Assembly (NCBI RefSeq): GCF_008107645.1
Contig: NZ_SDGY01000001.1
Span: forward strand, 511,955-575,954
Reading direction: 5' to 3'
Source of the DNA: Leuconostoc litchii
GTDB lineage: Bacteria; Bacillota; Bacilli; Lactobacillales; Lactobacillaceae
Length of the DNA: 64,000 bases
In this document: positions 1 through 64,000 of the stretch, in pieces
How positions within the stretch are numbered: the stretch's first letter is position 1
How the letters are laid out: the number at the start of each line of letters is the position of its first letter
Program-made: the position numbers and the translations under genes
Notes under the pieces: model-generated
What the model was told of the DNA's origin: nothing
What the model saw: the letters and a program-made list of their open reading frames with translations, nothing else
Databases searched by the model: none

Positions 1-270
1 GACAGTAATCAAGAAAAAAATTGCGAATACCTTGCCCAATGGCTTAGCAAGATCATAAATACCTGTTGACTGAGTTTGAGATAATGAAATTAATGCCATC
101 AACGGTATTACCGTTGCACTTAGTAAAAATGCAACAGTTGCCGAAATCCATTGATTACCGGCTAGTTGTCCTAAATGAACAGGAAAAATTAAATTTCCAG
201 CACCAAAGAACATACCAAAAATTAAGGAAGATAATAGTAAAGATTTTTTAATATTTAGTTTTGTAGTCAT
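1..270 (-). CDS. brnQ: branched-chain amino acid permease BrnQ, N-terminal part
   Basis: The 90 codons visible encode the N-terminus of a membrane carrier of the LIVCS family, which imports leucine, isoleucine and valine with Na+ or H+. The start ATG at 268-270 follows a GGAG ribosome binding site. The first helix carries GMFFGAGNLIFP, followed by the HLGQLAG segment typical of BrnQ, and two or three hydrophobic segments are present. The reading frame is open to base 1, so the rest of the roughly 450-residue protein lies outside the window. A T-box leader lies directly upstream, which fits regulation by an uncharged tRNA. The family call is firm; which branched-chain amino acid is preferred cannot be seen. 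Confidence 0.88.
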   Translation of the reverse strand, partial: MTTKLNIKKSLLLSSLIFGMFFGAGNLIFPVHLGQLAGNQWISATVAFLLSATVIPLMALISLSQTQSTGIYDLAKPLGKVFAIFFLITV

Positions 271-383
271 ATTTTATTCTCCATTTTCAACAATATATCG
301 TCTTCTATACGATATGACTCGATACAAACCACCCACAGAACCAATCATTTTATACGCCTCATTTTTATTTTGACAATGAAAAA

Positions 384-655
384 GCCCGTTAATTGTTACA
401 TAACAATTAACGGGCGAATTTCGCGGTACCACCGTTTATTAACTACTAAATTTCATTAGTGTTTTCTTAACTACGGGTCATTAAATGACCGATAGCCATG
501 CACTATAACGGTTGCAACCGGCTAATACTCAAAGATAAATCGTACTAGCTTTCTCCAGAACTACTTTCAGTTTCATGTCTGACATCCTCACATTTACCGG
601 ATGCTTTCTGTAACAAAACATAAAATTTACTCTTTCTTTCATCGAAAAATAACTC
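384..655 (-). promoter_or_regulatory. T-box leader of brnQ
   Basis: The minus strand carries the T-box core GGTGGTACCGCG (about 422-433), where the tRNA acceptor end binds. It is followed by a strong terminator with arms at 384-397 and 401-414 (CCCGTTAATTGTTA and its complement) and then a U-run. About 200 bases of 5' sequence contain stem I elements: AGTA near 627-630 and a hairpin with CATCC/GGATG arms. This is the classical arrangement in which uncharged tRNA prevents termination. I could not fix the specifier codon by eye. Given the downstream brnQ, a branched-chain tRNA is the reasonable expectation. Confidence 0.9.
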
Positions 656-661
656 TGAATA

Positions 662-690
662 ATTATAAGCTAAAAATCAAAATTTGGCAA
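662..690 (-). promoter_or_regulatory. promoter of the brnQ T-box transcript
   Basis: On the minus strand TTGCCA (685-690) and TATAAT (662-667) are separated by exactly 17 bases, giving a near-consensus sigma-A promoter. The start of transcription would fall near 655, at the 5' end of the T-box. It begins only a few bases after the nhaC stop codon, so no separate terminator for nhaC is visible here. Confidence 0.75.
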
Positions 691-699
691 ATATTATAA

Positions 700-2052
700 T
701 TAGTTTAATTGTTTCAAACCAATTCCTGTGAAAGCGGAAATAGCTGACATAACTGGTGAAAGAAGTGCAAAAAATGTAAATGGCACAAATGCTAATACCG
801 GCACACCCAAAGTTTGTGCCGCAAAAGCCCCGGCTACACCCCACGGCACAAGATAATTCGCTACTGTTCCACTGTCCTCAATTGTTCTCCCCAAAGCAAG
901 ACTAGATAAGTGAACACGAGTAAAGCTCTCTTTAAATAATTGGCCAGGTAAAATTGTTGCCAAATACTGTTCACCAACCAAAAAATTAGCGCTAATTCCA
1001 GTTAACAAAGTAGCTAAAATAACTGAGCTTTGTGAATGTAAATGTTTTACAATTGGAGCCATAACAACTTTTAAGATGCCTAACCCATCTAATAATCCAC
1101 CAAGAGCCAAAGCTAACATTATCATCATGACGGTATCCATCATTGCTGATATGCCACCACGATTCAGTAACAATATCAATGTAGCATTGTGACTTGTTGT
1201 TTTAAAACCGTGGATTAGTAAATCAGCATAAGCAGATACGCTATGATTTATCAAAAAAGCAACACTAGAAACTAAAATATTAATCATTAAAGAAGGAATG
1301 GCAGGTATCTTAGCCCATGAAGTAATCACCAACACGAGCAATGGTACAATAGCCCACCATGTTGGCTTTAACAACGGTAATAACAAAGCGATTTTTTGTG
1401 TTGTGCCTGGAACAGAATGATGGCCTAATCCCAGTATAATTGTTACAAGAAATGTTACACCAAAAGCAGGTAATGTTGTCCACATCAAATTTTTAATATG
1501 CGCAAATAAATCTGTTTCAGAAATCGCACTTGCTAAATTAGTAGAATCTGATAATGGTGAACTTTTATCACCAAATATCGCACCAGATAGAATTGTTCCA
1601 GCAATAAGTGCTGGGTTTAACCCCATTAATGTGCCAACGCCCATTAAAGCGACACCAACAGTTGATAGCGTTGTGAAAGCACTACCAATCAAGGTACCCA
1701 CTATAGCAGTAGTCAGTAGTGCAGTAGGTAAGAAAAATTGTGGATTTAAAATCTTAAATCCAACCCAAACCATAGTCGGAATAACACCGGTAGCAAGCCA
1801 TAAAGCAATCAAAGATCCTATTAGTAAAAATAAAAATAATGGTGCTATACCGGTAGTGATACCACTAATTAATGCCTTTTGACTTTCCTGCCAGCCTATT
1901 CCTTGAAATCGAGCAATAATCATAATAAAACTGATTGCTAGAAAAATCGGCACAATAGGTGATAAACCAAACCCGATAACACCTGTTGATAAGATAATTA
2001 TCACACTTATCAATATTATTGTTGACAGTTGTGTGCCTAACGTTTTTTTCAT
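700..2052 (-). CDS. NhaC-family Na+/H+ antiporter-like transporter
   Basis: A 450-residue polytopic membrane protein with about 11-12 helices, matching the NhaC family. The diagnostic segment GAIFGDKSSPLSDSTNLAS is near residue 160-178. Members exchange Na+ for H+, or act as amino-acid (for example tyrosine, lysine, methionine) or malate/lactate carriers, so the substrate is not given by family alone. A ribosome binding site GAGGAG precedes the ATG. Upstream is a leader peptide ORF rich in tyrosine codons that overlaps a terminator hairpin, which points to control by aromatic amino-acid supply. A tyrosine transporter is therefore a plausible inference. The family call is strong and the substrate uncertain. 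Confidence 0.85.
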   Translation of the reverse strand: MKKTLGTQLSTIILISVIIILSTGVIGFGLSPIVPIFLAISFIMIIARFQGIGWQESQKALISGITTGIAPLFLFLLIGSLIALWLATGVIPTMVWVGFKILNPQFFLPTALLTTAIVGTLIGSAFTTLSTVGVALMGVGTLMGLNPALIAGTILSGAIFGDKSSPLSDSTNLASAISETDLFAHIKNLMWTTLPAFGVTFLVTIILGLGHHSVPGTTQKIALLLPLLKPTWWAIVPLLVLVITSWAKIPAIPSLMINILVSSVAFLINHSVSAYADLLIHGFKTTSHNATLILLLNRGGISAMMDTVMMIMLALALGGLLDGLGILKVVMAPIVKHLHSQSSVILATLLTGISANFLVGEQYLATILPGQLFKESFTRVHLSSLALGRTIEDSGTVANYLVPWGVAGAFAAQTLGVPVLAFVPFTFFALLSPVMSAISAFTGIGLKQLN

Positions 2053-2082
2053 ACTATTCTCCTCTAATTTTTAAATATTATA

Positions 2083-2184
2083 TCAATAAAAAACGCCCTT
2101 GCTGCCTTTATAAACAGAAGGAACGAATTCAAAATCTGCACAATATCCGTATGTGTAGACACGTGTTGTGTTACTAAATTTCAT
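2083..2184 (-). CDS. tyrosine-rich leader peptide upstream of nhaC
   Basis: A 33-codon ORF lies between a strong promoter and nhaC. The peptide starts MKFSNTT and contains the cluster VYTYGYC at residues 9-15. Five of 33 residues are Tyr (10, 12, 14, 25, 33) and four are Phe. The last third of the ORF overlaps a hairpin with a run of six U, ending at the stop codon about 30 bases before the nhaC ATG. That is the layout of a transcription-attenuation leader. The ATG sits about 20 bases after the predicted transcription start and its ribosome binding site is weak, so translation is inferred. No known named family was recognised. Confidence 0.6.
   Translation of the reverse strand: MKFSNTTRVYTYGYCADFEFVPSVYKGSKGVFY
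2088..2121 (-). terminator. attenuator hairpin within the nhaC leader
   Basis: Minus-strand arms CCTTCTG (2115-2121) and CAGCAAGG (2097-2104) pair with one bulge. The loop contains TTTATAAA, which can pair further. GCG and then six U residues (2088-2093) follow. The hairpin lies inside the leader-peptide ORF, so a translating or stalled ribosome would change its folding. Confidence 0.6.
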
Positions 2185-2210
2185 CTTAAATCTGTATAAC
2201 ATACTGCTCA

Positions 2211-2239
2211 ATAATATAATATAGACTTACAATTGTCAA
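2211..2239 (-). promoter_or_regulatory. promoter of the nhaC leader transcript
   Basis: Minus-strand TTGACA (2234-2239), a 17-base spacer and TATTAT (2211-2216) form a near-perfect sigma-A promoter. Transcription would start near 2204, giving a leader of about 150 nucleotides before nhaC. Confidence 0.75.
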
Positions 2240-2376
2240 TAAGAATATGACTGTTAAATCTTAGGTATGCTTATTTCGCTCTAATTCTAAAAATAATAAA
2301 CACTAATTGCACAGAGTAGTCTAACACCTTAGGCCTCGAACACATTACTTTATAATACATTGTATTTCATCATAAT

Positions 2377-2427
2377 AAAAAGAGTACCAAATTAATTAGA
2401 ATTTTTCTAAATCTTTTGGTGCCCTTT
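2377..2427 (-). terminator. terminator after the ykcC-like gene
   Basis: Long imperfect hairpin: AAAGGGCACCAAAA pairs with TTTGGTACTCTTT on the minus strand, with an inner TAGAA/TTCTA stem, followed by a U-rich run. It ends the glycosyltransferase pair transcript. Confidence 0.75.
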
Positions 2428-2480
2428 AAATTCAGTGAACATCTGTATTTTTTTGAAATCAAAACTTGATCTGCAATATC

Positions 2481-3479
2481 TTACTGATAACTATCTGTAT
2501 GGTAAGATGTTTCTACAAATACACCTGTTTCGGTTTCTATTTGAAATAGTGGTCGATGTTTAACCTCAGTGAATATCTTACCGATATATAATCCAACAAT
2601 AGCGATAGCAATTAAATTAATACCACCAAGTAACCAAATAGAAATCATCAACGAAGACCAACCAGCTTCCGTGTTGCCAATAAGTTTTTCGAATACAGTA
2701 TACAATATTTCGATACTGGCGATGCCTACCACAAACAAACCTATACTAAACAATAAACGAATCGGTTGAACACTGAAGCTTGTTATTCCATCAATCGCAA
2801 AGCTCAACATTTTTTTAAGTGGATATTTCGAAGTACCTGCTTGACGTTTTCCACGTTCATAAAATACTTTATCCGACTGATAACCAACGAGTGGAACCAT
2901 TGCTCTTAGAAAAACATTGCGTTCGGGTAATTTAAGTAGCGCCTTGACTGCCACGCTGCTCATTAATCTAAAATCAGCATGGTTAGGAACCATTTCAACC
3001 CCTAAGAACCCTGCTATTTTATAGAAAGTCAATGCCGTATTACGCTTAAACCAAGTATCCTCTTTTCTACTAGACCTCACCGCATAAACAATTTCATTAC
3101 CTTCATTGTATTTAATAATCATTTTTTCAATGATATCTGGATTATCTTGCAAATCAGCGTCCAACGTAATAATAATATCTGCTAACTTGATACTTTCTGA
3201 CATACCAGCTAACAATGCCGACTGATGTCCAAAATTACGAGACAATTTGACACCAATTAAATCCGAATTCATTAATTCTTTTTCCTGAATAATACGCCAT
3301 GTTTCATCTTTTGAACCATCATCTACGACAAGAATAAAGCTGTCATGACTAATAAGATGTGTATCTATAAGATGTTCTTTAATTTCATTTAACTTAGATA
3401 ATGTTGTTGGCAAAACCTCTTGCTCATTATAAGCTGGTAAAATAAGTCCCAATCTTGGTATTTTTGAACGTGAAAGCAT
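2481..3479 (-). CDS. polyprenyl-phosphate glycosyltransferase, GT2 (YkcC/GtrB-like)
   Basis: The 332-residue protein has a cytosolic GT-A domain (about 1-230) followed by two C-terminal membrane helices (about 240-262 and 275-300). Visible motifs are LILPAYNEQEVLP, VVDDGSKDET, SRNFGHQSALLAGM, the DxD-like TLDADLQDNPD, and RGKRQAGTSKYPLKKML. This is the DPM1/GtrB class, which moves a sugar from a nucleotide donor to undecaprenyl phosphate on the inner face of the membrane. It starts 21 bases after the end of the YkcB-like gene and ends at a terminator, so the two form one operon. The lipid-linked sugar is probably the donor for that partner. No separate GtrA-type flippase gene is visible nearby. 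The sugar is unknown. Confidence 0.88.
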   Translation of the reverse strand: MLSRSKIPRLGLILPAYNEQEVLPTTLSKLNEIKEHLIDTHLISHDSFILVVDDGSKDETWRIIQEKELMNSDLIGVKLSRNFGHQSALLAGMSESIKLADIIITLDADLQDNPDIIEKMIIKYNEGNEIVYAVRSSRKEDTWFKRNTALTFYKIAGFLGVEMVPNHADFRLMSSVAVKALLKLPERNVFLRAMVPLVGYQSDKVFYERGKRQAGTSKYPLKKMLSFAIDGITSFSVQPIRLLFSIGLFVVGIASIEILYTVFEKLIGNTEAGWSSLMISIWLLGGINLIAIAIVGLYIGKIFTEVKHRPLFQIETETGVFVETSYHTDSYQ

Positions 3480-3500
3480 ATTTAAACTACCCCTTTCCTA

Positions 3501-5591
3501 TTATTGATAAATGCTTGATAGATCGTATAATGTACTTGCCTGTGTCTGACCACCCATTTTTTGTGTTTGTGTACTATTCGTTGTACTACTGTATGAAATC
3601 TTAGTTCCATTTTTCTTGACCCAAGATAGTATTTTACTAATTTGACCACTTGATGTTTTACTATTGTTGCCCATTACGAAATACTTAAGTTGTCCAGATT
3701 TGACTAATGCTTTAAATTCTGAAAGGGTCATCGTTGGATCAGTGCCATTATAGCCACCAATGGCCATGACTGATTTACCAGATTTAATGATATATCCAGA
3801 TGCAGAATTAGAATCTGTTGTAGCAAACAAATACTTAGCATTCCCTTGATGTTGCTTGGTGTAACTCAGTAACTGATTATTTACATCACCACCCATGTCA
3901 CTACTTCCCTGTTGACTTAACAGTGAGGGGCTTGCTGCTGGTATAGCAGCTGAATTGTGTGATAATGTTGGTGTTAATGACCACCAACCTGCCATAGCTA
4001 AGATACCAATAGCAGATAATAGGATTTTTATCCTATTATTCATCTGTCTAGGCATCAACCACCAAATTGCTAGAATGATAGCCATAATAATCAAAATAAC
4101 ACTAATCACAGGATAGTATGACCATACATAATAAGATTGTAAGAGCAGCGTAGACAATACAGCAATACTAATCAAAATTCTAGAAAATAATGCGTGTTTA
4201 CTATTATTGGCTGACATCTTTACAACTGCTGATACACCAATAGCTGTTAATGCAGCTATCGCCGGCGCCAACATGATTGTATAGTATGGATGGAAAAAAC
4301 TAGCAACCGAGAAGAATCCATATACTGGAACAAACCAGCCAGCCCACAACAGTACTTCTGATTGTTCTTCGGAAATATGATACCATTTAGCGCCACGTTT
4401 TCTGAAGCCAAACCAGCCAGCAATTAATCCTAAAATAGCTAGTGGTAGATACCAACCAATTTGTGATCCCAAATCCGATTGGAAAAGTCTAAATGGTCCT
4501 GCACTCCCAATAGCAAAAGCACTGTTACCGCCACCTTGCATGTTCCCAGTTGGTTTACCTTGTTTGCTTGCTGCTATGCCTTTGCCCTGTTTCACGTTTT
4601 TATTTGGCGGCGTGCCCGTTGGTTTTTTCCCAGTTGGCGCTGTTCCTCCAGGAGCTTTACCAGTTGGCGCCTGTCCAGGCATTTTGCCATTTGCCTTTGA
4701 GTTACCTGATTTTTTAGCTCCCGGCATTGTCTTATTTGTTCCGGATTTAGACGACTTACTGGTGTTCCCCATACCTGGGAAAGCTCCACCTGTACCAGTA
4801 GATTGCCCCAGCAATCTTTCAGTCCCATTATAACCAAAAGCTAATTCCAATAATGAATTTGATTGAGAACTACCAATGTATGGTCGGTTAGATTTATCCA
4901 CCGAATCAACTGCTACTGGATATGCTAATGTAAATATTGATAAAGAGGCTAAACCAACGACAAGCCAAGCAAGCTTCTTTTTCCAAGGTAATTTAATTGC
5001 TACCCAATAGAATACAAGCATCGCTGGTAATATCATAAATGCTTGTAGCATTTTAATATTGAACCCAACACCAATTAGACCAAAGCTGATAATAACTAAC
5101 CAAACATTTTGTCGACTAACTGCCTTTTGAAGAGTAAATACGGCCAGCAACAGAAAGAACACAAGAATTGCATCCATATTATTTGTACGACTATTAGCAA
5201 CGACCGTCGGCGTTAACGCTAAAACCAAAGCACCAATTCGTCCTGCCCACAAGCCAAATTTTGGTACCAGTAGTTTGTACATTAGAAAGATTGACCCAAT
5301 GCCAGCTAATACACTAGGCAACACCACGGACCAACCGTGAACACCAAATATCTTAGCTGATATAGCCATAAACCACAAAGCTACTGGCGGTTTGTCAACT
5401 GTTATAAACCCTGCTGGATCAAACGCACCGTACCAAAAATTAGACCAACTTTTTGTCATTGAGGTAATAGCTGCTGTGTAGTAACTATTCGCACTACCCG
5501 CGTCCCAAATGCCCCAACCATACAGAAAAGCGCCTAGTAATAATACACTTACTAAATACCAATCTGTCTTTTGCCTTTTTTTAACTTGCAA
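3501..5591 (-). CDS. GT39/ArnT-type membrane glycosyltransferase (YkcB-like)
   Basis: A roughly 696-residue integral membrane protein of the PMT/ArnT-like superfamily. It has the extracytoplasmic DKPP segment (ITVDKPPVALW, near residue 65) used by these enzymes to transfer a sugar from a polyprenyl-phosphate donor. About 11-13 helices are followed by a C-terminal extracellular domain. Residues roughly 270-365 form an inserted low-complexity stretch rich in Gly, Lys, Pro and Thr. The start chosen is TTG at 5591, with AGGAGG seven bases upstream; the longer in-frame TTG at 5597 sits too close to it. It is first in an operon with the GT2 gene. The acceptor (teichoic acid, lipid or protein) cannot be read from the sequence. 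Confidence 0.85.
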   Translation of the reverse strand: MQVKKRQKTDWYLVSVLLLGAFLYGWGIWDAGSANSYYTAAITSMTKSWSNFWYGAFDPAGFITVDKPPVALWFMAISAKIFGVHGWSVVLPSVLAGIGSIFLMYKLLVPKFGLWAGRIGALVLALTPTVVANSRTNNMDAILVFFLLLAVFTLQKAVSRQNVWLVIISFGLIGVGFNIKMLQAFMILPAMLVFYWVAIKLPWKKKLAWLVVGLASLSIFTLAYPVAVDSVDKSNRPYIGSSQSNSLLELAFGYNGTERLLGQSTGTGGAFPGMGNTSKSSKSGTNKTMPGAKKSGNSKANGKMPGQAPTGKAPGGTAPTGKKPTGTPPNKNVKQGKGIAASKQGKPTGNMQGGGNSAFAIGSAGPFRLFQSDLGSQIGWYLPLAILGLIAGWFGFRKRGAKWYHISEEQSEVLLWAGWFVPVYGFFSVASFFHPYYTIMLAPAIAALTAIGVSAVVKMSANNSKHALFSRILISIAVLSTLLLQSYYVWSYYPVISVILIIMAIILAIWWLMPRQMNNRIKILLSAIGILAMAGWWSLTPTLSHNSAAIPAASPSLLSQQGSSDMGGDVNNQLLSYTKQHQGNAKYLFATTDSNSASGYIIKSGKSVMAIGGYNGTDPTMTLSEFKALVKSGQLKYFVMGNNSKTSSGQISKILSWVKKNGTKISYSSTTNSTQTQKMGGQTQASTLYDLSSIYQ

Positions 5592-5772
5592 AACCAATAC
5601 CTCCTTTGGATAGATTTATTTTAGTTGAGTATGTCTATATGTAGATTAAATAAACGTTAACTCAAAATTAAAATATGACCAAGTTCTTCTATATCATTCT
5701 TTTTTATTAAAAAAGCCTACCTTAACTTTGATTAATTAAGAAATAAGCATTTTATAATTAAATATATTTATT

Positions 5773-6192
5773 TTACTCAAATGTTAAATGGTAGTTTTTA
5801 TTAGCTTTCTCCCAATTTTCAAACAAATCATCATGTTTAGCATGCTGAAGATGGCGATATTTAGTTAGTAAATAATCTTTACGCTTTCCTATTTCAAAAT
5901 ATGCAATTGCACCCTGCTTATTATTATTCGTGTTTATTTTAACAACCACAAGTTCCATGCTAGCATTGGGATTAGGCAATCCCACGTTTAATGTAACAAA
6001 ATTAATATAAGCCATATTTACTTGAAAATCCTGCCACAAACTATTTGTTTCTTCGTTTTCTAAATCTTTCTGTAGCCATAAAGTATCATAGAAAGTCACC
6101 TCTTCATTATATTTATTATTAATAATATTATAAATAATAAGATCAAGCTGTGACTTTAAAAATGAATATACAATAGATGTATCATTAATCAT
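5773..6192 (-). CDS. hypothetical protein, 139 residues
   Basis: A soluble-looking protein without signal peptide or membrane helix; I recognise no family. It is acidic, Asn- and Tyr-rich and has alternating hydrophobic strands in its second half. The ATG is preceded by AAGGG at a long distance of about ten bases. It is flanked upstream by the ATPase terminator hairpin and downstream by about 175 bases leading to the YkcB-like gene, so it is probably transcribed alone. No operon partner hints at its function. Confidence 0.55.
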   Translation of the reverse strand: MINDTSIVYSFLKSQLDLIIYNIINNKYNEEVTFYDTLWLQKDLENEETNSLWQDFQVNMAYINFVTLNVGLPNPNASMELVVVKINTNNNKQGAIAYFEIGKRKDYLLTKYRHLQHAKHDDLFENWEKANKNYHLTFE

Positions 6193-6262
6193 AATTGGAC
6201 CATACCCTTAATTTAAATTCGTAACATCATTATATATACGTAAAATTAAAGCAAAATTATAT

Positions 6263-6296
6263 AAAAAACAACTCACAATACTGTGAGTTGTTTTTT
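6263..6296 (-). terminator. terminator after the P-type ATPase gene
   Basis: Perfect hairpin with arms AACAACTCACA and TGTGAGTTGTT around a four-base loop, flanked by A and T runs on both sides. It could therefore work in both directions. Confidence 0.9.
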
Positions 6297-6303
6297 AATG
6301 CAT

Positions 6304-9006
6304 CTATTTAGTGGTTTTTATTCTTGATAACAACCGACGATATTTATCTAATTCAGTTACAATCAAAACTGTCAACCCAGTAATAATAATAATTAACCAA
6401 TCATTAACAGATAATGCGGCTGTTGAAAAGACTACTTGCATCATGGGCACATATGTGAATATTACTTGTAAAACAATCATTGCTCCAATTGCTCCAAAAG
6501 CCATTGGATTTGTCCAAAATGATTTACTTAACGCTGGAGCTTCTGTTCGAATATTAAACATATAGAAAATTTTACCAAATATAATAACATTAACAGCCAT
6601 CGTACTTGCTACTGAAAATCCAGTAATGTTATTAAGATGTTCAAATATAACAAGAGCTACAGCAGCAATGATAACACTAACATAAATCATTTGGAACACA
6701 TCATAACGACTCATCAATTTAGCTGATGATTTTCGTGGTTTACGCTTCATGATACCTGGCTCAGCTGGCTCAAATATGAATGCCAATTGCAACGTTAAAG
6801 CTGATACCATATTAATCCATAGTAACTGTGTAGCAGTTAAAGGCATTGGTTGACGGAGCAATATGCTAAAAACAACAATCAACCCTTCCGCAAAACTAGT
6901 TGGTAACAGATATAAAATAGTTTTCTTAATATTGTCGTACAACCGGCGTCCTTGTTCAATGGCTACTTTAATTGTCGAAAAATCATCGTTAGCTAAAACC
7001 ATATCGGCAGAATCTTTAGCTACATCAGTTCCTTTTATGCCCATAGCAACACCAATATCAGCTTTTTTAAGCGCTGGTGCATCATTAACACCATCACCAG
7101 TCATAGCAGTCACTAATCCATTAGCTTGATAAGCAGCTATAATCCGTAATTTATCCTGTGGCGTTGTTCGTGCAAAAACATCATATTTTTGTACTTTTTT
7201 AATTAACTGCTCTTCTGACATTAATTCAATTTCAGCACCAGTGACCGTATGAATAATGTCAGCTAAGCCTAGCTGTTTTGCAATTGCCTGCGCTGTATCC
7301 GGGCTGTCTCCTGTAATCATTTTCACACGAATACCTGCCTCCCGCATATCTCTGATGGCATTTACAACCTCAGGACGTGGTGGATCTATAATCGCCGCTA
7401 AACCTAAGAATTTTATCCCCTTAGAAGCTAGTATATCATGATCAAATTCTATTATTTCGGAGGGGACATCGATATATCCAACTGCGATGACGCGCTTACC
7501 TGATTTTGCAAAACGTTGTGCTACTTCTGACCAATAGTTTCTATCAAAATTCGAATCATTTTCAGACAACGTAAACAATTTATCAGGAGATCCTTTTATT
7601 GCAATAAAATGATTGCCTTGCTTATTTCTGACTAAACGTGCCATATAGCGGTATTCTGAATCAAACGGAATACGATCAAGTTCTTCTAATTTAGGTTCTT
7701 TTTGTCCAAAAGCTTTATAGTATGCTGATAAAAAGGCAGCATCAGTAGGTTCACCATTGATATTCCAAACACCGTCATCATTTGTTAAAAATGTATCGTT
7801 GGCTTGATGGCCCATGGTCAAAAACATTTCTAACTTTTTATCTTGCGTAGCATTGACAACTTCATTATTGAGAATAACATCCCCATTTGGCGCATATCCT
7901 GTTCCGGTAACTTTATAATGATTTTGACCAATTACGATATCTTGAACAGTCATTTCATTTTTAGTTAACGTACCAGTCTTATCAGATGCAATAATATCTA
8001 TCGCTCCCAAGGTTTCTGCCGCAGGCAGTGTTTTAACAATAGCATTCTTTTTGGTTAATTTCTTAACACCCGTGGCCAATATGATTGACGTTGCCGCAGG
8101 TAGCCCTTCTGGCATCGCCCCAACAATCATAGCAATAATCGCCATAACTAAGGTTGTTGTATCATAAATTTTCAGGAACCAGCCCAACCCAAACATGATA
8201 ATGGCAACAGCAATAATTAACCATGAAATACCATGTCCCAAACTATCTAGTTCTTTTGTCAGTGGTGATTTTTTATTTGATACATCAGCTACACTTTGAG
8301 AAATTTGCCCAATTTGTGTATTCAAACCAGTACCTACTACAACACCTGTTGCACTACCATTAGTAACAGCAGTTGAAGCATAAGCCATGTTACTACGCTC
8401 AGCCAGTGGAATATTTCCTATTAACGTAGATTCACTTTTAAGTACCGAATCAGCTTCACCGGTCAATGACGACTCTTGAATTCGCAGATTGTCAGCATCA
8501 ATAATCCGTAAATCAGCTGGTACATTATCTCCAGCCTCCAAATACACTAAATCGCCTAACACCAATTCCCTGGATGGTACATCATATCTATTGTTATCAC
8601 GAATTACTGTAGCGTCAATGGATAACATATTTTTAATTTTATCTAAGGCATTACTAGCATTAACCTCTTGCAAATAGCCAATAATTGCATTAATCACCAC
8701 GACTAAACCAATGACAATCGCATCGGCATAATGTTGCATGAATAAGGTCAGTGAGGCGGCAACTAATAAAATGTATATAATGACATTGTTAAATTGCTTT
8801 AAAAAAATAAGCCACTTAGGCACAACTTTTAAATTTACTTCGTTGTATCCATACTTGTTTAACCTAGATTCAACCTGTTGCTCATCCAATCCAACAGGAT
8901 AATTTGCTTCTATGGTTTGAATGACATCAGACCAGTCTTTATTGTGGAAATTTGTTGAGGACGATAACGGAACGTCGTCGTTAACCTCTTTCGAATCTGT
9001 ACTCAT
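6304..9006 (-). CDS. P-type cation ATPase, probable Mn2+ exporter (YoaB/MgtA-like)
   Basis: A full-length 900-residue P2-type ATPase. It has an N-terminal cation-ATPase domain, the actuator motif TGEAD (182-186), PEGLPA in helix M4 (299-304), the phosphorylation motif DKTGTLT (342-348), MTGDGVNDAPA in the hinge (about 635-645) and about ten helices. A yybP-ykoY (Mn2+) riboswitch lies just upstream. The lactococcal YoaB and streptococcal MgtA pumps have the same arrangement and export excess manganese, so Mn2+ efflux is the best inference. Helix M6 reads NMVSALTLQ (732-740), so the Asp that binds Ca2+ in SERCA-type pumps is Ala here. This argues against a classical Ca2+ pump. The ribosome binding site AAAGGAG precedes the ATG. 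Confidence 0.87.
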   Translation of the reverse strand: MSTDSKEVNDDVPLSSSTNFHNKDWSDVIQTIEANYPVGLDEQQVESRLNKYGYNEVNLKVVPKWLIFLKQFNNVIIYILLVAASLTLFMQHYADAIVIGLVVVINAIIGYLQEVNASNALDKIKNMLSIDATVIRDNNRYDVPSRELVLGDLVYLEAGDNVPADLRIIDADNLRIQESSLTGEADSVLKSESTLIGNIPLAERSNMAYASTAVTNGSATGVVVGTGLNTQIGQISQSVADVSNKKSPLTKELDSLGHGISWLIIAVAIIMFGLGWFLKIYDTTTLVMAIIAMIVGAMPEGLPAATSIILATGVKKLTKKNAIVKTLPAAETLGAIDIIASDKTGTLTKNEMTVQDIVIGQNHYKVTGTGYAPNGDVILNNEVVNATQDKKLEMFLTMGHQANDTFLTNDDGVWNINGEPTDAAFLSAYYKAFGQKEPKLEELDRIPFDSEYRYMARLVRNKQGNHFIAIKGSPDKLFTLSENDSNFDRNYWSEVAQRFAKSGKRVIAVGYIDVPSEIIEFDHDILASKGIKFLGLAAIIDPPRPEVVNAIRDMREAGIRVKMITGDSPDTAQAIAKQLGLADIIHTVTGAEIELMSEEQLIKKVQKYDVFARTTPQDKLRIIAAYQANGLVTAMTGDGVNDAPALKKADIGVAMGIKGTDVAKDSADMVLANDDFSTIKVAIEQGRRLYDNIKKTILYLLPTSFAEGLIVVFSILLRQPMPLTATQLLWINMVSALTLQLAFIFEPAEPGIMKRKPRKSSAKLMSRYDVFQMIYVSVIIAAVALVIFEHLNNITGFSVASTMAVNVIIFGKIFYMFNIRTEAPALSKSFWTNPMAFGAIGAMIVLQVIFTYVPMMQVVFSTAALSVNDWLIIIITGLTVLIVTELDKYRRLLSRIKTTK

Positions 9007-9036
9007 AATTGTATACTCCTTTAAGAGAAAATATTC

Positions 9037-9125
9037 TTTGCGTCTTGCTGTTTAAGGTTGGCCGCTAGAAATATTAAATCTAGTAAGTCAGTTTCCCACG
9101 CACATGCGCCGCTACTCCCGCAAGG
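9037..9125 (-). promoter_or_regulatory. yybP-ykoY manganese riboswitch
   Basis: On the minus strand the closing stem TTGCG (9119-9123) pairs with CGCAA (about 9038-9042). The two conserved internal-loop halves are present: GGGAGTAG right after the 5' strand and CAGCAAGAC right before the 3' strand. Between them are a GCGCA/TGCGT hairpin, GGGAAACTGACTTA, a CTAGA/TCTAG hairpin and CGGCCAAC. This matches the Mn2+-sensing yybP-ykoY aptamer. No terminator lies between it and the ATPase ATG, so control is probably at translation: the AAAGGAG site is about 20 bases downstream. The platform itself is not resolved. Confidence 0.85.
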
Positions 9126-9189
9126 TTATCAATTATGAACAAATTTTAGCTTGTAATTTATTTTATCATGGGGTTGTTTCACTGTCTAA

Positions 9190-10539
9190 TCATATGCTTT
9201 TACTTCTCAAACGAATGAAAAACATCACAAATATAATCAAGGCAATGGCAAGTAATGTCCACAAAAAGTTTTCAAATCCAATAGCTAAGCCTCCACGTTG
9301 TGAACCATACAACGCTGCTACGGTTGTTCCTAATGCGCCCATAAACATTTGGGAAGACTGTAAAATAGCCGTAGCATCAGTCTTTTTATCAATGCTTAGC
9401 TCATTAATTGATGCAGTCATGCCTATGCTAAAAGCTAGGTTACGACCCAAAGTAAAAATCATGTACATTATAATAAAAGCCGAAAAATTCAGACTCTTAA
9501 TAAAGTAAGCCATTACTAAGAGGCTGCTGGCAAAAACAGTATTTCCCAAAAGTAGCGGCACTTTATTACCGTATTTATCATACAAGTGCCCAAAATAAGG
9601 ATTCAAAACACCACCTAATAGCGTACCAGGTAACAAAGAAATACCTGCCCAGAAACTAGATGTATGGAGCACATTTTGTAAATAATTCGGTAACAAAAGA
9701 TTGATTCCCAGATTAGCAAACATATAAAGCACAACTGGAAACATTAACATTGAAAATTTATAATTAGAAAGCAGTCTGATATTTAAAAAAGTTTGTTGTG
9801 ATGTTAATGATCTAAAAATAAATGCTCCCAATGCTAATAGCATAACGATGAGTAACCACACATTTACCGTGCCTTTTCCTAATTGGTTAATTAAAATTAG
9901 TGCTGTTGTAAGCGTCACTGATAACATGCCAAACGCTAATACATCAAATGATACATTGGATTTTATTTGTTCTCCTGGGATTATTGTTTGCCAACCTAAG
10001 ATTAAAGATATTAATGGTATTATTAGCAAAATAAAGAATATTGAGCGCCAACCTAGGGTATCAATTAATGCACCACCATATGTTGGGCCAAATGACGGTG
10101 CTAAGCTAACGACCATGGCGCCAATACCCATCCATAAGCCTATTTTGGATCCAGGAACTAATCGAACAATCAGATTGAACATTAATGGCATTGAAATACC
10201 AGCAGCCATACCTTCTAACACACGTCCTATCAAAAGTATTGGCAAATTACCAGCTAGACCCCCAATAAACGTTCCTATGGTAAATAAAAGTAAACTCATT
10301 AGCCATAAAACACGAGGTGAATACTTTTTGTTCAAGTAAGCGCTCGTTGTAATCATAATCGTAACTGAAAGCAAATAGGCAGTCGTTACCCATTGTATAG
10401 CGTTTAATGATGTATTAAAGTACTTCGTTAATGCTGGAAAAGTAACATTCATCGCTGTTTCAGCCATAATACCAGAAAAAGAAACCAATGCAACAGCTAT
10501 AATGGCCATAGCATTTTTTTTTGAAACTTTATTGCCCAT
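9190..10539 (-). CDS. MFS multidrug efflux transporter (DHA2-type)
   Basis: A 449-residue membrane protein of the major facilitator superfamily, drug:H+ antiporter type. It has the N-terminal AETAMNVTFPALTKYFNTS segment and the helix-3/4 region GRVLEGMAAGISMPLMFNLI. It begins 16 bases after the stop of a MarR-family gene, on the same strand. This arrangement usually means the pump is repressed by the MarR protein and induced by its ligand. The substrate is unknown. The ribosome binding site is CGGAG. Confidence 0.85.
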   Translation of the reverse strand: MGNKVSKKNAMAIIAVALVSFSGIMAETAMNVTFPALTKYFNTSLNAIQWVTTAYLLSVTIMITTSAYLNKKYSPRVLWLMSLLLFTIGTFIGGLAGNLPILLIGRVLEGMAAGISMPLMFNLIVRLVPGSKIGLWMGIGAMVVSLAPSFGPTYGGALIDTLGWRSIFFILLIIPLISLILGWQTIIPGEQIKSNVSFDVLAFGMLSVTLTTALILINQLGKGTVNVWLLIVMLLALGAFIFRSLTSQQTFLNIRLLSNYKFSMLMFPVVLYMFANLGINLLLPNYLQNVLHTSSFWAGISLLPGTLLGGVLNPYFGHLYDKYGNKVPLLLGNTVFASSLLVMAYFIKSLNFSAFIIMYMIFTLGRNLAFSIGMTASINELSIDKKTDATAILQSSQMFMGALGTTVAALYGSQRGGLAIGFENFLWTLLAIALIIFVMFFIRLRSKSI

Positions 10540-10555
10540 TTTTGTCTCCGTCTAA

Positions 10556-10972
10556 TTACTTATTAATTTTGTCGTCTGCAACATATTCCAAAAATTTAAT
10601 GATAGTTTTTCGCTCTTCTGCCGAAAAAGGTTGCAAAATAACTTCATCATGCATTTGAATTGCATTTCTAGCGATACCATTTATTTTTTCTCCTGCTTTG
10701 GTGAGATGTATTTCATTAACTCTTTTATCAGATAATCTTGGTATTCTGATAACAATGTTTTTTTCGACCATTCGGTCTATCATTGTTGCCACCGAAGAAG
10801 CTTTGATATGAAACTCTTGTTCGATATCTTTCTGGGTGACGCATTCATTGCTAGCAATAAATTTAATAGCTAGTAGTTGTGAGCCTGTTACACCATGTAC
10901 TTGCGCTAACATATCTAAATATTTGTTCAGATTACGTTGTCCAATCTTGAATAGTTTTCCAATCGATTTCAT
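10556..10972 (-). CDS. MarR-family transcriptional regulator
   Basis: A 138-residue winged-helix protein. The recognition region is VTQKDIEQEFHIKASSVATMIDRMVEKNIV and the wing contains RIPRLSDKRVNEIHLTKAG, the DxR wing of MarR proteins. It is the first gene of a two-gene unit with the MFS pump. A perfect palindrome of MarR type lies 25-41 bases upstream of its start, overlapping the expected promoter, so autorepression is likely. The inducing compound is unknown. Confidence 0.88.
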   Translation of the reverse strand: MKSIGKLFKIGQRNLNKYLDMLAQVHGVTGSQLLAIKFIASNECVTQKDIEQEFHIKASSVATMIDRMVEKNIVIRIPRLSDKRVNEIHLTKAGEKINGIARNAIQMHDEVILQPFSAEERKTIIKFLEYVADDKINK

Positions 10973-10997
10973 TCGCTATGCTATCCCTCTCAATATA

Positions 10998-11013
10998 TTA
11001 GTTAGCTAACTAA
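10998..11013. promoter_or_regulatory. probable MarR operator
   Basis: TTAGTTAGCTAACTAA is a perfect 16-base palindrome, extended by ATATA/TATAT sequence on both sides. It lies between the MarR start and the AT-rich promoter region. AGTTAG-TAACT-like palindromes are common MarR sites. Confidence 0.65.
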
Positions 11014-11058
11014 CTAATATATTATCATACACTAAAATAGTATATGATACAACAATAA

Positions 11059-11084
11059 AAAAGTAGCCCATTTAGGGCTACTTT
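11059..11084 (-). terminator. terminator after the LCP gene
   Basis: AAAGTAGCCC and GGGCTACTTT arms around a five-base loop, followed on the minus strand by a T run. It separates the LCP gene from the MarR/MFS unit. Confidence 0.88.
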
Positions 11085-11112
11085 ATGTTAACTTTTAGAT
11101 GATGAAAATAAA

Positions 11113-12339
11113 CTACTCTTCGGTTAATTTTAAATTTTCACTTGTATTATTTTCTGGATATAACTCATCCGCTGTACCAACTTGAGCTAATTCACCAGCT
11201 GTCACTTCACTACCAAATTCACCACCTGTCGTTGCCGAATCCATGTCTAAACTGGTCCGAACTTTATTCGTTATAGCTTGCCGTTGTGCTTTTGTAACAC
11301 GTTGATAAGATACACCATCATATAGTTCTCCTTGGCCTTGAACCGTGTATGACACAATATTTTTAGTTGCATTAATATAGTTAGTACCTAAAGTTAGCAT
11401 ATCATCAGATTTTAAATTGGAAGCAATATTTTTGGTAGTTGCATTGATGAAATTCAAGTTAACGACCTTTGTCGGATTTTGCTTTATTCTGCGAATAATC
11501 TGTTGCAATAAAATACGCTGGCGCTCTGTCCGACCATAGTCACCTTTTGGATCTTGATAACGCATCCTAGAAAATGCTAAAGCGGCTTTCCCATCCATCT
11601 TGTGCTGTGTTATATAATTTTTACCATCAGCTGCATACTTAAATGAGCTAGACCCCTGCGTAAATTGATACAAATCTTTACCTGTTTCATGCGCTGTTTC
11701 TTGACTAAATGCAAATGTTAGGGGAGACTTTACTGATACACCACCAATTTGATCAACAACATCCCCAAGACCACTCATGTTAACCATAGCAAAATAATTA
11801 ATTGGAAAATTAAACATTTTCTGAATCGTATCCATAGTAGTACCTACACCATCTCCTAAGGATGCATTATCATCTGATGCCTCTTTAAAAGCATAAGCTG
11901 CATTTAACTTTTGCGGGAAACTATTCTCAAATCCAGAAATAGAAGTCATGATATCTCTGGGAATAGAAATTAAAGTAGTTGTTTCTTTCTTTGGATTAAC
12001 TGTAACAATCATCATTGAATCTGTTAATCCCACGCGATTTCGATTCGTCCCAAAACCACCATCTGTACCAATGTCAGTTCCTAAGACTAAAAACGATATT
12101 GGCTTTTTATTCTGAATCAACTTTTCTGCCTTCTTTTCCGAAGAAAGTCCTGTTGACGAATAGGACTTATTAATTGAGTCATTTAAATGATAAAAATAGA
12201 ATGCTGTATATCCGATAATGGTTGTGAAAACAATGCCAATGATTATCACGAGATATAATTTGATAAAACTACGACGTTTACTATGAAATAGAGCCATACG
12301 ACTTTTCACAGATGTTTGGCTAATCTCATCTTTTTTCAT
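11113..12339 (-). CDS. LytR-CpsA-Psr (LCP) cell-wall glycopolymer ligase
   Basis: A 408-residue membrane-anchored protein with a short basic cytoplasmic N-terminus and one helix (about 27-50), followed by an extracellular LCP domain. Visible signatures are ISFLVLGTD, the GLTDSMMIVTVNP strand, the ISIPRD motif and the arginine-rich RMRYQDPKGDYGRTERQ. These residues bind the polyprenyl-pyrophosphate headgroup. LCP enzymes attach teichoic acids or capsule polymers to peptidoglycan. The C-terminal tail is acidic and extended. It is transcribed alone, divergently from aldC, and closed by its own terminator. Confidence 0.9.
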   Translation of the reverse strand: MKKDEISQTSVKSRMALFHSKRRSFIKLYLVIIIGIVFTTIIGYTAFYFYHLNDSINKSYSSTGLSSEKKAEKLIQNKKPISFLVLGTDIGTDGGFGTNRNRVGLTDSMMIVTVNPKKETTTLISIPRDIMTSISGFENSFPQKLNAAYAFKEASDDNASLGDGVGTTMDTIQKMFNFPINYFAMVNMSGLGDVVDQIGGVSVKSPLTFAFSQETAHETGKDLYQFTQGSSSFKYAADGKNYITQHKMDGKAALAFSRMRYQDPKGDYGRTERQRILLQQIIRRIKQNPTKVVNLNFINATTKNIASNLKSDDMLTLGTNYINATKNIVSYTVQGQGELYDGVSYQRVTKAQRQAITNKVRTSLDMDSATTGGEFGSEVTAGELAQVGTADELYPENNTSENLKLTEE

Positions 12340-12556
12340 GATTCCCCACTCCCCTTGTTAACACATTAAAAAAATTACAATGATGCAATGATAATAATTA
12401 TAACATAGGCGCTTTGAGGATATTAATTAAAAAATAAAATTTTATCATAAAGCAAAGTGAAATTATAAGAGTATTTATATTGTCTTTTTTAATCTTGAAT
12501 AAATTTTCATGTGGTTTACTTTTAGTAAGTGAAAAGCGAAATTAGAAGGAGGCTTT

Positions 12557-13267
12557 ATGGCTACAATTTATCAACACGGTACTTTGGAATTAATTATGTC
12601 TGGCTTATATGATGGCACAACAACGTTTTCATCACTATTGCAATATGGTTCCACCGGTATAGGAACAATGAATCAGCTAGATGGTGAAGTCACCATACTA
12701 AACAATAGAATTTTCCAAACAAATACCGATGGTAGAACACACGAAATAACAAATTTAGATTTAACGACACCATTTACTTCTATACATGATCAATCAAAAC
12801 TATATTATTTTCTTCAGGAAAAATTTTTGGATTTTAATAGTTTGAATCAATTATCTCAAAATAAGCAGAATTGGCATAACTTACCAGCTAGTATACAAAT
12901 AAAAGGAGATTTTTCAAAACTCAAAGTTCGTGTTGCACCAAAACAAAAAAAGCCTTATCCACCTTTTATTGAAGTAACACGAAATCAGCCAGAATTTGAA
13001 TATAAAAATGTTAGTGGTACATTAGTTGGGGATTTTGGACCAGAACTTTACAGTGGTATTATGGCGAACGGTTGGCATCTGCATTTTCTTAGCGATAACT
13101 ATTTAATTGGTGGACATGTTCTTGATTTTTCGGTTCATGAAATGATTGGTAGAGTTGATTTTTTTGAGGAATTAAATATTACATTACCTATTCATAATGA
13201 AGATTTTAAAAATCACCAAGCAGACGTTTTAAAGCTTCGAGATGCCATTGATCTTGCTGAAAAGTAA
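12557..13267 (+). CDS. aldC: alpha-acetolactate decarboxylase
   Basis: A 236-residue cytosolic zinc enzyme that converts alpha-acetolactate to acetoin. Family features include the N-terminal YQHGTLELIMSGLYDGTTTF, the FGPELYSGIMANGWHLHFL segment with zinc-binding His residues, and GGHVLDF with a third His. Length is typical. The ATG follows AGAAGGAGG. It is a single gene between the divergent LCP gene and a convergent metal-transport operon, with a terminator right behind. Together with the butanediol dehydrogenase near 31 kb it gives a route from pyruvate to acetoin and butanediol, used by lactic acid bacteria to dispose of pyruvate. Confidence 0.93.
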   Translation: MATIYQHGTLELIMSGLYDGTTTFSSLLQYGSTGIGTMNQLDGEVTILNNRIFQTNTDGRTHEITNLDLTTPFTSIHDQSKLYYFLQEKFLDFNSLNQLSQNKQNWHNLPASIQIKGDFSKLKVRVAPKQKKPYPPFIEVTRNQPEFEYKNVSGTLVGDFGPELYSGIMANGWHLHFLSDNYLIGGHVLDFSVHEMIGRVDFFEELNITLPIHNEDFKNHQADVLKLRDAIDLAEK

Positions 13268-13284
13268 AGTTTACTAAACAAATT

Positions 13285-13323
13285 AAAAAAGTTCAGTAGT
13301 TTTACCAAATTACTGAACTTTTT
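13285..13323. terminator. bidirectional terminator between aldC and the metal-binding protein gene
   Basis: AAAAAGTTCAGTA and TACTGAACTTTTT arms around a loop of about a dozen bases, with A/T runs on both flanks. It serves two convergent genes. Confidence 0.9.
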
Positions 13324-13336
13324 GTTTAAATCAATT

Positions 13337-14278
13337 TTATTGAGATAACCCCGCTGAAATTTTATCCAAATTCCATTTCATCATACCGTAGTATGTGTCT
13401 GCATTTTGTCCTTTTTTAGCTAAAGAATCTGTATATATTTTTGAATAGATTGGTAAACCGGTTTCTTTTGAAAGCTTTTCCATCGTTTTTGGTGAAACCG
13501 AACTTTCCAGAAACAATACAGGTACATTAGTAGCATCTATTTTTGTTAACACTTGTCTCATTTGTTCTGGTGTTCCCTGTGACTCAGTATTGATTTCCCA
13601 AATAAATGCTGGAGTAATGCCATAAGCAGCAGAAAAATATTTAAAAGCCCCTTCAGATGTAACTAATAATTTCTTATCTTCGGGTATACTGTCAAATTTT
13701 GTTTTTGCACTTTGATCTAACACAGATAATTTTTTAACATACTCTGCTGTACGCTTTTTATAAGTCGTAGCATTTTCAGGATCCTTAGCAATCAATACTT
13801 TCTCTATATTTTTAACGTATTTAATACCATTTTGTAAATCTAGCCAAGCATGTGGATCTAATTCATTTTCTTTACCTTTATCAGTTAGTCGTTTAGCGAC
13901 TACCCCCTTAGAAACTGAAAAGACTTGTTGATCTATCTGTTTTCCAGCATTTTTGTACATTTTTTTAAACCAACCAGATCCACCCGTCTCCAGGTTAAGC
14001 CCATTGTGGAATAATATATCAGCTTCTTGAGATGCTACCACATCTTGTGGTTTAGGTTCATATTCATGAGGATCTGTACCACGTGGAACAATAGTATGTA
14101 AATTAACCTTATCACCACCAACCTCTTCAACCATATTACCAATAATTGAATTAGTTGCTACAATCTGCAATTTATCGTGTTGACTAGTTTTACCACCTTG
14201 ACCACTGTTAACAAACCAAAAGACACCTCCTAAGACAATTACAACAATCACAATAGTACTACTTAAACGTTTGATCAT
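13337..14278 (-). CDS. Mn-type ABC transporter substrate-binding protein (TroA/PsaA family)
   Basis: A 313-residue extracytoplasmic metal-binding protein. The four ligand positions of the cluster A-I fold are visible: DPHEYEP (His), DPHAWLD (His), INTESQGTP (Glu) and YTDSLA (Asp). His-His-Glu-Asp is the set found in Mn/Fe binders such as PsaA, whereas zinc binders have His at the third position. There is no His-rich zinc loop. The start ATG at 14278 has GGAG nine bases upstream. The N-terminal helix lacks the Cys of a lipoprotein signal, so the protein may be held by an uncleaved helix. It is the last gene of the ABC operon, after the ATPase and permease genes. Confidence 0.88.
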   Translation of the reverse strand: MIKRLSSTIVIVVIVLGGVFWFVNSGQGGKTSQHDKLQIVATNSIIGNMVEEVGGDKVNLHTIVPRGTDPHEYEPKPQDVVASQEADILFHNGLNLETGGSGWFKKMYKNAGKQIDQQVFSVSKGVVAKRLTDKGKENELDPHAWLDLQNGIKYVKNIEKVLIAKDPENATTYKKRTAEYVKKLSVLDQSAKTKFDSIPEDKKLLVTSEGAFKYFSAAYGITPAFIWEINTESQGTPEQMRQVLTKIDATNVPVLFLESSVSPKTMEKLSKETGLPIYSKIYTDSLAKKGQNADTYYGMMKWNLDKISAGLSQ

Positions 14279-14356
14279 ATTCAATTTCTCCGCTATATTC
14301 TACGTAACATACGCTGACTTTGATAAGTCTTTTTGTAAAACTCGTTTACTTTAGGA

Positions 14357-15199
14357 TCAAGATTTATTTTTAAAAATAATGTTTTGCTTTGGCGAAAAAA
14401 TGAAAGCAAATGCAAAGAAAATTGCTGCAGTCAACACAATTGCTGGACCTGAAGCCCAATTAAATGTAAAACTAAGATATAAACCAACAACAGATGAAAT
14501 TACTGAAAAGATTGCCGCCACAATCATCATGTGTGACATCCGGTTGGTTAGTAAATAAGCGGTCGCAGCTGGAGTAATAAGCATAGCAACAATCAAAATA
14601 ATGCCAACAGTTTGAAGTGCTGTAACAGTGACAAGTGTCAAAACAAGCATTAAAGCATAGTGCATGATTTGTGTTTTAAGTCCATAAGCTTTAGCAAATG
14701 TATTGTCAAACGACGTAATGAGTAATTCTTTATAAAAAGTAACAACAAACACTAGTACAATTGAAAATACTATCGCCGTAGTTATTAAATCACTATCTGA
14801 GACTGCTAAAACATTTCCGAATAAAATGTGGTGCAAATTCGTCGTCGATTCAGCTAATGAAATTAAAATAAATCCTAGTGCAAAAAAAGATGAGAAAACA
14901 ATGCCTATAGCAGTATCATTTTTCAATTTAGATTTTAATGTCACAACCCCTATTAACAATGCAGCTAAAATACCAAAAATAGAAGCACCCAGTAATAAGT
15001 TAAATCCCAACATATAAGCTACTGCAACGCCTGGCAAAACCGCATGTGATATTGCATCCCCCATTAAAGACATGCCGCGAAGTATAATAAATGAACCAAT
15101 AATACCTGACATAATACCGACCAATATAGAAGTTATTAAGGCAGTTTGTAAAAAATTATAGTTCGATAAACCTTCGATAAATAGCTGAATACTATACAT
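14357..15199 (-). CDS. metal ABC transporter permease (MntB/ZnuB type)
   Basis: A 280-residue membrane protein of the ABC-3 family with about eight helices. It includes FIILRGMSLMGDAISHAVLPGVAVAY, the region that contacts the ATPase. The start chosen is ATG at 15199, preceded by AGGAGGAG; a longer frame upstream lies within the ATPase gene and is not needed. It overlaps the end of the ATPase gene by eight bases, so translation is coupled. It works with the ATPase and the Mn-type binding protein to import metal ions across the cell membrane. Confidence 0.9.
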   Translation of the reverse strand: MYSIQLFIEGLSNYNFLQTALITSILVGIMSGIIGSFIILRGMSLMGDAISHAVLPGVAVAYMLGFNLLLGASIFGILAALLIGVVTLKSKLKNDTAIGIVFSSFFALGFILISLAESTTNLHHILFGNVLAVSDSDLITTAIVFSIVLVFVVTFYKELLITSFDNTFAKAYGLKTQIMHYALMLVLTLVTVTALQTVGIILIVAMLITPAATAYLLTNRMSHMMIVAAIFSVISSVVGLYLSFTFNWASGPAIVLTAAIFFAFAFIFSPKQNIIFKNKS

Positions 15200-15935
15200 G
15201 ATTCTCCTCCTCATTTTCAAACAAAATAGACGATAGATCGCCACTAAATGCGGAGGTGATATTTTCTTTTGTAAAAACTGCTGACGTTGCCCCATAAGCA
15301 GCGATCCCTCTATTAACAATTACCAATTTATCAAAATATGTTGTAACTTTATTCAAATCATGATGAACAACAATAATTGTTTTGCCCATGTCACGCCATT
15401 GCTTTAATATTCTCATAATATCGGCTTCTGACTTCATGTCAATGCCCACAAAAGGTTCATCTAAAATAATCACATCAGCATTTTGAACAATTGCGCGTGC
15501 CACAAAGACACGTTGTAATTGGCCACCAGACAATTCGCCAATTTGCCGTTGACTAAATTCTGATAACTTAACATCAGATAATGCTTTCGTCACTAATTTT
15601 TTTTCTTTTATATCAGGAATATTAAATAAGCCCAAATTAGGATAAGTTCCTGTGAGAACTGTGTCAAAAACATTGATCGGAAAACTCAAGTCTAAATTAG
15701 CCCGTTGTTCAACGTAGGCTATTTTTTTCAATTGCTGTTCAATTGGCTTACCATGCATTGTCACAATACCGTTTTGCTTATTGATCAAACCCAAAATGCC
15801 CTTAATCATAGTTGATTTTCCTGCGCCGTTTGGACCAATAATGCCAGTAATTGCATTAGGCTCAAATTGAACTGATAGGTTCGTGAAAATTGGTTGTCTA
15901 TCATAGACAACCGTCATGTCGCGGACTTTAATCAT
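15192..15935 (-). CDS. metal ABC transporter ATP-binding protein
   Basis: A 247-residue ABC ATPase with Walker A GPNGAGKST, signature LSGGQLQR, Walker B VIILDEP and the H-loop VHHDL. It powers the adjacent Mn-type importer. The start is ATG at 15935 with AGGAG upstream; a longer frame to 16022 has no binding site. It is the first gene of a three-gene operon (ATPase, permease, binding protein) preceded by an unusually long leader region of about 200 bases. Confidence 0.92.
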   Translation of the reverse strand: MIKVRDMTVVYDRQPIFTNLSVQFEPNAITGIIGPNGAGKSTMIKGILGLINKQNGIVTMHGKPIEQQLKKIAYVEQRANLDLSFPINVFDTVLTGTYPNLGLFNIPDIKEKKLVTKALSDVKLSEFSQRQIGELSGGQLQRVFVARAIVQNADVIILDEPFVGIDMKSEADIMRILKQWRDMGKTIIVVHHDLNKVTTYFDKLVIVNRGIAAYGATSAVFTKENITSAFSGDLSSILFENEEENHV

Positions 15936-16149
15936 AAATACTCTCCTAATGTTCGTCGCATTAAAATCGAGTGTAATTTTTAAAAATTGAATTGTTCTCA
16001 GCCAAAACTTTCGTGCACGCAAAAAAGGCGCGTTTAAAACCTACAGTTGAAATAAGTGCGTCGTAACATTCTTTATTTTTGAATTGATGAACTATCAACT
16101 GGCCGCTTCTTGGCTGACACAGCTAGTTGATAATTCTCAATACAACTGT
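15936..16149 (-). promoter_or_regulatory. long structured 5' leader of the metal ABC operon
   Basis: Between the predicted promoter and the ATPase start are about 200 transcribed bases that encode no obvious gene. On the minus strand, ATCAACT near 16130 pairs with AGTTGAT near 16098, enclosing an inner GCTG/CAGC hairpin. Further down, a CGCGC/GCGTG hairpin with a T-rich loop lies near 16020-16040. A possible 11-codon ORF (MLRRTYFNCRF) is present. None of these matches a metal riboswitch I know. Confidence 0.4.
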
Positions 16150-16178
16150 ATTGTATCATGCTTATTTAAAATAAGCCA
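16150..16178 (-). promoter_or_regulatory. candidate promoter and operator of the metal ABC operon
   Basis: TACAAT (16150-16155, minus strand) is a good -10 box. Immediately upstream is the inverted repeat GCTTATTTAAAATAAGC (16160-16176), eight bases per arm, which occupies the spacer and part of the -35. A weak -35 covered by a perfect inverted repeat suggests a regulator site. It does not match the MntR or AdcR boxes I know. Confidence 0.5.
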
Positions 16179-16266
16179 CAAATTACATTCGTACTATGTT
16201 GAATTAAATAACAAATAAAACATAGGTTCTACGCGTCATTGGTAACTTTGATTAATGTGATTACGT

Positions 16267-17211
16267 TCAAAGTCGATTCTTATTACCTCTATAAATACCT
16301 AACATAATAATAAATACACCAAGTAAGGTCACTACGTTTGGCATTTTATGTCCTAAAATAATAATACCCAATACAATTGAAAATACTATTTCCATTGCCT
16401 GCGTTGACTCAACATTTGCTAGCTGTTGCATATTATTCATCACTAATGAAGTTGCATGAAAAAATAAACCGGTAGCAATAACACCAGAAAACAGACCAAC
16501 CAGCAATGTGTTTTGAACTTGACTAAGGGAGGGCCCCCCATTTCTAACATAAACTACCACCGACAAACCTAACCAAGTTGGATATGTGCACACTAGCATA
16601 CCAAATAAACGTTCAAAACCATTCAATATAAAACTTACTGGCATTACTATACGATTCCCTACTGGATAACTGATTGCAGCAATCACCATCATTAACAAAG
16701 CTACTCCAAAATGTGCGATACTCCCTGAACGAAAAAAGTAATTAGCAACAGTTAACGCAACACCAATTAATATCAACAGTAGCCACGGTAAAATTGACAA
16801 AGGTATTCTCTGCCGTGACATAGTACTGTTCTTCGTACTAATAACAGGTGCAATTAACACACCTAATACAATAGTAATTTGCCAGACACTGGCTGTTAGC
16901 CAACCAGGAAACACATCATTTGCAAAACATAGTGGTATGTAAAATAACACAAAACATAAATGACTGCCAATGAACCAGTGAACTTTATTGCTGTTAATAA
17001 CTTGTATAACATGTTTAATAGCAATACTTCCCTTAAATAATACACTCATGATTAACAATAACGGCATCATCCATAGATATCTTAAAATAGCTGACCAAAT
17101 CCATATACCACTACTAGTCGACATTAATTCATTAAGAACAAAAGTTAGGGAAAAGAAAAAAGCTGATAAAATGCCAATGAAGCTAGGCTTTTTCAATAGT
17201 TTATGAAACAA
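16267..17211 (-). CDS. EamA/EmrE-like 10-helix membrane transporter
   Basis: A 314-residue protein with about ten hydrophobic helices that resembles the putative multidrug-resistance efflux family related to EamA/DMT transporters. The N-terminus is MFHKLLKKPSFIGILSAFFFSLTF in outline and the C-terminus is short and basic. It follows the XRE-cupin regulator gene by 15 bases on the same strand, so the two are co-transcribed. Regulator and exporter pairs of this kind often respond to an exported compound. The substrate is unknown. Confidence 0.72.
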   Translation of the reverse strand: MFHKLLKKPSFIGILSAFFFSLTFVLNELMSTSSGIWIWSAILRYLWMMPLLLIMSVLFKGSIAIKHVIQVINSNKVHWFIGSHLCFVLFYIPLCFANDVFPGWLTASVWQITIVLGVLIAPVISTKNSTMSRQRIPLSILPWLLLILIGVALTVANYFFRSGSIAHFGVALLMMVIAAISYPVGNRIVMPVSFILNGFERLFGMLVCTYPTWLGLSVVVYVRNGGPSLSQVQNTLLVGLFSGVIATGLFFHATSLVMNNMQQLANVESTQAMEIVFSIVLGIIILGHKMPNVVTLLGVFIIMLGIYRGNKNRL

Positions 17212-17226
17212 GATAACACCCTCACT

Positions 17227-17781
17227 TTACAAGTTGTTTTTATACAGCATAATGCAATAAAATGTACAATCTTTTTCTGTACTATTCACATACTGATGCT
17301 CCACCTGTGCATTAAACTTAGCTAATTCTCCAGCTTTGATTTGATATTTTACATGATCAATAATAACTGTTAATTGCCCTTCAGTAACAATTAGCATCTC
17401 AATAGTATTATTAATGTGTGGCGATGCTTTTCTTTTAGACTGATTTTTTAGTGAAATTTTAAAAGTTTCAAAATTATCATTTACAGATGAGCTGAAGGTC
17501 GTTTGAATTCGTACTTTCTGATTTTCAGTATCAATGGTCTGTAATTGACCATCTGTAATCAATTCAAAGTCAACAGAGCTTTTTGAAAAAAAATAATTTA
17601 TAGGAATTCCTAAACCATTAGATATTTTCCAAAGATTATCAATTGAAGGTGAACTTTTACCAACTTCAATATTATGTAATGTTGGCTTACTAACATTTGT
17701 TGCTTCTGCCACGTTATCTAGTGTTAAATTTCTTTCTACGCGGACTTTTTTTAAGTTTTCACCGACTAATTTTCCAATCAT
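17227..17781 (-). CDS. XRE-family regulator with cupin domain
   Basis: A 184-residue two-domain protein. Residues about 5-60 form an HTH_3 domain (VGENLKKVRVERNLTLDNVAEATNVSKPTLHNIEVG). Residues about 105-180 form a small cupin barrel with ending HQYVNSTEKDCTFYCIM, a likely ligand-binding fold. The start chosen is ATG at 17781, which has AGAAGGA at proper distance; an upstream in-frame start has none. It lies first in an operon with the EamA-like transporter and has a strong promoter. It probably senses a small molecule handled by that transporter. Confidence 0.85.
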   Translation of the reverse strand: MIGKLVGENLKKVRVERNLTLDNVAEATNVSKPTLHNIEVGKSSPSIDNLWKISNGLGIPINYFFSKSSVDFELITDGQLQTIDTENQKVRIQTTFSSSVNDNFETFKISLKNQSKRKASPHINNTIEMLIVTEGQLTVIIDHVKYQIKAGELAKFNAQVEHQYVNSTEKDCTFYCIMLYKNNL

Positions 17782-17826
17782 AAGTATCCTTCTGTTCATT
17801 TTATTAAATTAAATTCAATATAATGA

Positions 17827-17855
17827 ATTATATACAACAATTAAATTGATTGCAA
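17827..17855 (-). promoter_or_regulatory. promoter of the XRE-cupin/EamA operon
   Basis: Minus-strand TTGCAA (17850-17855), a 17-base spacer and TATAAT (17827-17832). Immediately downstream is the inverted repeat ATTCA-N6-TGAAT, which could be an autoregulatory site. Confidence 0.72.
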
Positions 17856-17997
17856 GAATTTGTCCAAGTTTACTAAATTTTTCGATGATTCATAATATCT
17901 CTAAATAGTAGTGAGCATATTATTTGCTTGTAAAGAAAAAAATTTATATGATGGTTTTGTTTAATTTTAAAAAAAAATAATTACTGAGAGAGCAAAA

Positions 17998-18615
17998 ATG
18001 GAACATTTAGATTACAATCAACAACAATATTGGGGTATTGATTCCCAAACACCTTATCAATCACCCATTAAAATCAAAAAATCCGAAACTTCAAATAAAA
18101 AACATCAAGCAATAAAAATTAATTTTGATAGCCCAATATTATATGAAGATCGCCCTGTTGGTGAACAATTTTTGCTTCAAGGATCTATGCTATTTGAAGA
18201 TAAATTATGGCAACTAGAACGTTTTCATTTTCATGATGGTGCTGAACATTTAATTGATGGTCTTCGTCATGACATGGAAATGCATTTTGTTTTTCATTAT
18301 GAAGAAAAAATTTTAGTGGTTGCGCTCTTCGGTAATGTCAATCCAAGTTCAGAAATAAATATTGCAGCATTATTCAATGAACAAACAGACATGTCATTTT
18401 TGAATCATTTACTACCAGAAAAATCAAACTATTTTAGCTATTTAGGTACCTTAACTACACCTCCATTAGGCGAAAACATTCGTTGGATTATCTTAGAAAA
18501 CGCAATTGACGTCAGTAATACAGATGTGAATACTCTCCACGAGCATTATCCAAATAATTATCGCGATATTCAACCATTAAATAGTCGCATTATCGATTAT
18601 TTTATTGTTGATTAA
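17998..18615 (+). CDS. alpha-class carbonic anhydrase, no signal peptide
   Basis: A 205-residue protein with the hallmarks of alpha carbonic anhydrase: WGI near the N-terminus, QSPIKI, zinc ligands His77 and His79 in FHFHDGAEH and His96 in MEMHFVFH, then GTLTTPPLGENIRWIIL and the C-terminal NYRDIQPLNSR. It interconverts CO2 and bicarbonate. Bacterial members are usually exported, but here no signal peptide is present, so a cytoplasmic location is inferred. It is a single gene divergent from the XRE operon. The ATG is preceded by GAGAG. Confidence 0.92.
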   Translation: MEHLDYNQQQYWGIDSQTPYQSPIKIKKSETSNKKHQAIKINFDSPILYEDRPVGEQFLLQGSMLFEDKLWQLERFHFHDGAEHLIDGLRHDMEMHFVFHYEEKILVVALFGNVNPSSEINIAALFNEQTDMSFLNHLLPEKSNYFSYLGTLTTPPLGENIRWIILENAIDVSNTDVNTLHEHYPNNYRDIQPLNSRIIDYFIVD

Positions 18616-18773
18616 AAATACTAGAGGTTTGAATCTTATAAAAGCTGGCAAGAATATAATATGCGAGATAGCAGCATCATTTATTTTGCAAAAATCCACA
18701 CGTAGTCAATTAGATACTACTTTGTTAATTGCTAATACCGCTATTTTTGTGATTATTCTAAAATTAAAAACAA

Positions 18774-18811
18774 AAAAAGTAGTAACTATACAAGAATAGT
18801 TACTACTTTTT
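18774..18811. terminator. terminator before the NADP oxidoreductase gene end
   Basis: Perfect hairpin: AAAAAGTAGTAACTAT and its complement around a six-base loop, with A and T runs on both sides. It can end both the carbonic anhydrase and the convergent oxidoreductase transcripts. The 160 bases between the carbonic anhydrase and this hairpin hold no convincing gene. Confidence 0.9.
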
Positions 18812-18818
18812 GCGAATG

Positions 18819-19385
18819 CTATTCAATAACAGCGAATCCGCCGGTCCAACCAATTTGTTCACTAGCTGCCAAACTCATTTGTAAGAATCCTGTCGCCTCT
18901 AATTCACGAGCTCGTTTTAAAGGACCAGCATTCAAAACATTTAATGAACTGCCTGCTAAAGCTTCTGTCAATAACTTTTTTCCTTCATCAGCGCCAGCAA
19001 CAAGAACCGTTGTTGTTTGATTACCCACTCTTCCAGTTTGTAAGGTTGCAGCAAAGTTAGTGTTAAAAGCTTTTAAAACAATAGCATCAGAAAGTTTTTC
19101 CTGTAGTTCTTCTGCTGCTGAACTATCTGCCGGAACAACAAGTTCACTCCAAGTTTTAAAATTCAAAGGATTCGTAATATCAACGACAACCTTACCTTTG
19201 AATAATTCCTTATATTCTTCAGCAATATTCTCCAAAGCAGAATACGGAACTGCCAAAACAACTAAGTCACCTATATGAGTGGCTTTACTAGATGAAGTAA
19301 TATAATTGACATCATTTCCAGCCTTATCAAAATTTTGACCAATCGCCTGACCCATATTTCCTTTGCCAAAAATTGTTACTTGCAT
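18819..19385 (-). CDS. F420-dependent-type NADP oxidoreductase
   Basis: A 188-residue protein with an N-terminal Rossmann motif (VTIFGKGNMGQAIGQNF), then VVLAVPYSALE and VVDITNPLN. This is the pattern of the NADPH-dependent F420 reductase-like family, related to the N-terminal domain of P5C reductase. Lactic acid bacteria lack F420, so the true substrate is probably another small molecule. The start at 19385 (MQVTIFGKG) is preferred because it begins exactly at the fold and has GAGG upstream. It appears to be a single-gene unit. Confidence 0.8.
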   Translation of the reverse strand: MQVTIFGKGNMGQAIGQNFDKAGNDVNYITSSSKATHIGDLVVLAVPYSALENIAEEYKELFKGKVVVDITNPLNFKTWSELVVPADSSAAEELQEKLSDAIVLKAFNTNFAATLQTGRVGNQTTTVLVAGADEGKKLLTEALAGSSLNVLNAGPLKRARELEATGFLQMSLAASEQIGWTGGFAVIE

Positions 19386-19561
19386 TATGATATTCCTCAC
19401 TTTCATTTTACTTACTATCATAACTATAGTACATTTAGAAACTAAAAAACAAGAAGTTGTTTAAAGTAACCTATAAATTAACTAGTCGTTTTAAAATACT
19501 TTAATGTAACAAAAATACCAGTATAGCAATAGTCCTGTAGTCCAATATTTTCAATTTATCT

Positions 19562-20911
19562 TTAACTTTGTGCTTGCGTTTTCCCCTGTTCGTCATTATA
19601 CAATTTAGTATCGTATATTTTTATAAAAGGTAGATAAATGATGAATGCGATAACGACACAACCGATAGCAAGAACGGCTGCTTTCCAATCCACCGTACTA
19701 ATGAAAGCACCAATCCCTGCTGGCGATGGCCAAGGTGCTTGGATAACGATGGGGCGAATGATATGAAAATGAATCGCAGCATACGCAACCGATGCTGTAG
19801 CCATAGGTGCCAAGAAAAACGGAATAGCTAGATAAGGATTATAAACAATCGGTAATCCAAAAATCAATGGTTCATTAATATTGAAAAATGAAGGTACAAT
19901 CGATGCTCTTCCTAAGACTTTAAGTTGCTCTGAACGTGCTAATAATGTAATGAATATGCACAATCCTAATGTTGCTCCTGATCCACCTAAGATGGCAAAT
20001 GAATTATTAAATTCACCAGCAAATGGGATATTCGCTCCATTTGAATTAGCCACCATATTAGCAAGAAAAATAGGTGTGATAAATGCCGATATAATGTTAG
20101 CACCATGAATACCCACAATCCATAAAGCATGAATGAGGAATTCAATTATCATTATACCTATCCAAGTACTTGTCATACTAGTAACAAAGCTAAATGGTAT
20201 TGCGATCATTTTAAAAATATCTGTGCCTAATAATACCAATGCACCGTTGATTGCTAATACAACAAAAGCAATAACAAATGTTGGAATCAATGCTGTAAAA
20301 GAGCGTGAAACTCCTTCTGGAACGGCCTCAGGCATTTTAATCGTCCAATTATGCTTAACACAGAATGTGTATAACCATACCGCCAAAATAGCCATGATAA
20401 TAGCGGTAAAAATGCCACTAGTTCCAATTCTATCAATAGTACTCGTCATTCGGAAACCATTAATAACTTTTTCATCCTTGGTAATGCTATTCAGTAAAAC
20501 AATTTTACCCCCTTTCATTACTAATTCAGGCAAACACATGAAAAATGCGAATAATGATAAGAACGCACCATTTAATGGAGCAACTTTCAAGTTATCTTCT
20601 GTTTGAATAATACGGGTAAGCTCAAAGCCGATTGCTAGACTGAAGTAAACTGCTAGAATACCCATTGTTGCCGTGTTGGCAATCATGTATAAATCACTAA
20701 ATTTGAAAAATGTTGCATCAAAAAAATTATTCAAAAATGGAAATACTGTGGGCAATATATTCAAAACTAATATCATTGATCCTACAATTGTAAATGGAAT
20801 TGAAGCCATACCAGCAGCCATGATTGCTCTCACGATTCTATATTGTGCAACTTTAGTCATGGGCTTCAATAGTATTTTTTGTAGAAAATTAAACAAGGGT
20901 CCATTTTCCAT
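19562..20911 (-). CDS. PTS cellobiose-type EIIC permease
   Basis: A roughly 449-residue membrane protein of the Lac/Cel PTS EIIC family. Visible are NFLQKILLKPMTKVAQYRIVRAIMAAGM at the N-terminus, the GGSGATLGLCI loop, and NINEPLIFGLPIVYNP, the sugar-binding NEP motif. It forms the channel for phosphorylating import of cellobiose or a related beta-glucoside. The start chosen is ATG at 20911 with AAAGGAG upstream; a longer frame would place that site inside the gene. It is the last gene of the operon and starts seven bases after a small membrane-protein gene. EIIA, EIIB, regulator and GH1 enzyme are upstream in the same operon. Confidence 0.88.
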   Translation of the reverse strand: MENGPLFNFLQKILLKPMTKVAQYRIVRAIMAAGMASIPFTIVGSMILVLNILPTVFPFLNNFFDATFFKFSDLYMIANTATMGILAVYFSLAIGFELTRIIQTEDNLKVAPLNGAFLSLFAFFMCLPELVMKGGKIVLLNSITKDEKVINGFRMTSTIDRIGTSGIFTAIIMAILAVWLYTFCVKHNWTIKMPEAVPEGVSRSFTALIPTFVIAFVVLAINGALVLLGTDIFKMIAIPFSFVTSMTSTWIGIMIIEFLIHALWIVGIHGANIISAFITPIFLANMVANSNGANIPFAGEFNNSFAILGGSGATLGLCIFITLLARSEQLKVLGRASIVPSFFNINEPLIFGLPIVYNPYLAIPFFLAPMATASVAYAAIHFHIIRPIVIQAPWPSPAGIGAFISTVDWKAAVLAIGCVVIAFIIYLPFIKIYDTKLYNDEQGKTQAQS

Positions 20912-20918
20912 AACTATT

Positions 20919-21467
20919 TCATCTCCTTTTCTCTCCAATAACGTCTTGATATTTTAATAATCTCACATAATATTTATCACTGTTGCTTGCAATTAAAGTT
21001 ATTCTCTTATTAACAATTATAAGTATCACTAATCCAATGAAGAGCAAAATTGATAAAATTAATCGATTGCTCTTGGTGTCATTGATAAAACGAAATAATA
21101 GTGTAAATAGTGACGTTGGTGTACTAATTATTAATAACATATTTACTAACAACTGTATCCTAAAAAACATTTTGGAGTAAACCAGTTGATTAGTATGCTG
21201 TCCGAATAACTTAATTTGTTCAATAACTGTTAACGAAATAATGACCATCAACCCCACCGGTAAAAAAACTATAGGCGTATTTTTCATGATCAAAGCCCAA
21301 TACAAATTGACAAATAAAAATAAAGCCGTTACATATCGTATTAACATAAAGCGATTATACTGCATGCTTTTTAGACTCATGTCTTTACGATTATTTTCTA
21401 TTGCGCTTTGTAACTGCTTATCGTCATCCAGTATCTGTTTCTGTTTGTGTATCGTTGCTGTTTTCAA
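20919..21467 (-). CDS. membrane protein of unknown function within the cellobiose PTS operon
   Basis: A 182-residue protein with a Lys/Asp/Gln-rich N-terminal stretch of about 40 residues followed by four hydrophobic helices in two pairs. I recognise no family. The start is read as TTG at 21467 because AGGAGG lies nine bases upstream; the ATG at 21485 is too close to it. The gene overlaps the last 44 bases of the EIIA gene in another frame and ends seven bases before the EIIC gene, so it is coupled to both. It may assist the EIIC or sense the membrane, but this is a guess. Confidence 0.7.
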   Translation of the reverse strand: MKTATIHKQKQILDDDKQLQSAIENNRKDMSLKSMQYNRFMLIRYVTALFLFVNLYWALIMKNTPIVFLPVGLMVIISLTVIEQIKLFGQHTNQLVYSKMFFRIQLLVNMLLIISTPTSLFTLLFRFINDTKSNRLILSILLFIGLVILIIVNKRITLIASNSDKYYVRLLKYQDVIGEKRR

Positions 21468-21783
21468 TATTTTGTACCTCCTCATAAAGATGCTGCATCT
21501 CAATAGCCATCTCTCTCAAAGTCATTGTTGTCATTAAATGATCTTGTGCATGAACTAAAATGACTTCCATATCGATTTTATTGCCACTAGCATAGTCTTT
21601 TAATAATTGCGATTGAGCCTTATGTGCCAGTAATAACTCATCATTTGATATTTTCAAATCTTCATTAGATTTAATAAAATTACGTTTTCGCATCTCATCA
21701 AATGCCTGGTGAACCAGTGTTCGTGCATTACCACTATGCAAAATAATTTCAAATGCTACTACTTGAATTTCCTCTGAATTCAT
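21424..21783 (-). CDS. PTS lactose/cellobiose-type EIIA
   Basis: A 119-residue all-helical protein of the Lac-type EIIA family. The phosphorylated His is in VHAQDHLMTTMTLREMA (about residue 76-81), and the N-terminal EEIQVVAFEIILHSGNAR is typical. It accepts phosphate from HPr and passes it to the EIIB in the same operon. It overlaps the stop of the regulator gene by four bases (ATGA). Its ribosome binding site is AGAAGGAGG. Confidence 0.92.
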   Translation of the reverse strand: MNSEEIQVVAFEIILHSGNARTLVHQAFDEMRKRNFIKSNEDLKISNDELLLAHKAQSQLLKDYASGNKIDMEVILVHAQDHLMTTMTLREMAIEMQHLYEEVQNIENSNDTQTETDTG

Positions 21784-23780
21784 GCAGATGTACCTCCTTC
21801 TATCATTGATAAAAACGTATCTCTAAATTCTGAAAAACTTTTTGATATAATTAAATCGTTTTGCTTCTCTACATCTTCTGTTAACCGTACAATTGCTTGT
21901 GTTGTTTCGGTAAGGCCTCTATTATTCCAATAAGATGGTGATAATAAGAAAACAAACTTTATATTGGGATATTCTTCAGACCATTTTAATCCTTTAGGTG
22001 TAATACCAATAGCAATTTTAGGCACATGGCTCATTGGTATTGCTGGATGTGGTACGACAATAGTATCACTAAATGTAATTGCACTTAGTGCCTCTCTTTG
22101 ATTGATTTGTTTCAGTAACTCATCCTGAAAATCTTGAGTTTCTTCAGAACTAATCTTTTCAATTAATTCTTTTAATACCGTATTTTTATTCGTAGGTGTA
22201 TGCCATATTTTAAATCTGGAGTCACTTGCAAATTGATCAAAATAGTTAAAAGTTGGTTTAGTATCAATTTCTCTATCGGTGATGAATTTTTTCTGTTTGG
22301 CATGCATTCGCTGATTATCTAGGTATTGATTTAGTTTCTGAACGTCTGTCTCTGTTAAAAATACGCTCACTTGAATCACAGGAACCTTAAAAACCTGCGT
22401 AGAAAGATCAATAGTACTAATGATTAAGTCAATGTTATTTAAAATACTATCATCAATTTCATAATATCCCTTGATATCAACAATATTTAAGTACTTACTG
22501 AATTCCTTTTCAAGACGATTATTTAGTAACTGCGCAGAACCATAACCTGTTGCACAAATAATTAGGGTTCTAGGTTTGTTAAGGTTTTTATACTTTTCCA
22601 CTGTGGCCAGTAAATGAAGCACCAAATATGCAATTTCATCATCATTAATATCAAATTGAGATAGATACGAAGACCATTTAATATACCGTTTGGTATCTGT
22701 AAAATAGTTTGAATAGTTTGTTTTTATCTCCTTTAACAATGGATTTTTTAATTGAATACCATTTTCAAGGCGCACAATCATGGGCTTCAGATGCTCTATC
22801 AAATTTTTTTCAAGATCGTAATCTTTACTAACAGGATAGGCACTTTCTAATTCAATTTGTTCTAATACATGTTCAACTTCATGTTGTAGAGTGCCATCGT
22901 CTGTTAGTTTGCCAGTTTTACCGTGCGCTAATAGTTGAATTGTTAAATAAGCAACTTCACTCTCAGGAACTTTAACATCTAGGCTATTTTCAATACGAGT
23001 AAATATTTTTTCAGATACCTCGTAAAAGGTACGCTGTTCATAACTAGTGTTCAATACTACTGGTTGCAAGATAAAACCACTATCTAGGCGTTCAATACTT
23101 AAGGCAATATATAAAACAATATTTTGTATTGTAAAATCAGTGAGATAAATACCTGATTCACGACACTCGTCAAGGACGATAATAGTCAGTTGATCAAAAC
23201 TTATTGTTTTGAAAAATGATTTATTCTTCATGTAATGTTGTAAAGAATGCTCACTATGACTAAAAAAGTAATCTAAAATAAAATGACGTCGATCACGCTC
23301 TAACCCGCTAATGAAAATACCTGTATTAGCCTTGCTTTCGATGGTAATTCTGTATGGTAGTAATTCTTTTCGAATTACTGCCAAGTCCTTAGATAGAGAC
23401 GATCTTGTCACAAATAATCGATCAGCTAAATCATCAACTCTAATTTTTTTATTTTCAATGATCAGCTTGTTCAATATATACTTTTGACGATCAGCTATAT
23501 TACTACTATGATCTTTATTTGTATGTTCTTGTAGTAATGAACAATGTTTATTCAAAAACAAATCAAACGTCACTGGATGCAAGATTTGTAATCGATATCC
23601 TACACTAGGCTTCGATTCAATCCTGGCACCTTGATTTTCTAATTGTTCTTTTAACACTTTAATATAACTACGAATAGATCTAGGTGTTAATGACAAAATG
23701 GTAGATAATTCTTTACTAGTCACAAAACGATCTGGATTGTCCGCTAAATAAATAAGTAAATCTTGCTCTTTTTGTTTCAT
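21780..23780 (-). CDS. PRD-containing PTS transcriptional regulator (LicR/CelR-type activator)
   Basis: A 666-residue multidomain activator. It has two N-terminal HTH domains (about 1-60 and 90-145), two PTS regulation domains (about 180-390), an EIIB-like domain with LIICATGYGSAQLL near 405-420, and a C-terminal EIIA-type domain with VVPHPAIPMSHVPK containing the phosphorylatable His. Such proteins activate their operon when the PTS is taking up sugar. It sits between EIIB and EIIA genes of the operon it should control. A palindrome upstream of the first gene, TTTCCG-N8-CGGAAA, is a candidate binding site. Confidence 0.9.
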   Translation of the reverse strand: MKQKEQDLLIYLADNPDRFVTSKELSTILSLTPRSIRSYIKVLKEQLENQGARIESKPSVGYRLQILHPVTFDLFLNKHCSLLQEHTNKDHSSNIADRQKYILNKLIIENKKIRVDDLADRLFVTRSSLSKDLAVIRKELLPYRITIESKANTGIFISGLERDRRHFILDYFFSHSEHSLQHYMKNKSFFKTISFDQLTIIVLDECRESGIYLTDFTIQNIVLYIALSIERLDSGFILQPVVLNTSYEQRTFYEVSEKIFTRIENSLDVKVPESEVAYLTIQLLAHGKTGKLTDDGTLQHEVEHVLEQIELESAYPVSKDYDLEKNLIEHLKPMIVRLENGIQLKNPLLKEIKTNYSNYFTDTKRYIKWSSYLSQFDINDDEIAYLVLHLLATVEKYKNLNKPRTLIICATGYGSAQLLNNRLEKEFSKYLNIVDIKGYYEIDDSILNNIDLIISTIDLSTQVFKVPVIQVSVFLTETDVQKLNQYLDNQRMHAKQKKFITDREIDTKPTFNYFDQFASDSRFKIWHTPTNKNTVLKELIEKISSEETQDFQDELLKQINQREALSAITFSDTIVVPHPAIPMSHVPKIAIGITPKGLKWSEEYPNIKFVFLLSPSYWNNRGLTETTQAIVRLTEDVEKQNDLIISKSFSEFRDTFLSMIEGGTSA

Positions 23781-23815
23781 TATCTAACCTCACAGCACCT
23801 CAATCTCAGCAACTT

Positions 23816-24130
23816 TTAAATATTGTCCTGAACTAAATTCGCCATACCTTCAATTCCTGTTGGAATCGGAATGTAAGCCTTAAATGGAATAGAAACTACT
23901 GGTCGTCCTACTTCTTCCCCAATTTTCTTAAATCCATCAAGATACATTGTTGTTTGTGGGCTAATTAAATATAAGTCAAAATTGCGACTACGAATAGCTT
24001 CTTCTCCTTCAGTTGCAGTAATAGCATCCACTTCAATGTCTATATCTTTATTTTTAAAATAATCTGTTGTCTTTTTAGCCATCATTGATGATGACATACC
24101 TGCTGCACAGATAATCAACGCTTTTTTCAT
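23816..24130 (-). CDS. PTS cellobiose-type EIIB
   Basis: A 104-residue cytosolic protein of the Lac/Cel EIIB family. The phosphorylated Cys is in LIICAAGMSSSMMAKK (Cys8), and the later LISPQTTMYLDGFKKIGEEVGRPV is typical. It transfers phosphate from EIIA to the sugar carried by EIIC. It lies 14 bases after the GH1 gene, with AGAAGGAG upstream of ATG. Confidence 0.93.
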   Translation of the reverse strand: MKKALIICAAGMSSSMMAKKTTDYFKNKDIDIEVDAITATEGEEAIRSRNFDLYLISPQTTMYLDGFKKIGEEVGRPVVSIPFKAYIPIPTGIEGMANLVQDNI

Positions 24131-24144
24131 GGTGTTTCTCCTTC

Positions 24145-25602
<1,458 letters not shown>

Positions 25603-25615
25603 CTATATTCTATCA

Positions 25616-25630
25616 AGTAAGCGCTTACAT
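25616..25630. promoter_or_regulatory. catabolite-responsive element (cre) in the cellobiose operon promoter
   Basis: Minus strand ATGTAAGCGCTTACTT contains a perfect 12-base palindrome GTAAGCGCTTAC and matches the cre pattern except for the last base. It overlaps the spacer upstream of the likely -10 TAGAAT, so CcpA would block initiation. Confidence 0.7.
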
Positions 25631-25644
25631 TTCCATTTGATTAA

Positions 25645-25664
25645 TTTCCGTATTGTTGCGGAAA
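25645..25664. promoter_or_regulatory. candidate activator site, inverted repeat
   Basis: TTTCCG-TATTGTTG-CGGAAA is a perfect six-base inverted repeat with an eight-base spacer. It lies just upstream of the weak -35 region of the PTS operon, the usual place for a PRD-type activator site. Confidence 0.5.
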
Positions 25665-25690
25665 AATTTTGCTCTTGCTTAAAACAAAGT

Positions 25691-25721
25691 AAAATAAAAG
25701 ATCAAGCTCTTCACCTTGATC
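25691..25721 (-). terminator. terminator upstream of the cellobiose operon
   Basis: GATCAAG and CTTGATC arms (seven perfect pairs, eight-base loop) followed on the minus strand by TTTTATTTTA. It indicates that a transcript enters from the 25.8-26.0 kb region. Confidence 0.65.
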
Positions 25722-25765
25722 CGTTAAACTCTATTCGGCTGTATCAATTGCTATTGTAAGGACAA

Positions 25766-25999
25766 TTATTTATTTTGCTTATGATTAATATTTGATAACA
25801 ACTTAAAACTAGTTTGTATAACAACAAAACATATTGTTAAAAAACTTGAGAGAATTATCGAAGTGAACAAAGATTTAACAAAAGTAAAGAAAAAGCACAA
25901 AATAACTAAACTGACTAAAAAATAAATAAGCCAGATAGTAATTATAAACAACAAATAAAGCAACAGGCTAAAAATTTTTTTGTTATTTTCAGTCAACAA
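25766..25999 (-). CDS. small hydrophobic membrane protein, hypothetical
   Basis: A peptide of about 77 residues: a short polar N-terminus (TENNKK), two or three very hydrophobic segments rich in Leu, Ile and Phe, and a basic tail (NHKQNK). I recognise no family. The only candidate starts are TTG codons, behind a G-rich stretch that pairs poorly with the ribosome. An extended -10 (TG-N-TATAAT, about 26058-26066) and a terminator behind the gene support a real transcript. It could still be a chance ORF in AT-rich DNA. Confidence 0.4.
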   Translation of the reverse strand: MLTENNKKIFSLLLYLLFIITIWLIYFLVSLVILCFFFTFVKSLFTSIILSSFLTICFVVIQTSFKLLSNINHKQNK

Positions 26000-26111
26000 C
26001 CCGTACCCCCAAGACAAAATCTAAATATTTTATAAACCTAATATTCTTTCCCCAAAATCATACTAAGTGGTGTCCTAATTATAACATGTATTTACAATAT
26101 TTCATTATAAT

Positions 26112-26136
26112 AAAAAAGCCGTCAAAGACGACTTTT
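26112..26136 (-). terminator. terminator after gnd
   Basis: AAAAGTCGTC and GACGGCTTTT arms with one mismatch and a three-base loop, followed by further T residues. It ends the gluconate operon. Confidence 0.8.
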
Positions 26137-26144
26137 CCTGTATA

Positions 26145-27572
26145 TTAAGCTTCATCATACCAAGAGTAGTGATACATTTCACCAGAAGGTTTGTCTGTAC
26201 GTTCATAGGTATGTGCACCAAAGTAATCACGTTGTGCTTGTGTGAGATTAGCTGGCAAAACAGATGAACGATATGAATCGTAGTATGCGACAGCAGCCGA
26301 CAGAGATGGTGTTGGTACACCAGCTGTTACAGATAAGGCAACAACCCGTCGAGCCGCATTTTGATAATCTTCGGCAATTTTTTGGAAATAAGGATCTAGT
26401 AATAAATTATGAAGATCACTTTGATTTGTGTAAGCATCTGTGATACGTTGCAAGAATTGTGCACGGATAATTGCACCAGCTCGCCACAACTGTGCTAACT
26501 CCCCAAAAGGCAAATGCCAATCATAATGATTTGATGCCATACGCAATTGATCAAATCCTTGTGCATATGACATAATTTTTCCAAAGTATAATGCCTTACG
26601 TATGTCCTCGCTGACACTTTGAATATCACCAGAAAATGCATAATCAGGACCATGCAATATTTTTGAAGCAGTAAGACGATCATCTTTCATTGCTGAAATA
26701 TATCGAGCGTAAACAGATTCAGTGATTAATGATTGTGGCGCACCCACTTCCAATGCTGATTGAGAAGACCACTTACCAGTCCCTTTATTTCCAGCACGGT
26801 CTAAGATGACATCAACAATTGGTTTATTACTTCCTAAGTCATCCTGACGAGTAAGTATATCAGCCGTAATTTCAATTAAATAAGAATTAAGCTCACCCTC
26901 GTTCCACTCAGAAAATGTTTGAGATAGCTGTTCTTGGTCTAACTTCAGGACACGCTTCAAAATATCATATGACTCAGCAATTAATTGCATGTCACCATAT
27001 TCAATGCCATTGTGTACCATCTTGACATAGTGACCAGCACCATTAGGCCCGATATATGTAACCGTTGGCTTACCATCTTCTGGAGCTTTGGCAGCAATTT
27101 GTGTCAAAATTGGTTCCACTAAGTCATATGCTTCTCGTTGTCCACCTGGCATCAACGAGGGCCCTTTGAGTGCACCCAACTCACCGCCTGAAACACCCAT
27201 TCCAATAAAGTTGATACCTTCTTGGGCTAGTTTTTCAGAACGACGCATGGTATCTTCAAAGTAAGTATTACCACCATCAATCAACATATCACCTTTTTCT
27301 AAATTAGGTAATAATTCCTCAATAACAGCATCTGTTCCCTTACCAGCTTTGACCATTAATAAAATTCGACGTGGTTTCTTAACTGACTGAACAAACTCTT
27401 CTGTTGTGTAATTCGGCACAAACTTTTTATCAGCATGCTTCTTAACCAAGTCATCAGTTCTTGCACTCGAACGATTATAAACTGCTACGGTATAACCACG
27501 AGACTCTATGTTTAATGCTAAGTTACGTCCCATAACTGCAAGCCCAACAACTCCAAAATCTGCTTGTTTCAT
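26145..27572 (-). CDS. gnd: 6-phosphogluconate dehydrogenase, decarboxylating
   Basis: A full-length 475-residue enzyme that oxidises 6-phosphogluconate to ribulose 5-phosphate and CO2. It has the Rossmann start [18 protein letters not shown], the substrate loop [35 protein letters not shown] and the C-terminal [15 protein letters not shown]. In heterofermentative lactic acid bacteria this is a core step of the phosphoketolase pathway. It follows gntP by 100 bases that contain an inverted repeat and a TATAAT box. It can therefore be read both from the gluconate promoter and from its own. Confidence 0.96.
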
Positions 27573-27637
27573 TTTCTGTTACCTACTTTCTATCTAATAT
27601 TTGAAACAACATTGCAGCGAGAGTATGACCATTATAT

Positions 27638-27655
27638 TGTGACTAATTGATCACA
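27638..27655. promoter_or_regulatory. inverted repeat upstream of gnd
   Basis: TGTGACTAATTGATCACA has five-base perfect arms (TGTGA/TCACA) with an eight-base spacer. It lies directly upstream of TATAAT (minus strand) in the gntP-gnd gap, so it is a candidate operator for a separate gnd promoter. Confidence 0.45.
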
Positions 27656-27672
27656 CTTATTATTTTACACCT

Positions 27673-29007
27673 TTAAACAAAATTTGACACAAGTAAAATT
27701 GACAATAACCCAGAAATTGAAATGACACAAGTTAAAGTTGTCCAGGATAAGAAAGTTTCTTTTAATGTTAGACCAAAATACTCCTTAATCATCCAAAATC
27801 CAGCATCATTAACATGATCTGCAAATATACTTCCGGCCCCTATGGCCAAAACAACCAGTACGGGATTAACAGTAGAATTAGCAACTACTGAAGTAACCAA
27901 ACTTGCCGCCGTGATGGATGCAACGGTCGAGGAACCTAAACTGACGCGTAAGAGCGCCGCTATGAGCCATGCCACAATAATTGGTGATAAACTTGTTTGT
28001 CCAAATAATTGACCAATATATTTTGAAACGCCACCATCAACCAACACCTGCTTAAAGGCACCGCCACCACCTATAATCAATAGCATCATAGCAATTTGTT
28101 TAACTGAATCAGACATTGCGTCGCCAATTTCTTTAATGTTAAGTCCACGGAAAATCCCCATCGTAAAAATTGCTACAATTAATGATATTAACATTGCAAC
28201 ATCTGGTGCACCAATAAAAGTTATAATCTGATAAATAATTGTCTTACTCGATAAAACAAATGACAAAATAGTTGCAATACTAATTAAAATAACTGGTAGT
28301 AAAGCCGTTAAGACACTAATTCCAAATTTAGGCGTATCTTTCAAATCGAATTCCTTATACTCACCTAAAACAGAAATATTGATATCTTTCTTATAAACTT
28401 TCGGATAAATTTTATGCAAAAAGTAATTGAATACTGGACCAGAAATAATAATTGTTGGAATAGAAACCAAAATACCAATTAACAAAACATGACCAAGTGG
28501 CGCATTGAGAACTTCAGAAACAGCAGTTGGTGCTGGATGTGGTGGTAGGAATCCATGAGCAACATTCAATGTCGCTGCCATAGGAATTCCTAAGTATAGA
28601 AGTGGCAAATCAACTTCTCGAGCGATAACAAAGATAATTGGCAATAACACGACCAACCCAACTTCAAAAAACAAAGCTAAGCCAATAATAAACGAAGTGA
28701 TAATTACCGCAATTTGTATTCTCTTCTTTCCAAAAATGGTAATGAGTTGATGTGCAATTCGAAATCCGCCACCTGAATCGGAAATCAATTTTCCAAGCAT
28801 TGAACCGAATCCAAAAATAATGGCTAAATGTCCTAATTGACCACCGATTCCGGTTTCAATACTTGTTGAAATTTTTGAAACAGGAATACCCAAAATCAAT
28901 CCAACAACAAATGCTGTAATGACTAACGATAAAAATGTATTTAATTTTAGTTGTGTAATTAAAAAAACGAGTAAAATAACACCAATTAAAACTGTTAATA
29001 GTGGCAT
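27673..29007 (-). CDS. gluconate permease, GntP family
   Basis: A 444-residue membrane protein with about 12 helices. Typical segments include GGQLGHLAIIFGFGSMLGKLISDSGG, NVAHGFLPPHPAPTA and GSSTVASITAASLVTSVV. GntP carriers import gluconate (or ketogluconate) with protons. It is between an SDR gene and gnd in one operon. A gluconate kinase is expected for the pathway but is not in this window. The ribosome binding site is AAGGAGG. Confidence 0.92.
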   Translation of the reverse strand: MPLLTVLIGVILLVFLITQLKLNTFLSLVITAFVVGLILGIPVSKISTSIETGIGGQLGHLAIIFGFGSMLGKLISDSGGGFRIAHQLITIFGKKRIQIAVIITSFIIGLALFFEVGLVVLLPIIFVIAREVDLPLLYLGIPMAATLNVAHGFLPPHPAPTAVSEVLNAPLGHVLLIGILVSIPTIIISGPVFNYFLHKIYPKVYKKDINISVLGEYKEFDLKDTPKFGISVLTALLPVILISIATILSFVLSSKTIIYQIITFIGAPDVAMLISLIVAIFTMGIFRGLNIKEIGDAMSDSVKQIAMMLLIIGGGGAFKQVLVDGGVSKYIGQLFGQTSLSPIIVAWLIAALLRVSLGSSTVASITAASLVTSVVANSTVNPVLVVLAIGAGSIFADHVNDAGFWMIKEYFGLTLKETFLSWTTLTCVISISGLLSILLVSNFV

Positions 29008-29026
29008 GATTAACCCTCCTTCTCAC

Positions 29027-29797
29027 TCATCTCAACAGATAACCACCATCTACAGGAATCGTCGCTCCAGTGACATAGTTCGATGCATCACTGGCCAAAT
29101 AGATGATTGTTCCTATTAGCTCAGATGGTTTAGCCCAATGCCCTGCTGGAATGTGATTCAAAATTTCAGTATTTCTTACTGAATCATTTTGCAATGCTTT
29201 TGTCATTTCGGTATCAATATAACCTGGTGCAAGAGCATTGACCTGAATATTATATGGTGCTAAAGCATCCGCATAAGCCTTAGTGAGTCCTACAACTGCA
29301 TGCTTGCTTGCGGCATAAGGAAAAATAAACTTTCCTGCTCTAAAAGACTGCATAGAACCAATGTTAATTATTTTCCCTGACCTTTGTTCGGTCATTACCT
29401 TTGCTGCTTCATGTGACAAAAAATATAAAGCATTCAGATTAAGATCAATTACTTTACGCCAATCTTCATCTCTATAGTCTAAAATGTTATTTCTAATTTG
29501 AATACCAGCATTATTGACTAATATGTCTAATCGTTCAAAAGCATCGATACATGCTGTAATAATTTTTTTTGCAGCATTTTTTTCTGTAATATCAATACTA
29601 AGAAACTTGACCGTTCGATGACAACCTTTAGCGAATTGACTTAGTTCATCCCAGCCTTTCTCGCTGCGACTAACCACAAAAACATTAGCTCCAGCATTAA
29701 GCAAACCCTGAGCATAATATTTTCCTAATCCTGAAGCCCCACCCGTAACTAATGCGACGCGATCTGATAAATTAAATAACTCATGCATATTTTCCAT
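29027..29797 (-). CDS. SDR dehydrogenase, gluconate 5-dehydrogenase/KduD-like
   Basis: A 256-residue short-chain dehydrogenase with the cofactor motif TGGASGLGKYYA, NNAG, catalytic Ser in INIGSMQSF and YAASK. It most resembles the enzymes that interconvert gluconate and 5-ketogluconate, or 2-deoxygluconate and its 3-keto form. It is the first gene of the operon with gntP and gnd, which supports ketogluconate reduction to gluconate before phosphorylation. The start ATG has GAGGAA upstream. The exact substrate is not decided by the sequence. Confidence 0.85.
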   Translation of the reverse strand: MENMHELFNLSDRVALVTGGASGLGKYYAQGLLNAGANVFVVSRSEKGWDELSQFAKGCHRTVKFLSIDITEKNAAKKIITACIDAFERLDILVNNAGIQIRNNILDYRDEDWRKVIDLNLNALYFLSHEAAKVMTEQRSGKIINIGSMQSFRAGKFIFPYAASKHAVVGLTKAYADALAPYNIQVNALAPGYIDTEMTKALQNDSVRNTEILNHIPAGHWAKPSELIGTIIYLASDASNYVTGATIPVDGGYLLR

Positions 29798-29835
29798 AGT
29801 TTCCTCACTTTTTTGGTGTACCGATTAACCAACCC

Positions 29836-29849
29836 TGTAAACGCTTTCA
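29836..29849. promoter_or_regulatory. cre site of the gluconate operon
   Basis: TGTAAACGCTTTCA matches the cre consensus at every defined position. It lies just downstream of the -10 box, a roadblock position for CcpA. Confidence 0.85.
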
Positions 29850-29878
29850 ATGATAAACTTATCATTCCCTTTTGTCAA
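29849..29878 (-). promoter_or_regulatory. promoter and palindromic operator of the gluconate operon
   Basis: Minus-strand TTGACA (29873-29878), 17 bases, then TATCAT (29850-29855). The perfect 18-base palindrome AATGATAAACTTATCATT (29849-29866) covers the -10 and most of the spacer. This is an ideal place for a pathway-specific repressor, whose gene is not next to the operon. Confidence 0.72.
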
Positions 29879-29881
29879 ATA

Positions 29882-29921
29882 AAAAAACACATGGAAGTTA
29901 CCTTACATCCATGTGTTTTTT
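29882..29921 (-). terminator. terminator after the ECF S-component gene
   Basis: AAAACACATGGA and TCCATGTGTTTT arms around a twelve-base loop, flanked by A and T runs. It separates this gene from the gluconate promoter. Confidence 0.9.
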
Positions 29922-29924
29922 ATT

Positions 29925-30428
29925 TTATATTTTTAAATCTACTTGTGGCACATTTTTAAATACTGGTACTAAAATAATCGCAACAATCAGCCCCATCACG
30001 GATTGTGCAACATTACCAATGATCGATGCAAATCCTGCTGTCCAGTTATATAAAAATGCACCTGCCAATACATAACCAATAATCATAATTATCGAACCTA
30101 TAATCAAACCAACAGCTTGACTAATTGGTCGTCTTTGATATCCAAAATAACCAACGATTAAGCCTTCTAACCCATGAATCACTAAAGAAAATATCATCCA
30201 TTGTGGATACCCAGCTAACAAATCGAGCAATAGTCCACTTAACCCACCGACGATTAAACCACTGCGTGCTCCGCCAAGAATGGCCGCTAAAAATATACCT
30301 GCTTCTACCAAATTAACAAAGCCATTAGTTGCAGGCACAGGGATTTTAATAACATAAGATAATGCCACATTAAAAGCAATAATAACAGATAATATTGCCA
30401 ATTGTTTTGTGTGAATGGTTCGTTTCAT
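29925..30428 (-). CDS. ECF transporter S-component, substrate unknown
   Basis: A 167-residue membrane protein with five or six helices and the block NGFVNLVEAGIFLAAILGGARSG, characteristic of vitamin-type S-components. It binds its ligand and docks with the shared energy module (EcfA, EcfA', EcfT), which is not encoded in this window. The gene is alone between terminators. No riboswitch is recognisable upstream, so the vitamin or other ligand cannot be assigned. A second S-component, thiW, near 57 kb does have a TPP switch. Confidence 0.8.
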   Translation of the reverse strand: MKRTIHTKQLAILSVIIAFNVALSYVIKIPVPATNGFVNLVEAGIFLAAILGGARSGLIVGGLSGLLLDLLAGYPQWMIFSLVIHGLEGLIVGYFGYQRRPISQAVGLIIGSIIMIIGYVLAGAFLYNWTAGFASIIGNVAQSVMGLIVAIILVPVFKNVPQVDLKI

Positions 30429-30879
30429 AATAAAGGCCCTTACTTTTCTAATTAATTTGTTGATTAATCACACGCACCCAGTTTGTTCATTGATACAAAT
30501 TTATTGGTTATTAAGTATAACACATCAGTAATTATATGGTTAATATAGATACAAAAATTATATTTATTTAATATTGCTTATGCCTATCAGTATCATTAAG
30601 GATAGAGTTCTTTGTTACGTATAAATTCCCTGTACTTTAATACAAAATTTGTCTCTCAACACCAGATAATTATACTAAACACAATATATTTCATCTAGAA
30701 TTTGTTCTTTTAGATTTGATACCTGTTAAACAATCTAGAAGAGGTGTTTTTTACCCATGATAAGCCTAGCAATGGTATTAATTTCACTTTGAAAATGCTA
30801 ATATTTTAATCTCAATAGCACTGTTATCTTATCAATATTTTCATTATATATTAATTTTTTAAATGTGTAAATTACAATA
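30429..30879. other. 450-base gap without a clear gene
   Basis: Very AT-rich. A possible -10 (TATACT, near 30511-30516, minus strand) would serve the S-component gene. I see no riboswitch and no terminator other than the hairpin at its right end. An 11-codon ORF (MISLAMVLISL, + strand near 30758) behind GAGGTG is too short to support. Confidence 0.5.
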
Positions 30880-30909
30880 AAAAAGCACGCTACTAATAGC
30901 GTGCTTTTT
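30880..30909 (-). terminator. terminator after butanediol dehydrogenase
   Basis: AAAAAGCACGCTA and TAGCGTGCTTTTT perfect arms around a four-base loop, so it may act in both directions. Confidence 0.92.
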
Positions 30910-30918
30910 GCAACAAGT

Positions 30919-31971
30919 TTACTTTTCTTTGTTCAAATCGATTAGGATTTTTGCCTGCGACTTATCAGTAGTCAATGATTCAAATCCATCGGAAACAATG
31001 TTATCTAGAGATATAACATCTGTAATTACTGGTTCAACAGCAATTTGTCCACTGCTAACTAGATCAACAGTTTGTTGGAATGTTTCTTTTGAATAAGCAA
31101 TTGTCGTTGTCAATTTAACACCAGCATTCATTAGCTGCATTGGGTTAAAACTAATTGGTCGAGCAAAAATAGAAACAATAACAACGTTACCGCGTGGGCG
31201 TGTTGCATCTATAGCTTGCTCAAATGTTGGTTGAACTCCTGCAACCTCAAATGACGCATCAGCACCACCAGGAATAATATCTTTGATTGCTGCAATAGTG
31301 TCAGGTACTTGACTTGGATTGATAATATCTGTTGCACCCATTTCAAGTGCTTTATTCAAGCGTACTTCTGACAAATCAACTGCTACAATCTTGGTTGCAC
31401 CTGCAGCCTTAGCAGCAGCAGCAACCAAAACACCAATTGGTCCAGCACCAAAAATAACTACTTTTTGACCAAAACGAAGGTCTGCCTCCTTGACTGCTTG
31501 CACAGCAACAGCGGTAGGTTCAATAGTTGCAGCCAACTTCAATGGAAATTCTTCTGGTAATTGATACAAATTATCTTCTGGCACATTTACCTGAGAAGTG
31601 AAACCACCATCTGTGCTCAATCCAATAAAACTGTATCCATCATAAACATCTAAATCATCAGGCGAAATGCCTTTTGTTACAGTAGGATTTATAGAAACAT
31701 GGTCTCCTACTTTAAACTTCGTAACATCTGAACCAACTTTTTCAATTACACCTGAAAATTCATGTCCCATTGTCAATGGTGCCTGACCACCAGTCAAAGA
31801 ATCTGGCTGTTCTACTGGAATAAAAACTGGCCCTTCAAGGTATTCATGTAAATCGCTACCACAAATACCCGCATAAGCAACACGAACCACAACTTCGTTA
31901 GACTTCGTGGGCTTGAGTTCCACTTCCTCCACACGAACATCCTTTACACCATGCCATACAGCTGCTTTCAT
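30919..31971 (-). CDS. 2,3-butanediol dehydrogenase-like zinc alcohol dehydrogenase
   Basis: A 350-residue medium-chain dehydrogenase that should interconvert acetoin and 2,3-butanediol. Catalytic-zinc motifs are AGICGSDLHEYLEG, MGHEFSG and IEPTAVAVQAV. The cofactor motif is FGAGPIGVLVAAAAKAAGA and the family segment DLRFGQKVV is present. The four-Cys structural-zinc lobe found in many relatives is missing: after GDHVSINPTV the sequence has no Cys. It is a single gene with a good binding site (AAAGGAG) and its own terminator. A cre site lies about 150 bases upstream. It complements aldC in acetoin metabolism. Confidence 0.85.
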   Translation of the reverse strand: MKAAVWHGVKDVRVEEVELKPTKSNEVVVRVAYAGICGSDLHEYLEGPVFIPVEQPDSLTGGQAPLTMGHEFSGVIEKVGSDVTKFKVGDHVSINPTVTKGISPDDLDVYDGYSFIGLSTDGGFTSQVNVPEDNLYQLPEEFPLKLAATIEPTAVAVQAVKEADLRFGQKVVIFGAGPIGVLVAAAAKAAGATKIVAVDLSEVRLNKALEMGATDIINPSQVPDTIAAIKDIIPGGADASFEVAGVQPTFEQAIDATRPRGNVVIVSIFARPISFNPMQLMNAGVKLTTTIAYSKETFQQTVDLVSSGQIAVEPVITDVISLDNIVSDGFESLTTDKSQAKILIDLNKEK

Positions 31972-32121
31972 TATTTCTCCTTTTCAATAACATTATTTAT
32001 CGTTTCGAAAGACAAAAATTGTTTTTCTGATTATATTATAAGACAAAATTGTAAAATATACTTAAAAAATTTTACTTTGCATAAGTATTTATCATTTATT
32101 AAAAAGTTTATAAAATAGAAT

Positions 32122-32135
32122 TGAAAACGTTATCA
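32122..32135. promoter_or_regulatory. cre site upstream of butanediol dehydrogenase
   Basis: TGAAAACGTTATCA matches the cre consensus fully. It lies between the end of the exosortase operon and the dehydrogenase gene, about 150 bases before the latter's start, so it might act as an activation site or be incidental. Confidence 0.55.
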
Positions 32136-32162
32136 ATTAAAATCAATATCAAAAAAATCAAA

Positions 32163-33719
32163 TTAAGTATTATAATTTGATTTTTTCAGTAAGATTATAT
32201 TAAAAATTCGTTTGATACTTAAATTCGTATCAGGAATTAGCAATGTAGCCCCAATTAAAAATAATGGTAAGAATTGGATTATGTATCGGCTTCGGCCACC
32301 TTCAAATAAAAGAAGAAACAGGAATGCGCCAATAATACCCAATCTGATTGTTTGAACTTCCTCAGAACGATTACGCCAACCAAAAAATATAAAGCTTAAA
32401 ATAATTAACCAAATAAATTGAGTAATAAACCGAAAATTCGCAACTTTTTCACCATAAATATAAAGGTAATCTTCAAGTATTCTTTTTATTCCTGTGGCCT
32501 TTGGAATTTGCTTTCCTTGAATAAAACTACCTTCTTTCCCCCAAGCAAATGAGCCATCTGCTGAATTATTTATTTGTTTTTTAATTAAAAAGCGAATATA
32601 ACCAATAGGTCCCAGCGCCTTCAATCTTTTGAAATAACTTTGTTTTGAATATTGAGTTTTTTCAGATTTTGTGGCTAATTCACCCATTTTCAATGTATCT
32701 TTTGGGTTATAACCACCGTCTCCAGAAATACCCATATTCATAAAATGAATTGCCGGAATAGCGCGTTCCTTATTCACACTGATAAAAGTTTGTTGATCGA
32801 CTTTATTTTGAATTATTGTGTAACAGAAAATAAATGTAAGCAATACAACTATAAACATGCATATTTTGCTACGTATCTTCAAAGTATGATTTAGTTTTGG
32901 TTCTAATAAACTAAAAAGGCTTATCAGAACTATAGCTATAGCAGGGATTATTGCCGAAGGTTTTATAAAGTAGGCTATGCATACACACATAGAGAAACCG
33001 ACTAATAAAGTAAATTTTATCCAAGGTTGCTTCACTTTTTTACTACAAAAATAAAAAAATAAGAATCCAGATATAAAAGGTAAAACCCAGGTGTCAGTAT
33101 ATGGAACGATAACCCAAGGGAAAAAAGCAAATAAAAAAATATGAATATACAATGCAGGTGCCAAGTATTTTTTGTTGATTGTGTAAACAGCAGCAACAGA
33201 AAAAATAATGGAAACGTCAACCATAAAAATAGTAACATAGTCTAAAAATAACCACGTTCTTAACTTAAATACAGATGAAATAACCTCCATAAATAGTAAA
33301 ATTGGTAAGTTATTGACGTTCAAACTAAAATACGCCTTATTGTTAGCATCATCAACATGATGTAATGATCCTACCAATGCCGAGGGATCCCAACCAATTT
33401 TAGGATGAAAAACTGTTACAAACAAGATTTGCGCCAGTATTAGAAAGAAAAACAAAGTTATTGCTGCAATCATTTTATGTTGAATAAAAATAAACGTAAA
33501 TATTTGTTTTATTCTAGGGATAAAACAAATTAAACTTATCACAGCTAATATTATCAGAAAAAAAAGTACTAGTCCGATAGTTGTTGTTGTACCTTTTTTT
33601 AAATTATCACCCAAAATAAAATTTTCAGATAAAATCACCGATACATAAGTAATGCCAAAAAGAAAATAGAATAGGATGAAAATAAAATTATTTCCAAAAG
33701 TATAAAACTTAGCTTTCAT
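32163..33719 (-). CDS. XrtG-associated polytopic membrane protein, putative glycosyltransferase
   Basis: A roughly 518-residue membrane protein with about 11-12 helices and a large extracytoplasmic loop (about residues 310-420). It resembles the integral membrane protein that accompanies exosortase G (family TIGR03766 from memory), which has the general plan of GT-C glycosyltransferases. HVDDANNKAYFSLNVNNLP near residues 125-145 could hold acidic catalytic residues in the first external loop. It is the last gene of the five-gene operon. The ATG at 33719 overlaps the end of the previous gene by eleven bases; an ATG at 33749 is also possible. The function is inferred from context. Confidence 0.72.
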   Translation of the reverse strand: MKAKFYTFGNNFIFILFYFLFGITYVSVILSENFILGDNLKKGTTTTIGLVLFFLIILAVISLICFIPRIKQIFTFIFIQHKMIAAITLFFFLILAQILFVTVFHPKIGWDPSALVGSLHHVDDANNKAYFSLNVNNLPILLFMEVISSVFKLRTWLFLDYVTIFMVDVSIIFSVAAVYTINKKYLAPALYIHIFLFAFFPWVIVPYTDTWVLPFISGFLFFYFCSKKVKQPWIKFTLLVGFSMCVCIAYFIKPSAIIPAIAIVLISLFSLLEPKLNHTLKIRSKICMFIVVLLTFIFCYTIIQNKVDQQTFISVNKERAIPAIHFMNMGISGDGGYNPKDTLKMGELATKSEKTQYSKQSYFKRLKALGPIGYIRFLIKKQINNSADGSFAWGKEGSFIQGKQIPKATGIKRILEDYLYIYGEKVANFRFITQFIWLIILSFIFFGWRNRSEEVQTIRLGIIGAFLFLLLFEGGRSRYIIQFLPLFLIGATLLIPDTNLSIKRIFNIILLKKSNYNT

Positions 33720-34098
33720 AACTGTCACTCGCTTGATTTCTAGTAACATAATAAAATCTCATAGGCGATTCACCTACTTCTAACCTGTTTAATCGCGCGT
33801 GTAGTGGTCTTATTTGCTCCTCAACTAATTTGAAAAAGCCTTTTGTAATATTTTCTAATGTTGGATTTATTGTCAAAAATGGTTCGACTTGATTTAAAAA
33901 CTTGCCAGAATATGTTTTAAAAATTTCTTCCAATAGATCTTCAACTTTATCAAACACAATCATATGTTCATCAGTTGATTGAAATTCAACAGTGATTTCC
34001 CAAGAATGTTCATGTTTTTCGCCAGTTCCTTTTTCCCATCTAACCGCATGACTAGCATGAACATAGTACTTTAATCGATAAGTTCCCACTAAATTCAT
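33709..34098 (-). CDS. 6-pyruvoyltetrahydropterin synthase-related protein, XrtG-associated
   Basis: A 129-residue T-fold protein related to QueD/PTPS. Zinc ligands are kept: His in YVHASHAV and both His of KHEHSWEI; the PTLENI Glu is also present. The catalytic Cys normally four residues before the HxH pair is absent (the residue is Thr), so classical PTPS or QueD chemistry is doubtful. It matches the variant that occurs with exosortase G (TIGR03112 from memory). It overlaps the GT2 gene stop by four bases. No folate or queuosine genes are nearby. Its role in a surface-anchoring operon is unknown. Confidence 0.8.
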   Translation of the reverse strand: MNLVGTYRLKYYVHASHAVRWEKGTGEKHEHSWEITVEFQSTDEHMIVFDKVEDLLEEIFKTYSGKFLNQVEPFLTINPTLENITKGFFKLVEEQIRPLHARLNRLEVGESPMRFYYVTRNQASDSYES

Positions 34099-35441
34099 TT
34101 TTGCTTATCTCCTTTAATTTTCATAAGATCATTGATTACAATTTTCTTAACTGTAGTGAATTCTTCTTTGTAGTCCTTAGTCGTCCATTTAGAAGAAAAA
34201 TATTCTGTATTAATTACACCAATAAGACGTACCCAAGATAAAATGAAATTGTATATTGGCAGTAAGAACACACAATCAAACAACCCAAAATAAAATTTAC
34301 GCTCTGCAGGGAATCTTTTTAACATCATACACACGTTCGTGTAAACCAAAATACTCATGAATACATATAAAATATAAATTGATAGGTACGATAATGATAA
34401 TAATAGTGGTGAATAGTTCAAAAATAGTAAAGAAATACTAGCAAATAACCAGATTGTTTTCAAAAATAAAAATGTATGATCAATAATTAATCTTCTCACC
34501 AAGAAATTAGAGAAAAATGCTTTTACATTTAGCTTATATCCAGAAAATTTTTGGGATACTTCAATTTGACCACGTTGCCATCTTTGTCTCTGCATGTATA
34601 ATTTATTCCAACTTTCAATTGGATCAACAAAAAAGAAAGCATCTGCACAAAGCATTACCTTACCTTTGGATTTTTCTCTGACTTGAAAAGTGATATCAAT
34701 ATCCTCACCAACAGTTGATATGTCATACATGAAGGTTTTCATCAACGCTTCTTTACGAAATCCGGAAAAAGCTCCAGACATTGTGTATAAATGGTTCCTG
34801 CGTGATTCCGTATTTCTACCAGAAATAAATGCTTGAGCATATTCAAAGTATTCTAATCGCTGTAACCACTTCAATGGTAAATTTTTGGTTCTTTTAATTA
34901 ATTCTTTCTGTGTTAATATGCATCCTGTCATTGCAGAAATTGTCATATCACCTTCAAATTTGCTAATTAAATTTTTTAAAGCATTAGTTTCTAAAATACC
35001 ATCACTATCAATATTAACAATATACATACCAGTACTATTATAAATAGCAGAATTTAAAGCGCGTGCTTTGCCTTTTTCAGTTTTCATCCACTGAATATTT
35101 AATTGTTGAAAATCTTTTTGTGTTTTTTGAAAAATTTTAAAACTATTATCAGTACTTTGGTTATCCACTAATATAACTTGAATTTTATCGCTTGGATAAG
35201 TTGATTGATTAATCGACTGCACACAATCATACAATGTATCCTCAGAATTATAGACAGGCACGATAATTGAGATATATGGCCAAAAATCTAAATCTTTTTG
35301 AGAATTATGGTTGCGCAATGTAAAGATGAAAATTCGAGCAAAGGCTAAAATAGCAGGAAGTGTCTCCACTAAAATCGGAATAACTAACCAAGTTATCCAA
35401 AAGCCCATTTGATTTAACGTTGAAAAAAATATATAGTTCAT
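34095..35441 (-). CDS. XrtG-associated processive GT2 glycosyltransferase
   Basis: A 448-residue membrane GT2 enzyme. An N-terminal helix (about 15-40) is followed by a GT-A domain with IIVPVYNSEDTL, VDNQSTDNS, the DxD motif NIDSDG, GEDIDITFQV and the processive QRQRWQRG motif, then about four C-terminal helices. This plan is shared with hyaluronan and poly-N-acetylglucosamine synthases, so a polysaccharide may be made and pushed through the membrane. It begins directly after the exosortase stop codon with AGAGGAGG upstream. It corresponds to the GT2 that accompanies exosortase G (TIGR03111 from memory). The sugar is unknown. Confidence 0.85.
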   Translation of the reverse strand: MNYIFFSTLNQMGFWITWLVIPILVETLPAILAFARIFIFTLRNHNSQKDLDFWPYISIIVPVYNSEDTLYDCVQSINQSTYPSDKIQVILVDNQSTDNSFKIFQKTQKDFQQLNIQWMKTEKGKARALNSAIYNSTGMYIVNIDSDGILETNALKNLISKFEGDMTISAMTGCILTQKELIKRTKNLPLKWLQRLEYFEYAQAFISGRNTESRRNHLYTMSGAFSGFRKEALMKTFMYDISTVGEDIDITFQVREKSKGKVMLCADAFFFVDPIESWNKLYMQRQRWQRGQIEVSQKFSGYKLNVKAFFSNFLVRRLIIDHTFLFLKTIWLFASISLLFLNYSPLLLSLSYLSIYILYVFMSILVYTNVCMMLKRFPAERKFYFGLFDCVFLLPIYNFILSWVRLIGVINTEYFSSKWTTKDYKEEFTTVKKIVINDLMKIKGDKQK

Positions 35442-36014
35442 TTACACCTCCTCTTTGTTTTTTGATAGATAGGTATAAGTAAAGACCCTGTAGTAAAAAA
35501 GTACAACAAGGATATAAAAAACAATTCTACCAATAATTGAATGAGCTAAAAAGAAGTATTCCGTACCAAAATTATGGACAATTAGTACAATTAGAGTCAA
35601 CCGAATAATATTCGCAGTATAAATCCAAACTAATCCATACAAAGCCAGTGCCACTTTACCCTTGGATTTATACATTGGATAAAATGTTAGTAATCCCCAA
35701 AACGCAGCGGTCTCTATCACACCTGAACATTCATAATCAATGGACATTGTCATTGAATTAAACCCGTGAGTAATAGCAATTAACCCATAGTCTGAAGAGA
35801 TTGAAGCTAAATTAAACGGTTGAACAATAATTGATAAACCTATGGATACAGCACGAACCATTATCCAAATAAAATATGGTTTACTCATGAAAAATAGAAT
35901 GAAAAACAACCCGATACTACCTACAATAAAATAAAAAGCAGGTAACTTGGCTCTTTTGAAAACAGACAATGTATAGAGCCAAATAAGTACACCAATTAAT
36001 AAGAAAATATTCAA
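35442..36014 (-). CDS. xrtG: exosortase family protein XrtG
   Basis: A 190-residue membrane protein with about six helices and the catalytic triad pattern of exosortases and archaeosortases: Cys96 in SIDYECSGVIETAAFWG, Arg138 in ANIIRLTLIVL and His158 in FFLAHSIIGRIVFY. Exosortases cut a C-terminal tripartite tail and transfer the protein to a new anchor. The Gram-positive type G member is found in lactobacilli and relatives. The start is TTG at 36014, overlapping the stop of the substrate gene (TTGA). The likely substrate is encoded directly upstream, and two glycosyltransferases and a pterin-synthase relative follow in the same operon. Confidence 0.88.
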   Translation of the reverse strand: MNIFLLIGVLIWLYTLSVFKRAKLPAFYFIVGSIGLFFILFFMSKPYFIWIMVRAVSIGLSIIVQPFNLASISSDYGLIAITHGFNSMTMSIDYECSGVIETAAFWGLLTFYPMYKSKGKVALALYGLVWIYTANIIRLTLIVLIVHNFGTEYFFLAHSIIGRIVFYILVVLFYYRVFTYTYLSKNKEEV

Positions 36015-36736
36015 GTCAATGATCTCTCTTTCTTACTTTTTTTCAGCTTACCAATGAGTAGTACTGCAATTGCTAAAAAGAATCCACTTAAAACAATCAT
36101 GCTACTTCCGGTATCGGCACCCGCTATGGTGATTTTTTGCTGTCCCATATTATCTGTATCATAAATAGTCATACTCTGCACTATATCAGGATTTTTTAGA
36201 AAACCGTTTAGTGGAATTTTAATCTCCGCGCGATCATGGTATGCCCAGCCATTACTAGATTTTTCAGAAGCCACAAATCCTGTAGCTCCGGTAATTTCTT
36301 GATTAATAAATATTTGATCAGGATTTTGGTTACTCCATGACCAAACAGATTTAATAGCTGCTTTTTGCCCAGCCTGAAGAGACCATATACCACCATCCAC
36401 CGTAAAACTCAAACTGGTAATGTTGTTGCCAACTTGGATGTTCCAGCCACTACCTTGAAAACGATAATTATGTCCCTTGTTGTAAGGGTCCATGTCAATG
36501 TAAATATACAAATATTGCCCGTCTGATAGAAAGGAACCTTGTTTTGTTACATTACCATTATTGTAATCAAAAAATATATCTGTTTTGGGTTTGTCGACCC
36601 AATCGTCAAAACTGCCATCAATTGCAATATTATAATTATTTGTTGTCTCCGCATTAACTTTATTAGTAAATAAAAATATACCTACCAATGTAATTATCGT
36701 AATAAGCATAAAATGAACTATTTTATTAACCTGCAT
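36011..36736 (-). CDS. secreted protein with Firmicu-CTERM-like sorting tail, probable XrtG substrate
   Basis: A 241-residue exported protein. A signal peptide (1-29, cleavage likely after NVNA/KVNA) is followed by a beta-rich domain starting AIDGSFDDWVDKP, which resembles carbohydrate-binding (CBM9/DOMON-like) modules. The C-terminus is tripartite: short motif ADTGSS (207-212), a hydrophobic helix (about 213-230) and a Lys/Arg cluster (KLKKSKKERS). No LPxTG is present, so sortase A would not recognise it. This matches the Firmicu-CTERM tail reported with exosortase G. It is the first gene of the operon, behind AAGGAG and a TTGATT-16-TATAAA promoter. Confidence 0.82.
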   Translation of the reverse strand: MQVNKIVHFMLITIITLVGIFLFTNKVNAETTNNYNIAIDGSFDDWVDKPKTDIFFDYNNGNVTKQGSFLSDGQYLYIYIDMDPYNKGHNYRFQGSGWNIQVGNNITSLSFTVDGGIWSLQAGQKAAIKSVWSWSNQNPDQIFINQEITGATGFVASEKSSNGWAYHDRAEIKIPLNGFLKNPDIVQSMTIYDTDNMGQQKITIAGADTGSSMIVLSGFFLAIAVLLIGKLKKSKKERSLT

Positions 36737-36942
36737 ACACAGTTTCTCCTTGTTAGTGGTGCAATCTAATCAGCATTTTTAAATTTTTATAGTAAATAAT
36801 TGTTTAAAATCAAAAAGCGTATCCGAAACATTATACACTATTGTATAAATAAAATCAATAATATATGTTATCTATTATTCATATAGTTAGCTCCTAGAAT
36901 AACTAAGGACACAACACCTAGCTATTTATTAGATAACTAAAT

Positions 36943-36995
36943 AAAGAAGTAACTAAGTTCTCTAAAAATTACACTAGAGTTTTAGTTACTTCTTT
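36943..36995 (-). terminator. terminator after the methionine sulfoxide reductase gene
   Basis: AAAGAAGTAACTAA and TTAGTTACTTCTTT perfect 14-base arms, with an inner CTCTA/TAGAG stem. It separates this gene from the exosortase operon promoter. Confidence 0.88.
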
Positions 36996-37011
36996 GTTTA
37001 ACTACTTGATG

Positions 37012-37467
37012 TTAAATGTGATTTGCTAAGGTTTCTGCAAGTTCCTCCACTTCGGATTTATCAATCTCACTAAAGCGATTTAAAAGTGGTGAATCAATGT
37101 CGATTATGGCATAGATTTTTTTATTTTTATATACTGGCACAACTAATTCTGAGTTACTATCAGCATCACAAGCTATGTGTCCTGGAAAATTATGAACATC
37201 TGGGACAACAATACTTGAAGAATCGCTAAAAGCAGTGCCAACCACACCAGATCCTGGCTTGATGTGCATACATGCTACTTTACCCTGAAACGGTCCTAAG
37301 TCTAATTCTTTCGACTCTTCATTATAGATGTAAAATCCTGCCCAGTTAATGTCTTCATAATTTTGGAATAACAATGCAGCAGTATTGGACAAATTAGAAA
37401 CCACGTTGGTTTCCTCTGTCAGTAATGCATCTAATTGTTTAGTAATCAAACTGGTTACTTCACTCAT
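37012..37467 (-). CDS. free methionine-(R)-sulfoxide reductase (GAF domain)
   Basis: A 151-residue single GAF-domain enzyme that reduces free methionine-R-sulfoxide. The family segments are NWAGFYIYNE, GKVACMHIKPGSGVVGTAF and PGHIACDADSNSELVVPV. Cys66 and Cys100 correspond to the resolving and catalytic Cys; the middle Cys of the E. coli enzyme is Val here, which is tolerated because the main disulfide uses the other two. The ATG at 37467 has GAGG seven bases upstream. It is a single gene between two terminators and probably part of the oxidative-stress defence. Confidence 0.92.
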   Translation of the reverse strand: MSEVTSLITKQLDALLTEETNVVSNLSNTAALLFQNYEDINWAGFYIYNEESKELDLGPFQGKVACMHIKPGSGVVGTAFSDSSSIVVPDVHNFPGHIACDADSNSELVVPVYKNKKIYAIIDIDSPLLNRFSEIDKSEVEELAETLANHI

Positions 37468-37606
37468 AATCAAACCTCATTTATTTAAAAATACTTATCA
37501 TTATAATTATACTATCATAAATTCATCTTAGAGTAAATTAAGTATACTTCAATAAGCAAAGCTTTATTTACTAGTTCAGGTGATTGGATTACTCTTGGAG
37601 CAAAAT

Positions 37607-37634
37607 AAAAACCCGTTAACTTTTCGGGTTTTTA
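37607..37634 (-). terminator. terminator after bglA
   Basis: AAAACCCG and CGGGTTTT arms with a nine-base loop and a long T run on the minus strand. It ends the licT-bglP-bglA operon. Confidence 0.9.
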
Positions 37635-37682
37635 TTTTATCCAAATCACTTGATTTACTTTATTTAGCAATCTTCAACATTA

Positions 37683-41010
<3,328 letters not shown>

Positions 41011-41024
41011 TTATTTTGTAAAAG

Positions 41025-41090
41025 AAAACCCAAAAGACACCATATAAAATGATACCTCTTGGGTTTTGCCTAATTTAATAGTTACAATCC
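41025..41090 (-). promoter_or_regulatory. RAT antiterminator and overlapping terminator between licT and bglP
   Basis: On the minus strand the ribonucleic antiterminator begins GGATTGTAACTATT (41077-41090) and ends GGCAAAACC (41062-41070), as in BglG/LicT targets. It overlaps the 5' arm of a terminator: AAAACCCAAGAG (41056-41067) with CTTTTGGGTTTT (41025-41036 region) followed by T residues. LicT bound to RAT prevents the terminator from forming. Confidence 0.88.
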
Positions 41091-41099
41091 CTTATTTAC

Positions 41100-41960
41100 T
41101 TAACTAGATGAGTCAACTATTCTCTGTAAGTGCATAGTTAGATATATTTGCTCATTAACACCTGTTGACCTATTTGTCTGTTTTTCAAAGTAATTAATAA
41201 CATCCTGCGCACATTGATATGATGCAGTATACTTTTTTTGTAAATTATCCGATAAATGTTGTGCCATTACGTCATCAAAATGATTTACATTTGATTGGTT
41301 ATGTTGATCATCTAATAATCGCTCCACAAAAAATCGTAAATGAACAATCAACCTTTGATAATTTAAGTTTGATGAATCGATAGCCGGTAACAATTCATGG
41401 CGAATTAGTGTCAAAGCCCCTTCAATTAAATCAGTCATATTTGTTGCTTTTTCATTGTAATTTGGTCCTGCCCTTTTTTCGACAAATTTCAAAGCAATAA
41501 ATCCAACTTCGTCTTCGGGTAACTTCACCTTTACTCTTTCATCAATAAAATTTACTGCCATTTGACCTAACTCATATTCATCAGGATAAAAGTGTCTTGT
41601 TTCCCAAAGCAACTCATTTTTAATAGGTAACTTCTTTTGCAAACGTTCCACTGCAAATTGTATATGGTCTGCCAAACCAATTAACAAATAGCCATCAAAC
41701 GATCCACCCAATCTCTTTTCAGCCATTGAAATAATGTGTGAGGCAACTTCAACATAATCAGACGAAATTGTTTCAATCATTTCATTAAACATCGGCGTCC
41801 AATTTTCGTCTTGCGGATAATATGTTTTTTCGACTTTATTAGCAGCGACTTCATTTCCAATTTGCTGTCCAAATCCTACGCCTCGACCAACGACAACTAA
41901 TTCTTGCCCATTACTTTCAGCTAGCAAAACATTATTATTAAAAATCCTCTTTACCAGCAT
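41100..41960 (-). CDS. licT: BglG/LicT-family transcriptional antiterminator
   Basis: A 286-residue RNA-binding regulator. The N-terminal CAT domain (about 1-58, MLVKRIFNNNVLLAE, GRGVGFGQQIG) binds RAT RNA, followed by two PTS regulation domains (about 65-170 and 175-280) with conserved His residues (LADHIQFAVERL, HLRFFVERLL). It lets RNA polymerase pass the terminators in this operon when beta-glucosides are present. It is the first gene of the operon and has RAT/terminator switches both upstream and downstream. Confidence 0.94.
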   Translation of the reverse strand: MLVKRIFNNNVLLAESNGQELVVVGRGVGFGQQIGNEVAANKVEKTYYPQDENWTPMFNEMIETISSDYVEVASHIISMAEKRLGGSFDGYLLIGLADHIQFAVERLQKKLPIKNELLWETRHFYPDEYELGQMAVNFIDERVKVKLPEDEVGFIALKFVEKRAGPNYNEKATNMTDLIEGALTLIRHELLPAIDSSNLNYQRLIVHLRFFVERLLDDQHNQSNVNHFDDVMAQHLSDNLQKKYTASYQCAQDVINYFEKQTNRSTGVNEQIYLTMHLQRIVDSSS

Positions 41961-41985
41961 GGTTCACTCCTAAATTTCAAAAATA

Positions 41986-42087
41986 AAAAACCAAATAATA
42001 GTACTCCATCACTCTTAAATACTAGACATGACATAGTATACCTATTATTTGGTTTTGCCCATTACCACATGGTAACGGTAACAACCC
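41986..42087 (-). promoter_or_regulatory. RAT antiterminator and terminator upstream of licT
   Basis: Minus strand: GGGTTGTTACCG (42076-42087) and GGCAAAACC (42051-42059 region) form the RAT. It overlaps the terminator made of AAAACCAAATAATAG and CTATTATTTGGTTTT (arms at 42042-42056 and about 41987-42001), followed by T residues. It is the upstream copy of the two switches in this operon, so licT controls its own transcription too. Confidence 0.9.
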
Positions 42088-42101
42088 AACTTTATGTTTT
42101 A

Positions 42102-42130
42102 AGTATAACTCATAATGAAAGCGTTTACAA
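42102..42130 (-). promoter_or_regulatory. promoter of licT-bglPA with overlapping cre
   Basis: Minus-strand TTGTAA (42125-42130), 17 bases, TATACT (42102-42107). The perfect cre TGAAAGCGTTTACA (42116-42129) covers the -35 and spacer, so CcpA binding would exclude RNA polymerase. Confidence 0.85.
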
Positions 42131-42159
42131 TAACAAAAATAAAAGTTTTTAAATAAAAA

Positions 42160-42187
42160 AAGTTGTGTACAATATTGTACACAACTT
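42160..42187 (-). terminator. terminator after mleP
   Basis: Perfect hairpin AAGTTGTGTACA-ATAT-TGTACACAACTT followed by T residues on the minus strand. It separates the malolactic operon from the licT promoter. Confidence 0.92.
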
Positions 42188-42195
42188 AATCTTAT

Positions 42196-43458
42196 TTAAT
42201 GCAAATAATGAATTAAAATACCGCCTAAAATCAAAACAATAGCGCCACCCATTCTGTTGCCCATTTGAGCAAAGGCTATCATGTTCATACGATTTGATGC
42301 TGACAGTACAGCAACATTACCAGTTCCACCCATGCTATTATCGCTCATTCCCGCAGCAATAGCAGCTTCAACAGGATATAGACCAAATAACTTACCAATT
42401 AAAGCACTTGCAAGTCCCATGACAACAACACCTGTCAATGTTAAAATAACAAACTTCCATGTCATAGATTGTTCCAGAACATGTAGATCAATTAATGCTA
42501 AACCAATTCCTGCTAAGACAGCATGAGTCAGATTATCCATGATTACTTTGTTAAACATCACGACGGAATCCTCTAGATTCTGTGGTATTAAGTTGAATGC
42601 TTTAGCAATAATAACCAAAATAATGATAAAGGCATACGCATGAACTTTTGGTACAAAGCTATTTAAAATTGTACCTATCAAGAAAAATGAAAAAGCTAAC
42701 AGCATACCGACCCCGATACGTGTTGCATCAAGGTTTTTTATGGGTTTGTTTTTTTCATCATCACTAATTGGCAATAAAACACCGTGCCCATCATATTTAC
42801 TATTAGCGCCAACCTTAGAAATCAAGGCTGCACCAATAACAGCCATAACATTTCCCAAAGTAACAGCAGGGATTAATTGCGAAAACATGGTTGCTGAACT
42901 CACCCCTAACCCTTGTGCATAAATATGAGATAACGGCACTGCTCCCGCACCAATACCACCTGCCATCATTGGCATAGAAACAAACATAACCGAATGACCA
43001 AATCCAAGACCAAGTAACATACCAACTAGTCCAACAGCGAAAAATCCTATAACCATTGCTGCTAAAGATACTGGAATAAATCTCACAGCAGCTTTCAATA
43101 ATAAGTTACGGTTCATGCCCAGAATCGCACCAACAATTAATGCAGCAATATAAAAATCCAGCAATCCTTGATCATTTAAAAATATTTTAGTGGCATTTAC
43201 GACATTAGCAGGAATCACACCAGTCGTAGCGAGTGCAGCTGATGCAAAAATGGTAAAAACTGACCCACCACCTAAGTACGATTTAAAGATTGGTAGGATA
43301 TTACCAATATAATAAAATAAGTGACCAAGTAAAACTAACAATAATGTTAGTCCCAGCATGTTAAGTGGTAGTTTATTTAGTGCGATTGTACCTGCTAATA
43401 TAATCATCATTATGATATAAAGCGGTAAACTCACACCACTAATTTTGATTTTTGTCAT
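42196..43458 (-). CDS. mleP: malate/lactate carrier, 2-hydroxycarboxylate transporter family
   Basis: A 420-residue membrane protein of the 2-HCT family (CitS/CitP/MleP). Visible are the two GG-containing reentrant regions (MPMMAGGIGAGAVPLSHIYA and AAIAAGMSDNSMGGTGNVAVLSAS) and the C-terminal NRMNMIAFAQMGNRMGGA with the substrate-binding Arg. It exchanges external malate for lactate, generating membrane potential. It follows the malolactic enzyme gene by 16 bases in the same operon, which fixes the malate assignment over citrate. Confidence 0.92.
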   Translation of the reverse strand: MTKIKISGVSLPLYIIMMIILAGTIALNKLPLNMLGLTLLLVLLGHLFYYIGNILPIFKSYLGGGSVFTIFASAALATTGVIPANVVNATKIFLNDQGLLDFYIAALIVGAILGMNRNLLLKAAVRFIPVSLAAMVIGFFAVGLVGMLLGLGFGHSVMFVSMPMMAGGIGAGAVPLSHIYAQGLGVSSATMFSQLIPAVTLGNVMAVIGAALISKVGANSKYDGHGVLLPISDDEKNKPIKNLDATRIGVGMLLAFSFFLIGTILNSFVPKVHAYAFIIILVIIAKAFNLIPQNLEDSVVMFNKVIMDNLTHAVLAGIGLALIDLHVLEQSMTWKFVILTLTGVVVMGLASALIGKLFGLYPVEAAIAAGMSDNSMGGTGNVAVLSASNRMNMIAFAQMGNRMGGAIVLILGGILIHYLH

Positions 43459-43474
43459 TTTCCCTCTGCCTCAT

Positions 43475-45103
43475 TTAATATTCTGCAGACCATTTTGCAT
43501 CTCGCACAGCTTGTTTTGGATTAGTAATTGTTTCACGATTAAGTTTTTGTTCAACTACACTTTGTGCTGTAACTTCAGCAATTTTTTGTGAAAACTCAGT
43601 TAGATTTGAAACGGGTGGCAATACAGCTGCCCCAGGTTCATCTGTATCAACTAGCCCACCAAGTGCGTGAATTGCCGCTGATATTGTTTCCTGTGTTAAC
43701 AACTTAGCTGTTGAAGCAACTAAGCCAAAACCTAACCCAGGATAAATCAAAGCGTTATTTCCTTGCCCAATTTTATAAGTCACGCCTTTATAGACTACAT
43801 TAGCTGCAGGAATACCTGTTGCAACAAGTGCCCTTCCATCGGTCCACTTAATCAAGTTTTCTGCTGTTGCTTCAGCTAACTTTGTCGGATTTGATAAGGG
43901 GAAAATAATTGGACGTTCAGTATTGTCTGCCATTGCTTTAACAATTGCTTCTGTAAATGTGCCTGGTTGTGTCGAAGTACCAATCAAAACCGTAGGACGT
44001 ATTTCCTTCACGACTGCTTCCAAATTGTTCAACTGCTCTGAATTAAGAAATTCTTTTCGTGAACGAGTAAACGGACTTTGTGCAGCAGTTAACCCTTCTG
44101 TATCATCAAACAGTAGACCTTGCTTATCAACAAGATAGAAATGGCTCTGTGCTTCTTCATCAGATAAACCAGCTTGCTTTAATTCTGAAAAAATCTGATT
44201 AACAATACCCATACCAGCTGTTCCTGCACCAAAAGTTACAAATTTTTGGTCAACCAACTTTTCTTTTGAAATATTTAATGCTCCGAATATACCCGCCAAA
44301 ACAATCATCCCTGTTCCTTGGATATCATCATTAAACGTTGCAATATTATCTTTATACTTATCTAAAATTACTTGCGCATTTGAACGACCAAAATCTTCCC
44401 AATGTAATAGTGATTCTGGGAATAATTTTTGTTCGGCAGTAACGAAATTATCTATAAATTCAAGATACTTTTCACCAGTAATACGCGCATGCCTATTGCC
44501 CAAATACAAAGGATTATCTAATAACGCTTGATTATTAGTTCCAGCATCAATACTAACTGGCAAAACAGCAGCTGGATCAATACCAGCCGCAGCCGTATAC
44601 ACCATCAACTTACCTACTGCAATATCAACACCATTAACACCCCAGTCACCCATGCCCAAAATACCTTCAGCATCGGTTACAACCACCAATTTAATATCTC
44701 TACCCGCAGATGCGTTTGTTAAAGCATTTTCAACATCTTCTGGACGATCAACTGATAAAAATGCAGCATTCTGTGGGTTAGTAAATATTTCATTGTATTG
44801 TTCAATCGAATCCGCAACAACTGGATCATAGACAATTGGCATAAATTCTGCAACATGTTGACCTATTAAATGATAGAATAAAGTCACATTTTCATTGAAA
44901 AGATTCATCAAAAAGATGCGTTTTTCTAGCAATTTTGTTTTTGATTGAAATTGTTGATATGCTTGTTCGCTTTGTTCTTCAATTGTTTGAATTTTACTTG
45001 GCAAAGTACCAATTAAACCTAAACTTTCACGTTCTTCTAGTGTAAAGGCTGTGCCTTTATTTAAAAATGGATTACGTACGATTTCATAACCTTGTATCGT
45101 CAT
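43475..45103 (-). CDS. mleS: malolactic enzyme
   Basis: A 542-residue NAD- and Mn-dependent enzyme that decarboxylates L-malate to L-lactate. It has malic-enzyme segments ([85 protein letters not shown]). The ATG at 45103 has GGAGG upstream and gives the normal length for the family. The first gene of the mleS-mleP pair, it is divergent from the LysR gene mleR. Malolactic fermentation deacidifies the medium and yields energy together with mleP. Confidence 0.94.
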
Positions 45104-45130
45104 CTGTGTTTCCTCCGAGAAATTCATCAT

Positions 45131-45217
45131 TTATTTAACAACAGCCTTGACTATACACGTGCAATTGTTTTATAGTCAAATTAAACATTAGTTATAAAAT
45201 ATATTTATATATAACTA
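45131..45217. promoter_or_regulatory. mleR-mleS intergenic control region with inverted repeat
   Basis: Between the divergent genes lies the inverted repeat TAGTTATA-N13-TATAACTA (45189-45217), surrounded by TATA-rich sequence that should contain both promoters. An ATAAC/GTTAT type repeat with this spacing fits a LysR-type binding site. Confidence 0.55.
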
Positions 45218-45244
45218 TAAAATGTTGATATAGAAGGGTTTAAA

Positions 45245-46132
45245 ATGCAATTAGAAGATTTTAAATATTTCAATGAATTATATATTAAGAAAAGTTTTAC
45301 AAAAGTTGCTCAATATTATGGCGTTAGTCAGCCCTCCATTAGCAGTGCTTTAAAACGTTTAGAAAACTTTTTTGGTATGAAATTGGTTATCAGAGGCACT
45401 GCACAATCTCAACTAACTTTTACACCTGCCGGTGAACAATTATATCAGCATGCAATTGCGCTCTTAACCGAAGTCTCCAGTGCTCAACATGAACTTAATC
45501 ATCTGAAAACTCATATGACAACAATTGGTTTACCACCCATCCTAAAAGGGGCATATTTTGCGAAAATTGCGGTCGCCACAAAACAATTCGATCAACAGTT
45601 CAATATTAACAATATGAGTATTTATGAGTCCGGATCAAATAATTTAAAAAAAGCTTTAATTGACGGTGACATAGATATTGCTCTATTAGGCTCTTTGAAT
45701 CAATCACAAGAAAAAGATCTATTAATTATGCCTTTTATTCAATCTAATTTTTGTGTTTATATTTCAAAGAAAAATGATCTAGCACAAAAGAAAGAAATAT
45801 TTTTTTCTGAGCTAAAAGAACAACAATTTGTTTCATTAGATTCTAGCTTTATTCACAACCAAGCAATCAGAGAAATGAGTTCTCAAGCTGGTTTTCGACC
45901 TAATTATTTTATGAAAACAAACGACATTAATTTTCTCATGAATTTGGTTGGCGAAAATCTCGGTGTAGCTATTTTAACTAATATTGTAAAGCCAACATCA
46001 TCAGACATTATTGTTTTACCGCTTCTTGATAAAGTACAACCTTCGTTTATAGGCAGTGTCGCATTTAGAAAAAATCACGTACTCACCAAAGAGGAAGAGA
46101 TGTTGGTCGAAACCCTTTCTCAAGAAACATAA
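45245..46132 (+). CDS. mleR: LysR-family regulator of malolactic genes
   Basis: A 295-residue LysR-type protein. The N-terminal winged helix (MQLEDFKYFNELYIKKSFTKVAQ, VSQPSISSALKRLENFFG) is followed by an effector domain that should sense malate. It is divergent from mleS-mleP with a shared control region of about 115 bases, the classical layout of the mle locus in lactic acid bacteria. The ATG has GAAGGG upstream. A strong terminator follows. Confidence 0.92.
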   Translation: MQLEDFKYFNELYIKKSFTKVAQYYGVSQPSISSALKRLENFFGMKLVIRGTAQSQLTFTPAGEQLYQHAIALLTEVSSAQHELNHLKTHMTTIGLPPILKGAYFAKIAVATKQFDQQFNINNMSIYESGSNNLKKALIDGDIDIALLGSLNQSQEKDLLIMPFIQSNFCVYISKKNDLAQKKEIFFSELKEQQFVSLDSSFIHNQAIREMSSQAGFRPNYFMKTNDINFLMNLVGENLGVAILTNIVKPTSSDIIVLPLLDKVQPSFIGSVAFRKNHVLTKEEEMLVETLSQET

Positions 46133-46139
46133 ATGAATT

Positions 46140-46172
46140 AAAAAAGCAACATTCGAAGAATGTTGCTTTTTT
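46140..46172. terminator. terminator between mleR and the response regulator gene
   Basis: AAAAAAGCAACATTC and GAATGTTGCTTTTTT perfect arms around a three-base loop. It serves two convergent genes. Confidence 0.93.
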
Positions 46173-46179
46173 AATTCAC

Positions 46180-46818
46180 TTAAATTTTAATGATATTCCT
46201 TTTAACACCTAATGCCACAGCCTCTACGCCAGTTGAAACATTCATTTTTGTATAAACTGATGTCAAATGATTTTTGACAGTTCGTTCTGACAAATATTGC
46301 TGTAAAGCAATTTCTCTAATCTTTAATCCTTTTGCAAGATAACATAAGATATTAATTTCTGTATTACTCAAACCATAAGGTGTCACTTCTTCTTGAGTAG
46401 CCCTTTCTTGATCAAACACAATATTTGAAATTTGACTTTGCAATATTACGTTTCCCTGTACGGCATTACGCACCGTGTTAAAAATTGTTTCTGTACTAGC
46501 ATCTTTTAAAAGATACCCTTTAGCACCCAAGCGCAACATTTGCCTTATCTGATTAGCACTATCGACTGTTGATAATACGACCACTGGGACCAGAGGCTGA
46601 TTATCTTGTAAGTATTTCATAACGCCGAAACCATCAATTTTGGCCATTTTAATATCTAACAATATCAAATCTGGTTTTTCCACTTCAAGAATCTTAATTG
46701 CTTCTTCACCGTCACTGGCTTCATAAGTAATATCGAAGTGCTCATTGCTTTCAAAAATTAACTTCAGGCCTTCTCGAATAATAAAGTGATTGTCAACAAT
46801 CATAATTTTACTTGTCAT
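46180..46818 (-). CDS. NarL/LuxR-family response regulator
   Basis: A 212-residue response regulator. The receiver domain (about 1-120) has MIVDNHF, the phospho-Asp in LILLDIKMAKIDGF and Lys in YLLKDAS. The C-terminal LuxR-type HTH contains LSNTEINILCYLAKGLKIREIALQQYLSERTVKNHLTSVYTKM. It overlaps the end of the kinase gene by eleven bases, so the two are translated together. The likely target is the MMPL exporter operon in which it lies. Confidence 0.93.
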   Translation of the reverse strand: MTSKIMIVDNHFIIREGLKLIFESNEHFDITYEASDGEEAIKILEVEKPDLILLDIKMAKIDGFGVMKYLQDNQPLVPVVVLSTVDSANQIRQMLRLGAKGYLLKDASTETIFNTVRNAVQGNVILQSQISNIVFDQERATQEEVTPYGLSNTEINILCYLAKGLKIREIALQQYLSERTVKNHLTSVYTKMNVSTGVEAVALGVKRNIIKI

Positions 46819-48016
46819 TTTGCCACCTTAATTTTGCTGGAAAAGAAATGTTTACTTTAGTGCCTTCTCCAATGTGACTGTCAATTTTAACCTGTCCATT
46901 CAGCATTTCAACGCGTTCATATATTGCATTTAGCCCAAAGTGGTTTTCTTTTCGTTCGCCATTACTTACATTAAAACCAACACCATAATCAACAATTTCA
47001 ATTGCCAGATAATTTTGGAACGATATTTTTACAATTGCAACATCCGTTTTGGCATGTTTCACAATATTTGTCAGTGATTCAGAAATAATTTTTAATATTT
47101 CTTCTAAATAGTCATGTGGTAATTTTATTTCTGTACTCGTTTTAATATTAACATTCAAACCGTAATTCTCATAAAAAACTTTTCCTAATTGATTTAAACG
47201 ATCATATAAATCACCATCAATTACACTATTGGTTCTCATATCGTAAACTACTGCTCTAGCTTCTTTTAGCGAGTTTCTCGATAAGTTAATTGTTTTATCA
47301 ATTTCTTGTATTGCCCTATCTAATTTATTATTTAATAATAATGCTTTTATACCTTCTAGCTGCATTGTAACACCTGCTAATCCCTGCATTAAGGTATCAT
47401 GTAAATCTCGTCCTATACGGCTTCGTTCATTTTGTTGTGATATCTCTTTAACCTCTGTATAAGTTAATTGAAGTTCTTCTAAAAGATGTTTTGTTTTAAT
47501 CATTTGGCTTACTTGTCGGTGGTAAGATCGCCAAGCTAAAAATATAATCGTATTAAGAAATACAGAAGCCTCTAACGCCATAAATGCCAAAAAGAATCCA
47601 TTTCCTATTAGTTGTATAAACATAACTAAAATTTGCGCCGGTGCTAATATAAATAAAAGTGTTTTTAATCTAATATCATACAATGATATAATTTGTACAC
47701 CGATTACTGGCAACATACTCATATAAAGTACAGTTTCTCCTGGAGTAATCAAAATACCTGAAATAACAATAATAATAATTTCAGAAAGAATAAACAAAAA
47801 TTTATTAAATGCAATCAATTTAATACTTTTAAAATTAATCACTGCTTGAGCAAAAAATAGTATAAAAAAAGCTACGGTGTACATATTAGGTAGTGAGTCT
47901 GAAAGGCCTCTTAAATAAAAGGCTAAAAAATACATCATCAGACTCCAAAATATCATCGGCCACCTGTAAAGAAGCAAAATATGTTTCCTAATTTCTGTTT
48001 CAATATCTATCTTCAT
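46808..48016 (-). CDS. sensor histidine kinase, HisKA_3 (NarL/LiaS type)
   Basis: A 402-residue membrane kinase. Six N-terminal helices (about 1-165) lack a large external sensor domain, so the signal is probably sensed in the membrane. The HisKA_3 helix ERSRIGRDLHDTLMQGLAGVTMQLE holds the phospho-His, and a HATPase domain follows (IISESLTNIVKHAKT, DYGVGF). It lies 62 bases after the MMPL gene with a terminator hairpin in between, and its product phosphorylates the response regulator encoded next. Confidence 0.9.
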   Translation of the reverse strand: MKIDIETEIRKHILLLYRWPMIFWSLMMYFLAFYLRGLSDSLPNMYTVAFFILFFAQAVINFKSIKLIAFNKFLFILSEIIIIVISGILITPGETVLYMSMLPVIGVQIISLYDIRLKTLLFILAPAQILVMFIQLIGNGFFLAFMALEASVFLNTIIFLAWRSYHRQVSQMIKTKHLLEELQLTYTEVKEISQQNERSRIGRDLHDTLMQGLAGVTMQLEGIKALLLNNKLDRAIQEIDKTINLSRNSLKEARAVVYDMRTNSVIDGDLYDRLNQLGKVFYENYGLNVNIKTSTEIKLPHDYLEEILKIISESLTNIVKHAKTDVAIVKISFQNYLAIEIVDYGVGFNVSNGERKENHFGLNAIYERVEMLNGQVKIDSHIGEGTKVNISFPAKLRWQNDK

Positions 48017-48032
48017 ATTTTCCCTTTCAAAA

Positions 48033-48069
48033 AAAGACTAGGCTTTCATATATTATAGCTTAGTCTTTG
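48033..48069 (-). terminator. terminator between the MMPL and kinase genes
   Basis: AAAGACTA and TAGTCTTT arms with an inner AGC/GCT extension, followed by seven T residues on the minus strand. It would reduce read-through from the exporter gene into the two-component genes. Confidence 0.75.
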
Positions 48070-48078
48070 TTTATTATA

Positions 48079-50190
48079 TTAATCAATTTTCACGCGAGGT
48101 AATATTTTATTTAACCATTTAGGCAGATACCAAGTTGTATGACCAAATAGAGCAATTGTTGCCGGAACAAGAATCAAACGTACAAGTAAGGCATCAAATA
48201 ATATTCCTGCAGTTAGTACTAGTCCCATTGATTTTACAGTAGCATCACTTGCAAAAATAAATCCAGAGAACACTGCCATCATAATAAATGCTGCCGCCAC
48301 AACGGCTGGTCCACTATCCTTCATTGCTGTAATAACTGCTTGTTTTGTATTTTGCTTCTTCATATATTCTTCACGAACGCGACTGACTAAAAATACTTCA
48401 TAATCCATCGCTAATCCGAACATAATACCTATAACCAATACTGGCAAGAAATTAAGAATTGCGCCCTTAGTTGAAATACCAACCAAATTAATAAAGTGTC
48501 CATCTTGAACAATAAAGACAATTGATCCAAGTGTTGCACCCAATGACAAGATAAATCCTGCTACAGCAACCACTGGAATGAGCAATGATCTGAATACTAC
48601 AGTCAATAGAACAAAAGCAAACACAACAATCAAAATGGCAAACTTAGGTAAGGCTGTCATCAAAGCATCAGACATGTCAATGTTAATCGCTGTAGCACCT
48701 GTGATATAAAGGCTTGGCATGTTGTTATTCTTTTCTAAATCACGAATATTTTGTACTAAGTCTTTTGTTTTTACAGCGTTAGAATCAGTTTTTGGCTGAA
48801 CTGTAATCATTTGATAGTCATTGTGTTTACTTGGTGTTGCTTGTGAAACTACAGCTACATTACTTAACTTTTTGATATCATTAGTAACTTTTTGAATATC
48901 TTGTTGTTCTGAAGTTTTTACCAAAACAACTAAAGTTGCCTGACTCCCTTTACCATACGCTTTGGTTAACAAATCATATGCACGTCGTTCAGTTAATTTT
49001 TCAGACTTAACTGAATCGTTTGGCAATCCCAGATTAATATGCGCAAATGGTATTGCTGCTATACCTAAAATTGCGATAACAAGAACAGTCAAGACCAATT
49101 TATACTTGGTAACGAACTTACCCCAACCACCGTGAATTCTCATCTTGCTAAATACTGATAATAAACGATTAGGCTTTTTACCTGTAACGCGATCACCGAG
49201 CAATACTAACATAGCCGGAACAAACGTTAATGATGTTAATATGGCAGTCACAATGGCCATCGCTGCTGTAATACCCATGACTGACAACATATCAATTCCA
49301 AGAACTGTCATGCCTAACAATGCAACAATAACTGTTGCTCCAGCAAATACAACAGACGTTCCAGCCGTAGACATGGCAGTTAATAAGGCTTCCTGCTTAC
49401 TATTTTCTTGTAATTCTTGACGATAACGAGAAATTAGGAACAATGCATAATCAATACCAACAGCTAGTCCCATCATGCCGACCAAAGACATGGAAAAGGT
49501 TGCTACAGATAAGAAATTAGTTGAAATTAAAACTAGCATCATACCGACGACAAGACCTAATATAGCTGAGACAATAGGGATTCCTGCAACTAGTAAAGAA
49601 GCAAATGTTACAGCCAAAATAACAAACGCAACAGCTAAACCAACAATCTCAGCTTTTTCACCATTATCTAATCCTGATATTGCGACATCATTAGATGTTA
49701 GTTCAGTTTGAATTTTTTTATTTTTGGTAATTCTAATTGATTTTTCCAGAGAAGCAACTGTTTGAGCAGAAACATCATCACCTTTCTGCTCATACATTAC
49801 TCGAGCTGTTGCAGTCATTCCATCCTTACTATAACTATTAAGAATTGTTGGTAATATAACCATTTTAACATGCTTATTTTTTTGAATATCTTGGAATAAA
49901 TCTGTCATTACCTGTTGATTTTCGTCAGCAGTTAATGATTCACCATTCTTAGAGTGCAGTACAATTTGTATTTGTCCACCAGTTTGCTTAGTACTTGGAA
50001 ATTCTTTTTCCATTAAGATATTTGCTTTTTCAGACTGAGATCCTTTAATAGCCATACTTGCGCCGTCAAAGCTAAACCCAAAGCTTAGTGCAACTATAAT
50101 AGCAATAGCTACTGTTAAAAAATATCCTACTATTGTCAGTTTGGCATGCTGTGATATCCACATACCTAACTTTGCGAGTTGTTTCCCCAT
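48079..50190 (-). CDS. MMPL/RND-family exporter (YdfJ-like)
   Basis: A 703-residue membrane protein with the MMPL plan: a first helix, a large external loop (about 50-170), five helices, a second external loop (about 375-500) and five or six more helices in a repeated arrangement. Visible are LVGMMGLAVGIDYALFLISRYRQEL and VIGIMFGLAMDYEVFLVSRVREEY, the repeat motifs with the proton-relay Asp. Such pumps export lipids, drugs or surfactin-like compounds. It is probably controlled by the two-component system encoded behind it. The ATG has GAAGGA upstream. Confidence 0.9.
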   Translation of the reverse strand: MGKQLAKLGMWISQHAKLTIVGYFLTVAIAIIVALSFGFSFDGASMAIKGSQSEKANILMEKEFPSTKQTGGQIQIVLHSKNGESLTADENQQVMTDLFQDIQKNKHVKMVILPTILNSYSKDGMTATARVMYEQKGDDVSAQTVASLEKSIRITKNKKIQTELTSNDVAISGLDNGEKAEIVGLAVAFVILAVTFASLLVAGIPIVSAILGLVVGMMLVLISTNFLSVATFSMSLVGMMGLAVGIDYALFLISRYRQELQENSKQEALLTAMSTAGTSVVFAGATVIVALLGMTVLGIDMLSVMGITAAMAIVTAILTSLTFVPAMLVLLGDRVTGKKPNRLLSVFSKMRIHGGWGKFVTKYKLVLTVLVIAILGIAAIPFAHINLGLPNDSVKSEKLTERRAYDLLTKAYGKGSQATLVVLVKTSEQQDIQKVTNDIKKLSNVAVVSQATPSKHNDYQMITVQPKTDSNAVKTKDLVQNIRDLEKNNNMPSLYITGATAINIDMSDALMTALPKFAILIVVFAFVLLTVVFRSLLIPVVAVAGFILSLGATLGSIVFIVQDGHFINLVGISTKGAILNFLPVLVIGIMFGLAMDYEVFLVSRVREEYMKKQNTKQAVITAMKDSGPAVVAAAFIMMAVFSGFIFASDATVKSMGLVLTAGILFDALLVRLILVPATIALFGHTTWYLPKWLNKILPRVKID

Positions 50191-50273
50191 TTGAAAACCA
50201 TCCTTCAGTTTAGTCTATATTATTGACTATACCAGTAGCCCTTGATGCAAACATCGTACTAAAGTGCAATCTT

Positions 50274-50291
50274 ATTGCCCTATCGGGCAAT
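50274..50291. promoter_or_regulatory. inverted repeat upstream of the MMPL gene
   Basis: ATTGCCC-TATC-GGGCAAT is a perfect seven-base inverted repeat about 85 bases before the MMPL start. It is not followed by a T run, so it is more likely a protein site than a terminator. It is a candidate target of the neighbouring response regulator. Confidence 0.45.
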
Positions 50292-50299
50292 AATAAAAA

Positions 50300-50342
50300 T
50301 AAAAAGCTTTTTTGTAAGATAATTTTACAAAAAAGCTTTTTA
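50300..50342 (-). terminator. terminator after the GH13 gene
   Basis: AAAAAGCTTTTTTGTAA and TTACAAAAAAGCTTTTT perfect arms around a six- to eight-base loop. It ends the MFS-GH13 operon. Confidence 0.9.
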
Positions 50343-50351
50343 TTATAATCT

Positions 50352-52037
50352 TCAATTGTTAGCAAAGCGATATACTTTTGCTTCATATGGCCTCAAAGAA
50401 CGTCCCGCATCGTCATTGTAATTGCTAATCAATATCTCAGCTCCTGCTGGCACATCATAGTCTCTATCAATTGTTTGCATTGTAAAGTTATTAATGACCA
50501 ATAATTGTTCATCTTTTCCAACTCGACGGTAGGCATAAATTTGCGCATCATCAGGATCTAGTAGCTGATACTTCCCCGTTGTTATAATTGCTAATTCATG
50601 CCGTAATTTTATTAATTTTTGATAATAGTAAAATACCGAGTCGGGATCAGCTAACGCTTGCGAAACATTGATTTTTTTGAAGTTGGCATTTAGCTTGATC
50701 CATGGTTTACCTGTTGTGAAACCAGCATTTTCTGTACTATCCCACTGCATTGGCGTTCGTGCATTGTCACGGCCTTTGGCGTGAACATATTTCAGCATGG
50801 TATCTTCATCGACAAGGTGATCTTTATCAATCAAATATTTAAAGGCATTTTTAATTTCAACATCATCAAAATCTTCACGTTGCAAATTATAGGCATTGGT
50901 CATACCAATTTCTTCACCTTGATAAACGTATGGTGTTCCTTGCATAAAGTGCAATAATGTCGCAACCATTTTAGCAGAAATAACGCGATACTCCTCACTA
51001 TCATTGCCATACCGACTCACTGCACGTGGCTGGTCATGGTTATCCCAATATAACGAATTCCATGCCTTATCAGTTAATTCATTTTGCCACTTTGACAAGT
51101 TTTCTTTTAAGCTAATCAATGAAACTTTTTTATCATACCATTTCCCTAAAGCAGGATTAGGATTATTATCAAGCCCCATGTGTTCGAACTGGAATACCAT
51201 ATTCAATTCAGAACTATCCGAATTTGCATATTTGATAGCATTGGGAATATCTACACCGGAAGCTTCACCCACTGTCATCATGTCAGCACGATTAAGTACC
51301 TGCTGACGCATTTCTTGCAGATATTCATGAACATGTGGCCCATTAGCAACAGCTTTATCTGAGTTACCATATTTACCACCATCAGGCACCTCACCGTCAG
51401 GTAAACCATCAGGTTTTGAAATCAGCGAAATAACATCCATTCTAAATCCATCGATACCTTTATCAACCCAGAAATTCATCATATCAAATACAGCTTGACG
51501 TACCTCTGAATTTTTCCAATTTAAATCTGGCTGCCCTTCCACAAATAAATGTAGATAATATTGACCTGTTTTTTCATCGAATTTCCACGCTGGTCCTGAG
51601 AAAAAGGAACCCCAATTATTTGGTTCATGTCCATTTACGGGATCTCTCCAAATGTAAAAATCACGCTTGTCATTATCTTTTGAAGAGCGACTTTCAATAA
51701 ACCAATCATGTTGGTCCGAAGTATGATTAACAACTAAATCCATTACAATTTTAATATTTTTATCATGAGCTTTAGCAAGCAATCGATCAAAGTCAAGCAT
51801 ATTTCCAAATTTTACATTAATATCTTCATAATTTGAAATATCATAGCCATTGTCCTTATCCGGGGATGAATAAATTGGATTTAACCAAATGACGTCTGCA
51901 CCTAATTTTTCAATGTAATCTAATCTTTGTTCAATTCCCTTCAAATCACCGATACCATCACCATCTGCATCCTGGAATGAACGTGGATATACCTGATAAA
52001 CGACTGCTTTTTGCCACCATTTAATATTTTCTGTCAT
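50352..52037 (-). CDS. GH13 oligo-1,6-glucosidase / dextran glucosidase-like
   Basis: A 561-residue (alpha/beta)8 glucosidase of GH13_31 type. Conserved regions are DLVVNHTSDQH, the nucleophile Asp201 in GFRMDVISLI, acid/base Glu258 in MTVGEASGVD and DNHDQPR. Val202 right after the nucleophile is the marker for alpha-1,6 specificity (isomaltose, dextran oligomers); maltases have Ala or Thr there. It follows the MFS sugar transporter gene by 22 bases and ends at a terminator. It probably degrades imported isomalto-oligosaccharides. Confidence 0.9.
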   Translation of the reverse strand: MTENIKWWQKAVVYQVYPRSFQDADGDGIGDLKGIEQRLDYIEKLGADVIWLNPIYSSPDKDNGYDISNYEDINVKFGNMLDFDRLLAKAHDKNIKIVMDLVVNHTSDQHDWFIESRSSKDNDKRDFYIWRDPVNGHEPNNWGSFFSGPAWKFDEKTGQYYLHLFVEGQPDLNWKNSEVRQAVFDMMNFWVDKGIDGFRMDVISLISKPDGLPDGEVPDGGKYGNSDKAVANGPHVHEYLQEMRQQVLNRADMMTVGEASGVDIPNAIKYANSDSSELNMVFQFEHMGLDNNPNPALGKWYDKKVSLISLKENLSKWQNELTDKAWNSLYWDNHDQPRAVSRYGNDSEEYRVISAKMVATLLHFMQGTPYVYQGEEIGMTNAYNLQREDFDDVEIKNAFKYLIDKDHLVDEDTMLKYVHAKGRDNARTPMQWDSTENAGFTTGKPWIKLNANFKKINVSQALADPDSVFYYYQKLIKLRHELAIITTGKYQLLDPDDAQIYAYRRVGKDEQLLVINNFTMQTIDRDYDVPAGAEILISNYNDDAGRSLRPYEAKVYRFANN

Positions 52038-52059
52038 TTCTATGTCTCCTTTTTTGTGT

Positions 52060-53409
52060 TTAATTCACTTGTGTTTTTTCTTCTCTAACAATCCAGATTA
52101 AGCATCCTCCAATAATCAGAAATATACCTGCAATAGCTAACATATGAGCCATCGACTTACCAACTGCTGGAAAAATAGCAAAGCTTGCTACAGATGCAAC
52201 AATTTGAGGGATACAGATAAAGCAGTTGAATAGTCCGAGGTAAACACCATCATGTTTACCATTTAAAGCATTTGTTAATATTGTAAATGGAATAGAAATT
52301 AACGCCATCCATCCTATTCCGATAAAAATAAAACCAATAAGTGACGTTAAATGCGTATGTCCATATGCAACAACAATAAATCCTAGTCCGCCGATAATCA
52401 AACTTAAGAAAAAGGCCATTTTGCGCGTTTTATTAGTCAAACGTTGAAATAACAAACCAACTAGTATAGCAACTACTGAATATACAGCCTGCAGTATACC
52501 AAACCAATTGCCTGCTGCTTGATAGCCAGCAGAAGCAGGATCAGAAACATTCCAAATATTTTCTGATAATGCTCCTGTTGAATAAGTCCACATATAAGGA
52601 ATACCAAACCATACAAAGAATTCAACAATGCCTAATGTCCAAAAAACTTTCGGCGCATGTTTTAGAATATCGATAATCGACTCGTGAGATTTATTATCTG
52701 CTTGAAAACCATGATAAGATGCTAATGTTTCTGGATCATACTCCTTCACATTCATAATTGTAAAAATTGTAGATAATAATAATATTGCTGCCGCAACGTA
52801 AAAAGAAATTTTAACCGAATCTGGTACTACACCACGATCTGCAGTATTTGCCACACCTAGTGATGTCAATAAAAATGGAAAAACAAACGCAATTACGCCA
52901 CCAAGGCTCCCCCAAATATTTTGTAAACTCCAAGCTCTATCTGTTTGTTGTTCATTAACCATATCAGGAATAATCATTTTAAATGGTTGCATTGACACGT
53001 TAGCTGATAGATCCATAAACAATACTGTAATAGCACCAAACCACAAAGCAGTCAATGAGCCGTAACCAAATCCAAATGAACCTGTATTAGGCAATAACAA
53101 TAAAACAATTAAAGATACCAAGCATCCACCAATTAAATATGGCATTCGCCGTCCTAATTTTGGGATCCAAGTTTTATCTGAAAATAAACCAATCAATGGT
53201 TGTGTAACCATGCCAGCCAACGGTGGTAATACGAAGAAAAATCCTAGTTTTGTTGGATCAGACCCTAACGTTTGAAATATTCTTCCCATATTGCCAGTTT
53301 GTACTGAAAAAGCTACCTGGACACCTGCATAACCAAATGTCATCAAAAATAATTGCATACTAGTCAGCATTGGTAACTGACCTTTTTTCTGCATTTTACT
53401 ATTTAACAA
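52060..53409 (-). CDS. MFS sugar transporter (SLC45/MalT-like)
   Basis: A roughly 449-residue, 12-helix transporter of the GPH/SLC45-like group used for maltose or sucrose-type sugars in lactic acid bacteria. Segments include FGYAGVQVAFSVQTGNMGRIFQTLG and PLAGMVTQPLIGLFSDKTWIPKLGRRMPYL. The start is TTG at 53409 with AAGGAG seven bases upstream; the in-frame ATG 15 bases later is too far from it. It is the first gene of an operon with the GH13 enzyme and is preceded by a LacI/cre-type palindrome. The LacI regulator gene is divergent. Confidence 0.87.
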   Translation of the reverse strand: MLNSKMQKKGQLPMLTSMQLFLMTFGYAGVQVAFSVQTGNMGRIFQTLGSDPTKLGFFFVLPPLAGMVTQPLIGLFSDKTWIPKLGRRMPYLIGGCLVSLIVLLLLPNTGSFGFGYGSLTALWFGAITVLFMDLSANVSMQPFKMIIPDMVNEQQTDRAWSLQNIWGSLGGVIAFVFPFLLTSLGVANTADRGVVPDSVKISFYVAAAILLLSTIFTIMNVKEYDPETLASYHGFQADNKSHESIIDILKHAPKVFWTLGIVEFFVWFGIPYMWTYSTGALSENIWNVSDPASAGYQAAGNWFGILQAVYSVVAILVGLLFQRLTNKTRKMAFFLSLIIGGLGFIVVAYGHTHLTSLIGFIFIGIGWMALISIPFTILTNALNGKHDGVYLGLFNCFICIPQIVASVASFAIFPAVGKSMAHMLAIAGIFLIIGGCLIWIVREEKTQVN

Positions 53410-53428
53410 TTGTATTCTCCTTAGTTTA

Positions 53429-53445
53429 AGTAACCGCTTACATTT
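53429..53445. promoter_or_regulatory. LacI/CcpA-type operator before the sugar transporter gene
   Basis: AAGTAACCGCTTACATT has the near-palindrome GTAACCGCTTAC and fits the LacI-family pattern with central CG. It misses the last position of the cre consensus, so it may serve the adjacent LacI regulator rather than CcpA. It lies between the putative -10 and the ribosome binding site. Confidence 0.6.
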
Positions 53446-53703
53446 GATTGTATGAAAATTATTAGCTTGATACACTTCCGCTTATTATAGAATCAGCAAA
53501 TCAATCTCATAACACTATAATAACTAATCAAAATTGGTAAATAGGATTTAATAAACTAGCTTCCACAGCATTCAAGGTATTTTCTCTCTTCCATCACTAT
53601 TTCGAAAACCTCTCAGGTATATTTGATAGATGATAGATTTCTGCCACCGCTTCTTTTTTTCCATAGCTATTATCCTCATTGCTTATAATATAATTATTTA
53701 TGA
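53446..53703. other. gap between the sugar operon and the LacI gene
   Basis: About 260 bases without a supported gene. The likely promoter of the transporter gene (TACAAT, near 53449-53454, minus strand) is at its left end. On the plus strand, CTCTCAGGTA (about 53613-53622) followed by GATAGAT resembles the 3' end of a glycine riboswitch aptamer, but the 5' half is missing. Confidence 0.45.
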
Positions 53704-53715
53704 GTAAACGTTTAC
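53704..53715. promoter_or_regulatory. palindrome upstream of the LacI gene
   Basis: GTAAACGTTTAC is a perfect 12-base palindrome with central CG, typical for LacI-family proteins. It is 62 bases before the LacI start and is a candidate autoregulatory site. Confidence 0.6.
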
Positions 53716-53725
53716 GCAATTATAT

Positions 53726-53739
53726 TGTAACCGCTTTCA
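53726..53739. promoter_or_regulatory. cre site at the LacI promoter
   Basis: TGTAACCGCTTTCA fits the cre consensus at every defined base and lies next to the -35 region of the LacI gene. Confidence 0.75.
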
Positions 53740-53764
53740 ATTAGTTTGTCAACAAGTTTTAGGT

Positions 53765-53770
53765 TATAAT
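53765..53770 (+). promoter_or_regulatory. -10 box placing the LacI transcript start at its ATG
   Basis: TATAAT ends only seven bases before the ATG at 53778. A start six to eight bases after the -10 would fall on the ATG itself. No ribosome binding site precedes the start codon, so a leaderless mRNA is suggested. The -35 is weak (TAGTTT with a 17-base spacer). Confidence 0.6.
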
Positions 53771-53777
53771 ATTGAGT

Positions 53778-54779
53778 ATGGCGATTACTATTAAAGACAT
53801 TGCAAATAAAGCTGGACTATCTCCCGCATCTGTATCTCGAATATTAACTAATCGAGGTCGTTTTAATGAGGATACAGCTATCCGAGTACGTGAGCTAGCC
53901 CATTCAATGGGTTATCTTAAAAATCAATCTGCAGCTGATTTATCACAACAAAAAAGTCGTATTATTGGTATATTAGTTCCCATTGAACACACGAATTTCG
54001 CCGATGAAATTATTAAAGGCATGCAAAATAAAGCGCATGAGTTTGGTTATGAATTGTTGATCACGTTTATTGATGTCAACGAAAGCCAGCAAATTCAAAC
54101 TGTTCAATCGCTCTTATCCCGACAAATATTAGCTATTTTTATGTTAGCTATTGATATGAGCCCTGCCGTCTTCAAATTATTAATAAACAGCAAAGTTCAG
54201 TTACTAAGTATTTCAAATCAATTGGATAGTCAAATACCATCTATTTCCTCTGATAACTACGTAATGATGAAAAAAATTGTAGACTATCTTGTTTCACACG
54301 GTCATAAAAAAATTGCATTAATTGGTTCCTCAAGTCAATTTCCTATTGTTGCACAATTACGAAGGCAAGGATTTATCGATGGATTAGCTGCACATGGCAT
54401 TTCGTATAATCCAGACTTCATTTGGGGAACTACACTTTCATATCAAACAGGTCTAGAAACAATTAAACATTTTGGACTTCCTCTTCCATTTACAGCAGCT
54501 ATTGGTTCTGCTGATATTATCAGTATTGGTTTATTAAATAGCGCTAAAGATGCCAATTTAGATATTCCCAATGATTTATCAATTATATCTATTGATGGTA
54601 CTGAATTAACACAAATCACTAGACCAGTTTTGACAACTATTCAACAAAATTTTCAATTAATGGGCGAATTAGCAATCACTACACTTCATGAAAACAAATT
54701 TACCGAAGAAAAAGTTATTTTTACAAAGACAAAAATAGTACCTGGAAAAACTGTTGCAATCAATTATGAATCTATTTAA
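53778..54779 (+). CDS. LacI-family transcriptional regulator
   Basis: A 333-residue LacI/GalR protein. The N-terminal HTH (ITIKDIANKAGLSPASVSRILTNRGRF) and hinge (NQSAADLSQQKSR) precede a periplasmic-binding-protein-like sensor domain ending in KIVPGKTV. ATG at 53778 is preferred to the TTG two codons earlier, because the -10 box leaves no room for an upstream binding site. It is divergent from the MFS-GH13 operon and lies beside LacI-type operators. It most likely represses that operon in the absence of an alpha-glucoside. Confidence 0.9.
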   Translation: MAITIKDIANKAGLSPASVSRILTNRGRFNEDTAIRVRELAHSMGYLKNQSAADLSQQKSRIIGILVPIEHTNFADEIIKGMQNKAHEFGYELLITFIDVNESQQIQTVQSLLSRQILAIFMLAIDMSPAVFKLLINSKVQLLSISNQLDSQIPSISSDNYVMMKKIVDYLVSHGHKKIALIGSSSQFPIVAQLRRQGFIDGLAAHGISYNPDFIWGTTLSYQTGLETIKHFGLPLPFTAAIGSADIISIGLLNSAKDANLDIPNDLSIISIDGTELTQITRPVLTTIQQNFQLMGELAITTLHENKFTEEKVIFTKTKIVPGKTVAINYESI

Positions 54780-54816
54780 AAAGACTAAAACTATAAATAT
54801 GGTTTTAGTCTTTTTA
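54778..54816 (+). terminator. terminator after the LacI gene
   Basis: AAAAAGACTAAAAC and GTTTTAGTCTTTTT arms around a ten-base loop, starting at the stop codon. The 150 bases after it hold nothing I can support. Confidence 0.9.
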
Positions 54817-54970
54817 AGTTATTACTTCTGCTAAGAGAATTTTTTAACTACAAAACCCCAAAATAATAACAACACTGTAATCTGTTTTTATCTAAAATCA
54901 TAAGCCCTTAAAAAAATAATCATCTGACTAATTTTTTTCATGCAGCATCTCTCAGTAGTATGTCAATATG

Positions 54971-55546
54971 CTAGTTCTCATGAACTTCATCTATGATTAG
55001 TGATTGTATTAAGTTCATAAAATCTGTCTGTTCTTCAATTAAATAAGCATCATTCGCGTGTCTCAAAGTAAACATAACTGATGTTAAAGCTAAGTCTGCA
55101 TAAATTTGAGATAAAAATTCAACAGAAAAACGTTTGTTCAATTTTTGCTTTCGAAAATAGCATTGAGCATTTTTATAAAATATTTGATGAAATTTTTCTC
55201 GTATGGAACTATTAACTTTGTCCTGCGACATAAGGATTGAAAGATTAAAGTCTTCTTTGATTGTCTCCTTAATTAGTTTATTAATCATTTCAAAAGTATT
55301 TTCTTCATGAATTGCTTCAAATCGTTGATTAACATCTTTGTTAAATTTCTTCGCATATTGATTGACCATTGTGTCAATAACATCATATTTATCAATGTAA
55401 TGATCATAAAATGTAGACTTACTAATAATAGCTTCATCACAAATTTCTTTCACTGTGATTTTAGAAATGGTTTTGGTTTCCAGTAATCTCATCAATGTGT
55501 CGCAAATTAATTTTTCTGTTTTAATAACTCGTTTATCTTTGTTCAT
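54971..55546 (-). CDS. TetR-family transcriptional regulator
   Basis: A 191-residue protein with an N-terminal TetR-type HTH (KLICDTLMRLLETKTISKITVKEICDEAIISKSTFYDHYIDKYDV) and a helical ligand domain that resembles the C-terminal domain of DhaS/YbiH-type regulators. It is divergent from an alpha/beta-hydrolase gene, with an inverted repeat in between, and probably controls both. The ATG has AGAGGAAA upstream. Confidence 0.9.
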   Translation of the reverse strand: MNKDKRVIKTEKLICDTLMRLLETKTISKITVKEICDEAIISKSTFYDHYIDKYDVIDTMVNQYAKKFNKDVNQRFEAIHEENTFEMINKLIKETIKEDFNLSILMSQDKVNSSIREKFHQIFYKNAQCYFRKQKLNKRFSVEFLSQIYADLALTSVMFTLRHANDAYLIEEQTDFMNLIQSLIIDEVHEN

Positions 55547-55577
55547 TTACTTTCCTCTACTTGTACTCATCAATATA

Positions 55578-55610
55578 TTAACATACTTTATCATACTAAA
55601 AGTACGTTAA
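55578..55610. promoter_or_regulatory. probable TetR operator
   Basis: An interrupted inverted repeat: TTAAC-AT-ACTTT and AAAGT-AC-GTTAA, separated by about ten bases. It covers the promoter of the regulator gene and lies upstream of the hydrolase promoter. Confidence 0.6.
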
Positions 55611-55687
55611 CGGTCTTTTAGGTTCTTATTGCTAGTTGTTTTTAACACAAGTAATGACAGAATGGAATTAAGAAAAGGAGCAGAACT

Positions 55688-56809
55688 ATGTTTAAACAAT
55701 ATGTCAAAAACGAACAATTCAATTTACAAATCAATCGCTTTATCAATGATGATTATGAAAACAATAAAAGTGTGCAACAAGATTTAAATAAAATATTACC
55801 TCAATTAACTGATGAAGAGTCTTGGTATAATGCTTGGTATACACAAGCTCTTGAAAGAGAAAAAAATGGTGATTTTGCTATTGCTTCGACCTATTATCAA
55901 GCTGCCGAATTTTACTTATCTCCAGATGATCACAGAGATGAATTTGTCTATAATAAATATCGAGAAAATTTTTACAAAGGCTTTGGCGATTTTGAGTATG
56001 AAAAATACGAAATTCCTTACGAAAATGGTTCCTTACCAGTTGTAAAATTAATTACACCAAATGCCACCAAAAACTTATTATTATTCGCAGGATATGACTC
56101 CTACATGGAAGAAATGGTTAAAATGGCTAAATTTATGAAAGGTATTGACTATAACATTTATGTTTTTGATGGTCCAGGACAAGGCACTGCGTTGCGACAA
56201 GGAATCCACCTCATTCATAATTGGGAGAAGCCTGTCAGCGCTATATTAGATTATTTTGATATCAAAAAAGCCAGTGCTATTGGCATATCATTAGGTGGTT
56301 ATTTGGTAATGCGGGCAGCAGCATTTGAAAAAAGATTGGATAAAATTGTTGCATTTGACATTTTTTATAGCTTTTTTGATGCATTGCGCGTTAGAATGCC
56401 ATATGATCACATAACAAAAATTGAACAACTAGTCACAACTAATGATGCTGATCGTATCAACGAAATTTTTCAACAAATGATGTCTACTAATTTAGACTTA
56501 AATTGGAAGATTAATAAAGGCATGGAGAACGTCGGTGTTCACACACCTTTTGAGCTTTTAAAGCAGTTCGAAAAATATAATATGGAACCAATTATGCCGT
56601 TTATTAATCAAGACGTCTTATTATTAGCTGGGGAGAATGACCAATATGTACCAAGCAGTCGTTTATCTGAAATCGAAAATGGACTTATTAACGCTGGTTC
56701 CATACAGTCCATTATGTTTGACAAAGAGTCTGGTGGGGATCAACATTGTCAAGCAGGCAATCGTCAGTTAGGATTCAACGCAATTAAAGAATTTTTACAG
56801 AATCGATGA
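55688..56809 (+). CDS. alpha/beta hydrolase (FrsA/dihydroxypseudooxynicotine-hydrolase-like)
   Basis: A 373-residue hydrolase. An N-terminal helical cap (about 1-110) is followed by the alpha/beta core with FAGYDSYMEE (oxyanion region), the nucleophile in GISLGGYLVMRAA, an Asp in LLLAGENDQYVP and His in GGDQHCQAGN, which completes a Ser-Asp-His triad. The substrate is unknown. It is divergent from a TetR gene and is probably induced by a compound the TetR protein senses. The ribosome binding site is AAAAGGAG. Confidence 0.85.
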   Translation: MFKQYVKNEQFNLQINRFINDDYENNKSVQQDLNKILPQLTDEESWYNAWYTQALEREKNGDFAIASTYYQAAEFYLSPDDHRDEFVYNKYRENFYKGFGDFEYEKYEIPYENGSLPVVKLITPNATKNLLLFAGYDSYMEEMVKMAKFMKGIDYNIYVFDGPGQGTALRQGIHLIHNWEKPVSAILDYFDIKKASAIGISLGGYLVMRAAAFEKRLDKIVAFDIFYSFFDALRVRMPYDHITKIEQLVTTNDADRINEIFQQMMSTNLDLNWKINKGMENVGVHTPFELLKQFEKYNMEPIMPFINQDVLLLAGENDQYVPSSRLSEIENGLINAGSIQSIMFDKESGGDQHCQAGNRQLGFNAIKEFLQNR

Positions 56810-56812
56810 ACC

Positions 56813-56840
56813 AAAAAAGCACATCAGGATGTGCTTTTTT
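56813..56840. terminator. terminator between the hydrolase and thiW
   Basis: AAAAAAGCACATC and GATGTGCTTTTTT arms with a tiny loop, T and A runs on both sides. It serves two convergent genes. Confidence 0.92.
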
Positions 56841-56852
56841 AATACTTTTTAT

Positions 56853-57365
56853 TCATCGAGCGAATATATTTTGAATTTGGCGAAACAACCGTATTTTCAT
56901 AAAATTGACTAAAATAAAGTACGCAATAATGGATCCAATAACTGTCGCGCCGATAAATCTTGGTGTATACACAAGCCAGTATAATTCATGGTGTTGCCCT
57001 GTAAACAAAATCATAACAGGCACTGAAATCACTGAGCCTACAATGCCAGTTCCCAAAAACTCACCAAACATCGACCAGTATATGTTACCACCATATCTAT
57101 ATAAAAATCCTGCGCTAAAAGCTCCAAAAATTGCACCTGTTAAGGCTAATGGCGGTATACCGAAAATAAACATCCTTATGATACCCGTAATAAAAGCCAT
57201 AACAACAGCATAAACTGGCCCTAAAATAACTCCTGCAATAATATTCATGACACTAGACATAGGTGCCATTCCTTCAATTCTGAAGATGGAAGATAATATG
57301 GTATCTAATGCAACCATAACGGTCACTATTGCTAATTTTTTTGATTTATAGTTAATGTTTATCAT
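56853..57365 (-). CDS. thiW: ECF transporter S-component ThiW (thiazole precursor uptake)
   Basis: A 170-residue membrane protein with five or six helices. The family segment RIEGMAPMSSVMNIIAGVILGP near residues 28-49 and GFLYRYGGNIYWSMFGEFLGTGIVG identify ThiW, which is proposed to carry hydroxyethylthiazole, a thiamine precursor. A TPP riboswitch with its own terminator precedes it, which fixes the thiamine connection. The shared energy module is not in this window. Its own ribosome binding site is weak. Confidence 0.9.
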   Translation of the reverse strand: MININYKSKKLAIVTVMVALDTILSSIFRIEGMAPMSSVMNIIAGVILGPVYAVVMAFITGIIRMFIFGIPPLALTGAIFGAFSAGFLYRYGGNIYWSMFGEFLGTGIVGSVISVPVMILFTGQHHELYWLVYTPRFIGATVIGSIIAYFILVNFMKIRLFRQIQNIFAR

Positions 57366-57508
57366 GCTATCTTTGTTTTCTAAATATAATTTAATTTGAT
57401 AATTAATGACAATATCCTAATAATGTCATGCTTTAAAAAAGTATCTTTATCCAGGTAGATAAGAACACTTCTATCAGTAATAATCAACTTGTACTAACAA
57501 ACTATATG

Positions 57509-57531
57509 CACTTCCCTACGCTGGTCAAGTG
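57509..57531 (-). repeat. second copy of the TPP aptamer 3' end
   Basis: Minus-strand ACCAGCGTAGG flanked by CACTT and AAGTG. The first 17 bases of this segment (plus strand CACTTCCCTACGCTGGT) differ at one base from CACTTTCCTACGCTGGT at 57606-57622, which is the functional aptamer end. It lies 97 bases away, after the riboswitch terminator. Confidence 0.75.
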
Positions 57532-57549
57532 TTTATTTAATTTTCAGTT

Positions 57550-57584
57550 AAAAAGACGCTTCCCTAAAAGTTAAGAAAAGCGTC
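57550..57584 (-). terminator. terminator of the TPP riboswitch
   Basis: GACGCTT and AAGCGTC arms (minus strand GACGCTTTTC and GGGAAGCGTC) followed by five T. It lies about 20 bases after the aptamer and would form when TPP is bound. Confidence 0.85.
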
Positions 57585-57604
57585 CATCAAAAATAATTTA
57601 GTAG

Positions 57605-57678
57605 ACACTTTCCTACGCTGGTATAACCCAGATCAGGTTCAAAGAGTTCTTCTCAGTCATTTTCTGACGCCTCTAGTG
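57605..57678 (-). promoter_or_regulatory. TPP riboswitch (THI element)
   Basis: On the minus strand the aptamer runs ACTAGAGG, then CTGAGA, then ACCTGATCTGGGTTATACC and AGCGTAGGAAAGT. These are the conserved pyrimidine- and pyrophosphate-sensor segments of the thiamine pyrophosphate aptamer. A terminator follows, so control is at transcription and lowers thiW expression when thiamine is plentiful. Confidence 0.96.
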
Positions 57679-57686
57679 CAACTATA

Positions 57687-57715
57687 ATTATACATGCTAA
57701 AATTATAATAATCAA
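57687..57715 (-). promoter_or_regulatory. promoter of the TPP-riboswitch/thiW transcript
   Basis: Minus-strand TTGATT (57710-57715), 17 bases, TATAAT (57687-57692). Transcription would start near 57680, at the first base of the aptamer. Confidence 0.8.
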
Positions 57716-57743
57716 TTTATAATACGTTTTGAAATAAACTATT

Positions 57744-59990
57744 TCATAAATATGGTCGAGTGATTGAATCGGATGAAGATTTCAAGTCATCAAATGTACC
57801 TGCAAACATTATTTGACCACCTAATCTTCCTCCTTCTGGACCCATTTCCACAATCCAGTCAGCTTCTCGAATAACTTTTAAACTATGTTCGATAATAATA
57901 ATCGTATTACCTTTAGCTACTAAATGACTAAAAAGTACAAGCAAATGATCAATATCTTTTAAATGCAAACCATTTGTTGGTTCATCAATAATATATACAC
58001 TTCCCTCTTTTTGCAAGTAACTTGATAACTTTATTCGCTGAAGTTCACCACCAGATAACGTTTTAAGCGATTGGTTAAGTTTTAAATAACCAACGCCAAC
58101 ATCTTCAAGAGCTTGCAATCCAACAGTAATCTTACGTTGTTGACTAAAGAAGGCTATAGCTTGGGTCACTGTCATTGAAAGCACATCAACAATTGACTGC
58201 CCTTGATACAAGTACTGTAAAGCTTCATCGTTGTAGCGTGTGCCATGACAGAGCTCGCATTCTGAAACGACATCGTCCATAAAGTACATGTCATTAACAA
58301 TTACGCCTTTACCTTTACAGTGCGGACATGCTCCTTTAGAATTATAACTAAATAATGCCGGACTAACTTTATTAGCTTGAGCAAATAATTTTCTAATATC
58401 ATCAAATATATCTAAATACGTCATCGGTGTAGAGCGCAAACTAATACCAATATTTTTTTGCGAAATAGTAATGACGTCAGTAGCCTCATCTACAAGTTTG
58501 GATCGAATTACTTCTGCAAGTGATGTTTTGCCTGATCCAGCCACACCACATAAAACTGTTAAGGCTTGAAGTGGAAACTTTAGCGATACATTTTTTAATG
58601 TGTTTAAATGTTGATTTTGAATGGTAATCCAGGAACTCAATGTGCGTGAAGTTGTTTTACGAACTTGTTTTTCACGCATAGCAATACTCGTAATAGTATC
58701 AGCATTGACGAAATCATGATAACGACCTGCAAATTGAATTTCTCCCCCTGATTCACCATGACCAGGACCAACATCAATAATATAATCTGCTTTTTCAATT
58801 AACAAAGGGTTATGCTCAACCAAAATAATAGTATTCCCTTGTTGCTTTAAGATGTTCAGACAATTATAAATACGTTCAATATCTTTAGGATGTAATCCGG
58901 AACTGGGTTCATCCAAAACGTACATAACATCGTTTAAGGAGCTTGTAATATGTTTGGCAATTCTGATTCTTTGTGCCTCACCACCTGACAAGGTATCCGT
59001 ACTTCTAGACAAGTTCAAATAGCTTAACCCTATCGTCTTCAAAGCTTCTAACCTATTAATAATTTGTATGTTAATATCTTTTACTAACGAATTATCAATC
59101 TGTTCAATAAATTCTTGTAACTCATCTAGCGGTAGAGATACTAAATCACTAATACTATATCCATTAATTTTACAACTACGTGCTTTATCATTTAGTCTTG
59201 ACCCCGAACAAGCTCGACATGTTTGTGTTGATACAAATTGATCCAATTGCCTTTTGTGACGCTTGCCTTCATCAGTGTTAAGAATGCTTCTTTCAATTCG
59301 CGGCACTATTCCTTCGTATAATGCTGTTTTAGGCCATTCACTAGAAGGATTGGTCAATTTTTGCTGTGGTGAATAGAGTAGCATTTCCAATTCTTCTTGT
59401 GAATAATCCTTAATTTTTTTATCTAAATCAAACAAGCCACTGTATGCATATCTTTTCCAACGCCATGCTCCATATCCAAAAGTCGGAAAATTAATTGGAT
59501 TTTCATTTAAAGACTGATTAAAATCTACTAAATGATTGATATTAATATCTTTTGTGAATCCTAATCCATCACAAACTTCGCATTTTCCTTGTGGATGATT
59601 AAAAGAGAACACATCTGAATAACCAACGAAAGGTTTTCCAATTCGCGAAAAAAGCAGTCTTAAAAATGTATATATTTCCGTATATGTACCAACTGTTGAG
59701 CGGACATTTCCTGACATTTTTCTTTGTTCAATCGGAATAGCTATAGGTAAATTCTCAATATGGTCTACAACAGGTCTACCATATTTTGGTAGGATGTGCT
59801 GAATATAGCTCGAAAATGTATCATTTAGTTCACGTCTAGATTGTGCAACTAAAGTGTCAAAAACCAAAGTTGATTTACCAGAACCTGACACACCTGTGAA
59901 AACTGTCAATTGATGTTTTGGAATTTTAACAGAGACGTTTTTTAAATTGTTCTGGTGCGCATTTGAAATTTCAATCCACTCATTATTCAT
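57744..59990 (-). CDS. short UvrA paralogue (UvrA2/DrrC-like ABC protein)
   Basis: A 748-residue tandem ABC ATPase of the UvrA family. There are two Walker A motifs (GVSGSGKST and GVAGSGKTS), two signature motifs (LSGGEAQRIRIA and LSGGELQRIKL), and zinc-binding CxxC pairs (CEVCDGLGF, CRACSGSRL, CPHCKGKGV, CELCHGTRY). Classical UvrA is about 940 residues; the missing part corresponds to the UvrB-binding and insertion regions. Such short paralogues are linked to tolerance of DNA-binding drugs rather than general excision repair. It starts 17 bases after proC, so they share a transcript. The start has GGGGG upstream. Confidence 0.88.
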   Translation of the reverse strand: MNNEWIEISNAHQNNLKNVSVKIPKHQLTVFTGVSGSGKSTLVFDTLVAQSRRELNDTFSSYIQHILPKYGRPVVDHIENLPIAIPIEQRKMSGNVRSTVGTYTEIYTFLRLLFSRIGKPFVGYSDVFSFNHPQGKCEVCDGLGFTKDININHLVDFNQSLNENPINFPTFGYGAWRWKRYAYSGLFDLDKKIKDYSQEELEMLLYSPQQKLTNPSSEWPKTALYEGIVPRIERSILNTDEGKRHKRQLDQFVSTQTCRACSGSRLNDKARSCKINGYSISDLVSLPLDELQEFIEQIDNSLVKDINIQIINRLEALKTIGLSYLNLSRSTDTLSGGEAQRIRIAKHITSSLNDVMYVLDEPSSGLHPKDIERIYNCLNILKQQGNTIILVEHNPLLIEKADYIIDVGPGHGESGGEIQFAGRYHDFVNADTITSIAMREKQVRKTTSRTLSSWITIQNQHLNTLKNVSLKFPLQALTVLCGVAGSGKTSLAEVIRSKLVDEATDVITISQKNIGISLRSTPMTYLDIFDDIRKLFAQANKVSPALFSYNSKGACPHCKGKGVIVNDMYFMDDVVSECELCHGTRYNDEALQYLYQGQSIVDVLSMTVTQAIAFFSQQRKITVGLQALEDVGVGYLKLNQSLKTLSGGELQRIKLSSYLQKEGSVYIIDEPTNGLHLKDIDHLLVLFSHLVAKGNTIIIIEHSLKVIREADWIVEMGPEGGRLGGQIMFAGTFDDLKSSSDSITRPYL

Positions 59991-60007
59991 TACTACCCCC
60001 TAAATAA

Positions 60008-60781
60008 TTAATTTCCGTTAGATGCTAACACCGCATTGATAACTGCATTTCTAAAATTATCTTTCTCAAGTGATAATACCCCTTTTATAGTACTACCACC
60101 AGGTGATGTCACTTGACCTTTCAATTCTGAAAAATTCTTATCACTATCAAGAGCCAAAAGCCCTGAACCTTTAACGACACTAGCAATTAATTTATGAGCT
60201 GTCTTTCTATCAAGCCCTTCGTGAACACCAGCATCTTCCATTGCATCCATTAATACATCAATAAATGCTGGTGCACAGCCACCAATAGTCCCAGCAATAT
60301 TTAGTTGGTTTTCTGAGATAGTAATCACATCACCCAATTTGGATAATTGATTTTTAATCACTGTAATGTTTTCTATGTTCAAAGAACTATTTTCTGCAAA
60401 TGATATGGTACCTGCTCCGATAGCTACTGGTGTATTAGGCATAAAACAAGCAACTGGATTTTCACTAGCAACTTCATGTAGTTGCTCAAAACTAATTCCA
60501 CCTGCTGATGACAATATAATTGTTTCATCAGGTAACCCATTGTTTTTCAAGGTTTTAAGGACATCTATCACAATTTTGGCAGGTGTCGATAATATGACAA
60601 TATCGGGGTTAGTTTTCAAAAAATCACCGTCGTTACTGAACACCTCTATCTGTAATTCTTCTGAAATACTTTTAGCCTTTTCTTGTGTTGTTGCTTTACC
60701 AACAATATCCACTTGATGTGGTATAAAACCCTTTACCAAAGCTTTACCCATATGTCCTAAGCCAACGATACCAATTTTCAT
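60008..60781 (-). CDS. proC: pyrroline-5-carboxylate reductase
   Basis: A 257-residue enzyme making proline from pyrroline-5-carboxylate with NAD(P)H. The Rossmann start is IGIVGLGHMGKALVKGF; later segments are VACFMPNTPVAIGAG, GTIGGCAPAFIDVLMDAMEDAGVHEGLDR and the C-terminal QVTSPGGSTIKGV, the family signature. The ATG at 60781 has TTGGAG upstream; the longer frame to 60805 is not supported. The other proline-synthesis genes are not in the window. It is upstream of the UvrA paralogue in one unit. Confidence 0.93.
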   Translation of the reverse strand: MKIGIVGLGHMGKALVKGFIPHQVDIVGKATTQEKAKSISEELQIEVFSNDGDFLKTNPDIVILSTPAKIVIDVLKTLKNNGLPDETIILSSAGGISFEQLHEVASENPVACFMPNTPVAIGAGTISFAENSSLNIENITVIKNQLSKLGDVITISENQLNIAGTIGGCAPAFIDVLMDAMEDAGVHEGLDRKTAHKLIASVVKGSGLLALDSDKNFSELKGQVTSPGGSTIKGVLSLEKDNFRNAVINAVLASNGN

Positions 60782-60856
60782 TATAATTTCTCCAATACAG
60801 TTCAATTTATTGTCATATTATCATTTTTTAAGCAGATAATCAAAAAAACTGTCTAG

Positions 60857-62353
60857 TTATGATAATTTATCAATAAACCTTTGTAATCCAGCTTGCCCAT
60901 CAGCATCTCTTTTAAAAACACCCGCATCTTCCAATACTCGTTTGAAAATATTTCCAACACTTTGGTTGATAATGGTATCAATATTATCTGGTGTGATTTC
61001 GTTCTGTCTGTTGAGTTCTTCAGCCCAATCTTTATGACTAGGTTGAATTGCTGTTATACCATCAAGCAAGTATTGCTTAACATCAGCTAACTCTTTTTTT
61101 AGTCGAGGCGGTAAAATAGCCAATCCCATTACTTCAATCAAACCGATATTTTCTCTCTTAATGTGCTGTACATCTGGATGTGGATGAAAAATACCGTCCG
61201 GAAATTCGGTGGATGTATTATTGTCACGTAAAACCAGGTCGACTTCATAACAACCTTGACGCAAACGAACAATTGGTGTTACCGTATGATGCCGTTCACC
61301 TTGTTTATCATATGCTTTAATCGAACAACTTTCATCACTGTACTCTTCCCAACTCAACATAATTTTAGTTGCGGCTTCTAAAATACGGTCTTGGTTTTCA
61401 TCAACTAAGCGTATGGTAGTCATTGGCCAATTTAAAACGCCTGCTTTTTTTAACCGATGCCCCTTAATCTTGATTTCTTTTGAAAACGTTGCTTGTGCCA
61501 TGGGTAATTCATAGCGTCCAGCCTGAAAATGATCATGTGATAAAATTGAGCCTCCAACAATTGGTAAATCAGCGTTAGATCCAATAAAATAATCAGGAAA
61601 TTTAGTAACAAATTCTAATAATCTGGAAAGGTTTCCCTTATCAACGTGCATCGGCCGTAATTCTTTTGAAAAAACAATGGCATGTTCATTAAAATAAGCA
61701 TAGGGCGAATATTGAAAGTACCATGTCTCGTCTCCTAGGCTCAATGGGATTACCCGATGATTTGTTCTAGCAGGATAATCTAATCGTCCCCAATATCCTT
61801 CGTTTTCTTTTGCTAACTGAGAAACTGGATATTTTTCGTCCTGTGCATTCTGATTCTTTAAGGCAGCTGCAATTTTTTTTGGATCCTTTTCAGGCTTTGA
61901 TAAATTTATCGTTATTTGTAAAGTCCCGTAATCAGTTAAAACCGGAAATGAAATATTTTGATTGATTTCACGTGTCTTGATGTAATTACTACGTTTTGAT
62001 ATCCCAAAGAAATAATCGGTGGCGTGTCGTGGTGATATTTTGTAGTTCAACCAAAAATTTTTTCGAATTATCGAAGGACGCGGCACGAAAAAATTCATCA
62101 ATTGTGCACCTAACATGTCTGCATTTATTTGTCGTTTTGACAATACATCGTTGGCAGCTGCAATTTCTATCAGTTGATCAAGAATATCTAATGTTGTAAA
62201 ATCATCCAAAAAAATATCTTTAATAAAAACTCCATCAATACCACCAACTAAACCAAGCACTTGATTATACAAATAAATGAAATCCTCATCTGTATAGTCC
62301 GTATCCATAATAATTTGTTCTACAAATTGATTTAATAATTCTTTCGTTGTCAT
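60857..62353 (-). CDS. galT: UDP-glucose-hexose-1-phosphate uridylyltransferase (class II GalT)
   Basis: A 498-residue enzyme of the Leloir pathway that exchanges UMP between galactose-1-phosphate and UDP-glucose. It is the long Gram-positive form. Segments seen are FVPRPSIIRKNFWLNYK, VGGSILSHDHFQAGRYELPMA with the catalytic His cluster, and FHPHPDVQHIKRENIGLIEVMGLAILP. It follows the alpha-galactosidase gene by 129 bases, with a possible internal promoter (TTGAAT-18-TATAGA, about 62370). It processes galactose from that enzyme. Confidence 0.93.
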   Translation of the reverse strand: MTTKELLNQFVEQIIMDTDYTDEDFIYLYNQVLGLVGGIDGVFIKDIFLDDFTTLDILDQLIEIAAANDVLSKRQINADMLGAQLMNFFVPRPSIIRKNFWLNYKISPRHATDYFFGISKRSNYIKTREINQNISFPVLTDYGTLQITINLSKPEKDPKKIAAALKNQNAQDEKYPVSQLAKENEGYWGRLDYPARTNHRVIPLSLGDETWYFQYSPYAYFNEHAIVFSKELRPMHVDKGNLSRLLEFVTKFPDYFIGSNADLPIVGGSILSHDHFQAGRYELPMAQATFSKEIKIKGHRLKKAGVLNWPMTTIRLVDENQDRILEAATKIMLSWEEYSDESCSIKAYDKQGERHHTVTPIVRLRQGCYEVDLVLRDNNTSTEFPDGIFHPHPDVQHIKRENIGLIEVMGLAILPPRLKKELADVKQYLLDGITAIQPSHKDWAEELNRQNEITPDNIDTIINQSVGNIFKRVLEDAGVFKRDADGQAGLQRFIDKLS

Positions 62354-62482
62354 TATAATTACCTATATTTCTATACGCTCACCAATAAAATTAATTCAAC
62401 TGCAAGAAAAAATACTGTTCAGCTCACTAAAAAATTCGATTAATATTCATCAATAATTTGAAGTATTACATTGACATCATTG

Positions 62483-64000
62483 TCATTCTTGTACTTTAAA
62501 GTGGTATACCGATGATGTGAAATCAGCTTGCGAAACGGGCACGTTATATAAACCAATTGACATCAGTTCATCACCTGAATAAAGTAACTTGGTTTCTTGA
62601 TCAGTATATGTTGCTTCAGAAAGAATGTTACTCAATTTAGTCGTTGTAAAAGTAGGCTGAGCTTCCGATAATATACGATAGTAGAATAACACAATTTCCT
62701 TTTTATCAGTACTGACAAATTCCCATGCAGCTTCGTTACCATCGAATGGGCTCTTAATACGATAAAAATCACCATACTGCACAAGTTCTCTGATTTTTTT
62801 ATAAAAAGAAATTTGCGCTTTAATTTCTTTTTTCTCTTGTTGTTGGAGACTAGCCAGATTGAGTTCATATCCTAATACTCCAGCACTAGCCACATCTCCA
62901 CGTATTTTCAAACTAATTTGTCGTCCTGTCTGATGATTGGGTGAAGCAGAAACATGGGCGGTCATACTGGATACTGGATAACTCAAGGTCGTACCATATT
63001 GAATCTTTAAGCGTTCGACAGGATCTGTATTATCAGAGGCCCATGATTGTGGGAAATAATACAGCATGCCAGCATCAAAACGCCCACCACCACCAGAACA
63101 ACCTTCAAATAAAATATCAGGATAACGCTTCGTCAATCTTTCTGCCAAATCATATACACCAAGGACATACCTATGGCTTACCTCCCCCTGTTGTTCTGCA
63201 GGTAATGTAGCAGAACGAACTTCTGTTAAGTGTCTATTCATATCCCACTTGATATAGTCAATATCGACATGATCTAAAATATCTACCATCTGCTGATAAA
63301 TATTATCAATGACTACTTTTTGTGAAAAATCAAGTACATATTGATCACGGCTTGGTGTCATCGGGCGATTTGGTATATGAAGTGCATACTCTGGATGATT
63401 TCGATAAAGTGTTGAGTTTTTAGATATCATCTCTGGTTCAAACCACAATCCAAACTTCATGCCTTTATTGTGAACTTTTTGAGATAATCCCGTCAAACCA
63501 CCACCTGTACGCAATTTATCGACATATTCAAACCAATCACCAAGTGAACTAGCATCATCATCACGTCTACCAAACCAGCCGTCGTCTAACACAAACATTT
63601 CAATTCCTAATGGTGCAGATTCATCCAATATGGTTTCAATTTTTTCCGAATTAAAATCAAAATAAGTTGCTTCCCAATTATTAATCACAATTGGACGTTG
63701 ACTAAACTGATATTTGCCACGAGCGACACGTTCACGCAATAGATGATGATATGCTTGAGACATCCCGTTTAATCCTTCATGAGAATAAACAAGTAACGTT
63801 TCCGGCGTTTGAAAAATTTCATTGGTATCGAGTAGCCAACTAAATCCCTCTTCATTAATACCTGCTATTACTCGAACTTGATCAACAAAATCTTTTTCAA
63901 TCGTAAATTGATGGTTCCCTGAGTAAACTAGTTGTATGCCAATGGCCTCACCCTCATTTTCAGTGGTTGTTGGTGAAATAATTGCCACAAATGGATTCAT
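62483..64000 (-). CDS. alpha-galactosidase, GH36, C-terminal part
   Basis: The 506 codons visible belong to a GH36 alpha-galactosidase whose N-terminal third (about 230 residues) lies beyond base 64000; the first Met at the edge is internal. The catalytic nucleophile is the Asp in DYIKWDMNRHLTE and the acid/base the Asp in SWASDNTDPVERL. Further family segments are FVLDDGWFGRRDDDASSLGDW, GLWFEPEMIS and EGCSGGGGRFD. It removes galactose from raffinose, melibiose or stachyose. It is upstream of galT on the same strand, consistent with an alpha-galactoside utilisation locus. Confidence 0.94.
   Translation of the reverse strand: MNPFVAIISPTTTENEGEAIGIQLVYSGNHQFTIEKDFVDQVRVIAGINEEGFSWLLDTNEIFQTPETLLVYSHEGLNGMSQAYHHLLRERVARGKYQFSQRPIVINNWEATYFDFNSEKIETILDESAPLGIEMFVLDDGWFGRRDDDASSLGDWFEYVDKLRTGGGLTGLSQKVHNKGMKFGLWFEPEMISKNSTLYRNHPEYALHIPNRPMTPSRDQYVLDFSQKVVIDNIYQQMVDILDHVDIDYIKWDMNRHLTEVRSATLPAEQQGEVSHRYVLGVYDLAERLTKRYPDILFEGCSGGGGRFDAGMLYYFPQSWASDNTDPVERLKIQYGTTLSYPVSSMTAHVSASPNHQTGRQISLKIRGDVASAGVLGYELNLASLQQQEKKEIKAQISFYKKIRELVQYGDFYRIKSPFDGNEAAWEFVSTDKKEIVLFYYRILSEAQPTFTTTKLSNILSEATYTDQETKLLYSGDELMSIGLYNVPVSQADFTSSVYHFKVQE

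Follow-up and report, generated by a model that had tools for sequence, protein, structure and literature searches.

The XrtG operon and its families

Five abutting genes run on the minus strand from position 36736 to 32163 of the window, the whole 64,000-nt stretch of DNA analysed here, according to its list of open reading frames (Table 1). Neighbouring genes are joined, in order, by four shared bases (TTGA), by direct abutment with a 0-base gap at the GT2 gene, by an ATGA overlap and, at the GT-C gene, by a short overlap; for the GT-C gene an internal ATG at 33719 is as good a start as 33749. An earlier note on this DNA had described five overlapping or touching genes in this order, and the ORF coordinates and junctions agree with it. 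It had also placed the DNA in a lactic acid bacterium, and the genome does belong to one family with a Levilactobacillus brevis genome.

Table 1. Features of the XrtG operon and a possible accessory gene in the window
Feature	Position	Strand	Description
Firmicu-CTERM substrate	36736-36011	-	241 aa; TIGR04145 149.1 bits (cut-off 50)
Sorting tail of substrate	36014..36121	-	G206-A-D-T-G-S211 motif (GGSTGP type), hydrophobic helix, basic end
Exosortase XrtG	36014-35442	-	190 aa, TTG start; TIGR03110 200.8 bits (cut-off 102.75)
XrtG-associated GT2 glycosyltransferase	35441-34095	-	448 aa, QRQRW motif; TIGR03111 589.2 bits (cut-off 363.95)
PTPS/QueD-like T-fold-family protein	34098-33709	-	129 aa; TIGR03112 116 bits (cut-off 69.35); PF01242
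GT-C membrane glycosyltransferase	33749-32163	-	528 aa; TIGR03766 627.1 bits (cut-off 500)
GtrB/PgfS/ArnC-like GT2, possible donor supplier	2481..3479	-	NF047588 219.6 bits (cut-off 500); NF007986 144.2 bits (cut-off 529)

Families were called with the NCBIfam models of the XrtG system and their curated cut-offs. All five models passed (5/5), so that the assignments proposed earlier from the letters stand. Among 81 loci with an XrtG ORF, the GT2 gene lay directly downstream of XrtG wherever there was enough sequence (79/79) and the substrate gene directly upstream in 66/76, while a PTPS gene was found anywhere in the locus in 63/81 and a GT-C gene in 71/81. The operon is not a chance grouping, because this gene order recurs across the 81 loci. 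(L053, in which the XrtG frame is open, and L087 had no XrtG ORF under the overlap filter and are absent from these counts and from the 78-locus adjacency counts given below.) Since the five models pass and Cys96, Arg138 and His158 of the exosortase are invariant, the window operon is a new member of the named, biochemically uncharacterised XrtG system (TIGR03110/03111/03112/03766/04145). It has all five families in the commonest arrangement, and no difference in gene content was found. The earlier remark that no biochemical function is established for the system is in keeping with an open-access search, in which the literature match for XrtG and Firmicu-CTERM reports expression only.

XrtG was present in 37/201 sampled Lactobacillaceae genomes, counting G248 and G194, which have broken or split XrtG matches; seven pattern matches in viral contigs yielded no confirmed XrtG. 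The sole hits of an Rfam scan of the window were a T-box and a TPP element, both away from the operon, where no c-di-GMP riboswitch reached the gathering score. Promoter and terminator scanning gave sites no commoner than in shuffles (30 vs 29.3; 1 vs 1.8).

The exosortase and its substrate

The residues C96, R138 and H158 of XrtG, which we take to be catalytic, are invariant in 28/28 aligned homologues, and the protein also matches the exosortase/archaeosortase superfamily model TIGR04178; its profile found no match among PDB sequences at E ≤ 1. Together with the TIGR03110 score, the invariance upholds the exosortase with Cys96/Arg138/His158 that the earlier note had named.

The substrate begins with a signal-peptide-like N-terminus, followed by a beta-rich domain and a C-terminal sorting tail; its AlphaFold model (pLDDT 81.1) has helices at 3-26 and 210-240. 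The motif, the membrane helix and the basic end that mark Firmicu-CTERM substrates are all found in the window protein, and G206 is invariant in 25/25 aligned sequences. Among 98 distinct homologous ORFs, some of which are fragments, 50 carry the exact GGSTGP within the last 60 residues and 77 the looser G-x-x-[TS]-G tail form. The TIGR04145 score, the modelled helix 210-240 and the tail alignment thus all support a secreted protein with a tripartite C-terminal tail, as claimed before. The genome of the window has one substrate gene.

When the ectodomain was compared with solved structures (VIA), the first four chains scored Z 8.5, 8.4, 8.3 and 6.8, and the next row 5.6. One of the four is by its title the CBM9 of xylanase 10A, and the other three are presumably CBM9/DOMON-like; the CBM9 1i82 aligned with Z 8.4 over 136 residues at 13% identity. 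There was no Foldseek match at E ≤ 0.001 and no Pfam match, and in a profile search CBM9 (E 0.25) ranked below an unrelated chain (E 0.064). With this modest support, the modelled ectodomain looks CBM9-like, a fold of sugar-binding type.

The glycosyltransferases

The second-best model for the GT2 protein was the poly-GlcNAc synthase PgaC/IcaA, at 131 bits and under its cut-off. Q284-W288, D145, D147 and E246-D247 are invariant in 29/29 aligned sequences, and the QRQRW motif is of the processive-synthase type, in line with the processive GT2 enzyme proposed earlier.

The GT-C protein gave a model of pLDDT 91.1 that came closest to ArnT (VIA, Z 21.7, rmsd 3.6 over 310 residues). By their titles the first 46 rows (Z 11.5-21.7) are GT-C enzymes or complexes with GT-C-fold subunits, including four GPI-transamidase rows and several translocon rows that we take to contain the GT-C fold; row 47 scored Z 3.8, so that only GT-C-type rows stand above Z 4, which does not in itself rule out other folds. 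The protein differs from ArnT-type enzymes in giving no Pfam match at E ≤ 1 and none, with a profile, among PDB sequences at the same threshold. Judged by its predicted structure, the last gene of the operon encodes a GT-C glycosyltransferase by fold, and the polytopic GT-C-like protein of the earlier note gains support from the comparison.

Could the operon instead glycosylate the substrate itself, the GT-C enzyme transferring sugar to protein and XrtG doing no more than trim the tail? Pmt4, PglB, AglB and OST do appear in the VIA list, but behind ArnT, and ArnT modifies a lipid. Moreover, a processive-type GT2 motif is not expected for single-sugar protein glycosylation, and the ectodomain resembles a sugar-binding fold. 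We regard this alternative as quite unlikely.

A further GT2 gene of the window, at 2481..3479, resembles GtrB/PgfS/ArnC; both of its models stay under cut-off and it therefore receives no curated assignment. In L038 and L081 a gene of this type belongs to the XrtG locus itself, and it is possible that the window's gene supplies a donor to the XrtG pathway.

The PTPS-like protein

A PDB search with the single PTPS-like sequence found nothing, while a profile found relatives. Like the QueD/PTPS family (PF01242), to which it is matched, the protein keeps the metal-binding His triad (H17, H29 and H31 in 72/73, 71/73 and 72/73 sequences) and acidic positions 82 and 110 (nearly all of 73). It departs from that family at the positions of the QueD Cys and the Asp-His pair, which we take to be catalytic: the Cys position is variable (T29, E12, I6, S5; n=73), and the pair is mostly replaced by Ser (56/73) and Gly (63/73). 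The solved relatives in the alignment keep the Asp-His pair, and since one of them, 2dj6, also has no Cys, loss of the Cys alone is weak evidence against catalysis. As aligned, then, the protein keeps the metal histidines and not the QueD catalytic positions, and its context, unlike that of QueD, is one of glycan and often c-di-GMP genes.

The gene tracks XrtG closely, being present in 34/37 XrtG Lactobacillaceae genomes and matched in 4/164 others, three of the four partially or weakly. This distribution, together with the conserved histidines and acidic positions, would suit an active enzyme whose pterin-like or deazapurine-like product is used by the glycosyltransferases. We nevertheless find such an enzyme very doubtful, given the variable Cys position and the mostly Ser-Gly replacement of the Asp-His pair. 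In L085, moreover, the PTPS-like domain occurs as a fusion with a PF10131 membrane protein, which fits a role as a subunit.

Association of XrtG with c-di-GMP genes

GGDEF genes were found in 46 of the 48 XrtG genomes that were reached from 50 of 80 loci. In the Lactobacillaceae sample they occurred in 35/37 genomes with XrtG versus 58/164 without it (Fisher P 8e-12, with no correction for kinship or genome size). No GGDEF match was found in G179 (L. selangorensis) or G187 (O. oeni), two genomes that possess XrtG and PTPS. In Enterococcaceae, XrtG was present in 2/105 genomes and GGDEF in 18/105, and both XrtG genomes have GGDEF inside the XrtG locus.

In 15/78 loci a GGDEF or EAL gene lay no farther than 600 bp from the operon; the other 63/78 had none at that distance. 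The Lactococcus lactis strain that hosts plasmid pBV60 is one with both GGDEF and EAL genes at the XrtG locus. The near zones hold 17 such genes where the remaining flanks predict about 1.4 (a figure that takes no account of contig ends falling in the 600-base zones), a density about 12 times as high. On a quick XrtG tree the adjacency label, with three Clostridial rows left out, required 11 changes, of which starred branches force at least 8; none of 500 shuffles gave so low a count, and because the label is thus clustered on the tree the cases are not all independent. By a regular-expression comparison, the adjacent EAL proteins seem to include both catalytic and degenerate kinds.

Just one GGDEF gene is present in 16 XrtG genomes; it lies at the XrtG locus in six (G148, G176, G190, G193, G299 and G326) and beside the PTPS gene in G181, making 7/16; in the other 9/16 it is elsewhere or its place was not located (G291, G351). 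G184, which gives one or two GGDEF matches depending on the search, is not counted among the seven. A Clostridiaceae operon (L088) has a GGDEF-like gene between the GT2 and PTPS genes, with a Pfam E of 1.6e-4 and 21.9 bits, just under the cut-off of 23.8. The Clostridial intra-operon gene gave a Pfam GGDEF E of 0.13 in L085 and no match in L006, and profile comparison with GGDEF returned a probability of 6%.

By co-occurrence and adjacency, the XrtG system is tied to c-di-GMP at the level of the family, and control by c-di-GMP is what this tie suggests. We found no published report of such a link in the open-access literature searched, and the NCBIfam descriptions of the XrtG models do not mention c-di-GMP.

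The window's own copy has no GGDEF or EAL gene beside it, nor anywhere in the 64,000 nt, so the neighbour expected of a c-di-GMP-controlled exopolysaccharide locus is lacking here; the same holds for its nearest relative, L098. In the clade of window, L098, L009 and L005, 2/4 loci are immediately preceded by GGDEF and EAL genes. The only GGDEF and the only PilZ of the window's genome lie with an EAL gene in a GH8/CelA-like (cellulose-synthase-like) operon on another contig. That operon would be enough to account for c-di-GMP in the strain, and because the sole GGDEF sits apart in it, c-di-GMP regulation of the window's copy is inferred from relatives.

These features of the window and L098, the two XrtG genomes without GGDEF and the 63 loci without a near GGDEF/EAL gene would also agree with an ordinary XrtG system that constitutively lipidates or glycan-links one surface protein, GGDEF co-occurrence then reflecting that biofilm-living lactobacilli of larger genome keep both. 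The raised near-zone density, the forced changes on the tree, the seven genomes whose sole GGDEF accompanies the locus or PTPS, and the Clostridial operon with a GGDEF-like gene inside it argue against this, and we consider a system free of c-di-GMP control somewhat unlikely.

The PTPS-like protein as a candidate receptor

The PTPS gene is clearly away from the XrtG operon in five genomes (a set without G164, and without a placement for G160), and GGDEF lies within 5 kb in three of them: in G181 the PTPS gene is flanked by GGDEF and EAL, in G362 it adjoins GGDEF and in G177 GGDEF is within 5 kb, with none in G162 and G173. These cases amount to about two events, since G177 and G362 have a common neighbourhood. 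In G164, PTPS and GT-C lie 158 bases from a contig edge, and in L033, a locus of that genome, the sequence stops 112 bases past GT2; the operon may have been split by assembly, and a sequence overlap that was sought there was not found.

The TIGR03112 protein might represent a new class of receptor for c-di-GMP or another guanine nucleotide, a former pterin enzyme that has lost catalysis, has kept a purine/pterin-type pocket and switches GT-C and GT2. In seven XrtG genomes (G148, G176, G181, G184, G190, G193 and G299) GGDEF sits at the locus or next to PTPS and no PilZ could be matched even at E 0.1, which favours this proposal, as do GGDEF near displaced PTPS genes and the L085 fusion. It is weakened because G179 and G187 keep PTPS without GGDEF, because G154, G158, G183 and G185 have XrtG and GGDEF without a PTPS match, and because an adjacent EAL protein could be the receptor. 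We offer it as a speculation and an unlikely one.

Proposed mechanism and related systems

The reading we lean towards, and hold to be moderately likely, is that the XrtG system makes an envelope glycan, decorates it and anchors a protein of sugar-binding type at the surface, with c-di-GMP control at family level and the PTPS-like protein as a regulatory subunit. The GT2 enzyme, working at the inner membrane face, would produce a polysaccharide or a glycolipid; on the outer face the GT-C enzyme would add sugars from a polyprenyl-phosphate donor. The secreted CBM9-like protein would be held by its tail until Cys96 of XrtG cuts at the GADTG/GGSTGP motif; the acceptor that then receives the new C-terminus would most likely be a lipid or glycan that the operon itself produces. 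Across the family, production would be governed by c-di-GMP through cyclase and phosphodiesterase genes in or beside the operon, the PTPS-like protein serving as a ligand-binding regulatory subunit and not as a pterin enzyme. The same logic would apply to the window's copy.

The suggestion of the earlier note, that the substrate is cleaved and then linked to a lipid or glycan from the two glycosyltransferases, is plausible given the analogy with archaeosortase A; the note mentions neither the tie to c-di-GMP nor the absence of QueD-type catalytic residues from the PTPS-like protein. A paper on archaeosortase A and the PGF proteins of Haloferax volcanii describes a tripartite tail and a Cys protease of the same superfamily, as in the window; in Methanosarcina the genes stand in synteny with a lipid-synthesis pathway (PMC7157517). 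The window differs in having glycosyltransferases instead of PssA/PssD, and its genome in having one substrate gene.

The XrtG system occurs in Lactobacillaceae, a family of bacteria from food and gut. The c-di-GMP link gives a handle on when the system is on, and strains with their single cyclase at the operon make the question testable. If the proposal is right, exosortase anchoring in Gram-positive bacteria is coupled to a second messenger, possibly via a new kind of c-di-GMP receptor.

Phenotypes reported for other strains also give hints in favour of the proposed mechanism. For the Lactobacillus acidophilus gts operon (gtsA, gtsB, pdeB), the authors of one paper liken the GT2 to BcsA/PgaC, place the c-di-GMP-binding PdeB inside the operon and give EPS and aggregation phenotypes; the terms exosortase and 6-pyruvoyl are absent from the main text (PMC6123363). 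Over-expressed DgcA raised EPS and co-aggregation in this species, in which the GT2 operon is a different one; a point on the other side is that DgcA had no cyclase activity in vitro (PMC6123363). In a study of L. plantarum, expression of the XrtG genes was higher in two strains that induce interferon than in a non-inducer, and the same two strains self-aggregate more (PMC12854382).

The XrtG operon and its surroundings

The earlier note had claimed five abutting or overlapping open reading frames of the XrtG system, and this arrangement was borne out at 36736 to 32163 on the minus strand of the window, where all five proteins score above the curated cut-offs of the NCBIfam XrtG models. A search of the L. 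litchii genome gave one match each to TIGR04145 (substrate), TIGR03110 (XrtG) and TIGR03112 (PTPS-like protein). The operon is preceded by a GAF-domain gene and by GH1, PTS and PRD genes, and is followed by genes for a zinc-type dehydrogenase and an ECF transporter S-component. Elsewhere on the minus strand of the window, Rfam places a T-box leader (407-651) and a TPP riboswitch (57593-57684), both above gathering score. The operon itself is an ordinary, complete member of the named XrtG family; it is the association of XrtG with c-di-GMP, found here by comparison and for which no report was found in the open-access literature searched, that makes it worth following.

Association of XrtG with c-di-GMP genes

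The link was first sighted on the Lactococcus plasmid pBV60, on which PAS-GGDEF and EAL genes lie 5' of the XrtG operon. Within the Lactobacillaceae sample, GGDEF (diguanylate cyclase) genes are present in 35 of the 37 genomes with XrtG versus 58 of the 164 without it (P 8e-12, a value that ignores kinship and genome size), and at E <= 1e-10 the counts are 35/37 versus 48/164. XrtG occurs in 2 of 105 Enterococcaceae genomes, both with a GGDEF gene inside the XrtG locus. As to adjacency, a GGDEF or EAL (phosphodiesterase) gene was seen within 600 bp of the operon at 15 of 78 loci and anywhere in the flanks at 21, and this near zone holds 17 such genes against about 1.4 expected. Adjacency, the label of 18 of the 84 rows, requires 11 changes on the XrtG tree (a quick tree with some long branches), of which 8 or more fall on starred branches. 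This is fewer than in shuffles (mean 16.5; none of 500 as low), indicating that adjacency is partly inherited and partly repeated.

Two XrtG genomes, G179 and G187, gave no GGDEF match. The substrate ORF of G187 (O. oeni; locus L064, 9249-9845) ends just before the sorting motif, so the XrtG system of this genome may be decaying; no such sign was found in XrtG or the substrate tail of G179. Exactly one GGDEF match was obtained in 16 XrtG genomes: six have it at the XrtG locus (G148, G176, G190, G193, G299 and G326), G181 has it between PTPS neighbours, and it was not located in G291 and G351, the others being G154, G174, G186, G191, G192, G245 and the window's own genome, G000. The c-di-GMP receptor domain PilZ exceeded the cut-off in just three of the 20 XrtG genomes examined (G000, G162 and G245), for which reason a non-PilZ receptor is expected in most of the others. 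No GGDEF gene was found at the XrtG locus of these three genomes; G326 has a weak PilZ match (0.073).

A search of the 64-kb window revealed no GGDEF or EAL gene. The single GGDEF gene of the L. litchii genome is preceded by an EAL gene and a GH8 gene, together with a CelA-like GT2 gene in which the PilZ domain is weak, a cluster of the classical kind of c-di-GMP target that alone could explain the signal in this strain. The genes 3' of this cluster look histidine-biosynthesis-like by eye. With regard to the XrtG loci themselves, cyclase and phosphodiesterase genes stand directly 5' of two of the four in the window's XrtG clade (L005, on pBV60, and L009), and the window and L098 are without them.

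Coordinates of features in the window and in homologous or inspected loci (L-numbers)
Feature	Location	Strand	Remark
GH8, CelA-like GT2 (weak PilZ domain), EAL and GGDEF cluster	L094 (G000:C10:28000-42000) 7949-12943		Other contig of the L. litchii genome
PTPS domain (residues 8-115) fused to PF10131 membrane protein (253-872)	L085 6328-9309		Directly before substrate and xrtG genes
Second PTPS gene	L085 12979-13416		3' of the fused PTPS-PF10131 gene
Extra GT-C paralogues	L038 4253-8369; L081 13990-18189; L044 13615-16772		Adjoining the XrtG operon
GtrB/PgfS-like GT2 gene	Window 2481-3479	minus	Same type as in L038/L081, outside the operon
Complete XrtG operon with GGDEF and EAL genes	L005 (NZ_CP110851.1, plasmid pBV60) 4413-10691
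EAL, GGDEF, XrtG, GT2, PTPS, GT-C and substrate genes	L070 3832-10800		Contig binned to the archaeon Candidatus Methanovirga australis

Properties of the operon proteins

In the substrate model (22 sequences, pLDDT 81.1), a signal-peptide-like helix at the N-terminus is followed by a beta-rich domain and, at the C-terminus, by a helix that ends in basic residues. The model's best VIA structural match is 4jpq, titled 'putative carbohydrate-binding protein' (Z 8.5), followed by the CBM9 structure 1i82 (Z 8.4, rmsd 3.6, 136 residues), 2ivf chain C (Z 8.3) and 7b04 chain C (Z 6.8), with the following row at 5.6; 4jpq and the two C chains we take to be CBM9/DOMON-like. Foldseek matches were weak (best E 0.02), and a profile search ranked CBM9 (E 0.25) after an unrelated chain (E 0.064). 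The tail motif in the window is GADTGS; among 98 distinct homologous ORFs, 50 carry the exact GGSTGP within their last 60 residues and 77 carry G-x-x-[TS]-G. Some XrtG loci contain two substrate genes, and by eye the ectodomain is repeated in the substrate of genome G142.

Among 73 homologues of the PTPS-like protein, the three histidines that we presume to bind the metal are kept in 72, 71 and 72. Every homologue has Glu82, and 72 have an acidic residue at position 110. The Cys of 2oba aligns with a variable position, and where solved relatives show an Asp-His pair the homologues mostly have Ser-Gly, both being positions that we assume to be catalytic; the solved relative 2dj6 likewise lacks the Cys. 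We infer that the PTPS-like protein is a ligand-binding subunit. TIGR03112 matches were found in 34 of the 37 XrtG genomes versus 4 of the 164 others, where one (G212) represents a GT2-PTPS-GT-C cluster truncated at the edge of its contig and three are partial or weak. In two loci of Levilactobacillus relatives, L090 (G362) and L100 (G177), a PTPS gene stands without other XrtG-operon genes, near a GGDEF gene and in a neighbourhood common to both.

XrtG residues C96, R138 and H158 are kept in all 28 aligned sequences, as are D145, D147, E246-D247 and QRQRW in all 29 of the GT2, for which the next-closest NCBIfam family is PgaC/IcaA. The last operon protein matches ArnT with Z 21.7 over 310 residues and is, by its modelled fold, a GT-C enzyme. 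Further GT-C genes plus a GtrB/PgfS-like GT2 lie within the XrtG locus in L038 and L081, and the extra paralogues there and in L044 look as if they served further decoration of the glycan. The GtrB/PgfS-like GT2 of the window is a possible donor source. Its gene lies directly 3' of that for a 698-aa polytopic membrane protein, GT-C-like by eye (together 2481-5597, minus strand).

Proposed mechanism

In a model for archaeosortase A, termed speculative by its own authors, the active-site Cys takes over the substrate C-terminus, which then goes to a lipid amine (PMC7157517). On this analogy, XrtG would cleave its substrate within GADTG or close to it and would attach the CBM9-like protein to an acceptor that the GT2 and GT-C enzymes produce. 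A surface protein of sugar-binding type together with a glycan fits published observations: L. plantarum XrtG genes were over-expressed in two interferon-inducing strains versus a non-inducer, the inducing strains also showing stronger self-aggregation (PMC12854382), and L. acidophilus dgcA affects EPS and co-aggregation, where DgcA showed no cyclase activity in vitro (PMC6123363).

Possible mobility, and copy number

Plasmid pBV60 is typed as conjugative and carries a site-specific integrase and an IS6 transposase near the XrtG operon, so that the system may be mobile. The XrtG locus on the Candidatus Methanovirga australis contig represents either lateral transfer or a binning error. Two XrtG genes in separate operons of the same genome were seen in Levilactobacillus fuyuanensis (G164; L033 and L047) and in L. 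hammesii (G182; L057 and L059).
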